From Actinomycetes bacterium (GTDB lineage: Bacteria; Actinomycetota; Acidimicrobiia; Acidimicrobiales; GCA-2861595), in assembly GCA_023264975.1 (NCBI GenBank), contig JAHFUS010000010.1, forward strand, positions 1 to 63,386: a DNA stretch of 63,386 nt, written 5' to 3'. Below are positions 1-63,386 of the stretch, one piece after another. The notes under the pieces are model-generated. The model was not told where the DNA came from and searched no databases. It saw only the letters and a list, made by a program, of their open reading frames with translations. Each line of letters begins with the position of its first letter. Positions within the stretch are counted from its first letter, which is position 1. Both the position numbers and the translations under genes were made by a program.

Positions 1-1104
1 GGCGGTACCGGCCGGCTGACCAGCGTCGTGTGACAGGCGCACGGACGGGGGACGACGTTCAGGTGTAGCGGGGAGGCGGACCGGCGGTGGCGACCTGGTC
101 GCAGCCGCCCGGCCCGGCCCCGGATGCTCGGGCCGTCGGCCCGGCGCAGCGTCTCGGCCGGATCGGGAACGACGGCGGCCAGGCGCCCCGCTTCGGCGGC
201 ACCCGCCGCCTGCAGATCAGCGCGGAAGGCGGCCAGAGCAGCGGCCAGGGCCGCCGCCGCGCCGCGGCGCTCGCGGGCCACCCGGCGCCGGTCCTCCCAC
301 CACGTGCCGACCGCCATCACCGGGCTGAACAGGGCGAAGGCGGCCATGATCGGCGAGAACACCACCGCCATCACCAGGCCGATCACGAGGGGCGCGACAA
401 GCATGGCCCAGCTGAAGCGTGCGCCGGGCGCCGGCTCCGGCGGCGCCGCGGGCACGGTGACGGGCCCGGGGCCGGCGGGCGGCATGCGCCGGGGTGGCCG
501 GTTGAACGGCGCCGTGCCCGTGCCCGCACCTGCCGGGCCTAGCTAGGGCGGCCCGGTCCGGAGGGATCGCCACGATGCGGGCCTGCACGGCCCCCACCTG
601 CAGCAGTGCGCCGGCGGCGATGGTCTCCACCCCGCTGACGAATCGACCGTCGACGCGGGTGCCGTTGCACGACCCGAGGTCCTCGATCGTGCACGCGCCG
701 GCCGCGACGACGAGCCGGGCATGACGGCCGGACACGGTGGACGAGTGGAGGCCGATGCCGGCCCCGCGGCCGCCCGCCCGGCCGAGGACGACAGGCCCGG
801 TGGCGAGCGGCACCCGCCGGCCGGCGTCGAGGCCGCCGGTGACGTGCAGTTCGGCGATGGCGACGGCTGCCGGGTCAGGCCCGCTCGGTGGACCGGTCGA
901 GAGGCGCACAGCGTCGCCCTGCCGCAGCCCGGCGCCGGCCAGCGCGGTGGCCGGAGCCAGGAACCGGCGACTGGCCACCAGGCCGGTGCCGGGGCCGACG
1001 GGGCCGCCGGCCAGCGCCTCGGCCACCTGCCCGATGGTGGCCGATGCGGCGGCAGACACGTCGACGTCGATCTCGGCGCCGCCGACCTGGAGGACGAGCC
1101 GCAT
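1..1104 (-). pseudogene. ESX/type VII secretion EccC/EssC-like protein (ubiquitin-like + FHA N-terminus), frameshifted and cut by window edge
   Basis: The intact part, from ATG at 1104, starts MRLVLQVGGAEIDVD, a YukD/ubiquitin-like domain. An FHA domain follows with the expected motifs: LGR, SSTVSGRHARL and LGSCNGTRVDG. Near 530-545 the frame breaks. The next family hallmarks, FNRPPRRMPP, a hydrophobic pair of segments and WWEDRRR, continue in another frame that carries a TAG just upstream. Similarity to the family fades below about position 115, so no FtsK ATPase domain is visible. In relatives this protein is the membrane ATPase that drives export of WXG100 proteins. I infer a decayed gene or a sequencing frameshift; the missing ATPase part may simply lie outside the window. 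Confidence 0.6.
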
Positions 1105-1325
1105 CAGGCGTGCTCGGTAATCGCGGGGCCGCCGACCTGGAGGGGCCCCCACCTGGTGGAGGAGGCCGGGGTTGGGGCCCCGGCCGGGCAGATGAAAGTG
1201 CGCTGCGGGTGTGCGCGCCCCGACCGCCGCCGCCCTCGGGAGGGCGGGGTAGCCGTCCCGGCCAGGGGGTGCAGTGGGCGGCGGCGGGAGCGTGGGCGGG
1301 GCGACACGCGACGGCGGGCGGCGGC

Positions 1326-1592
1326 CTAGTAGGTGGCGGTCTGGATGGCCTGGCGGCGGTTGCGCACCACCGTGGCGTTCTCGTTCAGGGCTTCCTGGAG
1401 GCGGCTGAGGGCGGACACGAAGGAGCCGTTCCACTCACTCCGGAACCGCTCGGCGGCGGGGCCGGTCCAGGTCGTGTTGCTCACGGCGGCCGAGATGCGG
1501 CGCTGCAGTTCGGCCACCGCCTGCGAGTCGGTGGTGAACTGCTGCTCGAGGCCCTGCATCTGCTCCAGGCTCCCTCTGACCATGTTCGACAT
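1326..1592 (-). CDS. WXG100 (ESAT-6-like) family protein
   Basis: An 88-residue all-helical protein, MSNMVRGSLEQMQ to QAIQTATY, with the family hairpin motif W-x-G (TWTGPAAERFRSEW) near its centre. Length and motif fit secreted ESX/type VII substrates that dimerise as four-helix bundles. The start is set by a good ribosome site (CAGGGAAATAGC before ATG); an upstream in-frame start would only add ten residues. It lies 221 bp upstream of the FHA/ubiquitin-like secretion ATPase gene on the same strand, the usual pairing. The C-terminal YxxxD/E export signal of ESX partners is not present, as is common for stand-alone WXG100 proteins. Confidence 0.85.
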   Translation of the reverse strand: MSNMVRGSLEQMQGLEQQFTTDSQAVAELQRRISAAVSNTTWTGPAAERFRSEWNGSFVSALSRLQEALNENATVVRNRRQAIQTATY

Positions 1593-1774
1593 GCTATTTC
1601 CCTGTCTATAAGGTGGTTTCACTTATTTTCACACACACCAGCATGACATGCAATGACAAACAGGGGGCTCACCCTCGCCCGCCTCCGCCTCCAGGATCGC
1701 CACCGGCCGTCGGCGCCCCCTCCTCTCTGTCCAGGGCGTTCTTCCACTGGTAACTATGAAAGATGATGATACCC

Positions 1775-1794
1775 ACTTCTTGACGTCAGGAAGT
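1775..1794. promoter_or_regulatory. 20-bp imperfect palindrome, candidate operator in a divergent promoter region
   Basis: ACTTCTTGACGTCAGGAAGT reads the same on both strands at 18 of 20 positions, with a perfect TGACGTCA core. It sits in a clearly AT-richer stretch (about 1740-1860) between the divergent WXG100 and CpaB-like genes. A TTGACG that could serve as a -35 box lies inside it. The regulator is unknown. Confidence 0.4.
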
Positions 1795-1868
1795 GCTTTG
1801 AAGTACTGATAGGGTATGGTCACGGAGTCGGGCGACGGCGATAGGCGGCTTTTGTAGAGTGACCGCCC

Positions 1869-2663
1869 ATGGCTGAGACCACGCTCAGCACGCGCCGGGC
1901 GAGGGTCCGCGGTGCGGGCGGTACCAACGGTGCCCGCCCGCTGCGCCGCCGGCGGGCCCTCCCGGGAGGGCGCGCCGTGGTGGGCGGCTTTCTCGTCGCG
2001 CTCGCGGCCGTCGGCGTCTTCGCCGGCTACACCACCGCCACCGCCGATACGCGCGAGCCGTACCTCGTCGCCCGCCAGGACCTCGCCCTCGGCCACCGCA
2101 TCACCCGGGCCGATCTCGGCACGCTGCCCATGGACCTGCCCGCCCTGCTGAGGGCGAAGGCCTACCGCGACCCGGCTCAGCTGATCGGCACCATGGTGAT
2201 CGGGCCGGTGACCAAGGGCGAGCTGGTGCAGTCGAGCAGCGTGCTGGCCGGTGGCGCCGCCGGGTCATCGCAGCGGCAGATCTCGTTCTCCATCGACTCG
2301 GCCCGGGCCGTCAACGGGCAGCTGCGCCGGGGCGAGTTCGTCGATGTCGTCGCCACCTACGGCACCGGCGCCGACGGGTACACCGAGGCTGTCGTCCGGG
2401 CCGCCAGGGTGGCCGACCGCGCCGAGACCAGGGGCGCACTCTCCAGCCAGGGCAACGAGGTCATCACGCTCGCGGTACCCGACGCCGCCGCCGCGCTGGC
2501 CGTGGCCCATGCCGTGAGCACGGGCACGCTCATGCTCGTGCGCTCGCCTGCGCCGCCGGAGGCGGGCGAGCTCCTCGTCGAGACGCCCTTCTACCGCCCG
2601 ACTGTCCCGCCCGCCGAGAAGGCGGGCGCCGGCACCACGTCGACCACAACGGGCGCGGGCTGA
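1869..2663 (+). CDS. CpaB/RcpC-like SAF-domain protein (Flp pilus assembly family)
   Basis: 264 residues. A basic N-terminus is followed by one membrane segment (about 40-58) and then a SAF domain: PYLVARQDLALGHRITRADL with a second strand GTMVIGPVTKGELVQSSSV. The RcpC-like part contains GEFVDVVATYG and ends in a Thr-rich tail. CpaB/RcpC proteins act in the periplasm or cell wall during Flp/Tad pilus assembly. The CpaE-like gene starts 4 bp downstream, so the two are almost certainly cotranscribed. No tadA/B/C or flp gene is seen nearby, so the role here may differ from a classic Tad system. Confidence 0.7.
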   Translation: MAETTLSTRRARVRGAGGTNGARPLRRRRALPGGRAVVGGFLVALAAVGVFAGYTTATADTREPYLVARQDLALGHRITRADLGTLPMDLPALLRAKAYRDPAQLIGTMVIGPVTKGELVQSSSVLAGGAAGSSQRQISFSIDSARAVNGQLRRGEFVDVVATYGTGADGYTEAVVRAARVADRAETRGALSSQGNEVITLAVPDAAAALAVAHAVSTGTLMLVRSPAPPEAGELLVETPFYRPTVPPAEKAGAGTTSTTTGAG

Positions 2664-2667
2664 GCGG

Positions 2668-3978
2668 TTGGCCGCCGAGCGCTACGTGGTCCTGGGGCTG
2701 GCCCACGCCCGCTCCAGCTGGTTCAAGGCGATGGCCCAGTGGGCCAACTCCGGCACCATTCCCGCCGAGTTCGTGAAGTGCGTCTCCGGCGAGGAGATGC
2801 GGGCCCGCCTGGCGTCGGGCCGCCCGTTCTCGGCGCTGCTGATCGACGCGGCCCTGCCCGCCCTCGACCGCGACCTGGTCGACGCGGCGCGGGCTGCCGG
2901 CTGCGTCACCGTCGCCGTCGACGACCGGCGGGCCACGTGCGACTTCGACGCCCTCGGCGTGGCCGCCGTCCTCCCCGACTTCTTCGACCCCAAGGCCCTG
3001 CTCGACATCCTCACCGCCTCCGCCACCATGATCGGTCGGGGGGAGGCGCTCCCGGGCGACGCCTCGCCCACCACCGAGGCGCCATGGCGAGGCAGGGTCG
3101 CCACCGTGTGCGGTCCGGGCGGCACCGGCACGTCCACCGTGGCCGTTGCGCTGGCCCAGGGCCTGGCCGACGATGCCCGCCACGGGCGCTCCGTCCTGCT
3201 GGCCGACTTCGCCCTCCACGCCGAGCAGGCCATGCTCCACGACGCACGCGACGTGGTGCCCGGCGTGCAGGAGTTGGTGGAGGCGCACCGCTCCCGGCGG
3301 GTGGCGCCCGAGGAGGTGCGCACGCTCACCTTCGAGGTGCACGAGCGGGGCTACCAGTTGCTGCTCGGCCTGCGCCAGGCCCGGTCGTGGACCACCATCC
3401 GGCCCCGCGCCTTCGAGGCCGCCTTCGACGCGCTGTGCCGCGCCTACCGGGTGGTGGTGTGCGACGCCGACGCCGACCTCGAGGGCGAGGAGGAGGGCGG
3501 CTCCATCGAGGTCGAGGAGCGCAACGTGATGAGCCGCACCGCCGCCCTGCGGGCCGACGTGGTGTTCGCCGTGGGCCTGCCCGGCATGAAGGGCCTGCAC
3601 TCGCTGGTGCGCGTGCTCAACGAGCTTTGCTCAGTCGGCGTGGCGCCCGACCGGATCGTCCCCGTCATCAACCGGGCGCCCAAGGGCGGGCGGGCCCGCT
3701 CTGACATCACCTCCACCTTGGGCACCCTCACGGTGGACGGCGGCACGGCATTCGCCCCGCCCGTATTCCTGCCCGACCGGCGGGTGGAAGAGCCGCTGGT
3801 CGATGGCATCCGCCTGTCGTCCACCCTGGCCCAGCCGTTACGGGGTGCCTTCGCCGCCATCGTGGACCATGTGCCGCCGGCGCCGGCCGCCCGGGTCGGC
3901 GAGCCCGAATTGGTGCGGCCGGGGTCGCTCGGGTCGTGGTCCGGTGACGACGACGACGACGAGGCGGCGCTGGGCTGA
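2668..3978 (+). CDS. CpaE/TadZ-like ParA-superfamily ATPase with degenerate Walker A
   Basis: 436 residues with a TTG start placed 4 bp after the cpaB-like stop. The first ~125 residues look like an atypical receiver domain (SALLIDAALPAL). A MinD/ParA-type fold follows: the P-loop region is CGPGGTGTSTVAVALAQ, where the usual Gly-Lys-Thr/Ser lysine is replaced, then VLLADFALHAEQAML and VVVCDADADLEG. The tail is acidic (GDDDDDE). TadZ proteins localise pilus machinery at the membrane. The altered Walker A suggests weak or no ATP hydrolysis, as reported for some TadZ proteins. Confidence 0.65.
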   Translation: MAAERYVVLGLAHARSSWFKAMAQWANSGTIPAEFVKCVSGEEMRARLASGRPFSALLIDAALPALDRDLVDAARAAGCVTVAVDDRRATCDFDALGVAAVLPDFFDPKALLDILTASATMIGRGEALPGDASPTTEAPWRGRVATVCGPGGTGTSTVAVALAQGLADDARHGRSVLLADFALHAEQAMLHDARDVVPGVQELVEAHRSRRVAPEEVRTLTFEVHERGYQLLLGLRQARSWTTIRPRAFEAAFDALCRAYRVVVCDADADLEGEEEGGSIEVEERNVMSRTAALRADVVFAVGLPGMKGLHSLVRVLNELCSVGVAPDRIVPVINRAPKGGRARSDITSTLGTLTVDGGTAFAPPVFLPDRRVEEPLVDGIRLSSTLAQPLRGAFAAIVDHVPPAPAARVGEPELVRPGSLGSWSGDDDDDEAALG

Positions 3979-4080
3979 GCCGGGCGGCATCCACGATGGC
4001 GACCGTGGTCGGTGAGATGATGGTTCGATGCGCCCGACTATTTCGTCCTATTTCACCATCCGGATGGACCCCACGGATCG

Positions 4081-4539
4081 ATGACGTCGGCCGTAGCCCG
4101 CGGCGTCGTGCTGGTCCTCGTCGGCCTGCTGCTCCTGGGCGGTGTAGCCGCCGTCGTGATCCACGAGGACAACGGCGACCGCTCGTCGACGGCCTCGGGC
4201 ACCACCACGACCACCGTGCCCGGCAACCCCGCGTCGACCTCGTCGTCGACCATGTTCACCCTGCCGGGGCCCACCGCCTCGTCGGTCACTTCCTCGACTA
4301 CGTCCGGCTCCACGGGGTCGTCGGCCACCACCTCCACGACGGGGGCGAGCGGCACCAGCTCGACCACTTCGTCCACCACGACCTTCGGGTCGTCCGTCGG
4401 GTCCTCCGGGTCGACTGCAGCCGGGGCAGGCGAGACGCTGGCCTACACGGGCGCCCCCTCGAACCTTGGCCTCGCCCTGCTCCTCCTCGCCGTGGCCTGG
4501 GGAATGCGGCGGTTCGTCGTCGCCTCCCGGCCCCGCTGA
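4081..4539 (+). CDS. Ser/Thr-rich surface protein with LAxTG (class E sortase) anchor
   Basis: 152 residues: an N-terminal hydrophobic signal (about 8-27), a low-complexity Ser/Thr/Gly stalk (33-115), then LAYTG at 120-124, a hydrophobic segment (128-140) and a basic tail (MRRFVVASRPR). LAxTG is the known recognition motif of class E sortases in high-GC actinobacteria. The stalk is probably glycosylated or simply a spacer. It has no folded domain. It follows the CpaB/CpaE-like pair on the same strand after about 100 bp. No sortase gene is in the window. Confidence 0.7.
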   Translation: MTSAVARGVVLVLVGLLLLGGVAAVVIHEDNGDRSSTASGTTTTTVPGNPASTSSSTMFTLPGPTASSVTSSTTSGSTGSSATTSTTGASGTSSTTSSTTTFGSSVGSSGSTAAGAGETLAYTGAPSNLGLALLLLAVAWGMRRFVVASRPR

Positions 4540-4570
4540 ACACCGGCGCCGAGCCGGTCGCCTCCCGGCC

Positions 4571-5683
4571 GTGAGGATCACCACCGTCGAGCTGCGCCGG
4601 GTGCGTCTGCCGTTCCTCGCTCCCTTCCGCACCTCCGCCGGCTCGACGGAGGGGCGCGAGGTGCTGCTGGTGCGCATCGACACGACGGCGGGCGAGGGCT
4701 GGGGTGAGTGCGCTGCGCTGGGTGAGCCCACCTACACGGCGGAGTACGTGGCGGGGGCGGCCGGCGTGCTCCGGGACCACCTCGTGCCCCGGCTGTTGGC
4801 GGTGGGCGGCGAGGTCGGCGCCACTGCGGTGGCGCCGGCGCTGGCTGCGGTCCGGGGTCACCACATGGCCAAGGCAGCCCTGGAGATGGCGGTGCTCGAC
4901 GTCGAGTTGCGAGCCGCCGGAATCTCGTTGGCCCAACGGCTCGGTGCCACCCGCGACACGGTCGAAGCGGGCGTGGCCGTGGGGATCGCACCGTCGATCG
5001 GGGCCCTGCTGGACGTCGTGGGCGGCGCGGTCGATGACGGGTACCGGCGGGTCAAGCTCAAGATCGAGCCGGGGTGGGACGTCGAGCCCGTGCGGGCCGT
5101 GCGGGAGCGCTTCGGAGACCTCGTGCTCCAGGTCGACGCCAACGGCGCCTACAGGATCGGCGACGCCGCCCAGCTGGCCCTGCTCGACCCCTTCGACCTG
5201 GCCATGATCGAGCAGCCGCTCCCGCCCGACGACCTGGCCGGTTCGGCCCACCTGGCCCGGCGCATCGCCACACCGATCTGCCTCGACGAGCCGATCACGT
5301 CGGCGGAGGTTGCGGCCGGGGTGCTGGCCATGGGCGCAGCGGCGGTGATCAACGTGAAGGCGGGCCGGGTGGGCGGCTACCTCGAGGCGGCGCGCGTGCA
5401 CGACGTCTGCCTGGCTGCCGGCGTGCCCGTGTGGTGCGGCGGCATGCTCGAGACGGGCTACGCCCGGGCCGCCAACCTCGCCCTGGCCGCTCTGCCGGGC
5501 TTCACCCTGCCGGGCGACCTGTGCCCGCCGTCCCGCTACCTGGCCGCCGACGTGGCCGCCCCCCTCCTCGCTCCCGGGGGCCGCCTCCAGGTGCCGTCGC
5601 AACCTGGACTGGGCGCCGACCTGCTGGCGGAGGCGATCGAGGCGCACACGACCGCGACCGAGCTGGCCTACCCGTCCCGCTGA
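4571..5683 (+). CDS. menC: o-Succinylbenzoate synthase
   Basis: 370 residues from a GTG start (VRITTVELRRVRLPF). It belongs to the enolase superfamily, muconate-lactonizing subgroup. The family's N-terminal capping domain is followed by a barrel with the catalytic lysine motif VKLKIEPGWD, metal ligands at LQVDANGAY, MIEQPL and CLDEPI, and the second lysine in INVKAGRVGG. The end WCGGMLETGYARAANLALAALPG is typical of MenC/N-acylamino-acid racemase proteins. MenC dehydrates SHCHC to o-succinylbenzoate in menaquinone synthesis. N-acylamino-acid racemase activity is possible. No other men genes lie here. Confidence 0.85.
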   Translation: MRITTVELRRVRLPFLAPFRTSAGSTEGREVLLVRIDTTAGEGWGECAALGEPTYTAEYVAGAAGVLRDHLVPRLLAVGGEVGATAVAPALAAVRGHHMAKAALEMAVLDVELRAAGISLAQRLGATRDTVEAGVAVGIAPSIGALLDVVGGAVDDGYRRVKLKIEPGWDVEPVRAVRERFGDLVLQVDANGAYRIGDAAQLALLDPFDLAMIEQPLPPDDLAGSAHLARRIATPICLDEPITSAEVAAGVLAMGAAAVINVKAGRVGGYLEAARVHDVCLAAGVPVWCGGMLETGYARAANLALAALPGFTLPGDLCPPSRYLAADVAAPLLAPGGRLQVPSQPGLGADLLAEAIEAHTTATELAYPSR

Positions 5684-5996
5684 GGCCGGGCCGCATTCGC
5701 GGCGGCACGAGGGCCCGGATTCCCGGCCTGGCCCCGGCTCGAGCCGTGCGGCCGGCGGGCGGGGCGCAGCGACGGCCGGGCCTTGCCCAGCGGCGTCAGG
5801 GTGCCCGCCTTCGGAGCGGCGGGTAGAGCTCGACGGGGTTCTCGAGCACCATGGCGCTCGATGATGTCGACCTGACCGGACGACAGCTCGGCCGACCGCC
5901 ACACCGCCGGCGATCGGGTGGGCCCCTTCCCGTTCCGGGTACGGGAACCGACCCTCTCAGGCGTGAGTTTCCGTACCGAGAAGCGGGCTCGCCCGG
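5684..5996. other. Intergenic stretch without a recognisable gene
   Basis: About 310 bp between the convergent menC and acetyltransferase genes. No frame gives a recognisable protein, and I see no tRNA, clear terminator or repeat. A minus-strand 18-codon ORF (MVLENPVELY...) near 5850 is too short to support. Confidence 0.4.
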
Positions 5997-6431
5997 CTAC
6001 GTGTCGGGCTGGAACCTCCACACGTTGGTCTCCCTCTGCTCGAAGCCGAGCTTTCGGTACATGGCGTTGGCCGCCTCCCGGCCCGGTCGGGAGGTGAGAT
6101 CGACGGTGCGGGCGCCGGCAGCCGTGGCCAGCCCCAACGCGTGGCGGGTGAGCTTCTCGCCGATGCCCTGGCGCCTCGCTCCCTCGTCCACCACCACGTC
6201 CTCGATCCACGCCCGCACACCGGTGGGGATTCGGAACACCACGACGGTGAGGGTGCCGGCGATGTGGTCGCTGTCGTCGAGGGCAAGGAGCAGGCGGGTG
6301 CCCGGCGCGTCCACCATCTCCGTGAGGTCGTCGTAGGTGGGCGGCGGCGATGTGCGGGAGACCTGGCCGACCAGGCGGGTGAAGGCTGCGACCAGGTCCG
6401 GGCTGACGTGGTCGGCCTCGACGACCCTCAT
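5997..6431 (-). CDS. GNAT-family N-acetyltransferase
   Basis: 144 residues, MRVVEADHVS to FQPDT. The GNAT core is visible: strand IAGTLTVVVFRIPTGVRAWIEDVVVDEGARRQGIGEKL, holding the acetyl-CoA loop (R-R-Q-G-I-G), then the C-terminal NAMYRKLGFEQRETNVW. The ATG overlaps the stop codon of the upstream citrate synthase gene (ATGA), so the two are translationally coupled. The substrate cannot be told from sequence. Confidence 0.8.
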   Translation of the reverse strand: MRVVEADHVSPDLVAAFTRLVGQVSRTSPPPTYDDLTEMVDAPGTRLLLALDDSDHIAGTLTVVVFRIPTGVRAWIEDVVVDEGARRQGIGEKLTRHALGLATAAGARTVDLTSRPGREAANAMYRKLGFEQRETNVWRFQPDT

Positions 6432-7960
6432 TCCGGGTCGGGCACCGGTTGGGGCGGCGGCGGCCCCACGTACCGGGCGCTCGGGCGCACGATGCGGTTG
6501 TCGGCCGCCTGCTCGAGCATGTTGGCGCACCACCCGATGACCCGGCTCGACGCGAAGGTCGGCGTGAACAGCTCGCGCGGCAGTCCGCAGCGGTCCATAA
6601 CGACGCCGGCGTAGAACTCCACGTTGGCGTACAGGTGGCGGCCCGGCTTCAGCTCGGCCAGCACGTCGACCACCGTCTTCTCGACCTGGGTGGCGAAGGC
6701 CGCCTTGTCGCCGCCGAGGCGCTGGGCCACGTCTCGAAGCATCAGCGAGCGAGGGTCGTCGGTCTTGTACACCCGGTGCCCGAAGCCCATGATCCGCTCG
6801 CCGTGCTCAACGGCGTTGCGGATCCACGCCTCGGTCTTGTCGGGCGTGCCGATGGCGTCGAGCATGTCGAGGGCCCGGCTGGGGGCACCGCCGTGGAGGG
6901 GCCCCGACAGGCTGCCGAGCGCAGCCACCACGGCGGACCCGAAGTCGGCGCCCGTTGACGTGACGACGCGGGCGGTGAACGTGGATGCGTTGAACCCGTG
7001 GTCGATGGTGGAGATCTGGTACTGCTCGACGGCCCGGGCGTGATCCGGGTCGGGCACCTCGCCGGTGAGCAGGTATAGGTAGTTGGCCGAGTAGCCCAGG
7101 TCGTCGCTCGGCTCCAGCGGGTCGAGGCCGTTGCGCAGGCGGTGCAGCGCCATGATCAGCGTGGGCGTGACGGCGCACAGCCGCAGGGCGTCGGTGCGCC
7201 TGGTGACGGCGTCGGTGTCCATGCTGGGGCGCAGGTCGAGCGACTGGGCCACGGCCGACATGGCCGTGCGCAGCGCGTCGAGCGGACCGGGATGCTCGCC
7301 CGCCTTTGCGATGTCGGGAAGCAGCGGCTTCACTGCATCCGGGATCGCCGCCATGGGCCGCACCTCGTCGAGGAACGCCTTGCGTTCGGTGGCGTCGGGC
7401 AGCTCGCCGCTGAAGAGCAGGTACCACACGTCCTCGAGCGACCGCTTCCCGGCCAGCTCCACGGCGTTGTAGTGGCGGTAGTGGTAGAAGCCCTCCTGGC
7501 CCCGCACGTCGCCCACCGTGGTCTCGGCGACGACAACGCCCTCGAGGCCCTTGGGCGCGTCGACCAGGCTGGGGTGGGCCATCGGCGCGATCTGGGCGAT
7601 TCCCACCAGGTCGCGCATGCTGACCATGCCGACCAGCTCGCCGTCGTCCACCACGGGGATGTGGCGGTAACCCCTCTCGGACAGGGTGTTCCACGCGTCC
7701 GCCACCTCGACGGCGGAGGTGATGGTGTACGGGTCGGCCGTCATCCACTCCCCGACCTTGGCGTTGGCATCGGCGCCCTCGGCGGCCAGGCGGACCAGGT
7801 CGCTCTCGGTGAGGATGCCGACGGGCTTGCCGCCGTCGACCACCACGACCGAGCCGACCTTGTGCTCGTGCATGTGGGTCGCTGCGTCCGACAGCAGTTC
7901 GGTGGCCTCGGCGGTGACCACGGGGCTGCTCATGATGTCGGCGACCGCACGCGTTGCCAT
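6428..7960 (-). CDS. Citrate (or 2-methylcitrate) synthase with N-terminal CBS-domain pair
   Basis: 510 residues. Two CBS domains (about 8-60 and 70-125; MSSPVVTAEATELLSDAA, GILTESDLV, HIPVVDDGELVGMVSMRDL) precede a complete citrate synthase core. Active-site histidines lie in GPLHGGAPSRAL and IMGFGHRVYK. The segment that usually carries the catalytic Asp (NVDFY) reads NVEFYAGVV. The enzyme condenses acetyl- or propionyl-CoA with oxaloacetate. CBS pairs bind adenosyl ligands (AMP, ATP, SAM), so I infer energy-state control built into the enzyme. It is coupled to a GNAT acetyltransferase by an ATGA overlap. Confidence 0.85.
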   Translation of the reverse strand: MATRAVADIMSSPVVTAEATELLSDAATHMHEHKVGSVVVVDGGKPVGILTESDLVRLAAEGADANAKVGEWMTADPYTITSAVEVADAWNTLSERGYRHIPVVDDGELVGMVSMRDLVGIAQIAPMAHPSLVDAPKGLEGVVVAETTVGDVRGQEGFYHYRHYNAVELAGKRSLEDVWYLLFSGELPDATERKAFLDEVRPMAAIPDAVKPLLPDIAKAGEHPGPLDALRTAMSAVAQSLDLRPSMDTDAVTRRTDALRLCAVTPTLIMALHRLRNGLDPLEPSDDLGYSANYLYLLTGEVPDPDHARAVEQYQISTIDHGFNASTFTARVVTSTGADFGSAVVAALGSLSGPLHGGAPSRALDMLDAIGTPDKTEAWIRNAVEHGERIMGFGHRVYKTDDPRSLMLRDVAQRLGGDKAAFATQVEKTVVDVLAELKPGRHLYANVEFYAGVVMDRCGLPRELFTPTFASSRVIGWCANMLEQAADNRIVRPSARYVGPPPPQPVPDPE

Positions 7961-8007
7961 GTCGCCTCCAGGGGTGGTTTCGAGCCGGGCTGGAGTGTAC
8001 TGGGGGC

Positions 8008-8814
8008 ATGCGGATGCGCGGTCTGAGGGTGATTGTGACTGGTGCGTCGTCGGGGATCGGGCAGGCCACGGCCCGCCTGCTGGCGGCCAGGGGAGCGAAC
8101 GTGACGGCCGTGGCCCGCAGCCTGGGACCGCTCGATGAGCTGGCCGCCTCGTCGTCGTCGATCACCCCGTTCGTCGCCGACCTCACGGTGGAGGCCGACC
8201 GGGCCGCCCTGGTTGGGCGGGTCGGCGACGTGGACGTGCTGGTGAACAACGCCGGCATCGGGTGGCTGGGGCTGGTCGAGGAGATGCCGGCCGAGCAGGT
8301 GCAGAAACTGTTCGCCATCAACGTCGTGGCCCTGATCGACCTCACCCAGCGGGTGTTGCCGGGGATGCTCTCCCGGCGCCGCGGCCACGTGGTGAACATC
8401 GCCTCCGTGGCGTCGTGGGTGTCCATCCCGCCCCTCACCGTGTACTCCGCCACCAAGTTCGCCGTGCAGGGCTTCAGTGACGGCCTTCGCCGGGAGCTGA
8501 TGGGCCGCGGCGTGCACGTGTCCACCATCAACCCGGGCCCCGTGGCCACACGCTTCGGTGCCCGGGCCACCTTCGAGGACCCCCGCACCGAGCACATGGA
8601 CGACTCGAGGATGCCCGGCGTGCCGGCGTCGATGGTCGCCTCTGCGGTGGCCCGCGCCGTCCGGATGAACGGCCTCCCCGGCTACACCGGCATCGCCGTC
8701 CCCCGGGTGCTCGGGTTCAGCCGGCTGGGCGCCGTCCCCGGCCTCCGGCTCGCCTCGGACGCCTTCGCAATCGCCTTCAAGGGCGCCCGGGCCTCGTCGA
8801 TGGGAGGCGGCTAG
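8008..8814 (+). CDS. Short-chain dehydrogenase/reductase
   Basis: 268 residues, classical SDR. The nucleotide motif is TGASSGIGQATARLLAARG, the structural motif is VLVNNAGIG, and the catalytic set is Ser in NIASVASWVS followed by YSATK (Tyr/Lys). Asn in INVVALIDL completes the tetrad. A start at 8014 is equally possible. Its stop shares the palindrome CTAG with the stop of the convergent nei gene. The substrate is unknown; the sequence resembles generic actinobacterial SDRs of lipid or alcohol metabolism. Confidence 0.85.
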   Translation: MRMRGLRVIVTGASSGIGQATARLLAARGANVTAVARSLGPLDELAASSSSITPFVADLTVEADRAALVGRVGDVDVLVNNAGIGWLGLVEEMPAEQVQKLFAINVVALIDLTQRVLPGMLSRRRGHVVNIASVASWVSIPPLTVYSATKFAVQGFSDGLRRELMGRGVHVSTINPGPVATRFGARATFEDPRTEHMDDSRMPGVPASMVASAVARAVRMNGLPGYTGIAVPRVLGFSRLGAVPGLRLASDAFAIAFKGARASSMGGG

Positions 8815-9617
8815 CCGTTCGCAAGCGGCTGGCAGGTGGGGCACCACCAGACTTGTCGGGGCGGGTCACCCAGGCGGGCGGTCCGGATGGACGTGCGGCA
8901 GCGGTAGCAGCGCCGGCCGGCGCGGCCGTAGACCCACGGGCCGGCGGGCCCGCCGGGCGGGGCGAACCGGCGGTCGAAGCCCGTGGCCGGGGCCAGGTTG
9001 GCCCGCATGAGACGGGCCGCCTGGTCGACCAGGCGGGCGAGGGTGGCGTCGTCGAGGGCGGACAGCGGCGTCTCGGGGTGGATGCGGGTGGCGAACAGGG
9101 ACTCGCAGCGGTAGATGTTGCCGACGCCGGACACCACCCGCTGGTCCAGCAGCACCTCGCCGGCGGCCCGCTCCGGCGGCTGCCGCCTGGCCCTTCGGAC
9201 CACCTCGCCCACGTCGAGGGGGTCGACCAGCACATCGGGACCGAGGCCGATGATCGAAGGGTGACGGTCCTCCTCGCCGTCGGCCAGTAGTTCCACCACG
9301 GGGGCGTCGAAGCACACCGCGACACGGTCCCCTGCCTCCAGCACCACACGCGCCTGCCACGCCGGCTTCCGCCACCGCCCGCCGGCCGGGTACACGTGCC
9401 ACGAGCCCGTCATCCGCATGTGGGTGTGCAGCACGTCGCCGCCGGAGAACCGGATCAGCAGGTGCTTGGCCCTCGCCTCCACCTTCTCCACCGACTGGCC
9501 GACGAGGCGCTCGGCCGGAACATTCAGGCGCTGCGAGCGGGCGGCGGTGATGGTGCGCCCCTCCAGCCACCGCGCCAACGAGCGGGCGGTCCGGAAGATG
9601 GTGTCGCCCTCAGGCAC
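8811..9617 (-). CDS. nei: Endonuclease VIII-like DNA glycosylase/AP lyase
   Basis: 268 residues beginning MPEGDTIFRTA; after removal of Met the catalytic Pro2 and Glu3 are in place. The H2TH region (DQRVVSGVGNIYRCESLF) and a C-terminal zinc finger (CYRC ... CPTC) are present, and the length is normal. The protein excises oxidised bases and nicks the strand (base-excision repair). It sits directly downstream of lhr on the same strand, separated by a palindromic repeat. Closest by eye to actinobacterial Nei2 proteins. Confidence 0.9.
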   Translation of the reverse strand: MPEGDTIFRTARSLARWLEGRTITAARSQRLNVPAERLVGQSVEKVEARAKHLLIRFSGGDVLHTHMRMTGSWHVYPAGGRWRKPAWQARVVLEAGDRVAVCFDAPVVELLADGEEDRHPSIIGLGPDVLVDPLDVGEVVRRARRQPPERAAGEVLLDQRVVSGVGNIYRCESLFATRIHPETPLSALDDATLARLVDQAARLMRANLAPATGFDRRFAPPGGPAGPWVYGRAGRRCYRCRTSIRTARLGDPPRQVWWCPTCQPLANG

Positions 9618-9624
9618 GGGCGTG

Positions 9625-9669
9625 TTTCGAGTAAATAGGGTGTCGTTTTGACACCCTATTTACTCGAAA
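9625..9669. repeat. 45-bp perfect palindromic element, copy 1 (intergenic nei-lhr)
   Basis: Two perfect 20-bp arms (TTTCGAGTAAATAGGGTGTC and its complement) enclose a GTTTT loop. The arms are about 40% GC in a >70% GC genome. The same element, with a 17-bp perfect core, occurs inside dnaE2 at 34495-34539, and both copies are followed by AGTGG two to three bases later. There is no T-run after it in either direction, so a simple terminator is not the best explanation. I read it as a mobile palindromic element. Confidence 0.85.
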
Positions 9670-9673
9670 GTGG

Positions 9674-12600
9674 TCAGGCATAGCGGATGAGGCCCTTGGG
9701 GGTGGGGACGAAGCCGGCGGCGGCCAAGTGGGGGGCCAGCTCGGGGTCGGAGCGCTCGACGCTGAGGCGGGTGAGGCGGCCGTCGGTGAGCAGGGTGGTG
9801 ACGGCGGCCACCGCCTGGGCTTCCCACTCGCCGTCGTAGGGGCGCAGGGCGACGAGGGCCTTGCCGCCCTTCTCGACGTAGAGGGTGGCCAGGCCGTCGA
9901 GGAGGACGACGTAGGCGCCGGCCACCCGCCGGGGGCCGGTGACGGGCCAGGGCAGGGCCACGCCGTAGGCGTTGGCCGGGTCGGTGGTGGCCAGGACGAC
10001 GGCCGCCGGCGGCTCGCCCGTGCCCGCTGCGCCCCTCGACGAGCGCAGGCGGTCGACGGCGCCGGGCAGGGCGAACTGGGCGCCGCCGAGGCCGGATACG
10101 AAGTAGCCCCGCCGGGCCCGGCCGGACTCCTCCATGGCCCGCAGCACCGGGTACACGCCGGCGAACCCGCCGGGCACGCCCTCGCCCCGTGCCGCCTCCC
10201 GGGTGAGCACTCCGTGGCGCTCGAGGAGGGCGCCGGCCTGGGCGGCGACGGCCTCGGTGGGGCTGACGCCGCCCCGCTCCACCAGCGACCACCGGCCCTG
10301 GCCGCGGGGCGGGCCGAGCACGGTGAGGTTGCCCACACGGGGCCGGCCGCCGGCGCCGCCCCGCTTGGTGGCGGAGCCGCTGCGCCGCCTGCCGCCCTGC
10401 GTCGCCCGCACGGCGGCGAACGAGTCGTTGGTCACCTCGCCCGCCCACACCAGGTCCCACAGGGCGTCGAGGGTGGACACGTCGGTGGCGCCGCCCAGCT
10501 CGCGGAAGAAGCAGGCGCCCCGCGCCGCCAGGACGTCGCGGATGCGGTCGTGCTCGTCGCCCTCGGGCCGGTCGCCCACCGGCGCCGCCCGCGACAGGAC
10601 CGAGCCGCGCAGGTGCAGCGCCACCTTGCCGTCGTCGCGCCCGAGCGGGCCGGCGCCGACCCACATGACCTCGCCGGCGGCCAGCAGCTCGTCGAGGTAG
10701 CGGGGCGTGTAGCCCCGCACCCGGGCGGGCAGCACGTCGCGCTCGAGCACGCTGGCCGGGATGGCCACGCCCTGGAGCTGGGCCACCACTTCGAAGGTGC
10801 GGTCGGGCCCGCCGGCGTCGGCGCCCACGCCCTGCCACGCCGGCAGGAAGCGGGCAAGGGCGTCCTGCCCGGTGGGCTCGACCTCCTTGCGCAGGGCGGC
10901 CAGCGACCGCTGGCGCAGCATGCGCAGCACCTCGGCGTCGCACCACTCCCGCTCGGTGCCGCCGGGCCGGAACTCGCCCCGCAGGACGGTGTTGGCCCGG
11001 GCCAGCGCCGCCAGCTCGGCCCGAACCATCTCGTAGGGGACGCCGAAGCGGCCGGCCGGCTCGGCCGTCCGGAACGGGCCGTGGGTGCGGGCCCACCGGC
11101 GCACCAGTTGGGTGAGGGCGTCGGGCACCGGCTCCAGGAAGGCCTCGGGCACGCCGGGGGGCGTGGAAACACCGAGGGCGTCGCGGTACCGGCCGGCGTC
11201 CTCCGCTGCGATTAGGCGGGGCTCGCCGGCGATGCGCACCTCGACGGCGCGACGGTCCTTCACCAGCGCCGCCGCGAATGGCTTGCGGCAGCGGGCGTCC
11301 AGCTCGTCGGTCGACAGGTCGCCCAAGCGGCGCAGGAGGTCGTGGGCGGCGTCGGGCGTGGCCGCGTGGCGGGAGTCGTCCAGGGCCTGAAGCTCCGCTT
11401 CGAGCTGGGCCAGGGCGGCCGGGTTGATCAGCTCGCGCAGCTCGTCGGACCCGACCAGCTCGGCCAGCATGCGCCGGTCGAGGGTGAGGGCCTGGGCCCG
11501 GCGCTCGGCCAGGGGCGCGTCGCCCTCGTACATGAACGACGCCACGTAGGAAAAGGCCAGCGACGAGGCGAAGGGCGACGGGGTCGGCGTGTCGACGGCG
11601 ACCACCCGCACCCTGCGCGCCCGCAGGTCGGTCATGAGCGACACCAGGGCGGGCAGGTCGAACACGTCCCGGAGGCACTCCCGGTAGGTCTCCAGCAGGA
11701 TCGGGAACGAGCCGTAGTTCGACGCCACCGCCAGCAGGTCGGCGGCCCGCTGGCGCTGCTGCCAAAGGGGCGTGCGGGAACCGGGGCGACGGCGGGGCAG
11801 CAGCAGCGCCCGGGCCGCGTTCTCTCTGAAGCGGGAGGCGAACAGGGCGGACGACCCGACCTCGCCCACCACCAGCTCCTCGATCTCCTCGGGGTCGAGC
11901 ACCACCGCGTCGGCCGGCGGCGCCTCGTCGGCCTCGGGGAGGCGGACGACGATGCCGTCGTCCGACCACACGGCGTGGACCTCGACGTCGAGGCGCCGGC
12001 GGATCTTGGCCTCGATGGCCAGCGCCCACGGGGCGTGGACGCGGGCGCCGAAGGGCGACAGCACGCAGATGCGCCAATCGCCCAGCTCGTCGCGGAAGCG
12101 CTCCACCACCACTTGACGGTCGGTGGGCAGGACGCCGCCGGTCGCCTCGCGCTCCTCGTCGAGGTAGGCGCGCAGGTTGCGCACGGCCAGGGGGTCGAGG
12201 TGGCAGTCGGCGGCCAGGCGCTCGTCGGACCAGCTGTCCACCTCGCGCACGAAGGCGCCGAGGGCGCGGCCCAATTCGTAGGGGCGGCCGATCTGGTCGC
12301 CGTGCCAGAAGGGCATCTTCCCGGGCTCGCCCGGGGCGGGGGTGACGACCACCCGGTCCCGGCTGATCTCCTGGATGCGCCACGTGGTGGCGCCGAGCAC
12401 GAACGTCTCCCCGACCCGGCTCTCGTAGACCATCTCCTCGTCCAGCTCGCCCACCCGGGAGCCCTCGGGGGTGAACACGCCGAACAGGCCCCGGTCGGGG
12501 ATGGTGCCGCCGCTGGTGACGGCGAGCATCTTGGCGCCGGGCCTGGCGCGCAACGTGCCATCGACCCGGTCCCACACCAGGCGGGGGCGGAGCTCGGCGA

Positions 12601-14068
12601 ACTCGTCGGACGGGTAGCGGCCCGAGAGCATGTCGAGTACGCCCTCCAATGCCTCCCGGTTCAGTTCGGCGAACGGGTGGGCGCCGGCGACGGCGGCGGC
12701 GACCTCGTCGACGGTGAGGTCCTCCATCGCCACCATGGCCACGACCTGCTGGGCCAGCACGTCGAGCGGGTTCATAGGGACGCGGGTCTCCTCGATCAGC
12801 CCCTCCACCATGCGCTGTGCGACCACCGCCGCCACCAGCAGGTCGCCCCGGAACTTGGGGAAAATGCGGCCCTTGGACGGCTCGCCCACCTGGTGACCGG
12901 CCCGGCCGATGCGCTGGAGGCCGCTGGCCACCGACGACGGCGCCTCCACCTGTACGACGAGGTCGATGGCGCCCATGTCGATGCCCAGCTCCAGCGACGA
13001 CGTGGCCACCAGCGCCGGCAGCTTGCCCGCCTTGAGGGCGTCCTCCACCTCGAGGCGCTGCTCCCTGGCTACCGAGCCGTGGTGGGCCCGCACCAGCTCC
13101 TCGCCGGCCAGGTCGTTGAGGCGGCCGGACAGGCGCTCGGCCAGCCGGCGGGAATTCACGAAGATGAGGGTGGAGACGTGTTGATGGACCAGGTCGAGCA
13201 GCACAGGGTGGATGGCGGGCCAGATGGACGAGCGCACCTCGGGGTCGCCCGCCGCCGGGCCGCTCATCACCAGTTCCTCGTTCCGCTTGATCGGCTTGCC
13301 CAGCTCGCCCATGTCCTCCACCGGGACGACGACCTGGAGGTCGAGGGCCTTGCGGACGCCGGTGTCGACGACAGTGACGGGCCGCGTCGCGCCGTCTTGG
13401 TCGCGGCCGCCCAGGAAGCGGGCCAGCTCGTCGAGGGGGCGCTGGGTGGCCGACAGCCCGATGCGCTGCGGCGGGCGGCCGCCCGCCTTCTGGATGAGCC
13501 GCTCCAACCGCTCCAGCGAGAGGGCCAGGTGGGTGCCCCGCTTGGTGGCGGCGACCGCGTGGATCTCGTCGACGATCACGTGCTCCACCGAGGCGAGCAC
13601 CTCGGACGCGGCCGAGGTGAGCATGAGGTAGAGCGACTCCGGCGTGGTGATGAGGATGTCGGGCGGGTGGCGGGCGATGTCTCTTCTGTCCCGGGCCGGC
13701 GTGTCGCCGGTGCGGGTGGCGACGGTGATGTGGGGCGGCTCGAGCCCGGCCCGCCCAGCCTCCAGCGCCATGCCGGCGAGGGGCGCCCGCAGGTTGCGCT
13801 CCACGTCGTAGGTGAGCGCCTTGAGGGGGGAGACGTAGAGCACCCGGCACCGCTTCCTGGCATCTTCGGGCGCCGGCGTGGTGAGCAGGCGGTCGAGCGT
13901 CCAGAGGAAGGCGGCCAGCGTCTTGCCCGAGCCGGTGGGGGCCAGGATCAGCGCCGACTGGCCCCGGCTGACGGCGTCCCATCCCTGCTCCTGCGCCGGC
14001 GTGGGCGCCGCGAACGCGGACGTGAACCACGATCGGGTGATTGGCGAGAACCGGTCCAGCGCCGCCAT
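9674..14068 (-). CDS. lhr: Large helicase-related protein Lhr (ATP-dependent DNA helicase)
   Basis: 1464 residues, full length for the family. The superfamily 2 motifs are in order: Walker A APTGSGKT at 44-51, ITTPESLYLMLTS, DEIH box (VIVDEIHAVA), SATQRP, then the C-terminal RecA lobe with FVNSRRLAERL, VATSSLELGIDMG and QRIGRAGHQ. The long remainder covers the winged-helix, barrel and Lhr C-terminal domains. Lhr is a 3'-5' DNA translocase implicated in DNA repair, induced by mitomycin C in mycobacteria. The next gene downstream is nei, so the pair may form a repair unit interrupted only by the palindromic element. Confidence 0.92.
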   Translation of the reverse strand: MAALDRFSPITRSWFTSAFAAPTPAQEQGWDAVSRGQSALILAPTGSGKTLAAFLWTLDRLLTTPAPEDARKRCRVLYVSPLKALTYDVERNLRAPLAGMALEAGRAGLEPPHITVATRTGDTPARDRRDIARHPPDILITTPESLYLMLTSAASEVLASVEHVIVDEIHAVAATKRGTHLALSLERLERLIQKAGGRPPQRIGLSATQRPLDELARFLGGRDQDGATRPVTVVDTGVRKALDLQVVVPVEDMGELGKPIKRNEELVMSGPAAGDPEVRSSIWPAIHPVLLDLVHQHVSTLIFVNSRRLAERLSGRLNDLAGEELVRAHHGSVAREQRLEVEDALKAGKLPALVATSSLELGIDMGAIDLVVQVEAPSSVASGLQRIGRAGHQVGEPSKGRIFPKFRGDLLVAAVVAQRMVEGLIEETRVPMNPLDVLAQQVVAMVAMEDLTVDEVAAAVAGAHPFAELNREALEGVLDMLSGRYPSDEFAELRPRLVWDRVDGTLRARPGAKMLAVTSGGTIPDRGLFGVFTPEGSRVGELDEEMVYESRVGETFVLGATTWRIQEISRDRVVVTPAPGEPGKMPFWHGDQIGRPYELGRALGAFVREVDSWSDERLAADCHLDPLAVRNLRAYLDEEREATGGVLPTDRQVVVERFRDELGDWRICVLSPFGARVHAPWALAIEAKIRRRLDVEVHAVWSDDGIVVRLPEADEAPPADAVVLDPEEIEELVVGEVGSSALFASRFRENAARALLLPRRRPGSRTPLWQQRQRAADLLAVASNYGSFPILLETYRECLRDVFDLPALVSLMTDLRARRVRVVAVDTPTPSPFASSLAFSYVASFMYEGDAPLAERRAQALTLDRRMLAELVGSDELRELINPAALAQLEAELQALDDSRHAATPDAAHDLLRRLGDLSTDELDARCRKPFAAALVKDRRAVEVRIAGEPRLIAAEDAGRYRDALGVSTPPGVPEAFLEPVPDALTQLVRRWARTHGPFRTAEPAGRFGVPYEMVRAELAALARANTVLRGEFRPGGTEREWCDAEVLRMLRQRSLAALRKEVEPTGQDALARFLPAWQGVGADAGGPDRTFEVVAQLQGVAIPASVLERDVLPARVRGYTPRYLDELLAAGEVMWVGAGPLGRDDGKVALHLRGSVLSRAAPVGDRPEGDEHDRIRDVLAARGACFFRELGGATDVSTLDALWDLVWAGEVTNDSFAAVRATQGGRRRSGSATKRGGAGGRPRVGNLTVLGPPRGQGRWSLVERGGVSPTEAVAAQAGALLERHGVLTREAARGEGVPGGFAGVYPVLRAMEESGRARRGYFVSGLGGAQFALPGAVDRLRSSRGAAGTGEPPAAVVLATTDPANAYGVALPWPVTGPRRVAGAYVVLLDGLATLYVEKGGKALVALRPYDGEWEAQAVAAVTTLLTDGRLTRLSVERSDPELAPHLAAAGFVPTPKGLIRYA

Positions 14069-14177
14069 GCCACAAGCGTATGACCCCTTTGTACGCTGCG
14101 CTCCCGGCCCTCGGGGCCCAAACGCGGCCAGTTGCAGCGTGCGGATCGCCGTCGCTCCCGGCGGGTAGCGTCACGGC

Positions 14178-15035
14178 GTGGACTCCGTGCGGTGGGACGA
14201 CCGCCCCCGCCTGCGCCGGCCGGTGCTGATCGCCGCCTTCGAGGGCTGGAACGACGCCGGCGACGGCGCCACCATGGCGGCCCGGTGGCTGGCCGCCACC
14301 TGGGAGGCGCGGGCGTTCGCCACCGTCGACCCGGAGGAGTTCTACGACTTCTCCACCACCCGGCCCCGTGTGCGCCTCACCGACGGCATCACCCGCCGCC
14401 TCGAGTGGCCCGACGGCGAGCTGCAGGCGGCGTCGCCACTCGGCTCGGTGCACGATGTGGTGTTCCTGCATGCGGCCGAGCCGCAGCTGAAGTGGCGCAC
14501 CTACGCCGCCACCGTGGTCGGCGTGGCCCAGTCGCTGGGCGTGGAGTTGGCCATCACCCTGGGCGGGCTGGGCGCCGAGGTGCCCCACACCCGCCCCGTG
14601 CGCGTCACCGGTACGGCGGCCAACCCCGAGCTGGTCGAGCGCCTCGGTCTCCAGCGGTCGATGTACGAGGGGCCCACGGGCATCGTCGGCGTGCTGCACG
14701 ACGCACTCGGGAAGGCGGGCATCCCGTCGGCGTCGCTGTGGGCCAACGTGCCCCACTACATCTCGGGCACGCCGTCACCCAAGGCGGCGTTGGCCCTGGT
14801 GCAGCGCACGGCCAAGCTGCTCGGTGTGCGCCTCGCCGTCCAGGACCTCGTGGTCGCGTCGGCGGCCTACGAGAGCCAGGTCACCGAGGTGGTGGCAGAC
14901 GACGACGACATCTCGGCCTACGTCCGCCGCCTCGAGCTGGGATCGGACGACGAGGACCCGGCGATCGACTGGCCGCCCGGCGACGGCCTGGCCGACGAGG
15001 TCGAGCGCTTCCTGCGGGACCAGTCGCCGGACTGA
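14178..15035 (+). CDS. PAC2-family (proteasome assembly chaperone-like) protein
   Basis: 285 residues from GTG. The start RPVLIAAFEGWNDAGDGATMAARWL and the later segments TLGGLGAEVPHTRPVRVTGTA and GIVGVLHDALGKAGIPSASLWANVPHYI are characteristic of actinobacterial PAC2 proteins. The family resembles eukaryotic proteasome-assembly chaperones; its bacterial role is not settled. It diverges from lhr with about 110 bp between the starts. The acidic C-terminus (DDDD, DDED) is ordinary for the group. No proteasome genes are in the window. Confidence 0.8.
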   Translation: MDSVRWDDRPRLRRPVLIAAFEGWNDAGDGATMAARWLAATWEARAFATVDPEEFYDFSTTRPRVRLTDGITRRLEWPDGELQAASPLGSVHDVVFLHAAEPQLKWRTYAATVVGVAQSLGVELAITLGGLGAEVPHTRPVRVTGTAANPELVERLGLQRSMYEGPTGIVGVLHDALGKAGIPSASLWANVPHYISGTPSPKAALALVQRTAKLLGVRLAVQDLVVASAAYESQVTEVVADDDDISAYVRRLELGSDDEDPAIDWPPGDGLADEVERFLRDQSPD

Positions 15036-15049
15036 TCCCGGCCGGCCGC

Positions 15050-16642
15050 TCAGGGCCGGATGCCGTACCGGCCGAGCGTGACCGCCGCGTCGGGGAAGAC
15101 GGCGGAGGCGGCCGCCAGCAGGTCCTTGGGGCGGGCCAGCCGGTACGCGTTGCGGGCCACGTAGACGCGCAACGCGCAGTCGACCAGGTCGGCGTCGCCC
15201 AGGGCGATCAGCGCCTGGGCCCCCTGCACGTACACGCTGCGGTAGTAGATGCTCTTGCGCGACTCCCAGTACGTCATCGGCTCGGCGGTGCGGCCCTGCC
15301 CGGCGGCCGGGATGGTGGTGGAACGCATGCCGGCCACCGTCCCCTCGACCCGCGCCTCGGCATAGGTCGCCAGCCCCTCGTCGAGCCACGGGTCACGACC
15401 CTGGTTATTCCCCACCAGCCCGTAGAACCACATGTGGGCCACCTCGTGCGACGTCGTGCGACCGCCCGTGCCCGGTCCCTGGAGGACGTGCATCGGGTAC
15501 TCGATGCCCCCGCCCAGCGAAGGCGTGATGGCGAGGGTGTAGGCGGGCCACGGGTAGGGGCCGAAGCGCCGGCCGAAGTCCTCCAGGGCACGCACGACCG
15601 TGGTCAGATAGGTCTGCGGGGAGTCCCCGATGCCGGCGTGCACGCCCACCGTCACCTGCACCGGCTGGGGCGCGTTGGCCGTGGCCGTGGCCGTGGTGAA
15701 GTGGCCGACGGACAGCGCGAAGTCGGGAACGCCCGGCGCCGTCCAGCGCCCGCCTCCCTCGTTGACCCCGGTCGCCAGCACGTCGTAGCCGTCCGGGACG
15801 GTGATGGTGGCGGTGAAGTCGGCGGCAGCCGTGGTGGTGGCCTCGGCGAAGCCCGATGACGCCGGCTCCTCGGCCCACCCGATGCCGGGCTCCCACGCCA
15901 GCAACGGGAAAAAGGAGCCGAGGCGGATGGCGTCGCCGGTGCGGGAGATGCGGTCCGAGACCGTGCCCGGCAGCGTGAGGCGCCACGGCACGGAGATCTC
16001 GACTGCCTGGCCGGCCGCCAGGTTGCCCGGTCGGGCCACGACCGTGGTGGCGTTCTCGCTGACCGCGTCGACCCGTCGCTCTCCCACGAACACGCCGCCG
16101 ATGTCGAGCTGTGCGCCGCCGGCAGCCAGGCGGGGCGAGTTGGCCCACAGCCGGAATACGAGCTTGTCGGTGTCGAGGTCGGGGATGAAGCGCACCGCCG
16201 TCTCGCCTTCCACCACGTTCTCGGCCGGCTTCACGTCGACCCGGAGGGTGTAGCGGGGGCGGTCCTCCCGGAGGCCCTGGCGGGTGGGGATGACGGGACA
16301 CGACGGGGCCGACCCGGCGGGCGCCTGCGCCGAGGTGGTGGTGGATGCGGCCGGACGGGCGGTGGTGGCGGTGGTCGACGACGGGTCTGGGGCAGGGGCA
16401 GGGGCAGGCCCGGTGGTCGAGGCCCGCGGGGCTGGCGCCGCAGTCGAGCTGGACGTGGTCGACGGGCCGGGCGAGGCCACCTTGTCGTTGCCGCACGCCC
16501 CGGCCACGAGGGCGGCGGCGGTAAGCAGGACGGCGAGCGTCGTCGTCCGTCGGCCGCCCACCTGTGGGCCGGCGGCCGGGCTTCTTCTCCCGATGGGCGA
16601 CACCAGACCTCGCGGATCGGGAAAGGAAGGGGGCGACTCCAC
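15050..16642 (-). CDS. Secreted lipoprotein, M1-like zinc metallopeptidase
   Basis: About 530 residues. A lipobox (LTAALVAGAC-type, cleaved before Cys near residue 50) is followed by a Ser/Thr/Pro-rich linker and an N-terminal beta domain. The gluzincin core is GGGIEYP, HEVAHMWFYGLVGNNQGRDPWLDEGLATYAE, i.e. HExxH with the third ligand Glu 18 residues later. The usual GxMEN exopeptidase motif is GGIEYP here. It probably trims peptides at the cell surface. The start may instead be GTG at 16603, giving a shorter signal peptide. Confidence 0.8.
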   Translation of the reverse strand: MESPPSFPDPRGLVSPIGRRSPAAGPQVGGRRTTTLAVLLTAAALVAGACGNDKVASPGPSTTSSSTAAPAPRASTTGPAPAPAPDPSSTTATTARPAASTTTSAQAPAGSAPSCPVIPTRQGLREDRPRYTLRVDVKPAENVVEGETAVRFIPDLDTDKLVFRLWANSPRLAAGGAQLDIGGVFVGERRVDAVSENATTVVARPGNLAAGQAVEISVPWRLTLPGTVSDRISRTGDAIRLGSFFPLLAWEPGIGWAEEPASSGFAEATTTAAADFTATITVPDGYDVLATGVNEGGGRWTAPGVPDFALSVGHFTTATATANAPQPVQVTVGVHAGIGDSPQTYLTTVVRALEDFGRRFGPYPWPAYTLAITPSLGGGIEYPMHVLQGPGTGGRTTSHEVAHMWFYGLVGNNQGRDPWLDEGLATYAEARVEGTVAGMRSTTIPAAGQGRTAEPMTYWESRKSIYYRSVYVQGAQALIALGDADLVDCALRVYVARNAYRLARPKDLLAAASAVFPDAAVTLGRYGIRP

Positions 16643-16697
16643 GGGCCCATGCTCGCAGGCTCGGGCCCCGTCCCCGGCGCGGCGGTCCTAGCCTCTC

Positions 16698-17189
16698 GTG
16701 GCGATGACGGCCGACAACCTCGTCCCCACCTGTGTGTGGCGCATCTCACCCGAGCTGGTGGTGGCGCTCGACGACCGCTTCGGAGAGCCGGTGGACGCCT
16801 ACGTGAACGGCTCGCAGGTGTGGATCCGCGACGACGGGCCCGGCGGGACCGCCATCGAGTGGCGCCTCCACCCGGTGGCCGGGTTCCGCCGCCCGGCCGG
16901 CCTCGGCACCTACGAACTGTTCCCCACCATCGCCCTGGCGCTGGCCGGCGACGGCCCGCCGGCGGAGGCGCCCGAGTCGCTCTGGGACGGGCTCGAGGCC
17001 TTCCCCGCCTACGGCGACGAGACGGAGCCGGCCCTGCTACGCCAGGCCGCCATGGCCTCGCTCGGCCTCACCCCCGACGCCGCCGGCCTGGCCGACCACC
17101 GCTCGATCGGCGACGAGTGGGAGCGCACCGGCGGCCAGGTCTCGGTGATCGAGAGCCTGCTGCGCCAGCTGGGCGCCCCGTCGCTCTAG
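16698..17189 (+). CDS. Conserved hypothetical protein
   Basis: 163 residues from GTG (ATG at 16704 also possible). I do not recognise a named family. It is acidic and soluble with no signal or membrane segment; the middle contains IEWRLHPVAGFRRPAGLGTYELFPTIALALAG, and the C-terminus has RSIGDEWERTGGQVSVIESLLRQLG. Base composition and codon third positions match its neighbours. Its stop overlaps the stop end of the convergent NUDIX gene by 4 bp. Confidence 0.65.
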   Translation: MAMTADNLVPTCVWRISPELVVALDDRFGEPVDAYVNGSQVWIRDDGPGGTAIEWRLHPVAGFRRPAGLGTYELFPTIALALAGDGPPAEAPESLWDGLEAFPAYGDETEPALLRQAAMASLGLTPDAAGLADHRSIGDEWERTGGQVSVIESLLRQLGAPSL

Positions 17190-17878
17190 GTCGACGGCAG
17201 ATCGGTCCGCAGCGCGGAGGGGGGGCGGGGCGGGTCGAACAGGGCTTCGACGGCCTCGCCCCGGATGGCGGCGAAGGCGGCGTCGCCCCACCGGTCCACA
17301 CCGGCCAGCGGCGAGGGCAGGGAGTCCCGGGCGAACCACCCCGCGTCGAGGCACTCGAGCGGGTGGGCCTTGAGGGTGCCCCCCAGCGCCCGGCAGTGGA
17401 ACACCACCGAGTAGAGCGGGATGCGGGTGAAGCCGAGGCGCATGCCGTCGAGAACGGCCAGCAGACCCACGGGCTCGGCCTCGATGCCGGCCTCCTCCCA
17501 CACCTCCTTCACCGCCACCTCCGAGGCCGAGTAGCCCACGTCGGCCCACCCAGTGGGGTACAGCCAAATGCCCGAGTCGGCCCGGCGCACCAGGAGTAGC
17601 TCGCCCCGGTCGTTGCCCACCACGGCGCCCACCGCCACCTTCGGCGTGACGTACCCGGCAACCCCCTCGCCCACCGAGCGCATCCACTCCGCCACCAGCG
17701 CGTCGGCCGGGAGCGGGTGGCCGGCGGCGGCGCGCATGTCGGCCGCCACCTTCAGCACCTCCTCGAAGCGCTCCCGCTCGTAGAGGTTCTCGGTGAAGCC
17801 GAGGCCCGTGCGGGCGATGCCCGACAGGGCCTCACTCCACCGCACCAGGTCCGACGTCGACGCCGGTTCCTCGTCCAC
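17186..17878 (-). CDS. NUDIX hydrolase with helical N-terminal domain
   Basis: 230 residues from GTG at 17878 (VDEEPASTSDLVRWSEALSG). An N-terminal helical module (to about residue 75) of the type found in hydrolases of X-linked nucleoside diphosphates is followed by a NUDIX fold. The box is visible as GWADVGYSASEVAVKEVWEEAGIEAE. The glycine expected five to six residues before REVxEE is replaced by a small variation, but the metal-binding EVWEEAG is intact. The likely substrate is a nucleoside diphosphate derivative. The start choice is uncertain by a few codons. Confidence 0.8.
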   Translation of the reverse strand: MDEEPASTSDLVRWSEALSGIARTGLGFTENLYERERFEEVLKVAADMRAAAGHPLPADALVAEWMRSVGEGVAGYVTPKVAVGAVVGNDRGELLLVRRADSGIWLYPTGWADVGYSASEVAVKEVWEEAGIEAEPVGLLAVLDGMRLGFTRIPLYSVVFHCRALGGTLKAHPLECLDAGWFARDSLPSPLAGVDRWGDAAFAAIRGEAVEALFDPPRPPSALRTDLPST

Positions 17879-17941
17879 GGCCGTGGAGGCTAACGCCGCG
17901 GCTGGCAGTATTGGGCACCCGGACCCGAGGAGGACGCCGAG

Positions 17942-18190
17942 ATGGCCCAGAGCCTGGACGAAGCGCGCAGGAGGCTGGACGACGAATTCGGGCAGGTGCG
18001 CCGGCGCCTGGCCAAGATCCACAAGGCGCTCGACAAGGTGGAGGAGGCCGGGCCCGAGGACGACCTGCACGACCTCCTGAAGGACCTGGAGGACGAGGTG
18101 AAGGAGGTGCGCACCGGAGGGCTCACCGGCTCCGGTGCCAACGGCCACCGCCGCGCCCTCGACGACTACAGGCAGATCAAGTCCGGCTGA
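17942..18190 (+). CDS. Small charged coiled-coil protein
   Basis: 82 residues, MAQSLDEARRRLDDEFGQ to YRQIKSG. Heptad-like patterns run through RLDDEFGQVRRRLAKIHKALDKVEEAGPEDDLHDLLKDLEDEVKEV in overlapping pieces, predicting one long coiled coil. There is no signal peptide. A purine-rich GAGGACGCCGAG precedes the ATG. It diverges from the NUDIX gene with about 60 bp between starts. Function unknown. Confidence 0.6.
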   Translation: MAQSLDEARRRLDDEFGQVRRRLAKIHKALDKVEEAGPEDDLHDLLKDLEDEVKEVRTGGLTGSGANGHRRALDDYRQIKSG

Positions 18191-18209
18191 CCGCCGGCTG
18201 CCGGACCAG

Positions 18210-18965
18210 CTAGACGACAGGCAGGAGGCCCCGCACCACGGGCGTCTTGGCGCTGACGACCACGCCGCCGGACTGCTCGGCGGTGACGGCCAGGGCCGAG
18301 ACGCCCGCACCGGCGACCTTGAAAGGCGACACCCCGGGCTCGGGCCCGAGCACGCCGATCGAGACGGTCCTGTTACCCACAACGGCCCACAGCTGGTAGG
18401 TCTGGTCGTCCGGCAGCTTCGGCAGGTTGTTGCCGACCAGGTAGGCCTCGCCGTTGTCCCGCAGGACGGCCTTGGCGAAGGTGGCCCCGTCTTCGGAGCG
18501 GAGGTCGACCTTGCGGGCGCTCTCGTCGAACAGCGCCGACTGCGCGGCCTGGTCGAGACCCTGCCTGCGGAGGGCGACGTCGAGCTGGTCGGTCTTGCCG
18601 TTGAGTTGGCTCACCTGGACGCCGAGTAGGGCGATGACGGCGGCAGCGATGGCGACCATGGCAGCGGCCGCACGCAGGGGGACCGACCGGCGCGGGCTGC
18701 GGCCCCGCATGGACACGACGCGCGCCATGTCGAGCTGGGGCGGCGCCTCCTCAAGGTTCCCGGCGATCCGCGACCACACGCCTGGGGGCGCGGTGGACCC
18801 CACGTGGGCCAGCGAGGCGGCCACCTCGCGGTGGGCGGCCACCTCGGCCCGGCAACGCGGGCACTCCCGGATGTGGGTCTCGACGAGGTCGGCCTCTTCG
18901 GCGCTCACCGCATCGAGGGCGTAGACCCCCAGCAGCTCCTCGATCTCGTGATGCTTCAGTTCCAC
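18210..18965 (-). CDS. RskA-family anti-sigma factor
   Basis: About 250 residues. The cytoplasmic zinc-binding anti-sigma domain has H-x3-C-x2-C (HIRECPRCRAEV). One membrane helix follows (about 150-172, AAAAMVAIAAAVIALLG), then an extracytoplasmic RskA domain with DDQTYQLWAVVGNRTVSIGVLG. The GTG start at 18965 overlaps the sigma gene stop by 10 bp, giving translational coupling. It should hold the adjacent ECF sigma factor at the membrane until released by regulated proteolysis or redox change. Confidence 0.85.
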   Translation of the reverse strand: MELKHHEIEELLGVYALDAVSAEEADLVETHIRECPRCRAEVAAHREVAASLAHVGSTAPPGVWSRIAGNLEEAPPQLDMARVVSMRGRSPRRSVPLRAAAAMVAIAAAVIALLGVQVSQLNGKTDQLDVALRRQGLDQAAQSALFDESARKVDLRSEDGATFAKAVLRDNGEAYLVGNNLPKLPDDQTYQLWAVVGNRTVSIGVLGPEPGVSPFKVAGAGVSALAVTAEQSGGVVVSAKTPVVRGLLPVV

Positions 18966-19546
18966 GCGACGTCCCCCGTGTCGGACAACTCGCTTGATTT
19001 CAGGGCTGACCGCATGCGCTGGAGTCCCGCTCTGATCCTGCTCTTGACCGTGCCTTCTGGTTCTCCCAGCAGTGTGGCAACTTCTCGATAGGTGTGGCCG
19101 CCGAAGTAGGCGAGCTCGATGGCCCGGCGCTCCGCCACCGGGAGCACCGCCACCGCTTCTTTGACCTTGTCGGCCACCGTGAGGTCCCACACCTCGTGCT
19201 CCAGGTCGTAGCCCGCCTCCGCTGTCCGGCGTGCCTCGCGCTCCTCGCGCCGGCGCCGGGAGGTGTCGGAGCGCAGGAGGTCGACCGACCGGCCGTGGGT
19301 CTGGGCCAGGAGGTAGGACCGCAACGACCCGCGGTCGGGGTCGAACTTGTCGGGTTGGTTCCACAAGCGCAGGAAAACCTCCTGCACGACTTCCTCGGCT
19401 GTCGTCAGGTCGGCCAGCACCCGCCGGGCCAGGGCGAACACGGCCCCGGCGTGACGGCGGTAGGCCTCGGCCAGCGCGTCCTCGCGGTAGCGCGCGATGG
19501 CCACCACGAGCCCACTGTCGCTTATTTCCTGCAGCGCGATCGACAC
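18956..19546 (-). CDS. ECF RNA polymerase sigma factor (SigK-like)
   Basis: 196 residues from GTG at 19546, chosen for the site GAGGGACCA just upstream. Region 2 is seen as AYRRHAGAVFALARRVLADLTTAEEVVQEVFLRLW (in two pieces), with SLRSYLLAQTHGRSVDLLR as 2.3/2.4. Region 4 is LPVAERRAIELAYFGGHTYREVATLLGEPEGTVKSRIR-type. It partners the overlapping RskA-type anti-sigma gene. Targets are unknown; the duplicated lipoprotein gene 61 bp upstream on the same strand may belong to the same unit. Confidence 0.9.
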   Translation of the reverse strand: MSIALQEISDSGLVVAIARYREDALAEAYRRHAGAVFALARRVLADLTTAEEVVQEVFLRLWNQPDKFDPDRGSLRSYLLAQTHGRSVDLLRSDTSRRRREEREARRTAEAGYDLEHEVWDLTVADKVKEAVAVLPVAERRAIELAYFGGHTYREVATLLGEPEGTVKSRIRAGLQRMRSALKSSELSDTGDVAWN

Positions 19547-19607
19547 TGGTCCCTCTTCGGAACCGAACCTGCGCCCGGATGGCTCACGATTGTCGACCGG
19601 AGTCGCT

Positions 19608-20810
19608 CTAGCCGAACTTTGTCGGGAATTGCTGGGCGATGCCCGTGGCCAGCAGCAGGGCCGTGGTCGGCATGTGCATGGCCGCCTCACGCAGCTTCGC
19701 CACCTGGCCGGGGCCCTTGCCCGCCTGGGCCTCGATGGCGATCAGGAGGCTGTCGATGTGCTCGCCCAGGTCGTTCGCCACCGCCGCCTCGCCGAGCTTG
19801 GGGTTGGCGTCGTTGAGGAAGGTGGCGAACGTGGACCGGTACCCGTCGAGGGCCGACCGGGCGGCGTCCATCTTGGTGGTGTCGTCGCGGCCGGCCGCCT
19901 CGGTGAAGTCGACGAAGAACTCGATGTGCTGGCGCCACAGCCCGAGGAAGCGTCGGGCCGCCCCGTCTCCGTAGACGGCGCCGAAGGCCCGGGACAGCTC
20001 CAGCGAGTTCTCGTCGAGTGTCTCGCTGGAGGGCCCGACGTCGCCGCCGCCAAGGGCGGTGCCCGTGACGATGCCGGCCAGGTACACGTGCTCCTGCAAC
20101 TTGGCCGTGAGCTCCGTGCGCATCACGGCGCTGATGGCGTCCAGTTTGCCGGGGACGGCGTCCTTGCGCTGTTTGATGATCCCGGCGGCGAGCACGATGG
20201 CGGTGTCGCTCATCGTGTCGGCCGCCTTCTTGGCCTTTTCCGGGGCGGTGCCGTCGTTCTTGGCCTGAGCGGTGATGGCCGCCTCGGTGGCGGTGGCGTA
20301 GGCGGCGAACGACTCCTTGAGGGCCTCGACCGTGAGCTGCGGGTTGGCGGTGTTCAGCGCGTTGGCGATGGTGATCTGGATGGCGGTGAGGTCGGCCTTG
20401 GCCTGACCGACGACGGCCTTGTCGGTCGAGGCGGCCACCGAGGCGAAGGCCACCAGGCCGGCGGTGTGGCGGCGCCACGGGTCGAGGAACGCCGCCGCCA
20501 CGTCGGCGTCGTAGACCGAGGAGATGGCGGTGCCCAGATCACTGGCGTTCTGGTCGAGCACGGCCGTCGCCGGGCGGGTGTCCTGCCCCTTCAGCTGGGC
20601 GTCGGTGACCATGGTGAGGAGCAGGACGTGCTCCTGGAGCAAGCGGGTGAGGTTCGCCCGCAGTGTGGCGGCCGGCGAGCCGACGCCCTCGTCGATCTTG
20701 TACGCCACCGTGGTGGGCGTGGTGGAACTGCCCTCGCTGCCGCCGCATGCGCCCCCGAGAACGGCGACGCAGAGCACGCACCCCAGCACCTTCATCTTCG
20801 TCCTGCTCAT
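19608..20810 (-). CDS. Lipoprotein with two tandem all-helical repeat domains, unknown function
   Basis: 400 residues from ATG at 20810, with a clear AGCAGGG site. The signal peptide ends in a lipobox (VLGGAC). The mature part is two copies of a ~150-residue helical module: L-x-LLQEHVLLLTMVTDAQLKG... WRRHTAGLVAF and LTAKLQEHVYLAGIVTGTALGG... WRQHIEFFVDF. Both retain QEHV, a VYG/VYD motif and W-R-x-H. The conserved His residues could bind metal or haem, but that is only a guess. It precedes the ECF sigma/RskA genes on the same strand by 61 bp. Confidence 0.7.
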   Translation of the reverse strand: MSRTKMKVLGCVLCVAVLGGACGGSEGSSTTPTTVAYKIDEGVGSPAATLRANLTRLLQEHVLLLTMVTDAQLKGQDTRPATAVLDQNASDLGTAISSVYDADVAAAFLDPWRRHTAGLVAFASVAASTDKAVVGQAKADLTAIQITIANALNTANPQLTVEALKESFAAYATATEAAITAQAKNDGTAPEKAKKAADTMSDTAIVLAAGIIKQRKDAVPGKLDAISAVMRTELTAKLQEHVYLAGIVTGTALGGGDVGPSSETLDENSLELSRAFGAVYGDGAARRFLGLWRQHIEFFVDFTEAAGRDDTTKMDAARSALDGYRSTFATFLNDANPKLGEAAVANDLGEHIDSLLIAIEAQAGKGPGQVAKLREAAMHMPTTALLLATGIAQQFPTKFG

Positions 20811-20930
20811 CAACCCTGCTCCTCGTGGGACGGCGTGGCACCGATGGGACGCGGCGCCCGTCATTGGTCGGCGGAACGCTCGGCTGCGGGCCGGGCCCTG
20901 CGCCGGACGTTACTGGCGTGTCACCAGGAG

Positions 20931-21320
20931 TCAGTAGTCGGTGATCTCGTTGATCTCCCGCTGCAACTGCTTGTACTCGGGCGACTGGGTGATGGGCAGG
21001 AGCGCCATCAGCTTCGGCGTGTTGCCCGAGACCTTCACCCGGCCCTGCATGAAGGCGGCGTTGGAGTCGAGCTCGCCCTTCTGGATGAGCATGCCGTCTG
21101 CGTACGACAGGGTGAGGGTGATCTCGGTGTCGTCCAGCTCACCGAGGCCGCTCTCGAGCAGCTTGCCGTCGACGATCACCCAGTAGTACTTGAGGTCGCC
21201 GCCGTCGGGCGCGGCCGTGAGCACGTACTGGAGGCGGGCCGAGGCGCCCATCCGCTCGGGCTGGCCGTCGGCCATCTTCCTGGTCTCGTCGAGCCATTCC
21301 TGGCTCAAGAACTTCGACAT
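20931..21320 (-). CDS. SCP2-like sterol/lipid-carrier domain protein
   Basis: 129 residues, a single SCP2 fold. MSKFLSQEWLDETRKM starts the domain, and the later DGKLLESGLGELDDTEITLTLSYADGMLIQKGEL and FMQGRVKVSGNTPKLMALLP are the characteristic alternating pattern. Stand-alone SCP2 proteins bind or shuttle hydrophobic ligands. The gene follows mca by about 50 bp and may be cotranscribed with it. Confidence 0.8.
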   Translation of the reverse strand: MSKFLSQEWLDETRKMADGQPERMGASARLQYVLTAAPDGGDLKYYWVIVDGKLLESGLGELDDTEITLTLSYADGMLIQKGELDSNAAFMQGRVKVSGNTPKLMALLPITQSPEYKQLQREINEITDY

Positions 21321-21371
21321 TGGCCCTCCTGGGAGTCACCGGCCGGCGGGGAGCGGACGGGAAGGCCGAAT

Positions 21372-22262
21372 CTACCCCTGGTCGGCGGTGGACGCCCCTT
21401 GGGTGGGCGACGTCACGCCGGCGAACAGGTCGTCCTCCGGGACCGGGGCGTCGACCAGGCTGCGGGCCAGCGTGTACTCGTCGAACGGGTGGACGGTGTC
21501 GGCCACCTCGGGCGGGAGGCCGAACCAGAACGGCGAGGTGGGGTCGATCTGGGTGGCGTGGGCCATCAGGGCGTCGCGGCGCACGTGGGCGTGGCCGGAG
21601 ATGTCGATGCTCGTGGTGACGAGGTGGTCGTTGTGCGGCCGGTCGAGCCACCGGTCGGCGAACGGAGACTCCAGGCCGAACTCCAGGAACTTCTCGTGCA
21701 TCGCCATCATGCGCCGGCGCGACCACTGTGAGTAATAGAGCTTGAGCGGCTGCCACGGCCCGCCCGTGCCCGGGTAGGCGAGAGGGTCGGCGGCCAGGTC
21801 GAAGGCCAGCACGGAGATGTCGTGCACCCGCAGGTGGTCGGGGTGGGGGTAGCCCTGCTGGTCCTCGTGGTAGGTGATGACCACCTGCGGGCGGGTGCGT
21901 CGGATCTCCGCCACCAGCCGGCCCACCGCCTCGTCGAGGTCGGCCGCGGCGAAGCAGGCGGGGTTCTTGTTGGCCTCGGAGTCCGCCATGCCGGAGTCCC
22001 GGTAGCCGAGCTCGACGACCTCGTGGTAGCCGATGATCGCAGCGGCCCGGGCCAGCTCCTGGCGGCGCACCTCGTGCAGGTTGTCGCGCACCTCGGGCTT
22101 GTCCAGGGCCGGGTTGAGAACCTCGCCCTCCTCGCCGCCCGTGCAGCACACCAGCACCGTGTGCACGCCGGCGGCCGAGTAGCGGGCGACCGTGCCCGCG
22201 CCCTTGGAGGATTCGTCGTCGGGGTGGGCGTGGACGCTCAGGAGGCAGAGCCGCTCGGTCAT
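21372..22262 (-). CDS. mca: Mycothiol S-conjugate amidase
   Basis: 296 residues from ATG at 22262. It is a PIG-L/LmbE-type zinc amidase: the zinc motif is AHPDDE, with a second site YPHPDH. The sequences LVCCTGGEEGEVLNP, GYRDSGM and GLESPFADRWLDRPHNDH mark it as Mca rather than MshB. Mca cleaves mycothiol adducts to a mercapturate and GlcN-Ins, detoxifying electrophiles. This indicates that the host makes mycothiol. An in-frame TTG nine bases upstream is less likely to be used. Confidence 0.88.
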   Translation of the reverse strand: MTERLCLLSVHAHPDDESSKGAGTVARYSAAGVHTVLVCCTGGEEGEVLNPALDKPEVRDNLHEVRRQELARAAAIIGYHEVVELGYRDSGMADSEANKNPACFAAADLDEAVGRLVAEIRRTRPQVVITYHEDQQGYPHPDHLRVHDISVLAFDLAADPLAYPGTGGPWQPLKLYYSQWSRRRMMAMHEKFLEFGLESPFADRWLDRPHNDHLVTTSIDISGHAHVRRDALMAHATQIDPTSPFWFGLPPEVADTVHPFDEYTLARSLVDAPVPEDDLFAGVTSPTQGASTADQG

Positions 22263-22304
22263 CGGCGACAAAGCTACCGGCGGTCCGGGCGGTTCCCTGA
22301 CCCC

Positions 22305-23042
22305 TCAGCGCACAACGTCGGCGAACCCGCCGAAGATCGCTTGCTGCACCGGATCGTCGGCCGACGTCATCTCGGGATGCCACTGCACACCCACCACCCA
22401 CCGCCCGGCGTGGTCCTCGAGCTCTACCGCCTCCACCAGCCCGTCGCCGCTCCACGCCACCGCCACCAGCCCTTCGGCCAACCGGTCGACGCCCTGATGG
22501 TGGTGGGACGTGCAGCGCAGCACCTCGTGCCCGCAGGCGCTCGCCAACCGGCTCCCCTCCGGCACCTTCACGTCGTGCAACACCGAGGACAGGCCGGTGG
22601 GGTGGCCGTGGAGGTCGATGCCGGACAGGTCGGGGAGGTGCTGGTGCAGCGTGCCGCCCAGCGCCACGTTCAGCACCTGCATGCCGCGGCAGACGGCGAG
22701 GAGGGGGACGCCGGTGTCGAGGGCGGCGCGGGCCAGGGTCAGCTCCTGCTCGTCGCGCACGGCGTCGAGGCCGTAGACGGCGGGGTGCCGTCCGGTGGCG
22801 CCGTAGCGGGCCGGGTCGACATCGCCGCCGCCGGCCAGCAGCAGGCCGTCGAAGGGGGCGAGCAGCTCGACGGGGTCGGTGACCGGCGCCGGCGGCAACA
22901 GCACGGCCTGCACGCCGGCCCGGTCGAGGCTGGCCACGTAGCCCTCGGGCACGGCGTAGCCGCCCCTCGCCCAGTCCACCACCCGGCCGGCAGGCAGGTG
23001 ATAGGTCGGGATGGCGACTAGGGGGCGGTTAGCACCGGGCAA
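22305..23042 (-). CDS. Class I glutamine amidotransferase-like peptidase C26 (PuuD-type gamma-glutamyl hydrolase)
   Basis: 245 residues. The nucleophile elbow is LLAVCRGMQVLNVALGG, and the catalytic His/Glu pair is GVQWHPEMT. The segment LLLAGGGDVDPARYG is a family signature. PuuD-like proteins hydrolyse gamma-glutamyl bonds, for example gamma-glutamyl-GABA. It is the first gene of a minus-strand run with mca and the SCP2 protein (42 bp to mca). Physiological substrate uncertain. Confidence 0.85.
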   Translation of the reverse strand: MPGANRPLVAIPTYHLPAGRVVDWARGGYAVPEGYVASLDRAGVQAVLLPPAPVTDPVELLAPFDGLLLAGGGDVDPARYGATGRHPAVYGLDAVRDEQELTLARAALDTGVPLLAVCRGMQVLNVALGGTLHQHLPDLSGIDLHGHPTGLSSVLHDVKVPEGSRLASACGHEVLRCTSHHHQGVDRLAEGLVAVAWSGDGLVEAVELEDHAGRWVVGVQWHPEMTSADDPVQQAIFGGFADVVR

Positions 23043-23213
23043 GCCGCCAGGCTACCGAGCGCCCCCCCGGGCGACGCCGCCCCGGCGCCGCTGTCGTCGT
23101 GGCGCGCAGGACGGCCGCCGACGCCGTACGCGCCGTGAGCTGAAGGACGGGTGCGGAGGCGCAGTCGGCCGGCGGGCAGCACGACCTCGGCGCCGGAGCA
23201 AGCCGGGTACGGC

Positions 23214-24236
23214 TCATTTGCAGGCGCCCTGGCCGGCGTCGGTGAAGGTGTCGCCGGGCGCAGGCGTGAAGTCCCACCGGTAGCTGCCGGGACTGAGGGT
23301 GAGGACCAGGATCCCGTAGGTGGCGACCCGGCGCACCTCGCTGCCTGCGTGGAGCCGGATCGTGGGGTAGAGGCTGCGCCCGCCGGTACCGACCACGAAC
23401 TGGCGGATGCCGTCGGGGTCCGGCGTGCCGTCGGGGGCCAGGGCGGCGAAGCGCTCGTAGTGGTGGTCGTGGCCGGACAGCACGAGCTCGGCCGAGTCCA
23501 CCTCCAGCAGCTCCCACAGCGGGCCGACCGACTCGTCGTCGCCGTGGAAGCCCGACGAGAAGCGCGGGTGGTGCCAGTAGGCCAGGGTGCAGGTGGCCTT
23601 CGACGCCGCCAGGTCGGCTTCCAGCCACTTGTACTGGGGGGAGCCGGGCCCGCACCCTCCGATGATCGAGCAGTTCGAGTTCAGGGCGACCAGGTGCCAC
23701 CCGGCGATGTCGAAGCTGTACCAGCCCCGGCCGCGTGGCCCGGCGGCAGCGCCGAAGTAGTCGAAGTAGCCGTCGGCCTTTCCGCCTGCGAACTCGTGGT
23801 TGCCGGCGCTCGGGTGGGTGATGGCCTTGAAGCGGCCCCACGAGGCGTCGTAGGAGTTGCGGAACGCATCCAGCCTCCCGAGCTCGTACTGGTTGTCACC
23901 CAGCGTCAGCACCGCCGCCGGCGCAGCCGCCTCCACCAGGGCGGCCGTGTCGGACATTCGGCAGCCGGCGTCTGAGGGCGCTTCCCCCGGCGTGCACGCG
24001 ATGTCGCCTGCTGCCGCCACCACCGCCGACCCATCGGGCACGGGGCCACGGGCCGTGGTGGTGGGGGAGTCGGCCTGTACCGTGCCGGCCGTGGTCACCG
24101 TCGGCGGCGGGCCCTCGGCCCGTTCGTCGCTGCCGGACGCGCAGGCGCCAAGGAGCACGACGGCCACCACCGCCGCCGCGACGGCCGTGCGCGCGCGACC
24201 ATTCCGGGCCAGGCCCTTCCGGCGACCGCCACCCAC
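23214..24236 (-). CDS. Secreted calcineurin-like metallophosphoesterase lipoprotein
   Basis: 340 residues from GTG. A lipobox (VVLLGAC) and Thr/Pro-rich linker lead to a purple-acid-phosphatase-like core with AAAGDIACTPG, LTLGDNQYELG, SAGNHEF, AYWHHPRF and LSGHDHHYERFA, which cover the five metal-binding blocks. Cysteines in the core (CTPG, CRMS, NCSIIGGCG) may form disulfides. It probably hydrolyses phosphate esters outside the cell. It lies 21 bp after the thioredoxin-fold gene on the same strand, a possible link to disulfide formation. Confidence 0.85.
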   Translation of the reverse strand: MGGGRRKGLARNGRARTAVAAAVVAVVLLGACASGSDERAEGPPPTVTTAGTVQADSPTTTARGPVPDGSAVVAAAGDIACTPGEAPSDAGCRMSDTAALVEAAAPAAVLTLGDNQYELGRLDAFRNSYDASWGRFKAITHPSAGNHEFAGGKADGYFDYFGAAAGPRGRGWYSFDIAGWHLVALNSNCSIIGGCGPGSPQYKWLEADLAASKATCTLAYWHHPRFSSGFHGDDESVGPLWELLEVDSAELVLSGHDHHYERFAALAPDGTPDPDGIRQFVVGTGGRSLYPTIRLHAGSEVRRVATYGILVLTLSPGSYRWDFTPAPGDTFTDAGQGACK

Positions 24237-24257
24237 CTAGTGGCGCGACCTCGAGCC

Positions 24258-24746
24258 TCAGCCCGGCTTGAAGACGGGGCGACCGTCGCCCTCGGTGGTC
24301 ACCGGCGAGGTGTCCCGGCCGGTGCGGTCCCCGAGGTCGGCGGCCAGGCCGTTCATCCGGTCCCGGTCCCAGCCCTCGATCGCCGCCGCCACCCGCCCGC
24401 CGTCCACCAGCACCAGCGTCGGCACCGTCTGCACGTCGTAGGAACGCGACGCCGCGAAGCGGTCCTGCTCGTCGTCCAGCACAGGCCCGGCGAAGCCTGC
24501 CTCGTCCAGCCAGGGCAGGGTGTCGGCCATCTTCGACTGGGTGACGCCGACGACCGGGATGGCGTCGCCGTACCGGCGTTGGAGCTCGGCGACCACCGGC
24601 ATGGCCAGGTGGCATGTGGGGCAGCTGATCTTGAAGAAGGCGAGCAGGACGGGGCCGGTGCCCACCATGTCGGCCAGGCGCCGGGGGCCGCCGTCGCCGT
24701 CGGGCAGCGTGAACAGGGGCGCGTCGGCCCCGACCGGAAGAGGCAC
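24258..24746 (-). CDS. Thioredoxin-fold (AhpC/TSA-TlpA-like) protein with CPTC motif
   Basis: 162 residues. The redox motif is FFKISCPTCHLAMP with VQTVPTLVLVDGG (cis-Pro) downstream. There is no signal peptide or membrane segment, so it should act in the cytoplasm, unlike classical TlpA. It sits in a minus-strand run (acylphosphatase, pterin dehydratase, this gene, metallophosphoesterase) with gaps of 6-32 bp. Likely a thiol reductase or peroxidase; substrate unknown. Confidence 0.8.
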   Translation of the reverse strand: MPLPVGADAPLFTLPDGDGGPRRLADMVGTGPVLLAFFKISCPTCHLAMPVVAELQRRYGDAIPVVGVTQSKMADTLPWLDEAGFAGPVLDDEQDRFAASRSYDVQTVPTLVLVDGGRVAAAIEGWDRDRMNGLAADLGDRTGRDTSPVTTEGDGRPVFKPG

Positions 24747-24752
24747 GAACGC

Positions 24753-25031
24753 TTAGGTGAGAAGGCCTTCGATGGCGCCGGCCAGCTCTACATCGGCGCC
24801 GGTGATGCCCCCGACCGTGTGCGTCCACAGCGACAGCTCCACCTTGTTCCACGAGATGGCGATGTCGGGGTGGTGGTTGGCCGCCTCGGCCAACATGGCC
24901 ACCGCGTTTACGAACTCCATGGCGGCGCCGAAGTCGTGGCGCTCGACGAGCCGCACCAGCTTGTCGCCCCGGAGCTCCCACCCCAGGCGCTCTGCCGCTG
25001 CCTGCACCGCGTCGTCGGCGAGACGCTCCAC
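24753..25031 (-). CDS. 4a-Hydroxytetrahydrobiopterin dehydratase (PCD/DCoH family)
   Basis: 92 residues from GTG at 25031, preceded by AGGATCT. The family motif is NHHPDIAISWNKVELSLWTHTVGGIT in pieces: the [E/D]-x3-H-H-P block and the W-x3-V-x3-L-x-TH block are both present. The enzyme dehydrates 4a-hydroxy-tetrahydropterin to recycle the cofactor. No aromatic amino-acid hydroxylase is in the window, so a role in another pterin pathway is possible. Confidence 0.88.
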   Translation of the reverse strand: MERLADDAVQAAAERLGWELRGDKLVRLVERHDFGAAMEFVNAVAMLAEAANHHPDIAISWNKVELSLWTHTVGGITGADVELAGAIEGLLT

Positions 25032-25063
25032 GCCACAGATCCTACCGGGTGGCGTCGAACCAG

Positions 25064-25339
25064 TCAGTTTGCGCGGAACCCGCTCAGTCCCTGCGCCGCC
25101 TCGCCGGATACCTGCACGCCGGTGACCACGGCGAGCGCCGGTCCCGTGCGGCACCAGGCCACCACCCGCTCGACCGCCTCGGCCCCGCCCTCGAGGACCA
25201 CCTCGACCCGGCCGTCGTCAAGGTTGCGAGCCCAGCCGGCCACGCCGGCGGCGGTGGCCTGGCGGCGGCACGACTCCCGGAAGAACACGCCCTGCACCCG
25301 GCCGTCGATCAAGAGACGCTTGCGGATTGCATCGGCCAT
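25064..25339 (-). CDS. Acylphosphatase
   Basis: 91 residues with the signature GRVQGVFFRESCRRQA and the second motif GWARNLDDGRVEVVLEG; the catalytic Arg (FFRES) and Asn (ARNL) are present. It hydrolyses acyl phosphates such as carbamoyl phosphate. It is the first gene of a four-gene minus-strand run. Confidence 0.9.
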   Translation of the reverse strand: MADAIRKRLLIDGRVQGVFFRESCRRQATAAGVAGWARNLDDGRVEVVLEGGAEAVERVVAWCRTGPALAVVTGVQVSGEAAQGLSGFRAN

Positions 25340-25388
25340 GGCGCCATTCTTGATGCCGGCCGGCCACCACGGCCTAACGTCCGCCGCC

Positions 25389-25964
25389 GTGGACGTCCCG
25401 AGGACACGCGTGCGCCGGCGCCCGCTCGTCGCTCTCGGGGTCGCCCTCCTCGTCCTGGCCGCGTGCTCGAAGTCGACCGACTACGGCGTGCTGGCTGACG
25501 GCGAGGAGGTGCCCGAGGGCATCACCGTCACCAGCACCGCGTTCGACGCCGGCGACGAGGTGCCCGAGCGGTACTCGTGCGAGGGGGAGAACGTGCCGCC
25601 GCCGCTGTCATGGAAGGGCGTCCCGGCGGGAACCGGCGAGCTGGCGGTGGTGATCGAGGACCCCGATGCGCCGAGCGGGACCTTCGTCCACTGGCTCGTG
25701 GTGGGCATCGACCCTGCGGCCACCGGGCTGTCCGGGGCGGGACCCCCGGCCGGCGCCGAGGTCCTGGCCGGGAGCTCCGACAACCCCACCTACATCGGTC
25801 CGTGCCCGCCCAACGACGACGGTGACCACCGCTACGTGTTCGAGGTGTACGCCCTGAAGGAGCGGCCCGCCCTCGACGCCGTCACCACCCCGGTTGACAA
25901 GGTGCGGGCCATCCGGAAGGCGGCGGTGGCGGGCGGCTTCCTCCTCGGGACGTTCTCCCGCTGA
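25389..25964 (+). CDS. YbhB/YbcL (PEBP/Raf kinase inhibitor-like) lipoprotein
   Basis: 191 residues from GTG. A signal peptide ends in the lipobox LLVLAAC. The mature domain shows the PEBP signatures YSCEGENVPPPLSWKGVP, LAVVIEDPDAPSGTFVHWLV and YIGPCPPNDDGDHRYVFEVYAL. Bacterial members bind small anionic ligands of unknown nature. It converges on the methyltransferase gene with a 3-bp gap. Confidence 0.85.
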   Translation: MDVPRTRVRRRPLVALGVALLVLAACSKSTDYGVLADGEEVPEGITVTSTAFDAGDEVPERYSCEGENVPPPLSWKGVPAGTGELAVVIEDPDAPSGTFVHWLVVGIDPAATGLSGAGPPAGAEVLAGSSDNPTYIGPCPPNDDGDHRYVFEVYALKERPALDAVTTPVDKVRAIRKAAVAGGFLLGTFSR

Positions 25965-25967
25965 CGA

Positions 25968-27224
25968 TCAGCGGTCGAAGCGGGCCACCGCCTCCACGTG
26001 GAAGGTGTGGGGGAAGGCATCGACCAGGGCCACGGACGTGAGCCGGTAGCCGGCGGCGGCGAGGAGGACGGCGTCGCGGGCGAGCGAGGCCGGGTCGCAG
26101 CTCACCAGCACGAGCCGGGGGGCGCCGGCGGCCACGAGGGCGGCCACACCGGGGCGGCCGAGGCCGGAGCGGGCCGGGTCTGCCACCACCACGTCGGCGG
26201 GGCCGCTGCGGGCGGCGTCCCACCGGCCGACCTCCACCTGGATGACCTGCGCGTCGAGGTCGGAAAGGTTGGCCCGGGCGTCGGCCGCCGCCGCCCGCCC
26301 GCTCTCCACCGCCGTGACGCGGGCGCCGGATGCGGCGCCCAGCACGGAACCGAACAGCCCGGTGCCGGCGTAGGCGTCCACCAGATGGGCATCGGGGCCG
26401 AGGGCGCCGGCGGCGGCGTCCGACACGGCCGCCACCAGTCCTTCGGCCGCCACCGGCCCCGGCTGGAAGAACGCCTCGGAGGACACCCTGAAGCGGCGAC
26501 CGGCCACCTCCTCGTGGACGTAGACCGGCCCGCCCTTGGCGCCCTCGCGCACCACCTGCACGCCGGCGGGCACCTCCACCCCGCCTTTCCCGCGTGCCAC
26601 CCGCACCAGTCGCTCGCCCGAGGCCACCCCGGCCCGTAGCACCACCTCGCCGGCCGGGTAGCGCCCGTGCACGATCAGTTCCTCTAGCAGCGGGTGGGCG
26701 ACCAGGCAGGTATCGGTTTCGACCGCTCCGTCGCCGGCCGGCGCCGGCGCCGGCGCCGAAGGGCCGGATGAGCGTCCGTCGACCGACGCCCTCGAGCGGT
26801 GGCCGGCCCGGCCGGTGGGCGCCACCGCGAGGCGGGCGGTGGTGCGAAGAGCGGGGCCTCCGAGCGCCACGACGGTCGGGTCAGGGGGCTCGGGGATGCG
26901 GCCGATGCGGCGCAGGGCGTCGATCACGACGGCCGCCTTGTAGCGGATCTGGGCCCCCGCCGCCACGTGCTGCCATGTGCACCCGCCGCACCCGTCCGCC
27001 AGCGCCGGGCAGGGCGGCGCCAACCGGTCGGGCGATGCATCCACGATGTCGACGGCCACACCCCGGGCGTAGTCGCGGCGGGCCTCGGTGATGTGCACGA
27101 GGACCCGCTCGCCCGGCAGAGCACCGGACACGAACACGACCCGCCCGCCGGCGTCGCGCGCCAGCGAGTCGCCCCCCGCCGCCATGGCCGTAGGCACGAG
27201 GTCGAGCAGTTCGTGGTCGCCCAT
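25968..27224 (-). CDS. TrmA/RlmD-family RNA m5U methyltransferase
   Basis: 418 residues from ATG at 27224. An N-terminal TRAM-like beta domain (VVFVSGALPGERVLVHITE) is followed by the 4Fe-4S cysteines CPALADGCGGCTWQH. The Rossmann SAM site is VDAYAGTGLFGSVLG, followed by VVADPARSGLG and the catalytic LVSCDPASLARD. The Cys of SCDP is the nucleophile for C5 methylation of uridine. A Gly/Ala/Pro-rich insert (about 160-185) lies in the central domain. Whether the target is 23S rRNA or tRNA is not decided by sequence; the iron-sulfur motif favours RlmD/RlmCD-type enzymes. Confidence 0.85.
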   Translation of the reverse strand: MGDHELLDLVPTAMAAGGDSLARDAGGRVVFVSGALPGERVLVHITEARRDYARGVAVDIVDASPDRLAPPCPALADGCGGCTWQHVAAGAQIRYKAAVVIDALRRIGRIPEPPDPTVVALGGPALRTTARLAVAPTGRAGHRSRASVDGRSSGPSAPAPAPAGDGAVETDTCLVAHPLLEELIVHGRYPAGEVVLRAGVASGERLVRVARGKGGVEVPAGVQVVREGAKGGPVYVHEEVAGRRFRVSSEAFFQPGPVAAEGLVAAVSDAAAGALGPDAHLVDAYAGTGLFGSVLGAASGARVTAVESGRAAAADARANLSDLDAQVIQVEVGRWDAARSGPADVVVADPARSGLGRPGVAALVAAGAPRLVLVSCDPASLARDAVLLAAAGYRLTSVALVDAFPHTFHVEAVARFDR

Positions 27225-27287
27225 GGCGGCAGTCTCGCCCGGCGCACGCCCGGGGCGCGGACCGGTCTCGACTTTCGGCGAGAGCCC

Positions 27288-27392
27288 ACCCCCGGGGCCC
27301 GGTGGCTCATGCCGCCGGAACCCGGCCGGCGGGCGCCGGCGGCTTTCCAACCCCCGGGGCCCTGTGGCTCATGGCGCCGGAACCAACCGGCG
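27288..27392. repeat. Tandem pair of ~43-bp repeats in the leader of the MetE-like gene
   Basis: Two copies start 62 bp apart, at 27288 and 27350. Both begin ACCCCCGGGGCCC, then GTGGCTCATG, then CGCCGGAACC; they differ at only two positions over the first 36 bases. The second copy's GGCTCAT (27366-27372) could pair with ATGAGC at 27423-27428, just before the MetE-like start. This suggests an RNA structure in the leader. I could not match it to any known riboswitch. Confidence 0.5.
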
Positions 27393-27456
27393 AGGTTGCG
27401 TGGCGCCGGCAGGCAGCGGGAGATGAGCGCCGTGACGGCCCGGCGTACAGTCCGGC

Positions 27457-28488
27457 ATGCCCTCGTGGGAGTTGCCGTGGGCGCCGGGGAGCGCCACCGG
27501 TCTCGGTCCGATGCCCGGCACCGACCCGTTCGAGGCGGCGCGCCTGGTGGTCGGCGAGCTGCCCCACCTGCCCCACCTGCCGGAGCTGCCCGAGCGGGGC
27601 GCCGGCGCGGAGATGATCGGGCGCACCGCCGCCCTGCTCGTCGACCTTCACGCCGACGTGGTGGCCGGCCGGTGGCGGCTCGTCAGCCGGCCGGGGCGCG
27701 ACGAGCGCTACGCCAGCGAGCTCCTCGAGCGCGACCTCGACGCCCTCGAGGACGCCGCCGGCCGACATCCCGGCCCGCTGAAGGTGCAACTCCTCGGGCC
27801 CTGGACGCTGGCCGCCAGCCTCGAGCTGCCCCGCGGGGACAAGGTCCTGGCCGACCCCGGCGCCGTCGCCGACGTGGCCGGGTCCCTGGCCGAGGCGGTC
27901 GCCTCCCACGTGGCCGAGATCCGACGGCGGCTCCCGAAGGCGGCGCGGGTGCTGGTGCAGTGCAACGAGCCCCTCCTCCCGGCGGTCCTGCGCGGCCACG
28001 TCCCAACCGCCAGCGGCTGGTCCGCCCACCCCGTGCCCGAGCCCGCCCCGGCGGAGCAACTGCTGGCGTCGGTGCTGCAGGCCGCCGGCGGCGACGCGGG
28101 CGTGTGGTGCGACGCTCCGGGCCCGCCCATCGGCATGCTGCGCCGGGCCGGCGCCGCCTTCGTGGCCTTCGACGCGTCGCACCTGGAGTCGATCCCCGAG
28201 GAGGACCTGGGCGAGGCGATCGAGGCCGGCGCCGGCGTCCTGCTCGGCCTCGTGCCCCCGCCGCCGGCGACGTCGGCCGACATCGACGTGATCGCCGGGC
28301 GTGCCCGCCGCCTGTGGGGTCGCCTCGGCTTGGGCGAGGGCCACTGGGACGCCGTGGTCGTCACCCCCGAGACCGACCTCGAAGGCCTGTCCGACCACGA
28401 CGTGCGAGCCGTTCTCACCCGTTGCCGCGAGGTCGGCCACGCCCTGCGGGAGCCCGAGGGGGACGGCGACTGGCGGGGCGACGACTGA
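27457..28488 (+). CDS. MetE C-terminal-like (cobalamin-independent methionine synthase family) protein
   Basis: 343 residues. The barrel shows LKVQLLGPWTLAASLELPRG, VLVQCNEPLLPAVL and WCDAPGPPIGMLRRAG, which align with the UROD/MetE-like superfamily and with the actinobacterial short MetE-like proteins. Classical MetE is about 750 residues with His-Cys-Cys zinc ligands; here an equivalent Cys is in VWCDAP but the full zinc set is not evident. It may transfer methyl groups from a donor other than methyl-folate. Tandem repeats lie directly upstream. Confidence 0.7.
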   Translation: MPSWELPWAPGSATGLGPMPGTDPFEAARLVVGELPHLPHLPELPERGAGAEMIGRTAALLVDLHADVVAGRWRLVSRPGRDERYASELLERDLDALEDAAGRHPGPLKVQLLGPWTLAASLELPRGDKVLADPGAVADVAGSLAEAVASHVAEIRRRLPKAARVLVQCNEPLLPAVLRGHVPTASGWSAHPVPEPAPAEQLLASVLQAAGGDAGVWCDAPGPPIGMLRRAGAAFVAFDASHLESIPEEDLGEAIEAGAGVLLGLVPPPPATSADIDVIAGRARRLWGRLGLGEGHWDAVVVTPETDLEGLSDHDVRAVLTRCREVGHALREPEGDGDWRGDD

Positions 28489-28491
28489 CCC

Positions 28492-28932
28492 TCAGGTCTT
28501 GCCGCCGCCGCCCTCGTGGTCGATCGGCTGCGGACGCATGGCGAGGTCGATGGCGGCCCAGATGGTGCGGGAGAAGGGGAAGAAGGCGACCGGTCCGAGA
28601 ATGGCGAGCACGACCGCGACGGCGAGCACGGGCGCCAGCGACAGGTCCGGATTGTCCACCGCAGCGAAGATGTAGACGAACAGGCTGAGGAGCAGCAGGC
28701 CCTCGGTGACGCTGAGGTTGATCACGTAGGCGCCGAGGAAGAAGTCGTTCTCCCGCTCGAACTGCAGACCGCAGCCGGGGCACCGTTCCTTCATGCGGAA
28801 CCAGGACTCGAAGACATGGCGAGCTCCGCATCGGGGGCAACGGCGCGCGATGCCCCGCCCGAGCATCCGCCGGTTCGACGGGGTGGTCGCCGCCCGCCCG
28901 CTTCCGCCCGGCCGCTGCCGTCCGGAGGCCAC
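28492..28932 (-). CDS. DUF983-family membrane protein with zinc-ribbon
   Basis: About 146 residues from GTG at 28932 (ATG at 28866 is an alternative). The zinc ribbon is CPRCGARHVFESWFRMKERCPGCG. Two membrane helices follow (SVTEGLLLLSLFVYIFAAV and LAVAVVLAILGPVAFFPFS), then a short cytoplasmic tail. DUF983 proteins have no established function; some neighbour cytochrome oxidase genes in other bacteria. It diverges from the DUF998 gene by only 23 bp. Confidence 0.8.
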   Translation of the reverse strand: MASGRQRPGGSGRAATTPSNRRMLGRGIARRCPRCGARHVFESWFRMKERCPGCGLQFERENDFFLGAYVINLSVTEGLLLLSLFVYIFAAVDNPDLSLAPVLAVAVVLAILGPVAFFPFSRTIWAAIDLAMRPQPIDHEGGGGKT

Positions 28933-28955
28933 GGCGACGAGATTAGCGTTCCCTG

Positions 28956-29579
28956 GTGCGCTGGCCGTCCCCTCCCGGCGCCGGCGCGCACGGTGGCCGG
29001 ATCGCCGCAATCGGGGGGGTCATCGGGCCCGCCGTGTTCGTGGCCGCCTGGTCGATCCTGGGCGCGCGCACGGCCGGTTACTCCCCCGACGACGACGCCA
29101 TCAGCAGGTTGGCGGCCACCGGCGCCTCGACCCAGGCGGCGATGACCGCAGGATTCGTGGTGTACGGCACGGGCCTCTCCCTGTTCGGATCGGCCCTGCG
29201 CACCACGCTGCCCGGACCGGCGTGGGCGCTGGCTGCAGCCACCGGCCTGGCCACCCTGGGCGTCGCCGCCACGCCCCTCGACACCGCAGCGGGTGACGCC
29301 CTCCACGGCGTCTTCGCCGCCCTCGGCTACGCGACGCTCGCGGCCGTGCCGCTGGCGGCGGCGGGGCCGTTGGCGGCTCAGGGCAGGCGCCGGTGGGCCC
29401 GGTGGTCCGTGGTCACCGGCGTGGCGTCCGCCGCCTGCCTGGCGGCGACCGTCCTCGGCCCCCGCCACGGCCTGTTCCAACGGGCCGGGCTCACCATCGC
29501 CGACTCATGGGTCATCGCCGCGGCCGTCGACATGCTTCTGCGCAGCGGTGCTGAAGGTTCGGGAACGAGCCCGGAATAG
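28956..29579 (+). CDS. DUF998-family integral membrane protein
   Basis: 207 residues from GTG. Six hydrophobic segments are visible (starting GGVIGPAVFVAAWSILGAR). The loop after the first, GYSPDDDAISRLAATGAST, is the conserved DUF998 signature. Function unknown. It is divergent from the DUF983 gene and may share a promoter region with it. Confidence 0.8.
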   Translation: MRWPSPPGAGAHGGRIAAIGGVIGPAVFVAAWSILGARTAGYSPDDDAISRLAATGASTQAAMTAGFVVYGTGLSLFGSALRTTLPGPAWALAAATGLATLGVAATPLDTAAGDALHGVFAALGYATLAAVPLAAAGPLAAQGRRRWARWSVVTGVASAACLAATVLGPRHGLFQRAGLTIADSWVIAAAVDMLLRSGAEGSGTSPE

Positions 29580-29689
29580 TCCGGTTCATGTGGCTCTGTT
29601 TCCGCCGCGGGCAACGGTTTGCGAACCTGAGACCGCACATTTTCCGTTCGAATGTTGCTGTAGGCATCGATCGGCAATATCTTTCAGAT

Positions 29690-29878
29690 ATGCCGAAGAT
29701 GAAGCGCACGTTCCAGGTGGAGATCGAAGCCAAGCTGCTGGTCGAAGCATTCGACGAGGCCTCCGCCCGCAAGAAGGTCGAGAAGACATTCAGCCGGGCC
29801 CGGATCTTCGATCCCGATGTGAAGGCCTCGGGCGACATCTGGACGTACGACACCTCGATCGCCACCCAGCCCGCCTAG
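29690..29878 (+). CDS. Small soluble protein, unknown function
   Basis: 62 residues, MPKMKRTFQVEIEAKLLVEAFDEASARKKVEKTF..., ending SIATQPA. It looks like a single beta-alpha-beta unit of the kind that processes modified-base or split-peptide domains, but I do not recognise a family. The 100 bp before it is notably AT-rich (GGCAATATCTTTCAGATATG), suggesting a promoter. ATG at 29699 is an alternative start. Confidence 0.55.
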   Translation: MPKMKRTFQVEIEAKLLVEAFDEASARKKVEKTFSRARIFDPDVKASGDIWTYDTSIATQPA

Positions 29879-29921
29879 TCCCTGAACCCCGACCCGAGTG
29901 AGAAACTCGTAGCATGGGGCC

Positions 29922-30020
29922 ATGGCCAACAAGGCACCAGCGGTACCGCAACAGAAGAAGCAGGGCAAGTCGCTGAAGGAGAAGCGCGCCGACAAGAAGG
30001 CGAAGAAGGCCTCTCGCTGA
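29922..30020 (+). CDS. 32-residue lysine-rich micro-protein
   Basis: MANKAPAVPQQKKQGKSLK then EKRADKKAKKASR, stop. Thirteen residues or so are Lys/Arg; the pattern GKSLKEKRADKKAKK resembles very small basic proteins that I recall next to actinobacterial housekeeping genes. It follows the 62-residue gene by 43 bp on the same strand. It could bind RNA or DNA. Because it is short, the call rests on coding-like composition (AAG-rich, GC third positions) and the ATG context (AGCATGGGGCC). Confidence 0.5.
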   Translation: MANKAPAVPQQKKQGKSLKEKRADKKAKKASR

Positions 30021-30086
30021 TCGACGGGGCCGGGTTGCACCAGCGACCGCCGCCGGATTCGCGCCTGCTGCTGCGAGTGCGTACTT

Positions 30087-30737
30087 CTACAGGACGACCT
30101 TCACGTTGAAATGGCCCGTTCCGGTTGCGCCCCACAGGCGTAGCCACAAGGGCAGGTACATCTCAAGGCCGCGTGCGGCGGTGATGTCGCCGAGGTCCAT
30201 CACGTCGTCTGCCGGCCAGCCGAAGCTCTCGAGCAGGGCGCGGACATCGGCCTTGGCGGTGTCGTCGTTTCCGGCCATGAACATGGTGTGCGAGCCGCCC
30301 ACCAGGGCCGGATTCACCATGACGTTGCAATTCACAGTGTTGAGCGACTTCACCACCCGGGTCTCGGGAAAGGCCCTCTGGATCCGCTCGCCCAGGCTGT
30401 CGGTGTTGCACGGGTTGAGGGTGGGTGGCATGCCCTGGGAGAAGTCGAGTGGGTTGGCCACGTCGACCAGCACCTTGCCGGCCAGGTTCTGGGCGCCGGC
30501 TGCCACCAATGCGTCGAGTGACGCCATACCTGACGTCGCATTGACGACGAGCGCGCCGGACGAGGCCGCGTCGGCGAACGATCCTTCGGATGCGAGATCG
30601 CCCGCCGACGCAACCCAGGCCGCAGCCTTTTCGTTGCCCGATTGACGCGAGCCCATGGTGACGGCGTGCCCGAGCGACACCAGCTTGGTGGCGAGGGTCT
30701 GCCCCACCACACCGGTGCCGAGCACGGCGACATTCAT
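30087..30737 (-). CDS. NADP/F420-type oxidoreductase family (NAD(P)-binding) protein
   Basis: 216 residues. The Rossmann start is MNVAVLGTGVVGQTLATKL, followed by VTMGSRQ, typical of NADP-specific F420H2:NADP oxidoreductase-like proteins. Later ALVVNATSG, VLVDVANPLDFSQGMP and VVKSLNTVNCNVMVNPA are family motifs. It could reduce NADP with F420H2 or act on another substrate. The SHOCT-like gene ends 1 bp upstream, so the two are in one unit. Confidence 0.85.
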   Translation of the reverse strand: MNVAVLGTGVVGQTLATKLVSLGHAVTMGSRQSGNEKAAAWVASAGDLASEGSFADAASSGALVVNATSGMASLDALVAAGAQNLAGKVLVDVANPLDFSQGMPPTLNPCNTDSLGERIQRAFPETRVVKSLNTVNCNVMVNPALVGGSHTMFMAGNDDTAKADVRALLESFGWPADDVMDLGDITAARGLEMYLPLWLRLWGATGTGHFNVKVVL

Positions 30738-30738
30738 G

Positions 30739-31017
30739 TCAGTCGACCGCGAGACGGCTCATGAGATCCGCTTTGGTCTCCTCGAACAACTCATAGCTGA
30801 TCGTGCCCGCATCGAACTGCTGGTGGATCTCCGCGATCCGTTCCAGCAGTTCGGGGGTGGACAACTGGTAACCGTTCGAGGCCGGTGCCGGCGCGTCATC
30901 CTCCGCAGAGGCTGACTCGTCGGTGCCGTCCTGGCGGCGACTTCGCTTGGCCGCCGCTTTCGCCTTCTTGTCGCGATCGCGCTGGAGCTTCCCGAAGCTG
31001 CTCCGTTGACCTGCCAT
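30739..31017 (-). CDS. SHOCT-like small basic protein
   Basis: 92 residues. The N-terminal third is very basic (KLQRDRDKKAKAAAKRSRRQD), the middle is low complexity, and the end LSTPELLERIAEIHQQFDAGTISYELFEETKADLM is a SHOCT-type helix pair (L-x-L-x2-G-x-I-x2-E-F-E). Such modules occur as short oligomerisation tails. It sits between cspA-like and the F420-type reductase gene on the same strand (37 bp and 1 bp gaps). Confidence 0.7.
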   Translation of the reverse strand: MAGQRSSFGKLQRDRDKKAKAAAKRSRRQDGTDESASAEDDAPAPASNGYQLSTPELLERIAEIHQQFDAGTISYELFEETKADLMSRLAVD

Positions 31018-31054
31018 GGCGGGCCTCCTTCCGAGTCGGGAGCCGGCCCTTGGC

Positions 31055-31255
31055 TCAGATCAGGCGGACGTTCTGGGCTTCCTCACCCTTGCGGCCGGGG
31101 GCGACGTCGAACTCCACTGCCTGGCCCTGCTCGAGCGAGCGGTAGCCGCCACCTTGGATGTTGGAGTAGTGAACGAAGACGTCGTCGCCCTGCTCACGGG
31201 AGATGAAGCCGAAGCCCTTCTCGGCATTGAAGAACTTCACGGTACCAGTTGCCAC
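31055..31255 (-). CDS. Cold-shock protein (CspA family)
   Basis: 66 residues from GTG at 31255, preceded by [31 protein letters not shown] holds RNP1 (KGFGFI), and DVFVHYSNI holds RNP2. It is an OB-fold RNA chaperone that melts mRNA structure. The roughly 290 bp upstream, before the divergent small membrane gene, may hold a long 5' leader as for other csp genes. Confidence 0.93.
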
Positions 31256-31543
31256 AATTATCTCTTCTCGTCTGGCGAGCGCGTCCCAGTGACCTCTCGT
31301 CATCCGCCAGTGTAGGTCTCCGGATGCGCCGGACAGGGACGCGGCCGTCGGACCGTCCCCGCGGCGAACGTGCCGCACCCCGAGATCTGGTCCGACCGCA
31401 AGCCGATGAGTAACCACTTCCGGCGCTGCTCCGACGAGCCGTGGTCCACGATTCCGGGTCCACCTGGCCCTGGACCTGCTCCTGGATCCGGTAGTCGCCG
31501 CCACCCGCGGCGACGCCGCCCTGAGGCGGCGTAGCTTCGACGT

Positions 31544-31801
31544 ATGGCCGGCGCCGAGGTTGCTCTGTTCGCCTTCGGGTACCCGGTGTCGATCGGCGTC
31601 ATCACCCGCTTCGTGCCCGTGGTGCGGGAGCGGCGGTGGAAGTGGCTGGCGGTGCACCACCTCGGGATGGCCGCCGTCATCGCCGGCTGTGCGTCGAAGC
31701 GCACCACCGTCGGCGTGATCGTCAACACCGGATGGCTGGCGCTCTCCTCCCTTTGGTACGCCGCCGGCGGTCGGAGCGAACGGGCCGGCGCCGGCCGCTG
31801 A
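31544..31801 (+). CDS. Small two-helix membrane protein, unknown function
   Basis: 85 residues. Hydrophobic segments at about 5-25 ([20 protein letters not shown]) and 38-72 are split by a basic loop (RERRWKW), and the tail is Arg/Gly-rich. No family recognised. Composition matches the genome. It diverges from the cold-shock gene. Confidence 0.5.
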
Positions 31802-31816
31802 GGCGACTCTGCCCCA

Positions 31817-33568
31817 CTACGGGCGGCGGGCCGGGTGGACCTGGATCGGGCCCTCTATCAGGACGGGGCGGGGCGGGGCGCCGTCCGCCTCGAACCACGG
31901 GTCGCCCTGCTCCCCCCCGCTGCGCAGCTTCCACTTCCGCGGCACGCGGTCGACCTTCACCGGGTAGACCGTGAGCAGGCCGTCCCCGCCGATGTGCAGG
32001 CGAAGGAAGTTCTTGCGGTCCTCGATGCGCTGGGCGGCGAACAACTCGTTGGCGTTGCAGTTGAAGAACCGGTCGGCCACGTAGAGGTAGCCGGCCATCA
32101 CCACGCTGCCGATCAGCCCGCCGGCGGCGCCGACCAGGACCAGGTAGCCGAACAGGTACGGCAGCCCGTGGAGGCCGTCGAGCACCTGGTCGACGAGGCG
32201 CACCACCGCGACCACAGCGACCAGGTGGGCCAGCGCATGCGCCCCGCCGAGCGGGTACTTCTTGGCCTTGGACGTGGCCTTGGTGAACCCGGCCATGCCC
32301 AGGACGAGCACGGCGGTGACGACCAGGGCGACGGGGCTGCGGGCCAGGCCGGAGGCGATGCCCGTGACCGACAGGTCGTGCATGACGGCCGAGAAGCTCT
32401 GGCCGGGTCGGCGCAGCGCCGACTGCACGGTCCACGCGTAGAGCACGTAGACGCCGGCCAGCAGCGCCACGAAGCTCGGGTTCTTCCGGCCCAGGGTCAC
32501 AGCGCCCAAAGCGATGTGCCGCGACTCGGGCTTGGTGGGATAGCAGATCTTCAGGTCGAACTGGGCCGGCGGGTCGGACCGGAGCCCACGATGGCGTGAC
32601 CCGGCTGGTGGCAGCACGAGGTGCTCGGGCAGGTGATGCGTGTCGGAGAGGAAGGCGCCGCCCCCGCCCGCCGTGATGAGCTGGGCGTCGCCGCCCGTCT
32701 CCTGGTAGCGGGCGTAGTGGTGGGTGTCGCCGGTGAGGTTGACCCGGACCTCGGCTCCGAGCTTTTTGATCACGTTCCGGTGGAAGTAGTCGAGCGTGTC
32801 GTAGGCGTCGGGCTTTTCGGCGTTGGCGTTGACCCAATTGGGCTTGGCCGAGCACAGGATGATCGAGTCCCCCGGTCGGACCCGCTCGCCCACCACCTCC
32901 TGGAAGTAGTGGAGCTGGGGTTCGTCGATGTAGGTGTCGAACTGGATGTCGATGCCCCAGAGCCACCAGCCATGGGGGAGGGCGGCGGCGAAGTAGCTGC
33001 GCCGCTGGCCGGTGGTCCAGCCGCCGATCCAGCTGCCCTGGCAGAACACCCGGGTGAAGGCGGTGAGCCCGTCGTACCAGTCGTGGTTGCCGGGGAGGGC
33101 GAGGATCTGCGGGTGGTCGGTGGGCGTGTAGGGGAGGGCGGCCCGGTAGGGCCCGGTGAGCCGGTCCCGGTAGCCGTCGATGTCGGCCGTTGGGTACACC
33201 TGGTCGCCGCCCATGACCAGGAGACGTCCGCGCTGGGTGGGCGCGCTCGGGCCGCCGGCGCCGCCGGCCAGGTCGAGTTTCTCCTCGGCCAGCAGTGTGG
33301 CGAGGGCGTAGGTGGGGTTGAACCCGTCACCCAGGTCCGACACGTAGTCGAACCACAGCTCCTGGCGGTCGGACAGGTCGCACGGCGCAGCAGCCCGACC
33401 CTCCTGGAACTCGCGCTTGTCGGCGTAGGTGCCGAAGATGCCCGACAGGACGACCCGCAGGCCGGTGCTCACCAGCTGCGACGGGGACAGCCACCGGGTC
33501 ATCTCCTGCTTGGTGAACCCGGTGTCCTCCGGCCGGTCGCCGGCCGGACGGGGAGGGCAGTCGGACAT
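31817..33568 (-). CDS. Membrane-anchored calcineurin-like metallophosphoesterase
   Basis: 583 residues from ATG at 33568. The first ~330 residues are a phosphoesterase with LLVMGGDQVYP, LALPGNHDWYDG and NLTGDTHHYARY; an extra Trp-rich loop (WIGGWTTGQRRSYF) is present. Four to five membrane helices follow (about 360-490), then a soluble tail that ends in PIQVHPARRP. This phosphoesterase-plus-membrane layout is known as a conserved actinobacterial/proteobacterial hypothetical. The start overlaps the stop of an upstream 25-codon ORF (TGATG). Confidence 0.75.
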   Translation of the reverse strand: MSDCPPRPAGDRPEDTGFTKQEMTRWLSPSQLVSTGLRVVLSGIFGTYADKREFQEGRAAAPCDLSDRQELWFDYVSDLGDGFNPTYALATLLAEEKLDLAGGAGGPSAPTQRGRLLVMGGDQVYPTADIDGYRDRLTGPYRAALPYTPTDHPQILALPGNHDWYDGLTAFTRVFCQGSWIGGWTTGQRRSYFAAALPHGWWLWGIDIQFDTYIDEPQLHYFQEVVGERVRPGDSIILCSAKPNWVNANAEKPDAYDTLDYFHRNVIKKLGAEVRVNLTGDTHHYARYQETGGDAQLITAGGGGAFLSDTHHLPEHLVLPPAGSRHRGLRSDPPAQFDLKICYPTKPESRHIALGAVTLGRKNPSFVALLAGVYVLYAWTVQSALRRPGQSFSAVMHDLSVTGIASGLARSPVALVVTAVLVLGMAGFTKATSKAKKYPLGGAHALAHLVAVVAVVRLVDQVLDGLHGLPYLFGYLVLVGAAGGLIGSVVMAGYLYVADRFFNCNANELFAAQRIEDRKNFLRLHIGGDGLLTVYPVKVDRVPRKWKLRSGGEQGDPWFEADGAPPRPVLIEGPIQVHPARRP

Positions 33569-33645
33569 CAGCGTGCTCCCCCCGCTGCCACCGCGTGGTC
33601 TTCGAGGATCTCCTCGGTGAACCGGAGGTTGTCTGGGGTGCCCAT
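33568..33645 (-). CDS. 25-residue upstream ORF coupled to the phosphoesterase gene
   Basis: MGTPDNLRFTEEILEDHAVA then AGGAR, stop. Its ATG follows a strong GGCGAGGAGCCGGCC site with ideal spacing, and its TGA overlaps the next ATG as TGATG, the signature of translational coupling. It may be a leader peptide controlling the downstream gene, or a genuine micro-protein. No homology can be judged by eye. Confidence 0.5.
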   Translation of the reverse strand: MGTPDNLRFTEEILEDHAVAAGGAR

Positions 33646-33747
33646 GGCCGGCTCCTCGCCTCGGAGACGTCCGGCCGGGTTCGAGCGTGGTGACCGGTGC
33701 GTCGCTTCCGACGGGAAGGATGACGCTCGCGGCGACCGGCGTCAACG

Positions 33748-36700
33748 TCAGCGGAAGTCCCGTGAGCGGGAGGGCAGGGCGAGGTCGAGGGGCTCGATGC
33801 GGTCGGCCACGATGTTGATCGCGCCCTCCACCCGCTCGAGCGTGCCTCGCACGAGAAGGGCAGGGGACGATCGTGCGACCCGGCGGTGACGGGCCCACAC
33901 GCCGGGCGAGCAGATGACGTTCACCAGGCCGGTCTCGTCCTCCAGGTTCACGAACGTGATGCCCGAGGCGGTGGCCGGGCGCTGGCGGTGGGTGACGACC
34001 CCGCCGACGAGCACCCGGGAACCGGGTTCGGCGTCGAACAGGCCGGCCGCCGTGACCACACCCATCTCGTCAAGGGCGGGGCGGGCGAACTCGGTGGGCG
34101 ACGAGTCGGGCGACATCCCCAGGGCCCACAGGTCCGACGCCGCCACCTCCCGGGGCGTCATCGCCGGCAGGGGCGGGGCGGACTCCCCCGTCACCACGCC
34201 GGCCAGCCGCCCGGGGCGGGACTGGCTCACCGCTCCCGCTGCCCACAGCGCCTCCCGCCGGCCGAGCGACCGACCCCCTTCCGTACCGAGAACACCTGGG
34301 GCGGGCGCCGGGGCGTCGAAGCAGCCGAAGGCGCCGGCCGTGGCGAGCGCCTCCACCTGGGGCCCGGTGAGGGCGCACCGGCGCACCACGTCCTCCATGC
34401 CCGCATAGGGGCGGCCGGCGTCGATGCGCCCGGCCAGGTCCTTGCCGATGGTGCGAACGCTCCCGATGCCCAGCCGGACCGCCGGCCGCTCGCCTTTCGA
34501 GTAAATAGGGTGTCGTTTTGACACCCTATTTACTCGGGAGTGGGGTTCGAGGGTGGCCTTGGCGGCGCTGGCGTTGAGGTCGGGGCCGAGGATGGTGACG
34601 CCGTGGCGGCGGGCGTCGGCCGTGAGTGTCTGCGGCGACCAGAAGCCCATGGGCTGGGCGTTGAGCAGGGCGGCGCAGAAGGCGGCCGGTTCGTGGTGCT
34701 TGAGCCAGGCGCTGGCGTAGACGAGGTAGGCGAAGCTCACCGAGTGGCTCTCGGGGAAGCCGAAGTTGGCAAAGGCGACCAACTTGTCGTGGATGGCGTC
34801 GGCCGCTTCGCCGGTGATGCCGCGCTCGGCCATGCCGGCGTAGAGCCGGCCCTTGAGCGCCTCCATGCGGGCCTTGCTGCGCTTGGAGCCCATGGCCTGT
34901 CGCAGCTGGTCGGCGTCGGCGGCGGAGAAGCCGGCCACGTCGATGGCCATCTGCATGAGCTGCTCCTGGAACAGGGGCACGCCCAGCGTCTTCTTCAGCG
35001 ACGGCTCCAACAATGGATGCAGGTACGTGACCGGTTCTTCGCCGTTGCGGCGGCGGATGTAGGGGTGGACGGAGCCGCCCTGGATGGGGCCGGGGCGGAT
35101 GAGGGCGACCTCCACCACCAGGTCGTAGAAATGTCGGGGCTTGAGGCGGGGCAGGGTGGCCATCTGGGCCCTGCTCTCCACCTGGAACACGCCCACCGAG
35201 TCGGCCCGGCAGAGCATGTCGTAGACCTCGTCCTCCTGGGGCAGGGTGGCCAGGTCGACCTGCACCCCGCTGTAGCCGGCGATCAGGTCGACCGCTTCGT
35301 GTATGGCGGTGAGCATGCCAAGTCCCAGCAGGTCGAACTTCACCAGGCCCACCGCCGCACAGTCGTCCTTGTCCCACTGGAGCACGGTGCGCCCGGGCAT
35401 GCGCCCCCACTCCACCGGCACCACCTCCACTACCGGGCGGTCGCAGATCACCATGCCGCCCGAGTGGATGCCGAGGTGGCGCGGGAAACCCTCGACCTGG
35501 GCGGCCAGGTCCATCACCGGCCGGGGGATGTCGTGGTCCCTGGTGTGCGACAGCGGTCCCCAGCCGTCGACCTGCTTGGACCACGCGTCCTGCTGGCCCG
35601 GTGAGTGGCCGAGGGCCTTGGCCATGTCGCGCACGGCCGAGCGGGGGCGGTAGGTGATGACGTTGGCCACCTGGGCCGCCCGCTCGCGCCCATAGCGCTC
35701 GTAGACGTACTGGATGGCCTCCTCCCGGCGATCGGACTCGATGTCGACGTCGATGTCGGGGGGGCCGTCGCGGGCGGGGGACAGGAAGCGCTCGAACAGC
35801 AGCCCGAGGGCGACGGCGTCGGCGTTGGTGATGCCGAGGGCGTAGCAGACCGCGCTGTTGGCGGCGCTGCCCCGGCCCTGGCAGTAGATGTTCGCCCTGC
35901 GGCAGAACTCGACGATGTCCCACACGATCAGGAAGTAGCCGGCGAAGCCGAGCTGCTCGATGAGGTCGAGCTCGTGGGCGATCTGGCGGTAGGCGCCGGG
36001 GACCCGCTCCTTGTCGGGCGGGCCGTAGCGGCGGGCGGCGCCCTCGGCCGTCAGGTGGCGCAGCCAGGTCATCTCGGTGTGGCCCGGGGGGACGGGCCAG
36101 TCGGGCAGGCGGGGGGCCACCAGACGCAGGTCGAAGGCACACTCGCCGGCGACGGCGGCCGCCCGTTCGACGATGCCGGGGTAACGGGCCAGGCGGGCCG
36201 CCATCTCGGCGCCCGAGCGCAGGTGGGCGGCGGCGCTCGGGGGCAGCCAGCCGTCGATCTCGTCGAGTGACCGTCTCGCCCGCACCGCCGCCAGTGCGGT
36301 GGCGAGGGGACGCCGTGCGGGGGTGGCGTAATGGACGTTGTTGGTGGCCACCAGGTCGACGCCGGCCCTGAGGGCGAGGGTGGCCAGGGCGTCGTTGCGG
36401 GCCGAGTCGAGGGGGTCGCCATGGTCCCAGAGCTCAACCGCCACGTTGTCCCGGCCGAAACAGGTGACAAGGTCGGCGAGGGCCCGGGCCGCAGCCCGCG
36501 GCCCCTCGTCGACCAGGGCCTTGGGCACCGCACCCTTGCGGCAGCCGGTGAGCACCAGCCAGCGCCCGCCGGCGGCCTGGCACAGAGCCGACATGGAGAA
36601 CAGCGGGCGGCCCTTCTCCTTGCCCGCCAACTGGGCGTCGCTGATGACCCGGCACAGGCGGGCGTAGCCCTCGGCGTCGCGGGCCAGCACGACCAGGTGG

Positions 36701-37134
36701 GTGCCCTCAGGGTCGGGAACCCCGTTCTGGGGCTTGGTGAGGCCGACGCTCAGCTCGGCGCCGAAGACGGTGGGCACGCCGACGGCGGCGGCCGCCTCGG
36801 CGAAGCGCACCACGCCGTACATGCCGTCGTGGTCGGTGAGGGCGAGGGCCGAAAGGCCGAGGCGGGCCGCCTCCTCCACCAGCTCCTCGGGGTGCGACGC
36901 CCCGTCGAGGAAGCTGAAGTTGGAGTGGCAGTGGAGTTCGGCGTACGGGACGGCGCCGGTCGTGGCGCGCGCCGACGGCTCGAACGGCTGGCGCTTGCGC
37001 GACCACGCCGGGCTGTCGCCGCCGTTGGCGACCGGGGGGACCGGGTCGGGCCGCCCCGTCCCGTCGGTCGGCACCGGCGTCGCCATCCGCCGGTGCAGCT
37101 CGGACCACGGGATCGGCGGGTTGCGCCAGCCCAC
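33748..37134 (-). CDS. dnaE2: Error-prone DNA polymerase III alpha subunit DnaE2, with in-frame palindromic insertion
   Basis: 1128 residues from GTG (MGWRNPPIPWSELHRRM), slightly longer than usual. The PHP domain (ELHCHSNFSFLDGAS) is followed by the polymerase core with catalytic PDIDVDIESDRREE, then the helix-hairpin-helix and OB domains, and the typical end SRDFR. DnaE2 is the translesion polymerase of the ImuA'-ImuB-DnaE2 mutasome. Residues about 866-880 (RVNRVSKRHPIYSK) are encoded by a palindromic element that also occurs elsewhere in the window; the frame is kept. It lies 206 bp after imuB. Confidence 0.92.
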   Translation of the reverse strand: MGWRNPPIPWSELHRRMATPVPTDGTGRPDPVPPVANGGDSPAWSRKRQPFEPSARATTGAVPYAELHCHSNFSFLDGASHPEELVEEAARLGLSALALTDHDGMYGVVRFAEAAAAVGVPTVFGAELSVGLTKPQNGVPDPEGTHLVVLARDAEGYARLCRVISDAQLAGKEKGRPLFSMSALCQAAGGRWLVLTGCRKGAVPKALVDEGPRAAARALADLVTCFGRDNVAVELWDHGDPLDSARNDALATLALRAGVDLVATNNVHYATPARRPLATALAAVRARRSLDEIDGWLPPSAAAHLRSGAEMAARLARYPGIVERAAAVAGECAFDLRLVAPRLPDWPVPPGHTEMTWLRHLTAEGAARRYGPPDKERVPGAYRQIAHELDLIEQLGFAGYFLIVWDIVEFCRRANIYCQGRGSAANSAVCYALGITNADAVALGLLFERFLSPARDGPPDIDVDIESDRREEAIQYVYERYGRERAAQVANVITYRPRSAVRDMAKALGHSPGQQDAWSKQVDGWGPLSHTRDHDIPRPVMDLAAQVEGFPRHLGIHSGGMVICDRPVVEVVPVEWGRMPGRTVLQWDKDDCAAVGLVKFDLLGLGMLTAIHEAVDLIAGYSGVQVDLATLPQEDEVYDMLCRADSVGVFQVESRAQMATLPRLKPRHFYDLVVEVALIRPGPIQGGSVHPYIRRRNGEEPVTYLHPLLEPSLKKTLGVPLFQEQLMQMAIDVAGFSAADADQLRQAMGSKRSKARMEALKGRLYAGMAERGITGEAADAIHDKLVAFANFGFPESHSVSFAYLVYASAWLKHHEPAAFCAALLNAQPMGFWSPQTLTADARRHGVTILGPDLNASAAKATLEPHSRVNRVSKRHPIYSKGERPAVRLGIGSVRTIGKDLAGRIDAGRPYAGMEDVVRRCALTGPQVEALATAGAFGCFDAPAPAPGVLGTEGGRSLGRREALWAAGAVSQSRPGRLAGVVTGESAPPLPAMTPREVAASDLWALGMSPDSSPTEFARPALDEMGVVTAAGLFDAEPGSRVLVGGVVTHRQRPATASGITFVNLEDETGLVNVICSPGVWARHRRVARSSPALLVRGTLERVEGAINIVADRIEPLDLALPSRSRDFR
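34495..34539. repeat. Palindromic element, copy 2, in frame inside dnaE2
   Basis: Same sequence as the intergenic copy at 9625-9669: the left arm TTTCGAGTAAATAGGGTGTC is identical, with the same GTTTT loop and a right arm differing only in the last three bases (GGG/AAA side). The core arms of 17 bp pair perfectly. On the coding strand it reads RVNRVSKRHPIYS. It lies in a loop between LEPHS and KGERPAVRLGIG, where DnaE2 proteins normally have only a short connection. Confidence 0.85.
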
Positions 37135-37339
37135 CGTCCCTCACCGCCCCGGTCCGGGCGGGACCACCGGTTGGCGGCGGCACCAGGGCCCGGAATCCGG
37201 GCGCTGACGCCGGCGCATGGGACCGGCAGGCGCCGTGCCCGCCGGTGGGAGCGGTGCGCACCCGAGGGAAGGCACCTGCGGCACCGGATGCCGTAGGGCG
37301 AGCAATGCTGCCGGCCCGTCGCGCGCCGGCCGGGCGGGG

Positions 37340-39001
37340 TCAGTCATAGGACGCCTCCGCCCACCAGCGGCCGCCCTCGAGGGCGAGCAGCCAGGCCCTG
37401 TCGCCGGCGACGATCTGGAAGCGGGCCCGGCGGCGGTGGGCGGCAGTGTCCCACCAGCGCTCGTCGGCCGGCCAGGGACCGGCCCATCCGGTGACCGGCG
37501 CCCACCTGCCACCGTCGACCGACAGGCGGGCCGGCGCAGCGGTGACGGCTCCCCGCCCGGTGACGCCCACCGGCTCGCCCGACTGCGCCACCACCTCGGC
37601 CGCCAGCATGGGGGCGAACACGGTGGACGGCGAGGGCGGCGGCACCCGGCCGGGCCACGGGCGGTCGGCGGGGCGGTCGGGCTCGCGCACGTCACCCCAT
37701 GGCACCAGCGTGACCCGCTCGGCCGGGTGGCGGCCACCGCTGGGCACGGCCGTGACCACCGCCTCGGGGCCGAGCATGCCCTGCACCCGCGCCAGCGCCC
37801 GGGCGGCCCGGTCGCCGACCTCGGCCGAGCCGCCCCAGAAGCCGAGCTGGCGGCCGTCGTCGGGGACGACCTGATCGGGCACCAGGCGCAGCAACGAGAT
37901 GCCGCCGGTGGGGCGTTCGGCGCCGCCCGTCGTGTTCAACCAGCCGTCGAGCTGCCAGCGGGCCCGGTCGGCCATGGCCGCCGGGCCGAGGGCGCCGTCG
38001 GAGCGCCACAGCCGGGCCAGGTGCTCGCCGTGCTCGGTCTCGGCCTCGATGCACACGCGGGTGCAGGCCAGGCCCCGGGCGGTGAGGGTGCGGTGCAACT
38101 CGTCGGCCAGCGCCTTGGCCGCGAAGGCGGCGGCGTCGACCCGGACGGCGGGCGGGTCGAGCACGACCTGGACGGCGAAGTCGGGCGGCGGGTCGGTGCC
38201 GGCGAGGGGCCGCCCGTCGAGGCCGCGGGCCAGTCGGTGGGCGACGGCGCCGTCGGGGCCGAAGCGGGCCAGCACGTCGGTGCCGGGCAGTGCGGCGAAC
38301 GCCCCCAGCGTGCGCAGGCCGAGGCGCAGCAACAGGTTGGCCAGGTCGGGCCGGTCGAGGGCGGCGACCGGGAACGGCGCCAGGAAGACGGGCGACCCGC
38401 CCGGCGGGATGACCAGGCCGCGCCGGGCAGCCAGCCCGGCGGCGAACGCCCCGTCGGCGATTCCCACCCGGCACCCGGGGTCGGGCCGGCCGGCGCCGGA
38501 CGGGGGCGCCGACTCGGAACCGGCTGTGCCCCCGGCATCGCGTTCTGGGGGCGGAAATCGACCGCTGGTGGTCGATTTCTGCACCCAGAACGACGGGCTG
38601 CCAGCGATGGCCGAGGTGACGGCCTCGGTGACGCGGGCGGCGAGGGCGGTGTCGCCGCCGAAATAGCGGGACGGCCCCAGGGTGGCGACGGCGGCCACGC
38701 CCGGGCGGACGATCTCCACCCGTGGGGCGAAGGCGGCGACGGCCGTCGCCACGGGCTCGAAGGAGCGGGCGTCGCGGCCGGCGTCGTGCTCGAGGACCAG
38801 CAGCGCCGGGCAGCGGCCCTGCGCCTCCCGCCGGCGCAGCCCCCGCACCACCCCTTCCGCCCGTGCCCCGGCCGAGCACGCCACCACCCGGTTGGCGAAC
38901 ACCACGGCGGCCGGCGTGGAAGCCGGCACGCCGGCGGCCACGACGGACCAGTCGGGGACCCACGCCACCAGGGTCCTGGTGGCGGCGCCGGCGCTGACCA
39001 T
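37340..39001 (-). CDS. imuB: ImuB, Y-family polymerase-like mutasome adaptor
   Basis: About 553 residues from ATG at 39001 (GTG at 39007 is also in frame, but lies almost at the -10 box). It is a Y-family fold lacking the catalytic acidic DxD: LVAWVPDWSVVAAG replaces the usual DMDAFFA-type motif. Thumb helices, ARFGPDGAVAHRLARGLDG and a clamp-binding motif RQLGFWGG are present. ImuB links DnaE2 to the beta clamp and ImuA'. Residues about 136-154 (FWVQKSTTSGRFPPPERD) are encoded by a palindromic repeat inserted in frame. Confidence 0.85.
   Translation of the reverse strand: MVSAGAATRTLVAWVPDWSVVAAGVPASTPAAVVFANRVVACSAGARAEGVVRGLRRREAQGRCPALLVLEHDAGRDARSFEPVATAVAAFAPRVEIVRPGVAAVATLGPSRYFGGDTALAARVTEAVTSAIAGSPSFWVQKSTTSGRFPPPERDAGGTAGSESAPPSGAGRPDPGCRVGIADGAFAAGLAARRGLVIPPGGSPVFLAPFPVAALDRPDLANLLLRLGLRTLGAFAALPGTDVLARFGPDGAVAHRLARGLDGRPLAGTDPPPDFAVQVVLDPPAVRVDAAAFAAKALADELHRTLTARGLACTRVCIEAETEHGEHLARLWRSDGALGPAAMADRARWQLDGWLNTTGGAERPTGGISLLRLVPDQVVPDDGRQLGFWGGSAEVGDRAARALARVQGMLGPEAVVTAVPSGGRHPAERVTLVPWGDVREPDRPADRPWPGRVPPPSPSTVFAPMLAAEVVAQSGEPVGVTGRGAVTAAPARLSVDGGRWAPVTGWAGPWPADERWWDTAAHRRRARFQIVAGDRAWLLALEGGRWWAEASYD
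38541..38592. repeat. 52-bp imperfect palindrome in frame inside imuB
   Basis: Arms of 23 bp (CGTTCTGGG...AAATCGACC and its complement) match at 21 of 23 positions around a 6-base loop GCTGGT. Unlike the dnaE2 element it differs in sequence, so it is a second repeat family. It sits where ImuB proteins normally go from the helical region into VGIADGAFAAGLAA, and keeps the reading frame. Confidence 0.8.
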
Positions 39002-39008
39002 CGACACC

Positions 39009-39038
39009 AGTCTCGAACGTACGTTCGGGACTTGTCAA
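39009..39038 (-). promoter_or_regulatory. SOS promoter of imuB: -35, LexA box in spacer, -10
   Basis: Read on the minus strand: TTGACA (39038-39033), an 18-bp spacer, and GAGACT (39014-39009). The LexA box TCGAAC-GTAC-GTTCGG (39013-39028) fills the spacer. The expected start of transcription falls close to the ATG at 39001, so the message is probably leaderless. The box has one mismatch to the actinobacterial TCGAAC-N4-GTTCGA consensus. Confidence 0.85.
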
Positions 39039-39245
39039 CCCGCCGGGCGCGCTTTCCGCACATCTGGTGGGTGGTGCCACGCAGCCCAGACCGGATGCAC
39101 GGGCCGTCGGGTCGAGCATCGCCGAACCGCTCCAGCCTCGATCATGCTCACGCCGGCGTCCCGGTGGAGATCGTCTCCTCGGTAGCAGCGGCCTCGGCCA
39201 CGCAAGGGCGAAGGGGCACGACGATCCGGTGAGCGTGTTCAGTGG

Positions 39246-40520
39246 TCAGGTCGCGGGCGTCCACAGACGGTCAATGGGCACGACGTGGATTCGGTCCTCG
39301 TGAGTGTACGAGCGCTCACCGGTGTACAACACCGCACCGCCGATGAACTGGTCGCCAAGAGCGACACGGAGCTTGCGGAGGCCGCGTAGTTCACCTCCGA
39401 GAACTCGGCTTCCAGCCTTGACCTCGAACGCCACAACGTGACCGTCGTCGCGTTCCAGGACGATGTCCACCTCGTCGCCGTCGTGCGTCCGCCAGTGCCC
39501 ACAGCCGGACACGTTGTCCGACCATGACGCCTGCTTGAGTATCTCGCCGACGACAAAGGTCTCGAGCAGGTGGCCGAACTCTGTCAGCGCTGCCGGCTGC
39601 AGAGAGGCGAGCCGGTCGGAGCTCAGACGAAGCAGGCGAGCCGCGACCCCGGAGTCCACGAGATGGACCTTGGGCGCGGCGCCGGATCGGGCGTTCAGTG
39701 TCGTTCCCCAGGCCGAGAGCCGATGAACCAGGAAGACGGCCTCGAGGAGCTTCGTGTAGATGTCCGCCGTCTTCTGCTCGAGATCGACGGCGCGAGCAGC
39801 CGCTGCCACGTTGAGCACCTGGGCCGTCTGTCCCGCGAGGCGAGCGAGGAGTTGCGGGAGCTTGGCCCGCTGTCGCACCTTCGAAAGGTCGAGCAGGTCC
39901 CGTGCGATTGTCTGCTCGACGTAGTCGTCGAACCAACGGTTCCGGACAGCGCCCTCCGGGCGCTGCAGCGCCGCAGGGAAACCGCCGGCGACGACGCGGC
40001 GGATGTAGTCGGCGCGCGTCGTCGTAGACGCCGCCGAGGTCCCGAGAGAGGACGGCCGGACAAGGCAGCGCTCGACAAAGTCCTCCTTGACTCCAGCGAG
40101 CTCGCCCTGCGACAGCGGGTGGACCGTCAGCATGTGGAGTCGCCCGGTGAGGGCCTGCGCCGCCTGCGGCAGCGCTTCGTGGCGCGTCGACCCTGTGATG
40201 ATGAACCGGCCCGGCCGTTGCTCCTGGTTCAACTCGGCCTTGATCGCGTCGAGAATGACGGGCACGTGCTGGTACTCGTCGATGCACACCGGCGATGGGC
40301 CCTTGACGAAGGTCCTCGGGTCAGCTGCAACCGCGTCCCGGAGAGCGGGATCGTCCAAGTCGAGCACTGAGACGCCGGCTTCGGCCGCCAGGATGCGCAG
40401 TAACGTCGACTTGCCCACCGAACGGGGTCCCTGCAACCCGATGACCACTTCGACGGCAAGTCGGTCGCGAACAACGTCGAGTAGGCGTCGAGCAACCAAG
40501 TCTCGGGACAGCGCCGCCAC
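39246..40520 (-). CDS. AAA_14/DUF4143 ATPase with PD-(D/E)xK-like C-terminus
   Basis: 424 residues. Walker A is GLQGPRSVGKSTLL, Walker B PVCIDEYQHVP, sensor region FIITGSTRHEALPQ, and the C-terminal DUF4143 part shows GDEVDIVLERDDGHVVAFEVKAGS, the nuclease-like D...ExK arrangement. These proteins are common orphan ATPases of unknown role. Base composition is visibly lower in GC than its neighbours, and AT-rich DNA lies upstream (about 40560-40650). It splits imuA' from imuB, so it looks like an acquired cassette. Confidence 0.85.
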   Translation of the reverse strand: MAALSRDLVARRLLDVVRDRLAVEVVIGLQGPRSVGKSTLLRILAAEAGVSVLDLDDPALRDAVAADPRTFVKGPSPVCIDEYQHVPVILDAIKAELNQEQRPGRFIITGSTRHEALPQAAQALTGRLHMLTVHPLSQGELAGVKEDFVERCLVRPSSLGTSAASTTTRADYIRRVVAGGFPAALQRPEGAVRNRWFDDYVEQTIARDLLDLSKVRQRAKLPQLLARLAGQTAQVLNVAAAARAVDLEQKTADIYTKLLEAVFLVHRLSAWGTTLNARSGAAPKVHLVDSGVAARLLRLSSDRLASLQPAALTEFGHLLETFVVGEILKQASWSDNVSGCGHWRTHDGDEVDIVLERDDGHVVAFEVKAGSRVLGGELRGLRKLRVALGDQFIGGAVLYTGERSYTHEDRIHVVPIDRLWTPAT

Positions 40521-40615
40521 GAGTCCATCCTACCCGCTCGTAGTTTCTAATTTCGAGGGGTAGTTGTTACTACATTCGAGAGCGCCTCCGTTCTACACTT
40601 CCCCTATATCTATTT

Positions 40616-40705
40616 CTATATCTGAGGCACTCTACGTTCTAGACCCGAGGTCTCGCCCGGCCGGCGCCCCATGCCGACGTCGAGGGTCCTGGTGGCGTCG
40701 CTCAT
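40616..40705 (-). pseudogene. Possible remnant of an imuB 5' end left next to imuA'
   Basis: An ATG 57 bp after the imuA' stop opens MSDATRTLDVGMGRR and runs only 29 codons. MS-DATRTL resembles the imuB N-terminus (MVSAGAATRTLVAW); the shared DNA is GCCACCAGGACCCT. The position is where imuB usually begins after imuA'. The similarity is short and could be chance. Confidence 0.25.
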
Positions 40706-40761
40706 CGCCCGGCCGGGACGAGCGGGCTCATGCGGAGGTCCGGTTCAGGGTTTGTGCGGCG

Positions 40762-41451
40762 TCAGCGTCCTGGTACCGGATGCTGACGCTGCAAGAACCG
40801 GCCGGCCGGGGCGACGGCGCCGTCGGCGGCGGGGAGCCAGAGGCGGGCCCGGCGGGGGCGGGCGGCAGCGCCCCGGCCCTCGGCCACCACCTCCACCAGC
40901 CGGGCCTGCAGGTGCCCCGCCCCCCCGTCGAGGCCCACCCACGACGAGGTGGCCACGGACAGGCGCACGTCGGCGCCCTCCCAGCGGCCGAGCGGCACAA
41001 GCACGGCGCCCCGCTCGCGGGCCCGGGCCGCCAGGCGGCGGGCGTCGGCCGCCCGCACCGCCCGGTCCGGCACCCGCACGACCACCACGTCGAGAGCGTC
41101 GAGCAGAGCGGCCACCACCACCGCCCAGTCGCGGCCCGGCGCCGCCACCAGCGCCAGGCGCCCGATGGCCACGCCGACCTCGGCGGCAGCCACCAGTCCG
41201 AGCGACGGCACGCCCACCACCGCGCACCACGACCCCGCCGCTGAGGGCCCCGCCAGCAGGGCCAGGGCCAGCGACGTGGAGCCGGCCACCGCCACCGTGG
41301 ACCCCCGCCGCAGGCCCCCACCCGGGAGGAGCCCGCCCAGGGCGGGCAGCACGGGCAGCATCCGTCCGCCGGCCAGGGAGACGGGCCGGACCGATTCGGG
41401 AAGATCGACCGATCCCGGCGGGACGGCGGCCAAAGGGGACGCGAGAGCCAT
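40762..41451 (-). CDS. imuA': ImuA', RecA-like mutasome component
   Basis: 229 residues from ATG at 41451. The opening SVDLPESVRPVSLAGGRMLPVLPALGGLLPGGGLRRGSTVAV (in pieces) is typical of actinobacterial ImuA'. The RecA fold follows (AVVGVPSLGLVAAAEVG, VVVVRVPDRAVRA), but Walker A is not canonical (VAGSTSLALALL). The protein bridges ImuB and RecA in SOS mutagenesis. Its promoter carries a perfect LexA box. An ATPase gene separates it from imuB. Confidence 0.85.
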   Translation of the reverse strand: MALASPLAAVPPGSVDLPESVRPVSLAGGRMLPVLPALGGLLPGGGLRRGSTVAVAGSTSLALALLAGPSAAGSWCAVVGVPSLGLVAAAEVGVAIGRLALVAAPGRDWAVVVAALLDALDVVVVRVPDRAVRAADARRLAARARERGAVLVPLGRWEGADVRLSVATSSWVGLDGGAGHLQARLVEVVAEGRGAAARPRRARLWLPAADGAVAPAGRFLQRQHPVPGR

Positions 41452-41460
41452 GCTCGCCCC

Positions 41461-41489
41461 AGTATCGAACGTATGTTCGAGAGCGTCAA
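41461..41489 (-). promoter_or_regulatory. SOS promoter of imuA': -35, perfect LexA box, -10
   Basis: On the minus strand: TTGACG (41489-41484), a 17-bp spacer, GATACT (41466-41461). The LexA box TCGAAC-GTAT-GTTCGA (41465-41480) is a perfect consensus match within the spacer. Nine bases separate the -10 from the ATG, so the message is leaderless or nearly so. Confidence 0.9.
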
Positions 41490-41659
41490 CCGGACGCCGC
41501 CCCCGGTGCCCGGAGGAGCAGCACCCCGACCTGGCCCTCAGGGCTGAGCGTCTTCGCGTTCGCACTGGTATTACCGTCGATCAGCCGTCATCATTGCCAA
41601 GGCGTCATGGACAGCACCGCGCTGACGAGCCGACGTCGCCTCGTGGCCGGCCGGCAGCG

Positions 41660-42670
41660 ATGAGCGTCGCCGGCCGCACGATCATCATCGGCGGCACCGT
41701 CGCCATCGCCGTCGTCGCCCGCGCCGCCTTCCCCCTGGACGGCCTCACGCCGATCGCCCGCCAGGAGATCCCCGCCGCGATGGTCGACGTCTACAAGTCG
41801 GCCGCCACCCGCTGCAGTGGGCTGCCGTGGCAGGTGCTGGCCGCCATCGGCTGGGTCGAGTCGCGCCACGCCGGCGGGAAGGCCGATCCGGATACGGGCG
41901 ATGTCGAGACGCCCATCGTCGGCGCCGCCCTCGACGGGTCCGGCGGCTCCGTGGCGATGGCCGACAAGAGCCAACCCGACAGCTGGGTGCACGCCCTCGG
42001 GCCCATGGGCATGCTGCCGGCTGCCTGGGAGCGCAACGCCGTCCTCGCCCCGGGGCGACCCGCCGGCGCCACACCCTCGGTGCAGAATGCCTGGGACGCC
42101 ACCTACGCGACCGCCGGCGAACTGTGCGGCGGCGCGCCCGTCCTCACCGACCTCAACCTCGCCATCCGCCAGCACACCCAGCGGCCAATCGTCGTCATGG
42201 AGATCCTCCTCAAGACGGCCAGGTACGGCTCGGGCGTCGTGCCCGATGTCGACGCCCTGGTGGCGGCGGTATCCCTCGAGCAGACCGGCGGCGACGGCTC
42301 GGCGGGCGCCGCCGTCGTGCGGGCCGCCCTCCAGGTGCTCGGCACCCCGTACGTGTGGGGCGCCGAGTCACCGGCCGACGGCTTCGACTGCTCCGGCCTG
42401 GTGTGGTGGTCCTACCGCCAGGCCGGTTTCTCGGTGGCCCGCACCACCGAGACCCTGATCCGGGAGGGGGTACCCGTATCGACCGGCCAGCAGCTCCAGC
42501 CCGGGGACCTGATCTTCACCCGCGGGGGCCAGCGGGTCCACGACCTCGGCCACGTCTCCATCTACGCGGGCGGCGGGATGGAGGTCATCGCCCCCCGGTC
42601 GGGCAAGTCGGTCACGGTCCAGCGGGTCGATTTCGACCGGACCCAGGCGGTGCGGCGGCTCCTGACCTGA
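41660..42670 (+). CDS. Cell-wall hydrolase: lytic-transglycosylase-like plus NlpC/P60 domains
   Basis: 336 residues. An N-terminal hydrophobic segment (about 7-25) is followed by an SLT-like domain with LAAIGWVESRHAGG (catalytic Glu in WVES) and LGPMGMLPAAW. The C-terminal NlpC/P60 domain has GTPYVWGAESPADGFDCSGLVWW (nucleophile Cys), then GDLIFTRGG and GHVSIYAGGGMEVIAP (His). Such two-headed enzymes cut glycan and peptide of peptidoglycan. It is oriented against the pilus operon and ends 21 bp from it, so it may loosen the wall for assembly. Confidence 0.85.
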   Translation: MSVAGRTIIIGGTVAIAVVARAAFPLDGLTPIARQEIPAAMVDVYKSAATRCSGLPWQVLAAIGWVESRHAGGKADPDTGDVETPIVGAALDGSGGSVAMADKSQPDSWVHALGPMGMLPAAWERNAVLAPGRPAGATPSVQNAWDATYATAGELCGGAPVLTDLNLAIRQHTQRPIVVMEILLKTARYGSGVVPDVDALVAAVSLEQTGGDGSAGAAVVRAALQVLGTPYVWGAESPADGFDCSGLVWWSYRQAGFSVARTTETLIREGVPVSTGQQLQPGDLIFTRGGQRVHDLGHVSIYAGGGMEVIAPRSGKSVTVQRVDFDRTQAVRRLLT

Positions 42671-42691
42671 CCCGGCGGCCCGTCGTACCCG

Positions 42692-45484
42692 TCAAGCGGG
42701 GCCGTCGTCGTCGGCGAACCCCTCCCACCCGAGGAGCCGGGCCACGTCGCCGACCGAGTAGGCCCCGTTCTCCCACAGCCGGCCCGGGGCCGTCCGGACG
42801 AGGAAGCCGCGGTAGGCGCTCGTCGCCACGTCCGCCGCCGGGTCGGCCTCCACCATGGTGCGATAGGCCGCCAGCGCGGTGGCAGCCACGTCCGTCATGT
42901 CCTCGTCCTCGACGCTCATCGCCGCGTGCAGCAGGGCCGTGCTCAAGAACGCCTTGGCGTCGTCGTGGGTACGCGGGCTCGCGGTCAGCGGCTCGGCCAG
43001 GAGCCGCTGACCGTCGTCGACCGCCCGCAGGCGGGCCCGCAGCCGGTCGATGCACCGGCGGATGCCGGGGCCTTCGGAGCCGGCGCCGCTGCTCTCGCGC
43101 CGCTGCTGCTCCAGGTCGTCGACCAGCCGTCGATGGTGCTCACCGGCCATGTCGAACAGGCGGCGGTTCACACCGATGACCTGTTGCTGCCAGCCGTCGT
43201 AGACGGTGATGGCGGCCCGCTCGCTCCGGAAGACGGCAAGGATCTCCCCGCCGTTGTCGATCTTCATCCCTCCGGCGGCGACGGTGTTCTCCGCAAGGCT
43301 CGCCAGGGTGGTGTCCTCGCCGCTGGTGACGGCATAGGGATTGCTGCGGAACCGGGCCCGGTCGTCCGACGCGGTGAGCTGGGCACACGTGAGCATCCTG
43401 CTGCCGGAGCGGTGCTCGTGGTTCGCCCGCAGCGTCACCCTTACCGATTGGGGCGGCCCCTCGTCCCCGCAGGCGACGTCCACGACGACGGCGAAGTGGG
43501 TGTCCCTGGTGATCGAGTCCCTGCCCGGGGGGACGAGGGCATCGGCGGCCTCCTCACCGGCCTCCGCCACCCGCACCCGCGCCGGCCTGCCCGACCCGGG
43601 CTTGCCGGGCTTGGCCGGCGCCCCGTGGTCGACCAGTTGCAGCGAGTTGTGGGCCAGGTTGATCCCGACCTGGCGCATGGCCGCCTCGATGGCCTCCTGG
43701 GCGGTGGCGCCGACGAACTCCGTGAACGACGCTGGCGCCCGGTAGATCGGCTCGAATGCGAGGGTGACGGCGCGCCCGGCCTCCGCTCGGGTCCGCTCCC
43801 CAGCTGCCCGGGCGCTCTTGCGCTTCCGGCCCCGCAACACTTCCAGGCGGGCCGACACCTTGAACCACAGGAACTCCCGGCCGGACCCCACCTCGAGCGC
43901 GGCTCCACGGTGGCCGTTCCGCCTGCGCTTCGAGGACCGCTCGTAGCGGCCACCCGACGGGCTCTTTGCCCGGCCGGCGGCGGACCAGCCCGTCCAGCCC
44001 AGGCGGCGCAGGACGAGCCCGCTCCAGCGATCGCCGAAGCGGCGCTTGCCGTGACCCCCCGCCGGGGCGGCCAGCCCGCCGAGGCCGAAGACGACCCCCA
44101 GGTTCCCCACGTGGGCGCCCCAGCCCAGAACCGTCTCGAGCAGGAGGCTGCCGTGGAGCGGCGCCACCGCGTCGGGGTCGGGAAGGAACGCGCTGAGCAC
44201 GCCCAGCACGCTGCTGGCCACTGCGGCGGTGCCGAGCAAGTACCGAAGGTCGGTCGTCGGCTCGGGGCTGCGGCCGGAAGGGAGGTGCCAGAGGCTGTAG
44301 CCGAGACCGACGACCGAGACCGCCAGCGCGACCCACCTTTGGTCGAGCATGCCGAGGTGCCGCCCGCGCGCCAGCACCGCCAGGGCGGCGCCGATGGTGA
44401 CGGCCGAACCCAGCAGCACCAACGACATACGCCGACCGATACCGGTGTCCGGTACAGGCTCGGGCCCCGGCCCGTCCGCCGCCGGCGCCTCCCCCTCCTC
44501 GGTGACGGGAACGGATGGCTCCTCGACGGCGTCGGCATCGCCAGCGGCCGTTGCGCCTGCGTCCGCGTCACGAAGGTCGACCATCGCCTCGCCGTCCCCC
44601 ACGGAGTGGCGCCCGACGCCTCGGGAGGCGACCAGCCCGACGGCCAGGAGGACGACGGCCAGCCGCCCGTGCAACGTGACTTTTTCCGCTACATCGACCA
44701 GGCCCGACGACACCGCGCCCGTTCCGGTGACGAGGTGTCGGAGACGCCAGTCGAACAGGGCGTGGTCGAAGACGACGAGGGACAGGGCAACGACAGCCGG
44801 CACGTAGCGCCAGGGACGGGTCGGGAGCCGCATCGCGATGCCGGCCGCCATGCCGACCAGGGCGGCACCGATGGCGTGGCCGGCAAAGGACGTGGCCGAG
44901 GCGCCGGCCGAGCCGGGGACGTTGTGCATCCCCGCCAGGAGGGGGCTCACGTAGTCGGGCGCGACGTGGAGGCTCCCGGTCGCCAGGGCCGCTTGTGCGA
45001 CCAGGAGGCCGAGCCCGCTCGCCAGTCCGGCCAGAGCGGCGTCGGCCACGACCGGGACGCGCCGGCGGTCGCCCGAAACGCCCAGGAGCAGCAGCGGTGC
45101 ACAAGTCGCCAGGGCCTCGACGAGGGGACCGACGACATGCAGTGTGGGGCGAGCAAAGACGAAGCCGGCGGCCCGCTCCAGCACCACGGACGTGGTGCCG
45201 GCGAAGACCGCCCCCAGGCCGAAGAACGCCGCGAGGTTGCCCGGCGACAACGTGGACCGCCCGGCGAGGACCCGGACCTCGGCGAACAGGACGGCGGGCA
45301 GGACCAGGAGGTCGGCGACGGCGCCGAGACCCTGCGGGCTGTCGGGACGCAGGACGACCCAGGCCAGCGCGACGGCGGCGCCGAGGGCGGCGAGCAGCCG
45401 GTCGGGCACGCCCGGCGCCGTCGACCTCGACCGCGAGTTCGGCGTACGACCGCCCGGCGTCTCGACCTCGTCGGCGACCGTCAA
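42692..45484 (-). CDS. Large polytopic membrane protein, PrsW-like N-terminus, unknown C-terminal domain
   Basis: About 930 residues if TTG at 45484 is used, 10 bp after the OmpA-domain stop; the exact start is uncertain. The N-terminal half has about eight membrane helices with PrsW-like motifs (VVGPLVEALATCAPLLLLG, SFAGHAIGAALVGMAAG, VVFDHALFDW), plus an acidic linker and four more helices. The C-terminal ~400 residues (FLWFKVSARLEVLRGRKRKS onward) are soluble, match nothing I know, and end near LLGWEGFADDDGPA. It closes the pilus operon. If it is a protease, regulation of pilus or envelope proteins is possible. Confidence 0.55.
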   Translation of the reverse strand: MTVADEVETPGGRTPNSRSRSTAPGVPDRLLAALGAAVALAWVVLRPDSPQGLGAVADLLVLPAVLFAEVRVLAGRSTLSPGNLAAFFGLGAVFAGTTSVVLERAAGFVFARPTLHVVGPLVEALATCAPLLLLGVSGDRRRVPVVADAALAGLASGLGLLVAQAALATGSLHVAPDYVSPLLAGMHNVPGSAGASATSFAGHAIGAALVGMAAGIAMRLPTRPWRYVPAVVALSLVVFDHALFDWRLRHLVTGTGAVSSGLVDVAEKVTLHGRLAVVLLAVGLVASRGVGRHSVGDGEAMVDLRDADAGATAAGDADAVEEPSVPVTEEGEAPAADGPGPEPVPDTGIGRRMSLVLLGSAVTIGAALAVLARGRHLGMLDQRWVALAVSVVGLGYSLWHLPSGRSPEPTTDLRYLLGTAAVASSVLGVLSAFLPDPDAVAPLHGSLLLETVLGWGAHVGNLGVVFGLGGLAAPAGGHGKRRFGDRWSGLVLRRLGWTGWSAAGRAKSPSGGRYERSSKRRRNGHRGAALEVGSGREFLWFKVSARLEVLRGRKRKSARAAGERTRAEAGRAVTLAFEPIYRAPASFTEFVGATAQEAIEAAMRQVGINLAHNSLQLVDHGAPAKPGKPGSGRPARVRVAEAGEEAADALVPPGRDSITRDTHFAVVVDVACGDEGPPQSVRVTLRANHEHRSGSRMLTCAQLTASDDRARFRSNPYAVTSGEDTTLASLAENTVAAGGMKIDNGGEILAVFRSERAAITVYDGWQQQVIGVNRRLFDMAGEHHRRLVDDLEQQRRESSGAGSEGPGIRRCIDRLRARLRAVDDGQRLLAEPLTASPRTHDDAKAFLSTALLHAAMSVEDEDMTDVAATALAAYRTMVEADPAADVATSAYRGFLVRTAPGRLWENGAYSVGDVARLLGWEGFADDDGPA

Positions 45485-45494
45485 GGCCGTACCG

Positions 45495-46046
45495 TCAACG
45501 GCCGAGGATGACAACTTCGACCCTGCGGTTGCGCTGGCGGTTCTGCTCGCTGTCGTTCGGTGCAATGGGCCGGGACTCGCCGAACGCCTTCACGACGAGC
45601 GTCTCGGCGGCGATGCCGTTGACGATGATCAGGTGCTCCCGGACGGCGTTGGCCCGACGCTCGGACAGGCCCTGGTTGAACTGGTCGGTGCCCACGTCGT
45701 CGGTGTGGCCCTGGATCTCGACCTGGGCGCCGGCGTAGAAGCCGACCACCTCCGCCACCTTGTCGAGCGTGGTCGACGCATCAGGGCGGACGTCGGCCTT
45801 GTTGAAGTCGAACAGCACCTGCTCGGGAAGCGGCACCACCAGGCCCTGCTCCGACTGCGTCGCATTTAGGTCCGTGAGGATCTGCTTGACCTCCGTCTCC
45901 CGGCTCGGCGCCGCCGTGGTGGTCGTCGTGGGGGCCGGGAGCGGGCGGGGTGGCAGCGGGCGGGGACCCGGCAGGGCGGCTGTGCTCACGAGCGCCAGTA
46001 GTGCGAGCACCGGGATCGCGGTGAACGGACCGACGCGCGGCGTCAC
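45495..46046 (-). CDS. OmpA-family peptidoglycan-binding protein
   Basis: 183 residues from GTG, overlapping the stop of the giant pilus protein (GTGA). A signal/anchor segment (about 8-28) and a Pro/Thr-rich linker precede an OmpA-C domain: VLFDFNKADVRPDASTTLDKVAEVV, then IQGHTDDVGTDQFNQGLSERRANAV, and NRQRNRRVEVVIL. The domain binds meso-DAP peptidoglycan through the Asp/Arg pair (D in TDDVG, R in LSERRA). It likely ties the pilus machinery to the wall. Confidence 0.88.
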   Translation of the reverse strand: MTPRVGPFTAIPVLALLALVSTAALPGPRPLPPRPLPAPTTTTTAAPSRETEVKQILTDLNATQSEQGLVVPLPEQVLFDFNKADVRPDASTTLDKVAEVVGFYAGAQVEIQGHTDDVGTDQFNQGLSERRANAVREHLIIVNGIAAETLVVKAFGESRPIAPNDSEQNRQRNRRVEVVILGR

Positions 46047-49000
46047 CTCAGGACGCTCCACCCCTGTACCTGCACCGTGTCCTGGGTGGCGTCGAAAGCG
46101 ACACGGGCCCGCAGCAACGGGCCGGAGAGGAGGTCGAGGGTGATCCCGTCGAGATCGGCGGTGGCCCCCGTGGCCGGGGGACCGGCCAGCGTGACGGTGT
46201 AGGTGACGGTGAGGCCGGAGGGGCCGATCTTGGCCAGGCTGTCGAGGCCGCAGGGGGTGAGGTCGACCTGGTCCTCTATCAGCAAACCGGAACGCGACAA
46301 CCGGAACGGCTGGGTGCACGCTGGGAGGCCGCCGACGGTGATGGTCATCGCGTCGATGTCGACATCTTCGCGATGGGCGATTCGCAGCACCGCGGCGTCG
46401 ATCGGCGCGCCGGCCGGCAGCGTGCTCTGGGCGAAGTTCTCCAACGTGATGGAGGCCGAGGCACCAGGGCCGCTGAGCGCGGCCTGGGCCAGCGCGCCGT
46501 CGATCGCCAGGGCGTTGCTTTCGCTGGTGAACCCAGCCGTCGTGGGTGTCACCGCCCGGGCCGTCACGTCGGGGTAGGCGGTTAACCGTACGGGCTCGGG
46601 TGGCACGCCCATTACCGGCCGCGTGAACCTGGCGGCGGCCCTGAGACCGAGCTTGATGGCGCGGGCCACCAGGCCTCGCGTGAGGACCTGTCCGTCGAGC
46701 CCGTCCATGGAGATGTCCAGCGCCGCCGTCGGGGCGTACACAGTTCCCTGGGCGACGAAGCGGGTCGTAGTGTCGCCGGGCGCCGGCTGGACGCTCACGA
46801 GGGCGCACGCGCCGACGGTGCCGGGATAGGGGGCGGTGGTGAGGCAGCCGTCGAGCGGCCGGAACGTCGGCGGGCGGTAGACGATGTCGAGCTCGATGCC
46901 GTCGAGGCGATCGGTGCCCGATGTCGCCTGGTAGGTGACATCGAGGACGGCGCCGTCGAGCCGTGCGGTGCCGGCGGTGGCGACGCCGTCGAGAGTGGCC
47001 TCGTAGGTCACTGCCAGGTCCGCGAGCTGCGCGGCCGTGGTAAGGCCGCAGGCCGTCCTCAGGTCGACGGTGTCGGTGCCAAGGGTGGCGCGGGGCGCGA
47101 AGGTCTGCGTGACGCACGGTGTACCTGCGAGCGAGACAGTCACCGCCACCGGCGCCACCCCGGCGTCATCCTGGTGGGCGACCCGTAGCACGGCCGCGCT
47201 GATCGGTGAGGCGCCCGGCGGTGCCGCCTGGTTGTAGCCGTTGAGGGTGATCGTGGCGGGCGTGGTGCCGGTGAGTGCGGCGTCCGACGTGAGCGGCGCC
47301 GGCAGTTCACCGACCGCCCGGGCGTTGTCCGGGTTGGCGAAGCCGGTGACGGCGCTGGTCGAGGCCGGCAGCTGGGTCGTGCTCGTGGACGTCGGGGCGA
47401 CGGCGGTGAACGTGGCGGCCAGCGTGGCCAGCTTGGCCGGGTCGTCGAGGCCGCACGTGCGGAGGTCGACGCTGCGGTCGGTGCCGATGGCGGCGGGGTG
47501 GCGCGGAAGCGTCTGGATCGGGCAGGTGCTCCCGGTGAACGTCGTCGTCAAGCTCGGCGCGCCCATCCACGGGTCGTCCTGGTGCGCCACCCGCAACACG
47601 GCCGAGTCGATCGCCGAACCGGCCGGCAGCGGGACGGCGTTGAAGCCGCTGACCGTGAGATCCGCAGGCGCCGCGGGGTTGGCCAGCGTGATGTCGGCCG
47701 TCAGCGGCGCCGGCTGCTCGCCGATCGCCTTGGCGTTGTCGGGGTCGGCGAACCCGGGGGTGGTGGTGCCGGCAGTCGTCGGTCGCCGGACCGAGGGCGG
47801 ACGGTAGGCGAGATCCAGCACCACACCGTCGACGCGGGCGGTGGCGTCGGGGGGCGTGACTGTGGCCGCGGTGAGGTTGGCCGTGTAGGTGACGCCGATC
47901 CCGGTGAGCTTGGTGATGTCGATGAGGCTGCACGGCGCCGCTGTCAGGTCGATCGGGTCGGTGCCGAGGGCAGCGGCCCGCTTGGTGAGCGGCGGCGCAC
48001 ACGAACCACCGGGATAGGTGACGGTCAGCGTCGGCGTGTCCATAGGCCCGAGGTCCTGGTGGGCGACCCGCAGCATGGCCGAATCCACGAACGAGCCGGC
48101 CGGCACCGCAGGCGGCTGGTCGTAACCGGTGAAGGTGAGAGACGCCGTCGGTGCGGCCGTGGTAAGGGTGGCGTCCGAGGTGAGCGCTACGGGCTGTTCA
48201 CCGACGACCTTGGCCTGGTCGGGCGTGGTGAACGATCCGGGCGTCGGGCCCGATGTGACCGCGAGCGCCGAGCGGGTTAGCGCCGGCGGGCGGTAGACGA
48301 GTTCGAGCCACATGCCGTCGAGGCGAGCCGTGGCCGTGGGGCCGGCGCCGTCGAGAGCCACGGTATAGGTAGCCGTGAGGCCGGCGAGCTCCGCCGGGAG
48401 ATCGAGCCCGCACGCCTTGAGGTCGATGCGGTCGTCCACCACCGAGGTGCCGAAGCGTTGGGGCACGAGCAGCGAACTGCAGCCTCCGACCGCCACGCCA
48501 CCGATGGCAACTCCGACGGTGGGCTGCGTCATCTGGCCCTCGTCGCGATGGGCGACCCGCAACACCGCGGCGTCGATCGTGGAGCCAGGCGGGATTGGCG
48601 GGTCGCCCAGCCCGGCCACCGTGATGGACGCTGTCGGCGAGCCGACGGAGAGCGAGGCGTCGGCGGTGAGGGCGACGGGCTGGTCGCCGATCTCGAGGGC
48701 GTTCGCCGTGGTGCCGAAGCCCGCCGAGGCGGTGACCACCGTGGGCTTGCCCGTGACGGGAGTGCGGTACGTGACCTCGATGGCGATCCCGTCGAGCTTG
48801 TCGGTGGCGCTGGTGCCACCGGGCGCCAAGGTGGCCGCGTAGGCGGCGGCCAGGTTGTTGAGGGCGGCGGGCGTGGTGACACCACAGGTCACCTTCAGGT
48901 CGACCCGGTCCTCCATGAGGGTCGGTCGCACCGGAAGGGCGACGGCCTGGGCGCCGGCGCAGGTGCTGTTGGGGACCGCCACCTTGATCGATGTGGCGTC

Positions 49001-50287
49001 GAGGTCGGCGCCCGAGCCGATGTCCTGGTGGACCACCCGCAGCGCGGCGGCGTCGATGAGAGCGCCGTCCGGGATCCTCGGCCGGAAGGCGGTGAGCGTG
49101 ACGGCGGCCGAACTCGACGGGCCGGCGGCGAGGCCGGCGTCGGACGTGAGGGGCGCCGGCCCCTCGCCGACGGTCGTGGCGTTGGCGGGGTTCTCGAACC
49201 TGCTCACACCCGTCCAGTCGGTGGGAACGAGGTTGTGGACCGGGCGGTCGCCGGGCATGCCGTAGAGCGCTATGGACTGCTCGGTCGAGCTGGGCTTTGC
49301 GCACAGCTCGACCCTGCCCTTCGTGATCTGGACACGGGTGCCGCCGCCGGCGACCACCTGCACGCCGTCGTTCGGCACCGCGTCGCCCGCCGTCCTACAG
49401 CTCCCCGGGACCGTGATCGCCGGCCGGGCGGGTGCAGCCGGGTCCCAGCCCTTGGGCGTTCCCGCCACCACGTCGGTCGCGGGGTTGTCGAACGTCCACG
49501 TGCCGGCGCCGCCCCGGAACGTGAAGTCCAGGTAGTAGTCGCCCGGCTTCATCCACACGACCTTGCCGGGGCACGACCCGGCGATCGTCGTGAAGGCGGA
49601 CAGGGCGGCGGCGTCGTCGTAGTAGCCCGGATCGAGGGTCACCAGCCACCCGGCCGGACAGGCCGGCACCGTCCGGCGGGCCGGGACCGTGGACCTGGCC
49701 TTGGCGTAGTCGGGGTCGCGGCCCTGGGACGGGTCGGCGCCACCGGCCGCATTGGCGCACCTCAGCGGCACGGCTGGGGACGTCTGGATGTCGCCGGTGC
49801 AGTCGCCGGTGGCCGACACCTGGCCCTGCACGACCAGGGTGGCCCCGGCCGCCACCGTGGAGTTCGAGAAGATGTTGCCGAGCACGCGCTGCTCGAAGCC
49901 CGGGTAGGTGGAGACGCCCTCGGCGCCGGCGGTCCCCAGGGCCAAGAGGGCGTTCACCGGCTTGGTGGCCCGGCCGCTGGCCGGCCGGTCGTCGTCGACG
50001 CAGCGAACGATCACGCCCTGGCCGTAGAGCGGCAGACCGTCGGGCCCCGAGGGCGCCCTGTAGTCGTTACAGGCGCCGCCGCCCCGGAACCGGTTGATGG
50101 CGGCGTTGACGGCGCCGTCGGTGGCGTAGGCGGAACGGCCCTGCTCGTCGTAGCTCTCCGAGGCCCGCAGCCCGACCTCGGCGAAGCTGATCACCGACGC
50201 CACGAAGAGGCCGAAGATCGTGACGAAGAACAGGGCCATGAGGAGCGCACTGCCCTCCTCGCTCCGCGCCCGTTGGGCCCGTTTCAC
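46043..50287 (-). CDS. Giant PilX-like protein with about six tandem ~140-160-residue modules
   Basis: 1414 residues from GTG, overlapping the stop of the upstream prepilin (GTGA). The N-terminus (RSEEGSALLMALFFVTIFG) is a PilX/prepilin-type hydrophobic helix. Residues to ~360 form a Cys-containing domain. Modules then start near 361, 519, 680, 842, 980 and 1250, each with [F/G]-x-P-x-N-A-x-x-[V/I]-GExPAPLTSDA, then IDxAVLRVAHQDxG, a Cys pair around GTDxVDLxxCGL, and ARLDGxVLDxxYRPP. An insertion with a second domain lies between modules 5 and 6. Probably a pilus-tip adhesin or stalk; function not known. Confidence 0.75.
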   Translation of the reverse strand: MKRAQRARSEEGSALLMALFFVTIFGLFVASVISFAEVGLRASESYDEQGRSAYATDGAVNAAINRFRGGGACNDYRAPSGPDGLPLYGQGVIVRCVDDDRPASGRATKPVNALLALGTAGAEGVSTYPGFEQRVLGNIFSNSTVAAGATLVVQGQVSATGDCTGDIQTSPAVPLRCANAAGGADPSQGRDPDYAKARSTVPARRTVPACPAGWLVTLDPGYYDDAAALSAFTTIAGSCPGKVVWMKPGDYYLDFTFRGGAGTWTFDNPATDVVAGTPKGWDPAAPARPAITVPGSCRTAGDAVPNDGVQVVAGGGTRVQITKGRVELCAKPSSTEQSIALYGMPGDRPVHNLVPTDWTGVSRFENPANATTVGEGPAPLTSDAGLAAGPSSSAAVTLTAFRPRIPDGALIDAAALRVVHQDIGSGADLDATSIKVAVPNSTCAGAQAVALPVRPTLMEDRVDLKVTCGVTTPAALNNLAAAYAATLAPGGTSATDKLDGIAIEVTYRTPVTGKPTVVTASAGFGTTANALEIGDQPVALTADASLSVGSPTASITVAGLGDPPIPPGSTIDAAVLRVAHRDEGQMTQPTVGVAIGGVAVGGCSSLLVPQRFGTSVVDDRIDLKACGLDLPAELAGLTATYTVALDGAGPTATARLDGMWLELVYRPPALTRSALAVTSGPTPGSFTTPDQAKVVGEQPVALTSDATLTTAAPTASLTFTGYDQPPAVPAGSFVDSAMLRVAHQDLGPMDTPTLTVTYPGGSCAPPLTKRAAALGTDPIDLTAAPCSLIDITKLTGIGVTYTANLTAATVTPPDATARVDGVVLDLAYRPPSVRRPTTAGTTTPGFADPDNAKAIGEQPAPLTADITLANPAAPADLTVSGFNAVPLPAGSAIDSAVLRVAHQDDPWMGAPSLTTTFTGSTCPIQTLPRHPAAIGTDRSVDLRTCGLDDPAKLATLAATFTAVAPTSTSTTQLPASTSAVTGFANPDNARAVGELPAPLTSDAALTGTTPATITLNGYNQAAPPGASPISAAVLRVAHQDDAGVAPVAVTVSLAGTPCVTQTFAPRATLGTDTVDLRTACGLTTAAQLADLAVTYEATLDGVATAGTARLDGAVLDVTYQATSGTDRLDGIELDIVYRPPTFRPLDGCLTTAPYPGTVGACALVSVQPAPGDTTTRFVAQGTVYAPTAALDISMDGLDGQVLTRGLVARAIKLGLRAAARFTRPVMGVPPEPVRLTAYPDVTARAVTPTTAGFTSESNALAIDGALAQAALSGPGASASITLENFAQSTLPAGAPIDAAVLRIAHREDVDIDAMTITVGGLPACTQPFRLSRSGLLIEDQVDLTPCGLDSLAKIGPSGLTVTYTVTLAGPPATGATADLDGITLDLLSGPLLRARVAFDATQDTVQVQGWSVLR

Positions 50288-50853
50288 GGCGACACCGCAG
50301 TCCGGCGGTGCACCGTGAGGGCGAGCGTCGGCTCGGACCGGACCTCGAGGGTCACCTTGGCCGGAGTCCCCGAGGCCGGGCACCCTGGACCGGCGTCGCA
50401 GATCGCCGTCACCGGAACGGGGTCACCGACCTTGGTGGTGAAGTGGCCGAGGATCTTCTGGCCGATCGGACCGCCTGGCACCCCGCTGCACGACCAGCGG
50501 ACCAGTTCCTGGTCGGTGCCGGTCGCAGGGTCGAGCCCGTACGACACCCTCCGCGAAAGGCCCTGGTCGGTCCACGAGAGGGTGACGATCAGGTTCGCCG
50601 TGCCGCTGGCGCAGCCGGGATCCGATGTGGACACGACGTCGGCGCTCTGCATGTCGCCCGTGAAGAACGAGGTGAGCGCTTGGGTGGCGACCGAGCGGGA
50701 CGAACTCGCCGCCGTGGCGTCGGTCGTCCGCAGGCCGAGGATGATCGCCTCCGTGAGGACGAAGCCGATGATCCCGAGGATCACGACGACGACCAGCACC
50801 TCGATCAGCGTGAAACCGGTCTCGTCGCCACGTCGCCGCGCGCAGGATCTCAT
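50284..50853 (-). CDS. Type IV prepilin-like protein (second of the pair)
   Basis: 189 residues. The class III signal is short and basic (MRSCARRRGDET) before G|FTLIEVLVVVVILGIIG, with Glu5 of the mature protein present. The rest carries the family's beta region and two Cys pairs (DPGCASG, ICDAGPGCPASG). It starts ATGA-overlapped with the upstream prepilin and ends GTGA-overlapped with the giant gene. Because it is larger than a major pilin it is likely a minor pilin. Confidence 0.85.
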   Translation of the reverse strand: MRSCARRRGDETGFTLIEVLVVVVILGIIGFVLTEAIILGLRTTDATAASSSRSVATQALTSFFTGDMQSADVVSTSDPGCASGTANLIVTLSWTDQGLSRRVSYGLDPATGTDQELVRWSCSGVPGGPIGQKILGHFTTKVGDPVPVTAICDAGPGCPASGTPAKVTLEVRSEPTLALTVHRRTAVSP

Positions 50854-51287
50854 GGCCTTCGCTTCACCACCCGCAGCGTTTCGGGGCTCGGCTGCCTGCC
50901 GCTGGTGGCGACGGCGCTGAGCACGATGAGCTGCAGACCGGTGTCCGAGCAGCTGGGCCCGGGAGGCATGAACTTGTTGGCGCCTCCGTCCCAGTAGCTC
51001 ACCGCTGTCACCGTCAGGTTGAACCCGGTGACGGGCGCCACCTGTCCCTGGTAGTCGGCGACGGTGCCCGGGCACCCCAGGTAGGGGAGCTTCTCGGCCG
51101 CAGTTCGGAGGGCCACGTCGGCGCCCGCCTTCTGCTTCTGCAGGTCCGAGCCGATGATGGCGGTGCCGATGCCGCCGACGATCACCACGAAGGCGATGCC
51201 CATGATTACGACCGCCACCAGGACCTCGATGAGGGTGGAGCCCGACTCCCCGCGCGACTGGCCGGCGGCCGAGCGTCGCCCCGTCAC
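50850..51287 (-). CDS. Type IV prepilin-like protein (first of the pair)
   Basis: 145 residues from GTG overlapping the pilC stop (GTGA). The prepilin motif is SGESGSTLIEVLVAVVIMGIA, i.e. cleavage before Ser/Thr with Glu5 retained; Ser replaces the usual Phe at +1. The globular part has a C-terminal disulfide pair candidate (CPGTVADYQ, CSDTGLQ). Probably a minor pilin or pseudopilin. Confidence 0.8.
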   Translation of the reverse strand: MTGRRSAAGQSRGESGSTLIEVLVAVVIMGIAFVVIVGGIGTAIIGSDLQKQKAGADVALRTAAEKLPYLGCPGTVADYQGQVAPVTGFNLTVTAVSYWDGGANKFMPPGPSCSDTGLQLIVLSAVATSGRQPSPETLRVVKRRP

Positions 51288-52495
51288 GTGAGGTCCACCT
51301 GGTTGTAGATGCCGTACATGGCGGACACGAGGGCGATCGCCACGAAGCCGACGAAGACGCCGACGAAGATCACGGCCATCGGCTCGAACAGCGTGGTGAG
51401 CTTCTTGAGCTTGTACTGGAGCTCGTTCTCGTAGTACGCCGCCATCGCCTCGAGCTGGTCGTCGAGCGTTCCCGTCTCCTCGCCGACGCGCATCATCGAC
51501 GTCACCGTCTTGGGGAAGAGCAGCGTGCGGGCGATGGGCCGGGCGATCCCGTCCCCCTCGATCATCTGTGTGCGGGCGACCTCCAGCGACCGTTCGTAGA
51601 CGAGGTTGTTGGCGCCGCTGCTGGCGAGGCGGAGCGACTCGGGGATCGGCACACCGGCCTCGAGCATCGACGTGAGGACGCGGCAGAACCGCTCGACGAC
51701 GGTGAAGCGCACCACGTCGCCGAGCACGGGCACGCTGAGGAGGGCCCGGTCCCGGTAGTAGCGGCCCCTGCCGGTGCGGATGGCGGCGATGAACCCGACG
51801 GCCACGAAGACGACGAAGGCCACCATCACCGGCCACCAGTTGCCGAGGAAGTCGGTGAAGGAGAGCAGCATGCGGGTGGCGAGCGGGAGCTTGGCATCGA
51901 ACGACTGGAAGAACGTCTTGAAGCGGGGGAGGACGAAGACGGTGATCACGCCCACCGTGATGAAGGCCATCACCATCACGACCGCCGGGTACGCCAGCGC
52001 GGCTCGGATCTTGCGCTTCGCCTCCATGTCGCGCTCGACGTACTTCGAGAGCTGGCGCAGCACGACGTCGAGCTCGCCGGTGGCCTCTGCTGACTGGAGC
52101 ACGGCCATGTAGAACGGCGGGAAGGCGTCCTTGTGGGCCGCCATGGCGGTGGCGAAGCTCTCGCCGAACCGCAGCGAGTCGGACACTTCGGTGACGACCT
52201 TCTTCAGGGCCTTGCTGCCGGTCTCCTCCTCGATGATCGCGAGGGCGTCGATGAGCGGGAGCCCGGACGACACGAAGGCCGCCATCTGCCGGGAGAAGTT
52301 GGCCAGCTCGACGGGCTTCACCTTCGTGGGGGTGAGCTCGAACTGGAGGAAGCTGCGCACCTCCGGCTTGACCAGCTGGACCTGCATCCCCTGGCGGGTG
52401 AGGCTGTCGGTGACACCCTCGACGCTCGATCCCTTGACGACGCCGACGAGCGAATTGCCTTCGGAACTGACTGCGGCGTAGCGGAACTTGGCCAT
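51284..52495 (-). CDS. pilC: Type IV pilus inner-membrane platform protein PilC (GspF family)
   Basis: 403 residues from ATG at 52495, 7 bp after pilB. Two GspF domains are seen: the first with ELANFSRQMAAFVSSGLPLIDAL and EVSDSLRFGESFATAMA, the second with VERFCRVLTSMLEAGVPIPESLRLAS and MMRVGEETGTLDDQLEAMAAYYENEL. Three membrane helices lie in the standard places. It couples PilB to pilin extraction. Confidence 0.9.
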   Translation of the reverse strand: MAKFRYAAVSSEGNSLVGVVKGSSVEGVTDSLTRQGMQVQLVKPEVRSFLQFELTPTKVKPVELANFSRQMAAFVSSGLPLIDALAIIEEETGSKALKKVVTEVSDSLRFGESFATAMAAHKDAFPPFYMAVLQSAEATGELDVVLRQLSKYVERDMEAKRKIRAALAYPAVVMVMAFITVGVITVFVLPRFKTFFQSFDAKLPLATRMLLSFTDFLGNWWPVMVAFVVFVAVGFIAAIRTGRGRYYRDRALLSVPVLGDVVRFTVVERFCRVLTSMLEAGVPIPESLRLASSGANNLVYERSLEVARTQMIEGDGIARPIARTLLFPKTVTSMMRVGEETGTLDDQLEAMAAYYENELQYKLKKLTTLFEPMAVIFVGVFVGFVAIALVSAMYGIYNQVDLT

Positions 52496-52502
52496 CGCGC
52501 TC

Positions 52503-54311
52503 CTATAGCACGTAGATGCTGGAGATGATCTCGCCGATCGTGGTGGTGCCGTCCTCGACAAGTGCGATACCGCTGTCGCGCAGGGTGCGGGTGCCGTCCT
52601 GCACCGCCGTGTCACGGATCTCGTCGACGGACCCGCCGCCGATCAGCTGCTTCTTGATCGAGTTCGTCATGCGGAGCAGCTCGAACACGCCCACCCGCTC
52701 CAGGAACCCGGTACGGGCGCAGAAGTTGCAGCCGCGGCCCTGCGAGAAACCCCTGGCCGGAGCCCTGCCCCCCGCCTCCGAGTAGAACGCCAGCTCCTCG
52801 ATGGACGGTTCGTACGGCTCCCGGCACTGGTCGCAGATCCGCCGCAGCAGCCGCTGGCTGACCACGCCGTTGACCGTCGAGGCGATGAGGAACGGCTCGA
52901 TGCCCATCTCGACGAAGCGCTGGAGGGCGGAGGAGGCGTCAGTGCCGTGGATGGACGAGAGCACGAAGTGCCCGGTGAGGGCGGACTCGACGGCGATGCG
53001 CGCCGTCTCGGCGTCGCGGATCTCACCGACGAGGATGACGTCGGGGTCCTGGCGCAGGATGGCACGGAGGCCGGCCGCGAACGTGATGCCGGCCTGCTCG
53101 TTGATCTGTATCTGGTTGATCGAGGAGAACGTGTACTCGACTGGGTCCTCGATGGTGGTGATGTTGCGCTCGGCCTGGTTCATCTCGCCGAGCGTCCCGT
53201 ACAGGGTGGTGGTCTTCCCGCTCCCGGTCGGCCCGGCGCAGATGAGCATGCCGTAGGGCGTGCGCAGGATCTTGGCGTACTGCTCGTAAACCTGGGCGGG
53301 CATCCCCAGCTCCTCGAGGCGGTACAGAGTGCGGTTGCGGTCCAAGAGCCGCAGGACAGCCTTTTCCCCCCAGATGGTCGGGCTGGTGGCGACCCGCACG
53401 TCGATCGGCCGACTGTCGATCTCCTTCACCATCTGGCCGTCCTGCGGGCGCCTGCGCTCGACGATGTTCATGTTGGCGAGGATCTTGATCCGGCTCACCA
53501 GGGCCGGGCCCATGGCCGCCGGCAGCGCGAGCACGTCGTGCAGTGCCCCGTCGATGCGGAACCGGATGCGGACCCGGTCGCTCTGCGGCTCGATGTGGAT
53601 GTCCGACGCCCGGTCGCGCGCGCCCTGGGTGACGATGATGTCGACCAGGTGGACGACGGGAGCGTCGTCGCTCACGACCCGTGTGGCGATCTCCACCTGG
53701 CGGAGCGACTCGGCCGCCTGGAACTCCTCCACCAACGACTGCACGCCTGCGAGGGCGCGGTAGCTGTTGTCGATGGCCCGGCGGATGTCGCCCGGGGGGG
53801 CGATGATCAGGCTCACGGGCAGCGGGGCCAGCGCAGTGACGACCTCGCTCGCCACCCGTGGGTCCAACGGGTCCGCGACCGCCACCTCGAGCCGGCCGTC
53901 CACCTCGCGCAGGGCGATGGCGGTCAGGGAGCGGGCCACGGACTCGGGCAGCCGGCTGACGGCCTCGGGGTCGGGATCGACCCGGCGGAGGTCGACGAGG
54001 GGGATGTCGAGCTGCTCGGAGAGATACTCCGCTACCGCCCGTTCCGACACCATGCCGAGCTCGACCAGCAGGGCGCCGATGAGCTTTCCGGACGCGACCT
54101 GCTGGAGCAGCGCCTCCGAGACCTGTGCCCGGCTCACCAGGCCCCGGGCGACGAGACGCTCGCCGAGCGGAGCGCCCCTGTCCCCCGGTCGGGAGCGGGG
54201 CCGAGCCGGCACGGCCCCGTTGGCCGCGACGGCTTCGGCCAGGTCCGTCGGCGCTGCGGCACGGGCGACTTCGAGCCGCGGCTCCTCGGGCTCGCTCCGG
54301 CGCCGGATCAC
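52503..54311 (-). CDS. pilB: Type IV pilus assembly ATPase PilB (GspE family)
   Basis: 602 residues from GTG. An N-terminal MshEN/GspE-II domain (LGERLVARGLVSRAQVSEALLQQ, LVDLRRVDPDPEAV) leads to the ATPase core: ASDIHIEP, Walker A GPTGSGKTTTLYG, Asp box TTIEDPVEYTF, Walker B VILVGEIRDAETA and His box SSIHGTDA. A C-terminal four-Cys zinc motif (CDQC ... CNFC) is present. It powers pilus extension; no pilT is in the window. First gene of a seven-gene operon. Confidence 0.93.
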   Translation of the reverse strand: MIRRRSEPEEPRLEVARAAAPTDLAEAVAANGAVPARPRSRPGDRGAPLGERLVARGLVSRAQVSEALLQQVASGKLIGALLVELGMVSERAVAEYLSEQLDIPLVDLRRVDPDPEAVSRLPESVARSLTAIALREVDGRLEVAVADPLDPRVASEVVTALAPLPVSLIIAPPGDIRRAIDNSYRALAGVQSLVEEFQAAESLRQVEIATRVVSDDAPVVHLVDIIVTQGARDRASDIHIEPQSDRVRIRFRIDGALHDVLALPAAMGPALVSRIKILANMNIVERRRPQDGQMVKEIDSRPIDVRVATSPTIWGEKAVLRLLDRNRTLYRLEELGMPAQVYEQYAKILRTPYGMLICAGPTGSGKTTTLYGTLGEMNQAERNITTIEDPVEYTFSSINQIQINEQAGITFAAGLRAILRQDPDVILVGEIRDAETARIAVESALTGHFVLSSIHGTDASSALQRFVEMGIEPFLIASTVNGVVSQRLLRRICDQCREPYEPSIEELAFYSEAGGRAPARGFSQGRGCNFCARTGFLERVGVFELLRMTNSIKKQLIGGGSVDEIRDTAVQDGTRTLRDSGIALVEDGTTTIGEIISSIYVL

Positions 54312-54416
54312 AGGCCGCCCGCGGAATTCTCGATCGGCTGGCGGCCAGCCCTGTTGATCACGAGGTTCCCCCCTTGAGGACGCGCAGCCACGCCGGTCTC
54401 GCCATTGTAACGCCGC

Positions 54417-54432
54417 TCGGTTTCGAAACCGA
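54417..54432. promoter_or_regulatory. Perfect 16-bp palindrome, candidate operator upstream of pilB
   Basis: TCGGTTTCGAAACCGA is perfectly self-complementary. It lies 105 bp before the pilB start and about 140 bp before the divergent response-regulator gene. A minus-strand TACAAT (54409-54404) is 7 bp beyond it, so the palindrome covers the -35 region of a possible pilB promoter. The AT-rich stretch around 54430-54480 (GATATAAG) could be the promoter of the response regulator. Confidence 0.5.
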
Positions 54433-54570
54433 AATGAAACCAGAAGTCTTTCAAACGAACGACCGATATAAGAACTTTGTCCGACTTGCCCCCCCCGATT
54501 TCCCCGGGATCCGTGCGATGAGCCGAATGCACCTATGTACGCAGACGCATTAGCGCGGTAGTTTCGTTCT

Positions 54571-55242
54571 ATGGCGAGCGCCCGGGTTCTTCTGGTTGAG
54601 GACGAGACTTCTGTACGCCACGCGCTGGAGCTGGCCTTTCGAGGAGAGGGCTACAACGTGCGGGCAGAGGCCGACGGCCTGAGCCTGGAAGAGGTTGCCG
54701 CCGAGTTCCGACCCGACGTCGCCGTCCTCGACGTGCGGCTTCCTGTGGGCCCGGACGGCTACGCGATGGCCCGCATGCTGCGGGATCGCGACGACCTGCC
54801 TGTGCTGCTGCTCACCGCCGCGGACAGCGTGGAGAACCGCCTCTCGGCGTTCGAGGCGGGCGCCGACGACCACGTCGCCAAGCCATTCTCCACGGCCGAG
54901 CTGCTGGCCCGCACCCAGGCGCTCCTCCGTCGCGCCGGTCGCCTCGTCCCCGCGGTGCTCACGGTGGGCGATGTCGTCATCGACGATGCCACCCGGACAG
55001 TGACGCGCGATGAGAGCCCGATCGAATTGACCCGTACGGAATACGACCTCCTTTCCCTTTTCGCTCGCCATGTCGGGCAGATACTTTCCAAGCAACAACT
55101 CCTTGTCCAACTTTGGGGCTTTGATGCCTATGCCTCGAATGTCATCGAGGTGCACATGTCCGCCCTGCGGCGGAAGTTGGAGGCGTGCGGCCCACGGCTG
55201 ATCCATACCGTCCGCAGCGTGGGATACGTGCTCCGGACCTGA
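54571..55242 (+). CDS. OmpR/PhoB-family response regulator
   Basis: 223 residues. The receiver has acidic pocket VEDE, phospho-Asp in VAVLDVRLP, Thr in LLTAAD and Lys in KPFSTAE. The C-terminal winged helix shows ELTRTEYDLLSLFARHVGQILSKQQLLVQLWG and VEVHMSALRRKLE-type recognition. The kinase gene starts 15 bp downstream. It is divergent from the pilus operon and may control it. Confidence 0.93.
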   Translation: MASARVLLVEDETSVRHALELAFRGEGYNVRAEADGLSLEEVAAEFRPDVAVLDVRLPVGPDGYAMARMLRDRDDLPVLLLTAADSVENRLSAFEAGADDHVAKPFSTAELLARTQALLRRAGRLVPAVLTVGDVVIDDATRTVTRDESPIELTRTEYDLLSLFARHVGQILSKQQLLVQLWGFDAYASNVIEVHMSALRRKLEACGPRLIHTVRSVGYVLRT

Positions 55243-55257
55243 CCCGAGAGGCCGCAG

Positions 55258-57390
55258 ATGTACACGCCCTCGTTGGGCCGGCGGGTGGTGGTGTCCGGTG
55301 TCGCGGTCGTCACGATGCTGAGCCTGTGCCTCGACGCCCTCCTGTTCTTGAGCCTCCGGTCCGGCCTGAACGCCGCCCTAGACCGCGACCTCGCGCGTGA
55401 CAGTCGCGTCGTGCGCGCGGAAGCGCTCCGCCTCGAGGGGCCGGCGCTGGCCGAGCGGCTCGCCGATCTCGGTGTGCGCGTCGTGCTCCGGGACGCATCG
55501 GGAGGCGCCGTTGCCGCACCTGCCCCCGCCGGGCAGGCGGACGGGCCGCTCGCCACCCGACGCGTCGAGCTTCCCGACGGGGTCACCGCCGAGGTGGCGG
55601 TCTCGCGTGCCGGCTCGGACCGCTCGCTCCATCGGCTGTTAATCCTGGAGTCGTTCGTCACCCCGTTGGTGATCGCCCTTGCCCTGCTCATGCTGCGCCT
55701 CGTCGCCGAGGTCGCCCTCCGCCCCCTCGACCGCATCGCGGCAGCCGCCCGGCGTACGGCCGAGGGCCAGAAGGGCGAGAGGCTGCGACCTTCGCCGGCC
55801 GATACGCGGCTCGGCCAGATGGCGTCGGCGTACGACACGATGCTCGACGCCCTCGAGGCCTCCGTCGGCGAAGCCCAGGCGGCGCAGGCCGAGAGCGAGA
55901 CGTTGCTCGCCCACAACCGCCGGATCCTCGACACCGCCCGGGAGGCGTACGTCGCCGTTAACGACAGCGGCATCATCGTCGACTGGAACACCGAGGCCGA
56001 GCGCATCTTCGGCCGGCCACGCGCCGAGGCCCTTGGCCGGCCGGTGGCGGGGACGGTGATGCCCGCCGATGAGCGATCCGCCGGGGACAACGGGCTCGAC
56101 CGCTTCCGTGCCACAGACGCGACCGATCGCGTCGTGGAGATCGTCGCGCTCCATCGTGACGGCCATCGGTTCCCGGCACGCATGACCGTCTGGAGCACCT
56201 CCCATGGTGGCCACGAGACGGTGAGCGCCTTCATCTGGGACGTCACCGAGCAGCGCAGGGCGCAGGAGGCGGTCGCCCGGCTGGCCGCCGTGGTCGAGTC
56301 GGCCGACGAGGCGATGCTGAGCTCGGCCCCCGACGGGAGCCTCCTTACCTGGAATGCGGCAGCCGAGCGGATGTACGGCCACAGCGCGGCCGAAGCCATC
56401 GGCCGCCATGTCCATCTGATCATCCCTGGCGACCTGCGCGAGGGCGTCGGCGAGTCACTCGACGCGGTGCTGCGACGGGGCGAGGTGGAGCGCATGACGA
56501 CGCTCGGGCTGCGCAAGAGCGGAAGCCTCACGGAGGTCGCCCTCACGATCTCGCCCGTGCGGGATGCCTCCGGCTCGGTGTGCGCGGCATCCTGGGTGGC
56601 GCGCGACATCACCGAGGAGCGCTGGATCGCCTCCCAACTCGACGCTTCGCTGCGCGCCTTGGAGCTGGCGCTGGAAGATGCCAAGGCGTCGGAGGCTGAC
56701 ACGCGCCGATTCCTCGACGACGCCGCCCATCAGCTCCGCGCCCCGATCACGAGCATCCGGGCTTGTGCCGAGGGGCTCCTTCGGACGAATGACGTGTCGG
56801 CGAGCGACGAGCTACTCAGCGCAGTCGTGCGCGAGACGTCGCGGGCTGGCAAGCTCATGTCGGGCCTGCTGCGACTGGCCCGACTGAACCACGGCCGAAG
56901 GTCCGTCCCGGTCCCCTGCGATCTGGTCCGGCTATGCAGCGAAGAGGGGGACCGTATCCAGGTGCTCTCGCCACACGTCAAGGTCGTGGTGTCGCAATGG
57001 GGGGCGCTCGACGTGGATCATCCCAGCCTTGACCCCGACGCTGTCGGGGAGATCGTCGCCAACCTGCTCGACAACGCCTGCCGGCACGCAGCCTCCCGGG
57101 TCGAACTGCTCCTGAGCCGCGATCGGGATTGGGTCGAGATCGAGGTACGGGACGACGGCCCGGGCCTGCCGGACGCGACGGTGGACAGCGCCTTCGAGCG
57201 CTTCGTCAGTCTGGACGGCAAGGGCGGTTCCGGCCTCGGGCTGCCCATCGCCCGCGAGCTGGCGCGCGCAGAGGGCGGCGACCTCGTCTACCAGGGAAAG
57301 GCATTCCTGGTCCGCCTCCCGACGCCGGGCCACGATATTGCCGCCGCACCGACGGCCGGTGCGCCCCTCGACCGAAGCCACCGCCCTTGA
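55258..57390 (+). CDS. PAS-domain sensor histidine kinase
   Basis: 710 residues. Membrane helices at about 10-33 and 132-153 flank a small extracytoplasmic domain, then HAMP (to ~205), two PAS domains (about 220-325: IIVDWNTEAERIFGRP; and 340-450: LLTWNAAAERMYGHS), and the kinase core. The H box is LDDAAHQLRAPITSIRA, N box ANLLDNACRHA, G boxes DDGPGLP and GGSGLGLPIARE. It pairs with the response regulator and its stop overlaps the MoxR start (TTGA). Confidence 0.92.
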   Translation: MYTPSLGRRVVVSGVAVVTMLSLCLDALLFLSLRSGLNAALDRDLARDSRVVRAEALRLEGPALAERLADLGVRVVLRDASGGAVAAPAPAGQADGPLATRRVELPDGVTAEVAVSRAGSDRSLHRLLILESFVTPLVIALALLMLRLVAEVALRPLDRIAAAARRTAEGQKGERLRPSPADTRLGQMASAYDTMLDALEASVGEAQAAQAESETLLAHNRRILDTAREAYVAVNDSGIIVDWNTEAERIFGRPRAEALGRPVAGTVMPADERSAGDNGLDRFRATDATDRVVEIVALHRDGHRFPARMTVWSTSHGGHETVSAFIWDVTEQRRAQEAVARLAAVVESADEAMLSSAPDGSLLTWNAAAERMYGHSAAEAIGRHVHLIIPGDLREGVGESLDAVLRRGEVERMTTLGLRKSGSLTEVALTISPVRDASGSVCAASWVARDITEERWIASQLDASLRALELALEDAKASEADTRRFLDDAAHQLRAPITSIRACAEGLLRTNDVSASDELLSAVVRETSRAGKLMSGLLRLARLNHGRRSVPVPCDLVRLCSEEGDRIQVLSPHVKVVVSQWGALDVDHPSLDPDAVGEIVANLLDNACRHAASRVELLLSRDRDWVEIEVRDDGPGLPDATVDSAFERFVSLDGKGGSGLGLPIARELARAEGGDLVYQGKAFLVRLPTPGHDIAAAPTAGAPLDRSHRP

Positions 57391-58361
57391 CCGCCGAAAC
57401 CGCCCCGGTGCGCACCGCCCGGGCCTTCGCCGAGGTGTTCGACGCCATCACAACCAATGTGGCCCGCGTCGTGCAGGGCAGCGGCGACGCCATCCGTCTC
57501 GCCCTCGTGACCATGGTGGCCGAGGGCCACCTGCTCATCGAGGACGTTCCCGGCGTCGGGAAGACCACGCTGGCCCGGGCGCTCGCCGCCTCCGTCCACG
57601 GCCAGTGGCGCCGGATCCAGTTCACCCCGGACCTGCTGCCGTCGGACGTCATCGGTGTCACCGTCTACAACCGCGAGTTGGCCACCTTCGAGTTCCGGCC
57701 TGGTGGGGTGTTCACCAACGTCGTGCTGGCCGACGAACTCAACCGTGCCTCCCCCAAGACACAAGCGGCGCTGCTGGAGGCGATGGAGGAGTCACAGGTG
57801 ACGGTCGACGCAACCACCTACCCTCTGCCCCGGCCGTTCATGGTGATCGCCACCCAGAACCCGCTCGAGCGCCAGGGCACCTATCCGCTGCCCGACAGCC
57901 AACTCGACCGGTTCCTCATGCGGATCTCACTCGGCTACCCGGGTCGGTCGGCGGAGATGGACATGCTCGACACCCATGGCGCAGCGCAGCCGGCGGCGGA
58001 ACCCGAGGCGGTAGCGGGGCCGGCAGACGTCCACGCCATGATCGCCGCCGCCCGCGCCGTCCACGTGGCCCACAGCCTCAAGGGCTACATCCTCGAGATT
58101 GCCGATGCCACCCGCGCCCACCCCGCCCTCGCCCTCGGCATGTCGCCCAGGTCGGCCCTGGCGTTGCTGCGGGCGTCGAGGGCGGAGGCGGCGGCATCGG
58201 GGCGCGACCACCTGCTGCCCGACGACGTGCGACGGGTGGCCCTCCCGGTTCTTGAGCACCGCCTCGTGCTGGCCCCCGAGGCCAGGGTGCGGGGCACCAG
58301 CCGCAAGGACGTGCTCGACGAGGTCCTGGCATCCGTGCCGGTGCCGATCGGCCGGAGCTAG
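57387..58361 (+). CDS. MoxR-family AAA+ ATPase
   Basis: 324 residues from TTG, overlapping the kinase stop by 4 bp. Walker A is [15 protein letters not shown], Walker [24 protein letters not shown], sensor [24 protein letters not shown]. MoxR proteins act as chaperone-like ATPases with DUF58 partners, both encoded here. The gene order MoxR-DUF58-transglutaminase is a known actinobacterial module; its placement in an operon with a two-component system is less usual. Confidence 0.92.
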
Positions 58362-58371
58362 GGAGGCCAGG

Positions 58372-59547
58372 CTGCCGACCCGGGGGGGATGGCTACTGGG
58401 TCTCTCCTCGGTGATGGCCGGGCTGGGCGGACGCCTGCTCGGACTCGAGGAGCTGTTCCTGCTTGCCGCGGGCGGAGGCGCGCTACTTCTCTGTGCAGTG
58501 GCGTACGTGTGGGTGCGCCGGTTCACGGTGTACGCGCAGCGCACCCTCACCTCAGGAAAGGTCCCCGCAGGGGGGTCGTGCCGGGTCGAGTTGGCGATCA
58601 CGAACCGGGGCAGGTGGACGACCCCCGTCCTCGGCCTGGAGGACGGGTCGCGAGGCCGGTTCCTCCTCGATCCGGTGGGTCGGAGTGAGAAGGTCCCGGC
58701 GACCTACCAGTTCGGCGCGGCCCGGCGCGGGCTGCACGCCGTCGGTCCGCTCTGCGTTCAGCTGCGCGACCCGTTCGGGCTCGCCTCCCGCTCCGTCGCC
58801 GCGCTCGCCCCCAGCACGCTGACCGTCCACCCCCGCGTCGAACCGGTGGAGTTGCCTGACCTAACCGGCGCCTCCGGCGGGGGAGGCGGCCCGCGCCGGT
58901 CGACGCCCTCGCACCTGCCTGGCGAGGACTTCCACGCCCTTCGTCCCTACGTGGAGGGTGACGATCTGCGCCTCGTGCACTGGCCGACGAGCGCCCGGCT
59001 CGACACGCTCGTGGTCCGCCAAGACGAGACACCGCTGCTCCGCCAGACCCTCGTGGTCCTCGACCTGCGCCGGTCGGTCCACGACGACGCGACCCTCGAA
59101 CGGGCGGTGTCGGTCGCGGCCAGTGTCACGGCGGCTGCCTGCGGCGACGAAGGCCTGGCGCGCCTGGTGACGACGGGCGGCGTCGATTCGGGGAGCGCCG
59201 GTGGGGAGGGCCACCTCGCCTCGGTGCTGGACACGCTGGCGACCGTGACCGGCGACGCCAGTCCTGACCTGCAGCGGCTGGCGTCGGTCCTCGATCAGGG
59301 GGAGGGCGCCACCGTGGTGCTGATCACCACGACAGCCGCCGCAGCCGGCCACCTCGGCGCCCTCGCTCGCCTGCGCCTCACCTCCCCCCTGATGGTCGCG
59401 GTGGTACTGGCGGCAGCGTCGCGCCGGCGACCCGCCCCTGAGGTCGAGGGCCTGCTCCTGTTCGATCGGGTGGTGACGGTGGCCCGAGGCACATCGTTCG
59501 CCGAGGCGTGGGCCGGCGGCGTGCCCGGCCTGCTGCCGGGTCGATGA
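58372..59547 (+). CDS. DUF58-family protein, probably started at CTG
   Basis: About 391 residues. The conserved N-terminal LPTRGGWLLGLSSVMAG begins at a CTG (58372), 5 bp after a perfect GGGAGG ribosome site, so CTG is the likely start; ATG at 58414 would remove the conserved residues. Two N-terminal helices, then the DUF58 block: LPGEDFHALRPYVEGDDLRLVHWPTSARL, with VVLDLRRSVHDDATLERAVSVAASV forming the vWA-like part. Its MoxR partner ends 10 bp upstream, and its stop overlaps the transglutaminase start (ATGA). Confidence 0.82.
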   Translation: MPTRGGWLLGLSSVMAGLGGRLLGLEELFLLAAGGGALLLCAVAYVWVRRFTVYAQRTLTSGKVPAGGSCRVELAITNRGRWTTPVLGLEDGSRGRFLLDPVGRSEKVPATYQFGAARRGLHAVGPLCVQLRDPFGLASRSVAALAPSTLTVHPRVEPVELPDLTGASGGGGGPRRSTPSHLPGEDFHALRPYVEGDDLRLVHWPTSARLDTLVVRQDETPLLRQTLVVLDLRRSVHDDATLERAVSVAASVTAAACGDEGLARLVTTGGVDSGSAGGEGHLASVLDTLATVTGDASPDLQRLASVLDQGEGATVVLITTTAAAAGHLGALARLRLTSPLMVAVVLAAASRRRPAPEVEGLLLFDRVVTVARGTSFAEAWAGGVPGLLPGR

Positions 59548-61928
59548 GGGCGATGCGGACGGCGCCGGCCGGCGCCCGCAGCGCCCGCGCCTCGGCACGG
59601 GCGGCGGCGCCCGCGAAGGGGGACCGGGGCGACATGGTGGCCGCCGGCGTCCTGGCCTGCGTCACCCTCGTCGCCGTCCCGGGCGCCCGCGGCATCCTGG
59701 GATCGACCCGCTCCCTGGCGCCGTTGATGGTGGCGGCAGTGGCCATGCATCTCGTGGCGTGGGTGACCCGCCGCCGGTTCGGACCGGCCGGCTTCCTGGT
59801 CGCCATGGCCGCCTCTCCCCTCCTCGCTGCATGGCTGGCCTTCCCGGGCACCACCGTCCTCGGGGTCCCGTGGGCCCGAACCTGGCGCAGCGGCACCGAC
59901 GGCCTGCGCCGCGTGCTGGAAGCCCTCGGCACCGGTCAGCCGCCAGGGCTGAACGAACCCGTGTCCCTGCTGCAGGGGCGGCTGGCGCTCGCCGTGCTGT
60001 GCGTGGCCGTGTGCGCCCTCATGGCCGATCAAGCCGCTTTTCGCATTCGCCAGGCGTCGCTGGCCCTGCTCCCGTCCTTCACGCTGGTGCTGCTCGGGGC
60101 CACCCGGGCGCCGTCCGAGCACCGCAGCCAGGCCCTCGCCACCTACCTCGCCGTGGCCATGGCGTTCCTTCTCGCCCACCGCGCCGCCGGCATCCGCGCC
60201 ACCGCCACCGCCCGCACCGGCCGGGCCCCGATCCGACTGGGGGGCATGGCGCCCGCCGGGGCCGTCCTCGCTCTCGCGTCAGTGGTGACGGCGCTGGTCG
60301 TCGGCCCCCGCCTCCCGGGGTTCGGACTGCCCCCTGTGGTGGCGGCGCCCGGATCCGTGCTGGCGCGACAGAGCGCCGGGGTGGAGCTCAGCAGCCTCGT
60401 CGACCTCAGCCCCGCACTTTCCGATCGCACCGACCAGGTCCTGTTCACGGTGTCCAGCCCCGTCGCCGCGTACTGGCGCCTCACGTCACTCGACACGTTC
60501 GACGGGAGGGTGTGGTCCCAGCGCCCCGTGCTGGCCTCGTCCGGCGCGGCATCGACCGGGCTGCGCGAGCGCTACGTGCCGGGCGTGCCTGTGGTCCAGG
60601 AATTCGAGATGCGGGCGCTGCGTTCTGCATGGCTCCCGGCTGCATACCGGCCCCAGCGCGTCGATGGCGCCGCCGGGTACCTCGTGAGCGGCGACTCCTC
60701 CAGTGTGCGCCGCCGGAAGGCGGTCGGCGCAGGGGAGCGTTACCAGGTTGCGTCCCTCATCCCTCAGCTCACCGGTCCCGACCTCCGGCGCGTCGACTCG
60801 CAGGCGTACGACCCGGCCCTGAGCCGTTACCTGGCCCTTCCTCCACTGCCCGGGCGGGTCACCGACGAGGCCGAGCGCGTGACCCGTCCGGCCCGGCAGC
60901 TCGGCGCCTACGCCGTAGCGTTGGCTCTCCAGCGCTATTTCCGGGGCGGCTTCACCTATGACCTGAACGTGAGTCCGAGCCACGACGAGGACGCCCTCGT
61001 CCGCTTCCTCTTCCGCACCCGGCGCGGCTACTGCGAGCAGTTCGCGGCAGCCTTCGCCGTCATGGCCAGATCGGTCGGCCTGCCGGCGCGGGTCGCCGTG
61101 GGCTTCACGCCCGGCCAGCAGGGTCGAGACGGCCGCTACGAGGTCCGGGGCCTGAACGCGCACGCCTGGCCAGAGGTGTACATCGAGGGTTCCGGCTGGG
61201 TGGCGTTCGAGCCCACTCCAGGTCGGGGCATGCCGGGAGCCGAGAGCTATACGGGCGTGCCTGCGGCGCAGGCGTCGTTCCAGCCGGAGGAGCCGGTGGG
61301 CCCCGGTCCGACCACGTCGACCCCGACGACCACCACCACCCTCGCTCCGACGCAGACCACGGACGGCGTCCTGGCGACGTCGTCCACCCAACCGGTGGGC
61401 CCCGGTCCGGCCGCGCCGCTCCGCGCTGGCGAGCCGGGCACGACTCCCGGGCCCACGTCCCAGGAGCCGGCAGGCCTACCCGTGGTCCCCTTCACGGCGG
61501 TCGGCCTGGCCGCGCTGGGGACGTCCGCCGTGCCGCTGGCCAAGCGGCGGCGGCGGCACACCCGTCGCCGGCAGGCGGCCGGGCCGAACGACCGGGTGAT
61601 GGTGGCATGGACGGAGGCGGCCGAGGCCCTGGCCGCATCCGGGCTCGGTCGCCGGCCGTCCGAGACGCTTCTCGACCACGCCGCCCGCGCCGCCCGCGAC
61701 ACCCGGTTTCCGCAACGCCTGGCCGAACCGGTGCTGGCGCTGGCCGACCAGGCCGGGACGGCCTGCTACTCGGGCCGTCGGGTCGCTGCCGAGCAGGTGG
61801 CCGAGTCGAACGTGACAGCGGCGGCCATCGAGGCGGCGCTGCGGAGCACCACGCCGCTGCACCGCCGCCTTCGGCGTTCCCTGGATCCTCGGCCGCTGTG
61901 GAGGCGCCGGTCGGTGATCAACCGGTAG
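59544..61928 (+). CDS. TgpA-like membrane protein with extracytoplasmic transglutaminase-like domain
   Basis: 794 residues. About seven N-terminal helices, then an external transglutaminase-like core: RRGYCEQFAAAFAVMARSVGLPARVAVGF (Cys nucleophile), RGLNAHAWPEVYI (His) and VAFEPTPGRGMP (acidic residue; Glu where Asp is common). A Thr/Pro linker and one more helix lead to a C-terminal cytoplasmic DUF4129-type domain (LGRRPSETLLDHAARAARD). The family may be a peptidase or wall-related enzyme. Confidence 0.85.
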   Translation: MRAMRTAPAGARSARASARAAAPAKGDRGDMVAAGVLACVTLVAVPGARGILGSTRSLAPLMVAAVAMHLVAWVTRRRFGPAGFLVAMAASPLLAAWLAFPGTTVLGVPWARTWRSGTDGLRRVLEALGTGQPPGLNEPVSLLQGRLALAVLCVAVCALMADQAAFRIRQASLALLPSFTLVLLGATRAPSEHRSQALATYLAVAMAFLLAHRAAGIRATATARTGRAPIRLGGMAPAGAVLALASVVTALVVGPRLPGFGLPPVVAAPGSVLARQSAGVELSSLVDLSPALSDRTDQVLFTVSSPVAAYWRLTSLDTFDGRVWSQRPVLASSGAASTGLRERYVPGVPVVQEFEMRALRSAWLPAAYRPQRVDGAAGYLVSGDSSSVRRRKAVGAGERYQVASLIPQLTGPDLRRVDSQAYDPALSRYLALPPLPGRVTDEAERVTRPARQLGAYAVALALQRYFRGGFTYDLNVSPSHDEDALVRFLFRTRRGYCEQFAAAFAVMARSVGLPARVAVGFTPGQQGRDGRYEVRGLNAHAWPEVYIEGSGWVAFEPTPGRGMPGAESYTGVPAAQASFQPEEPVGPGPTTSTPTTTTTLAPTQTTDGVLATSSTQPVGPGPAAPLRAGEPGTTPGPTSQEPAGLPVVPFTAVGLAALGTSAVPLAKRRRRHTRRRQAAGPNDRVMVAWTEAAEALAASGLGRRPSETLLDHAARAARDTRFPQRLAEPVLALADQAGTACYSGRRVAAEQVAESNVTAAAIEAALRSTTPLHRRLRRSLDPRPLWRRRSVINR

Positions 61929-62494
61929 GCGGCAGGATCGATGCGATGTCGATGACGAGGTCGGGGAAGGCGCCGGGAGCGACTGGGTCGCCACGACCGC
62001 ATCGGACGCGTTCGATGTAGGCACCGTCCTCGGGCCGGCGGCAGACCTCGACCCGGCGGGAATGGAGGTTCACGAGCCACACCTCGACGACCCCGGCGTC
62101 GGCGTAGAGCGGGAGCTTGGACTCGGCGTCTGACACGGCAGTGGTGTCGCCGGTGTCGCCGACCTCGACGGCGAGGAAGACGTCGGCGGGAGTGGGGTGG
62201 GCGTGCTCGTAGTAGTCGGCGCGGGGGCAGAGCAGGGCGACGTCGGGCTCCGGCTCGGAGAAGTCATCCAGCCGGACGGGGTTCTGCACCCACACGAGCG
62301 CCCGATCGCCGAGGCTCTGGGAGAACAGCCGGGTGAGCCGGCGGACGCAGGCCGCGTGGTGGGAGCCGATGGCGGCGATCTCTACGAGCTCCCCCCCCGA
62401 GCAGTTCGACGCGCGAGTTCTCATCGACGACCCCCGCCGCCTCCATACGGTGGTACTCCTCGACCGTGACCCGGTGCGCAACGGGTCGGACCAC
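61918..62494 (-). pseudogene. Uma2-family (PD-(D/E)xK) endonuclease, frameshifted at a G8 tract
   Basis: The C-terminal frame (IGSHHAACVRRLTRLF, EPEPDVALLCPRADYY, FLAVEVGDTGDT, LYADAGVVEVWLVN) is a normal Uma2 domain. Its N-terminal part, HRVTVEEYHRMEAAGVVDENSRVELLGG from a GTG at 62494, continues in the other frame. The two join at a run of eight G on the minus strand (62391-62398). A real frameshift, slippage site or sequencing error are all possible. Uma2 proteins are common, poorly understood putative nucleases. Confidence 0.7.
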
Positions 62495-62567
62495 ACCATG
62501 TCCACGAAGATACCGCGCCGACGCGGCGCCGACGCTCCGTCGCGTCCCGGTCCTGTCCTGAATCATG

Positions 62568-62596
62568 TTGACTTGCGAACGTACGTTCGCTATGAT
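62568..62596 (+). promoter_or_regulatory. SOS promoter of the DUF222 gene: -35, LexA box, -10
   Basis: TTGACT (62568-62573), a 17-bp spacer filled by GCGAAC-GTAC-GTTCGC (62575-62590), and TATGAT (62591-62596). The ATG at 62603 lies 6 bp after the -10, i.e. at the expected +1, so the mRNA should be leaderless. The box differs from consensus only in the outermost bases, which are still complementary. Confidence 0.88.
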
Positions 62597-62602
62597 GTGG
62601 TC

Positions 62603-63310
62603 ATGGGTTTGGCGTTGGTGCAGTCGCCGGACGGGGGCCTGCACGTCCTCGCCGCCGGTCCCGAGGCGCGCCTGTCGGCGGCCATGGGCCTGCTCAACGT
62701 GGCCACCGCCGAGCTGGTGGCCTCCATCGCCGAGGCGTTGGCGGGCGACGACTGGCAGGGCGACGGCATCGTCACGCCCGAGCAGTGGGTGGCCCTGCGC
62801 TGCGGGGTGACCACCGCCCGGGCCCGGCGCCTGGTCGCCACCGCCCGGGCGCTCGACGAGCTGCCGGCGGCCGCCACCGCCTTTGGCGAGGGAGCGCTGA
62901 GCGAGGACCAGGTTGGCCTCATCTGCGACCACGTCGACGCCGCCCACGACACCGAGGTCACCGAGCTGGCCCGGCGCTGCACCGTCAACCAGCTGCGCCG
63001 GGTCCTGCCGAGCGTGGTGCCGCCGGCACCGGCGCCCGACCCCGAACCTGAGCCGGGGACCGCCGAGGAGGGCGACGCCACCTCGGCGGGCGGCGACACG
63101 CCGGGGCGGCGTGAGGTGGCCTTCGGCAACCACGAGGACGGGCGGTGGTGGGCCCGGATGCTGCTGCCACCCGACGAGGGGGCCCTGGTGCAACGAGCCA
63201 TCGAGGCATCACTGACTGCGCTGGTGCACGACGAGCCGTCGCAGTCCGGCCCCGAGCGGGGCCACGGGCCGCTGGCTCCCAGGCTCAGACCTCCGGAAGT
63301 CGCTCGATGA
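62603..63310 (+). CDS. DUF222/13E12-repeat protein, C-terminally truncated (no HNH domain)
   Basis: 235 residues. The DUF222 body is seen in LLNVATAELVASIAEALAGDDWQGDGIVTPEQWVALRCGVTTARARRLV, GALSEDQVGLICDHVDAAHDTEVTELAR and the GRWWARMLLPPDEGALVQRAIEA region. Family members usually continue to a C-terminal HNH nuclease at about 400 residues; here the frame ends in an unrelated SQSGPERGHGPLAPRLRPPEVAR. The tail and the following sequence suggest truncation, perhaps by an insertion sequence. 13E12-type genes are LexA-regulated in mycobacteria, in line with the promoter. Confidence 0.75.
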   Translation: MGLALVQSPDGGLHVLAAGPEARLSAAMGLLNVATAELVASIAEALAGDDWQGDGIVTPEQWVALRCGVTTARARRLVATARALDELPAAATAFGEGALSEDQVGLICDHVDAAHDTEVTELARRCTVNQLRRVLPSVVPPAPAPDPEPEPGTAEEGDATSAGGDTPGRREVAFGNHEDGRWWARMLLPPDEGALVQRAIEASLTALVHDEPSQSGPERGHGPLAPRLRPPEVAR

Positions 63311-63386
63311 CAGACCGTTGACCAGCACTTATGGGCGGGCAGGGGTCGGCGAATAGTGTTGAAGATTCCCGCTGAAAATGGTAGAG
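63308..63386 (+). other. Possible left end of an insertion sequence at the window edge
   Basis: The DNA after the truncated DUF222 gene starts CAGACCGTTGACCAGCAC and contains the related phrase GTGTTGAAGATTCCC further on; such repeated GTTGACCAG/GTTGAAGATT motifs occur, as I recall, in the ends of IS21-like elements of actinobacteria. No transposase reading frame can be seen before the window stops. It is a hypothesis only. Confidence 0.3.

Follow-up and report, generated by a model that had tools for sequence, protein, structure and literature searches.

REP-like palindromes read in frame within loops of ImuB and DnaE2 in Acidimicrobiia

Introduction

Palindromic repeats lying inside bacterial genes have been described before. 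The account of REPs by Di Nocera et al. 2013 (PMC3733652) includes intragenic copies. Genes of replication and repair, DnaE2 among them, hold many of these, and in recB two Xanthomonas species carry different REPs at roughly one position; flexible linkers are offered there as one explanation, and ImuB is not named in its treatment of intragenic REPs. The GTAG REPs, which are linked to RAYT, are presented in that paper as dispersed palindromes with stems of 5-13 bp beside the ends of convergent or unidirectional genes, with some copies in frame. The CGTC REPs are described in it without a dedicated transposase, with stems of 8-9 bp, head-to-head dimers and known intragenic copies. Rickettsia palindromic elements (RPE-1, RPE-4 and RPE-6, as related in PMC3733652) are in-frame palindromes that add peptides to unrelated proteins. 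REPINs (PMC3116915, PMC8049555), pairs of REPs that depend for their movement on a vertically inherited RAYT, form non-autonomous sequence populations with a master type in each genome. Acidimicrobium ferrooxidans is among the genomes tabulated by RepRanger (PMC12306157).

Here we describe a palindrome read in frame in imuB, in a 63,386-nucleotide stretch of an Acidimicrobiia genome (contig JAHFUS010000010.1, positions 1 to 63,386, referred to as the window), together with the repeat families to which it and a second palindrome, in the partner gene dnaE2, belong. Like GTAG REPs, these elements are dispersed palindromes beside the ends of convergent and co-directional genes, with some in-frame copies, but their stems reach 22-24 bp and they have neither the GTAG tag nor a Y1 transposase; the same stem length, and CGTC in only 3 of 30 copies, sets them apart from CGTC REPs. 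As in Rickettsia, peptides are added in frame to unrelated proteins, although the sequence and the phylum are others and the copies are mostly intergenic. The resemblance to REPINs lies in the non-autonomous populations with a master type per genome, and the difference in the absence of their RAYT.

Results

The imuB palindrome

The genomes compared are contig assemblies, that of the genome under study, G000 (3.8 Mb), being 98% complete. G003 is a congener and sister species, G001 represents another genus, G005 is a fellow member of the family and G018 comes from another family in the same order.

The palindrome at 38541-38592 spans 52 bases, with 23-bp arms complementary at 21 of 23 positions around a 6-nt loop (Table 1), exactly as an earlier sequence-only reading had it. 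The imuB frame runs through it as SFWVQKSTTSGRFPPPERD, residues 139-156 being FWVQKSTTSGRFPPPE(R). The sequence-only reading also held the element to differ from the one in dnaE2, so that two palindrome families had entered the same mutasome, and both statements stand: the imuB copy belongs to a family present at about 19 places in the genome (family A) and the dnaE2 copy, the element at 34498-34536, to a separate one present at 31 (family B). Pfam finds an impB/mucB/samB domain in the ImuB protein, and directly after the palindrome peptide comes a Gly/Ala-rich stretch that is likewise extra relative to ImuBs of relatives. The DNA of the palindrome folds with z = -9.6 on the + strand and -6.6 on the - strand, and none of 5 simulated 63-kb windows (third-order Markov) contained a palindrome of its score.

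Table 1. Palindromes of the window and the two mutasome genes that contain them
Feature	Position	Strand	Remark
imuB, Y-family polymerase-like protein, 555 aa	37340..39007	-	palindrome = residues 139-156
Family-A palindrome, left arm in imuB	38541..38563	+	CGTTCTGGGGGCGGAAATCGACC
Loop, 6 nt, GCTGGT	38564..38569	.	identical loop and orientation in imuB of sister species G003
Family-A palindrome, right arm in imuB	38570..38592	+	GGTCGATTTCTGCACCCAGAACG
dnaE2, error-prone DNA polymerase III alpha, imuB partner gene	33748..37134	-	
Family-B palindrome, in frame in dnaE2	34494..34540	.	residues about 867-879
Second family-B palindrome of the window, intergenic	9624..9670	.	5-8 bp from both flanking genes
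Decayed family-A-like palindrome, intergenic	5932..5983	.	covariance model E = 0.002

Two palindrome families and their placement

A genome-wide search with the arms showed that the imuB palindrome is not unique: the core GAAATCGACC-N6-GGTCGATTTC occurs at 14 places in G000 with up to 3 mismatches, and the reversed control pattern at none. Aligned copies give the consensus gTTCTGGTACCGGAAATCGACC-GCYRGC-GGTCGATTTCCGGTACCAGAAc, with arms of 22-24 bp, a loop of 4-6 nt and the outer sequence GTTCTGG...CCAGAAC. Family A is free of stop codons in all six frames. Copy numbers of both families were taken from model searches. By covariance model, family A occupies 19 places on both strands of G000, plus one weak place, 14 in G003, about 28 in G001 and a few in other members of the family. 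An order-wide search at E 1e-5 also placed it in G018, G014, G010 and G027, but the remaining 49 genomes searched gave no copy. The palindrome pattern had no match in a collection of named genomes from which near genomes are possibly left out. As multiple similar palindromes, mostly intergenic and near gene ends, family A falls within REPs in the broad sense.

Family B, TTTCGAGTAAATAGGGTGTC-N5-GACACCCTATTTACTCGAAA, is distinct from family A and was found at 31 places in G000, 16 in G003 and about 27 in G018, and at none in G001, G005 or G014. It leaves only one frame open on the strand used in dnaE2.

With genes placed by a simple home-made gene caller based on codon usage, short gaps between convergent or co-directional neighbours hold most copies of either family, and the distance to a stop codon is often 5-40 bp. 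Family A lies next to housekeeping genes (dihydroorotase and carA, hflX, acpS, hemC/hemD, alanine racemase, glpX and others), and no transposase is found among 20 genes scanned beside its copies. By the same gene caller, imuB (A) and dnaE2 (B) hold the only clear intragenic copies of G000; two more are doubtful, the weak C74 and C133, whose ORF has poor support. That a genome of 3.8 Mb should have two intragenic copies, out of about 50, in the same gene pair of 5 kb through random placement is unlikely, on what is a post hoc reckoning.

Several further features of these repeats were observed. Family B often overlaps a flanking gene and ends it, the TAA of GAGTAA serving as the stop codon of one or both neighbours (G000 C34, C45, C72, C74, C79, C98 and C102; L261-L276, L015-L024). 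At two places in G000, C136 (L103 2484-2551; GACTCCGACC...GGTCGGAGTC) and C34 (L020 1486-1552; CCTTTCCCG...CGGGAAAGG), the arms run about 10 bp into the flanking DNA, as if a copying step had overrun the element. Other Acidimicrobiia (L137, L141; G018) carry palindromes with GTTCTGG ends and different inner stems, and G018 holds relatives of both families with conserved outer ends and an inner stem of its own (L228 15544-15588; L228-L232). Perfect 40-bp inverted repeats at contig ends (L209 8-94, L219 15215-15301) are probably fold-back assembly artefacts.

Spelling of orthologous copies

G000 and G003 share no fewer than five orthologous family-A sites, and two of these are found in G001 as well. 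Their spelling mostly tracks the genome rather than the site (TTCTGGTACC in G000, TTCTGGCAGC in G003, TTCTCGCACCAGG in G001), with both arms altered together. Orthologous copies differ at 7, 10 and 7 of 48 bases; the figures are 7.2, 7.3 and 8.4 for non-orthologous copies of the same genome pairs and 5-6 for copies inside one genome. Orthologous copies have thus been re-spelled in both arms in the dialect of their own genome, which implies concerted copying. The imuB pair of G000 and G003 is an exception: its two members differ at 5 bases, and the one in G000 stands apart from the other copies of that genome (mean of 9.8 differences). This pair fits one old insertion whose G000 copy was kept from changing by coding constraint, whereas the copy in G003 was updated. 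Across copies, 92% of arm pairs are Watson-Crick, and 68 doubly changed cells stand against a shuffle maximum of 32, a number inflated by the relatedness of the sequences. Such double changes could stem from copying between the arms without selection, and selection for hairpin function, instead of copying, could also be their source.

For four copies present in G003 only, the flanks were found in G000; the gaps between them have diverged, and one contains a degenerate palindrome. Among the relatives compared there is no clean pair of empty and filled sites with a target duplication, nor is such a duplication, of the kind expected for a MITE of a DDE transposase, evident in the flanks of the copies. 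With nucleotide identity to these relatives near 85%, the exact ends of the elements are blurred.

Loops of ImuB and DnaE2

Measured between the landmarks SRYFGGD and VGIADG...LAAR, the ImuB loop has 84 residues in both G000 and G003, 57 in G001, 43 in G005 and 42-56 in 73 ImuBs of named genomes; these ImuBs and those of other family members together span 42-62. The extra stretch consists of the palindrome and about 22 Gly/Ala-rich residues. It is common to G000 and its sister species, and the insert predates their split. Alignment of ImuB orthologues shows that the palindrome is not conserved beyond the genus; among the 73 other ImuBs it has a counterpart in one only, that of a distant Acidimicrobiia genome (L120, JAFBAD010000177.1), in which a differently spelled palindrome, TTCTGAAGGACGGGCCTGGTGC-GCA-GCACCAGGCCCGTCCTTCAGAA, lies in frame at the same loop. 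On a tree of 31 ImuBs, whose branches are well supported, a palindrome must have been gained twice, once in this genus and once, separately, in L120.

An AlphaFold2 model of ImuB (46-sequence alignment, mean pLDDT 82.8) falls below a pLDDT of 50 at residues 144-174, between a helix at 119-135 and a strand at 180-185; a sequence search of the PDB returned no ImuB relative. The insert thus shares with RPEs that it is in frame, missing from orthologues and placed in a tolerant loop. In the corresponding model of DnaE2, pLDDT drops below 50 at 867-880, in a turn between strands 861-863 and 885-887, and the family-B peptide lies within this turn. The suggestion of the sequence-only reading that such genes tolerate insertion in linker regions is borne out to the extent that both palindrome peptides occupy loops of such low predicted confidence.

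Four genomes have their DnaE2 insertion at one point, give or take a few bases (CTCGARCCC|): G000 and G003 carry family B there, while G001 carries family A and G005 a decayed family-A copy. Since the DnaE2 site holds A or B depending on the genome and the ImuB loop gained a palindrome twice, both loops are recurrent acceptors of differently spelled palindromes.

In the decayed dnaE2 copy of G005 (C12:44238-44287, L079) the junction is directly duplicated, with CTCGARCCCGTTCTG occurring twice, which may be a vestige of how the element was inserted. The mutasome of G001 contains two further palindrome families (L078 7595-7646, 8038-8086, 9754-9806), located in the N-terminal part of dnaE2, in the imuB|dnaE2 gap and in the imuA|imuB gap, and totals four palindromes in 13 kb. 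In a different genome (L163, JAKOVR010000206.1), three copies of another palindrome (CCTTGGGTGCGTAAGGG...) surround imuB, at 4338-4386, 7663-7711 and 9982-10026. Distance had suggested that palindromes of L150 and L163 lie inside dnaE2, which was ruled out as there is no dnaE2 match at these places.

Discussion

Our preferred reading, to which we assign a probability of about 0.72, is that the imuB feature is a copy of a dispersed REP-like hairpin which was inserted once into a disordered loop of ImuB and tolerated there, the family being spread and overwritten by a process that copies hairpins. Family-A elements would normally occupy short gaps beside gene ends, and a single copy would have entered imuB in the common ancestor of the G000 species and its sister, landing in the disordered loop between helix and strand. 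Because family A is free of stops in every frame, a copy that keeps the frame would add only an unstructured peptide of ~17 residues and would be tolerated; for the function of ImuB the insert is probably close to neutral. A family-B palindrome would likewise have settled in the strand-loop-strand turn of DnaE2. Overwriting might proceed by transposition onto old copies, by gene conversion or by template switching.

The sequence-only reading had allowed that the coincidence of two palindromes in one mutasome may be chance. Chance is unlikely here, given that the same ImuB and DnaE2 loops hold unrelated or re-spelled palindromes in other lineages too. For the imuB palindrome itself, the DNA is GC-rich and the neighbouring ImuB segment is low in complexity, as would suit a chance hairpin or the ordinary repetitive coding sequence of such a gene, but the simulations, the genome-wide copies against zero for the reversed control and the conserved spelling leave this account a probability close to nil, and the family search refutes it. 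The copies might instead be bidirectional intrinsic terminators, alike by accident, given that many lie 5-40 bp downstream of stop codons. Yet no T-run occurs in their flanks, copies are found within a likely operon (the dihydroorotase|carA gap) and inside imuB and dnaE2, and Rfam has no match in 33000-40000 of the window; we rejected this interpretation as highly improbable.

Placement, copy number and palindromic form are all REP-like, and Y1 transposases are present in some relatives of the order, as expected of a classical RAYT-driven family whose transposase was recently lost or is missing from the assemblies. This is very unlikely and was rejected: Y1_Tnp (PF01797, RAYT) is absent from G000, G001, G003, G010, G014, G018 and G027, although control genomes give matches; the GTAG tag is near the end of 0 of 30 copies, CGTC near that of 3 (TGTC and CCTC variants left out of the count); and the stems are about twice the known REP length. 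The copying enzyme is thus not an IS200/RAYT transposase detectable by Pfam. With RAYT mobilisation left without support by these results, we infer the spread by insertion, the overwriting by a copying process acting on the hairpin and, likewise, the mobility of the elements. A less remote alternative, though one we think rather unlikely, is that the hairpins are functional RNA or single-stranded DNA sites co-evolving with a species-specific binding factor, the imuB and dnaE2 copies regulating mutasome mRNA or its processing and selection keeping the arms matched and uniform. Strong pairing with compensatory changes, the retention of the same gene boundaries across genera and the hairpins that relatives also carry in the imuA|imuB and imuB|dnaE2 gaps would agree with such a role. 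Against it, presence differs between congeners, with G000 orthologous sites degenerate or without a clean palindrome, most relatives in the order are without family A, and selection alone would need many independent double changes to re-spell all copies.

Going beyond the insertion and copying of this one hairpin, we tentatively suggest that Acidimicrobiia may carry a RAYT-independent hairpin-copying system that inserts hairpins of ~50 bp and overwrites old ones, including a copy within a coding gene, with the ImuB and DnaE2 loops as recurrent targets. If so, orthologous copies across species and genera would have been re-spelled in each genome's own dialect.

Palindromes entering genes are already known from other bacteria, and with intragenic REPs and transposase-less CGTC REPs published, the imuB case is a variant within a known phenomenon. 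New are these repeat families themselves, long-stemmed and untagged hairpins of Acidimicrobiia, their entry into ImuB as well as DnaE2, the recurrent gains at one loop, and the concerted re-spelling, in which spelling shifts in step across each genome. This opens the direct question of what copies REP-like hairpins without RAYT, and whether mutagenesis genes merely tolerate such inserts or use them. In-frame palindromic inserts in repair genes are now known also from Acidimicrobiia and from ImuB, where separate gains occurred at a single loop, and dispersed hairpins are seen to stay at orthologous sites even as their spelling changes concertedly, with no detectable RAYT.

Follow-up and report, generated by a model that had tools for sequence, protein, structure and literature searches.

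What does the compact pilus operon in the window analysed here, a stretch of 63,386 nucleotides, contribute to its host? We consider it reasonably probable that the operon encodes the core machinery for assembling a second type IV filament, independent of PilM, which carries solute-binding proteins (SBPs) as pilins, and that in function it corresponds, in a bacterium, to the archaeal bindosome. The evidence lies in the gene content of the operon, in pilin-SBP fusions encoded elsewhere in the genome, in the match between PilB, PilT and pilin subfamilies, in the synteny of a related genome, and in shared DNA repeats.

Organization of the operon and its neighbourhood

The seven genes of the operon all lie on the minus strand between positions 54311 and 42692, on contig C68 of a genome (G000) of 3.78 Mb in 139 contigs. 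Re-reading the sequence base by base confirmed the row as initially annotated, with its 4-bp overlaps and its gaps of 7 and 10 bp. It begins with pilB (54311-52503; 602 aa from a GTG start; Pfam T2SSE 1.1e-120, MshEN 9.9e-19), followed after the 7-bp gap by pilC (52495-51284; a platform protein of 403 aa; Pfam T2SSF 2.9e-55). Through 4-bp overlaps (GTGA and ATGA, respectively), pilC runs into the gene for prepilin A (51287-50850; 145 aa, G^STLIEVLVAVVIMG) and this into the gene for prepilin B (50853-50284; 189 aa, G^FTLIEVLVVVVILG), two minor pilins with N_methyl matches of 20 bits, slightly below the Pfam cut-off of 21.2, and 28.5 bits. Further GTGA overlaps join prepilin B to a giant PilX-like minor pilin (50287-46043; 1414 aa) with a class III N-terminus, and the giant to an OmpA-C protein (46046-45495; 183 aa; Pfam OmpA 1.1e-21), which the 10-bp gap separates from a polytopic membrane protein (45484-42692; 930 aa from a TTG start) with a sub-threshold PrsW match. 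Gene calling by codon usage gave the same seven genes, with the start of the membrane protein 75 bp further in. A short possible leader ORF (54309-54403, minus strand) has a stop that overlaps the pilB start codon.

Divergent from pilB, an OmpR-type response regulator (54571-55242, plus strand; Response_reg and Trans_reg_C) precedes its partner, a PAS-containing membrane histidine kinase (55258-57390, plus strand; HisKA, HATPase_c and PAS). The regulator is 58% identical to its paralog on contig C26 of the same genome and 73% identical to that of a related genome, G003, where the pair also adjoins the operon; similar pairs occur near several other loci. A GAAACC-N5-GAAACC pair (54425-54441; 0.1 expected) in the intergenic region between pilB and the regulator is a candidate site for the latter. 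On the other side, an NlpC/P60 cell-wall hydrolase (41660-42670, plus strand; NLPC_P60 2e-18) converges on the membrane protein gene, as its counterpart does in G003 (NLPC_P60 7e-19), a link that is positional only. Further along, positions 33748-41565 hold a dnaE2-like polymerase, a Y-family polymerase-like gene (IMS domain) and a small ImuA-like gene, resembling a mutasome cassette, and similar genes also flank the triad of giant, OmpA-C and membrane protein in G003 (L016).

A type IV filament machine distinct from the canonical pilus

By its sequence, the system is a member of the type IV filament superfamily and not of the Bas family. It comprises a GspE/PilB-type ATPase, a PilC/GspF platform protein and class III prepilins (by N_methyl matches and, for the giant, by eye), and a prepilin peptidase is present in the genome (a single A24 match, 3.3e-35, on contig C133). 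NCBIfam models of the GspE/PilB type reach about 520 bits on the window PilB, as against 30.4 bits for the archaeal bindosome_BasE model with its cut-off of 1000. The operon holds one PilC rather than the two paralogous platform proteins of Tad or type IVc systems. Among type IVa features, a PilT of the matching type is encoded on contig C26 (26423-27520). The compact pilus machine for a monoderm proposed in the initial annotation is supported, and pilT, pilM/N/O and pilD are indeed absent from the operon; as a property of the system, however, the absence of pilT and pilD does not hold, both being encoded elsewhere in the genome, as is PilM.

The same genome encodes a canonical type IVa pilus on contig C133 (PilB, PilT, PilC, two PilA, PilD and three minor prepilins), which has the same kinds of parts as the window system but neither an OmpA protein nor SBP fusions. 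The only PilD of the genome is found there. The window PilB, whose MshEN domain is of the c-di-GMP-binding type, is only 41% identical to the PilB of C133 and falls into a distinct subfamily. A third PilB-like ATPase with MshEN is encoded on contig C86 (L017 10695-12407), with no pilC recognizable among the surrounding called genes. Genome searches found one PilM each in G000, G003 and G001, the last of which lacks a window-type pilB; in G001 and G003 it lies on the contig of the canonical pilB, and the single PilM of G000 probably belongs to the canonical pilus as well. As whole-genome searches found no PilM in G033, G082 and G117, all of which have a window-type operon, the PilM-independence of the window-type machine looks genuine.

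Distribution and synteny

Across 397 genomes of the order, PilB bit scores form two groups, one at about 500-954 (45-77% identity; the window type) and one at 470 or below (canonical), subfamilies being assigned by pairwise identities and bit-score gaps in a census of sampled genomes, all draft. We read forty window-type loci for gene content. Their order-wide core is pilB-pilC-three prepilins-pilA-pilT, with the fullest rows (pilB-pilC-ppA-ppB-PilX-like-pilA-pilT) in L053, L060, L067 and L086 and a response regulator and kinase near several. Orthologs of prepilin A are found in L052, L053, L060, L067 and L086, and prepilin B has orthologs too.

None of the forty loci contains the OmpA-C protein or the membrane protein, the profiles of which recover the G003 copies as a control, and a search of 298 genomes of the order for the membrane protein beyond G003 returned just one marginal match of 18 bits. 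The two proteins are kept in two genera of one family (G000 and G003). The idea that giant, OmpA-C and membrane protein form a general module is therefore not supported by the other loci of this operon type, about forty of which were read. The initial annotation had made the association depend on the last three genes being kept with pilB and pilC in some other genome, and in one, G003, they are. There, the start of contig C65 holds pilB, pilC, both prepilins and the giant N-terminus, and the end of contig C171 the remainder of the giant with the OmpA-C and membrane proteins; the breaks of the two contigs fall within one stretch of the giant gene. As the first ~250 bases of C65 (1-250, L052) appear to be a fold-back (inverted) assembly artefact, we infer the junction within the giant gene. 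Beyond the operon, C65 continues with a response regulator, a histidine kinase, pilA, Opp permeases together with two pilin-SBP fusions, OppD/F and pilT.

The giant pilin, the OmpA-C protein and the membrane protein

The giant starts with EEG^SALLMALFF, a class III N-terminus read by eye, and matches no Pfam family. Its PilX-like body is broken by five repeats of up to ~155 aa each, a sixth repeat being C-terminal, and an alignment of twelve repeats shows an invariant Cys pair. The AlphaFold model of the repeat is a beta-sandwich (pLDDT 86) that resembles the CBM-like folds 1wky and 2xom (TM ~0.5 in structure comparison); judging from this model, the repeats may bind polymer or wall glycans. 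The ortholog in G003 is 48% identical, and those at other loci of this operon type are shorter (450-675 aa). Other giant prepilin-like proteins, of 1011-1655 aa, are encoded at L061, L062, L071 and L080, again loci of the same operon type. Two relatives join a pilin domain to other modules: a Thr-rich linker and a CBM_2 cellulose-binding domain in one (L237 1441-2646; G011:C1 ~3281567), and, in a relative further removed within the phylum, a beta-propeller-like module (L248 1222-3000; G492:C72).

The OmpA-C protein has an N-terminal signal or anchor helix (residues 7-25) and no lipobox Cys, and its ortholog in G003 is 60% identical. It keeps the motif HTD...N..LS..RA, which we take to be the signature of the OmpA family, and probably holds peptidoglycan; anchoring of the complex to the cell wall in this manner is plausible.

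For the membrane protein, a role as a regulated protease had been suggested initially. Nine helices are predicted, arranged as a PrsW-like N-terminal membrane domain, further helices and a soluble C-terminal region, and the likeness to PrsW (M82) consists in a weak profile match to the N-terminal domain (residues 83-249; 17.2 bits, below the Pfam cut-off of 23.5). PrsW proteins are defined by an EExxK motif and a conserved His. In place of EExxK, the two orthologs, which share 44% identity, have PLVEALATC and PVIEVVAVC, and the candidate His is not conserved between them (FAGH and FAGL). We have therefore rejected the identification as a PrsW protease, and the protein is more likely to be a scaffold or sensor. 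A structure model built from the two-sequence alignment had a pLDDT of 38, too low to be used.

Pilin-SBP fusions and their shared repeats

Contig C26 of G000 carries a cluster of pilA, three pilin-SBP_bac_5 fusions, a response regulator/histidine kinase pair paralogous to that of the window, three OppB/C pairs, OppD/F and pilT. The fusions and the Opp importers escaped the initial annotation because they lie outside the window. The three fusions (L114 10601-12886, minus strand; L114 13914-15998, plus strand; L115 619-3105, minus strand) and the two of G003 each combine, in one frame, an N_methyl match of 30-36 bits with an SBP_bac_5 match of 1e-31 to 1e-52. All five, from two genera of family f1, keep G-1, F1 and E5 and a full pilin domain of ~95 residues. 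In this family, fusions occur in both genomes with a window-type pilB and in none of the four without. OppB/C pairs stand directly beside two of the three C26 fusions, and all three share the cluster with OppD/F. For one fusion, the nearest sequences are HbpA and DppA for the SBP part and the Geobacter pilin domain for the pilin part.

The pilin domains of the fusions are closest to each other and to the PilA of window-type loci (~57-79% identity), as compared with 30-32% to the canonical PilAs of C133, which are 36% identical to the C26 PilA. Likewise, the C26 PilT is 56-61% identical to window-type PilTs, as against 51% to the canonical PilT of C133. A further fusion, in which Glu5 is lost, occurs in G117, which has a window-type pilB, and an SBP with a pilin-like N-terminal helix in a Lys5 anchor form occurs in G045 (L132, C15), which has none. 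Instead of a pilin domain, most related SBPs in the order have a lipobox-type or other leader at their N-terminus. A scan of 80 loci with patterns from a six-fusion alignment found no SBP fusions, the patterns being pilin-only and returning ordinary pilins, and a profile search of 296 genomes at the level of the phylum found no further ones, though it did bring up the pilin-CBM_2 and pilin-propeller proteins described above.

Some 80-130 bp upstream of each C26 fusion lie phased direct repeats of CTTCAG, 10-11 bp apart (C26 12969-13016, 13798-13835 and 23190-23227). The pattern CTTCAG-N4/5-CTTCAG has ten matches in G000, all upstream of the three fusions, and none for the reversed-pattern control. 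In G003, where repeats are found on C65 at 8167, 13622, 17768, 18001 and 22713, five of the six matches lie at pilA, both fusions, a small pilin and pilT. The spacing of 10-11 bp presumably suits an OmpR-type regulator, such as a domain search finds encoded in the cluster. As the repeat occurs nowhere else in G000, we dropped a general Pho-type regulon as an explanation. The main gap in this evidence is the promoter of the window pilB, upstream of which there are no CTTCAG repeats.

Discussion

How might operon and cargo cluster work together? From the gene content we infer the assembly of the filament, its anchoring, the class of its ligands, their delivery to an importer and any role of retraction. 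PilB and PilC would act with a priming or tip complex of three pilins, the PilX-like member of which would display the chain of CBM-like beta-sandwiches. The main subunits would be encoded apart from this core, on C26: PilA, and three modular pilins that each join an Opp/Dpp-type SBP to an entire class III pilin domain. PilD of the canonical locus would process all prepilins, PilB and PilC would build PilA and the SBP-pilins into a short filament that crosses the wall, and the OmpA-C protein would fix the complex to peptidoglycan. The importers encoded in the cluster would take up the ligand handed over by the SBPs, and PilT might possibly draw the filament back. In its fullest form, that of a PilM-independent, PilT-retractable filament whose peptide-type SBPs catch nutrients beyond the wall and bring them to the Opp permeases, this scenario is tentative, and we regard it as doubtful.

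We assign the fusions to the window machine on account of the synteny in G003, because their pilin domains match the window-type rather than the canonical PilA, because the C26 PilT is nearer to window-type PilTs than to that of C133, because the fusions of family f1 co-occur with window-type PilB, and because phased CTTCAG repeats mark the fusions in both genomes and, in G003, pilA and pilT as well. Against this count the location of machine (C68) and cargo (C26) on different contigs in G000, the fragmented assemblies of both G000 and G003, and the presence of a canonical type IV pilus machine that could assemble the fusions. Furthermore, polymerization may be hindered if every subunit bears an SBP of this bulk, so the fusions may be minor subunits.

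Could the modules serve attachment rather than uptake? Modular pilins are widespread (PMC8179133), the giant repeats are CBM-like and a relative has a pilin-CBM_2 fusion, all of which would fit an adhesive type IV pilus with the giant pilin and the SBP domains as ligand-binding tip modules for attachment, in the manner of the modular pilins PilB and PilC of Streptococcus sanguinis, and no role in import. However, the fused module is the binding protein of an importer, and the fusions lie beside or near importer genes; related SBPs elsewhere are ordinary lipoproteins adjoining the same kind of permease pair. As this indicates transport over adhesion, we think a purely adhesive function unlikely. 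In another reading, the pilin domain serves only to anchor an SBP in the membrane in place of a lipid, and the pilus built by the window operon is an ordinary, unrelated one. The loss of Glu5 in G117 and the Lys5 form in G045 indicate that a pilin domain can act in this way, but the five f1 fusions retain G-1, F1, E5 and the full domain closest to window-type PilA, and the co-clustering and the repeats tie them to pilA and pilT, which renders this reading quite improbable. A pseudopilus of the type II secretion kind, adapted to a monoderm wall, for which the initial annotation left room, would agree with NCBIfam, where PilB and PilC score nearest to GspE and GspF, although below the cut-offs; as the system includes PilA and a type-matched retraction ATPase in most relatives, we give it very little credence.

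Pili are known to move cells, stick and take up DNA; for feeding through type IV filament machinery that bears SBPs, the archaeal bindosome is the only case described so far. If an SBP-carrying filament is indeed what the window operon assembles, the bindosome idea would become testable by ordinary genetics and cryo-EM, in a system that has full fusions, matching permeases and a PilT and a repeat of its own, and a monoderm type IV machine would be seen to work in the absence of PilM and with an accessory protein that binds peptidoglycan. A role in displaying exchangeable modules would also become conceivable for the many pilB-pilC loci of the order, pilin-CBM_2 and pilin-propeller proteins being found in relatives.

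Among known systems, the Com pilus of monoderms is a minimal machine without PilM/N/O, the genes for which are absent from the window operon too; it differs in having no PilT, no SBP pilins and another subunit set. Of modular type IV pilins, PMC8179133 counts more than 1,200 proteins with 264 architectures; PilB and PilC of Streptococcus sanguinis are of this kind, a pilin module being followed at its C-terminal end by a functional one, and the main text of the paper makes no mention of SBPs as such modules. The likeness lies in the C-terminal module, which is here the SBP of an ABC importer with neighbouring permeases. The open-access literature searched yielded no pilin-fused SBPs with importers to match, which is weak evidence of novelty. 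In the archaeal bindosome, the sugar-binding proteins GlcS and AraS of Sulfolobus, which have class III (pilin) signals, depend on BasABCEF, a type IV filament machine of their own which includes three small pilins and places binding proteins in the envelope (PMC4187195), and of which a filament has never been seen (PMC4471445). While the bindosome is built on BasE/F and bears a signal helix on sugar SBPs, the window system, as read from its genes, is bacterial, has an ATPase and platform of the PilB/PilC type together with a PilT, and bears a whole pilin domain on peptide-type SBPs. In both, however, SBPs of ABC importers carry a class III pilin signal, here in five fusions, and a filament machine is linked to them, contiguously in G003 and on separate contigs in G000, which suggests that an arrangement of SBP-pilins and import pumps so far described only in archaea is present here in a bacterium.
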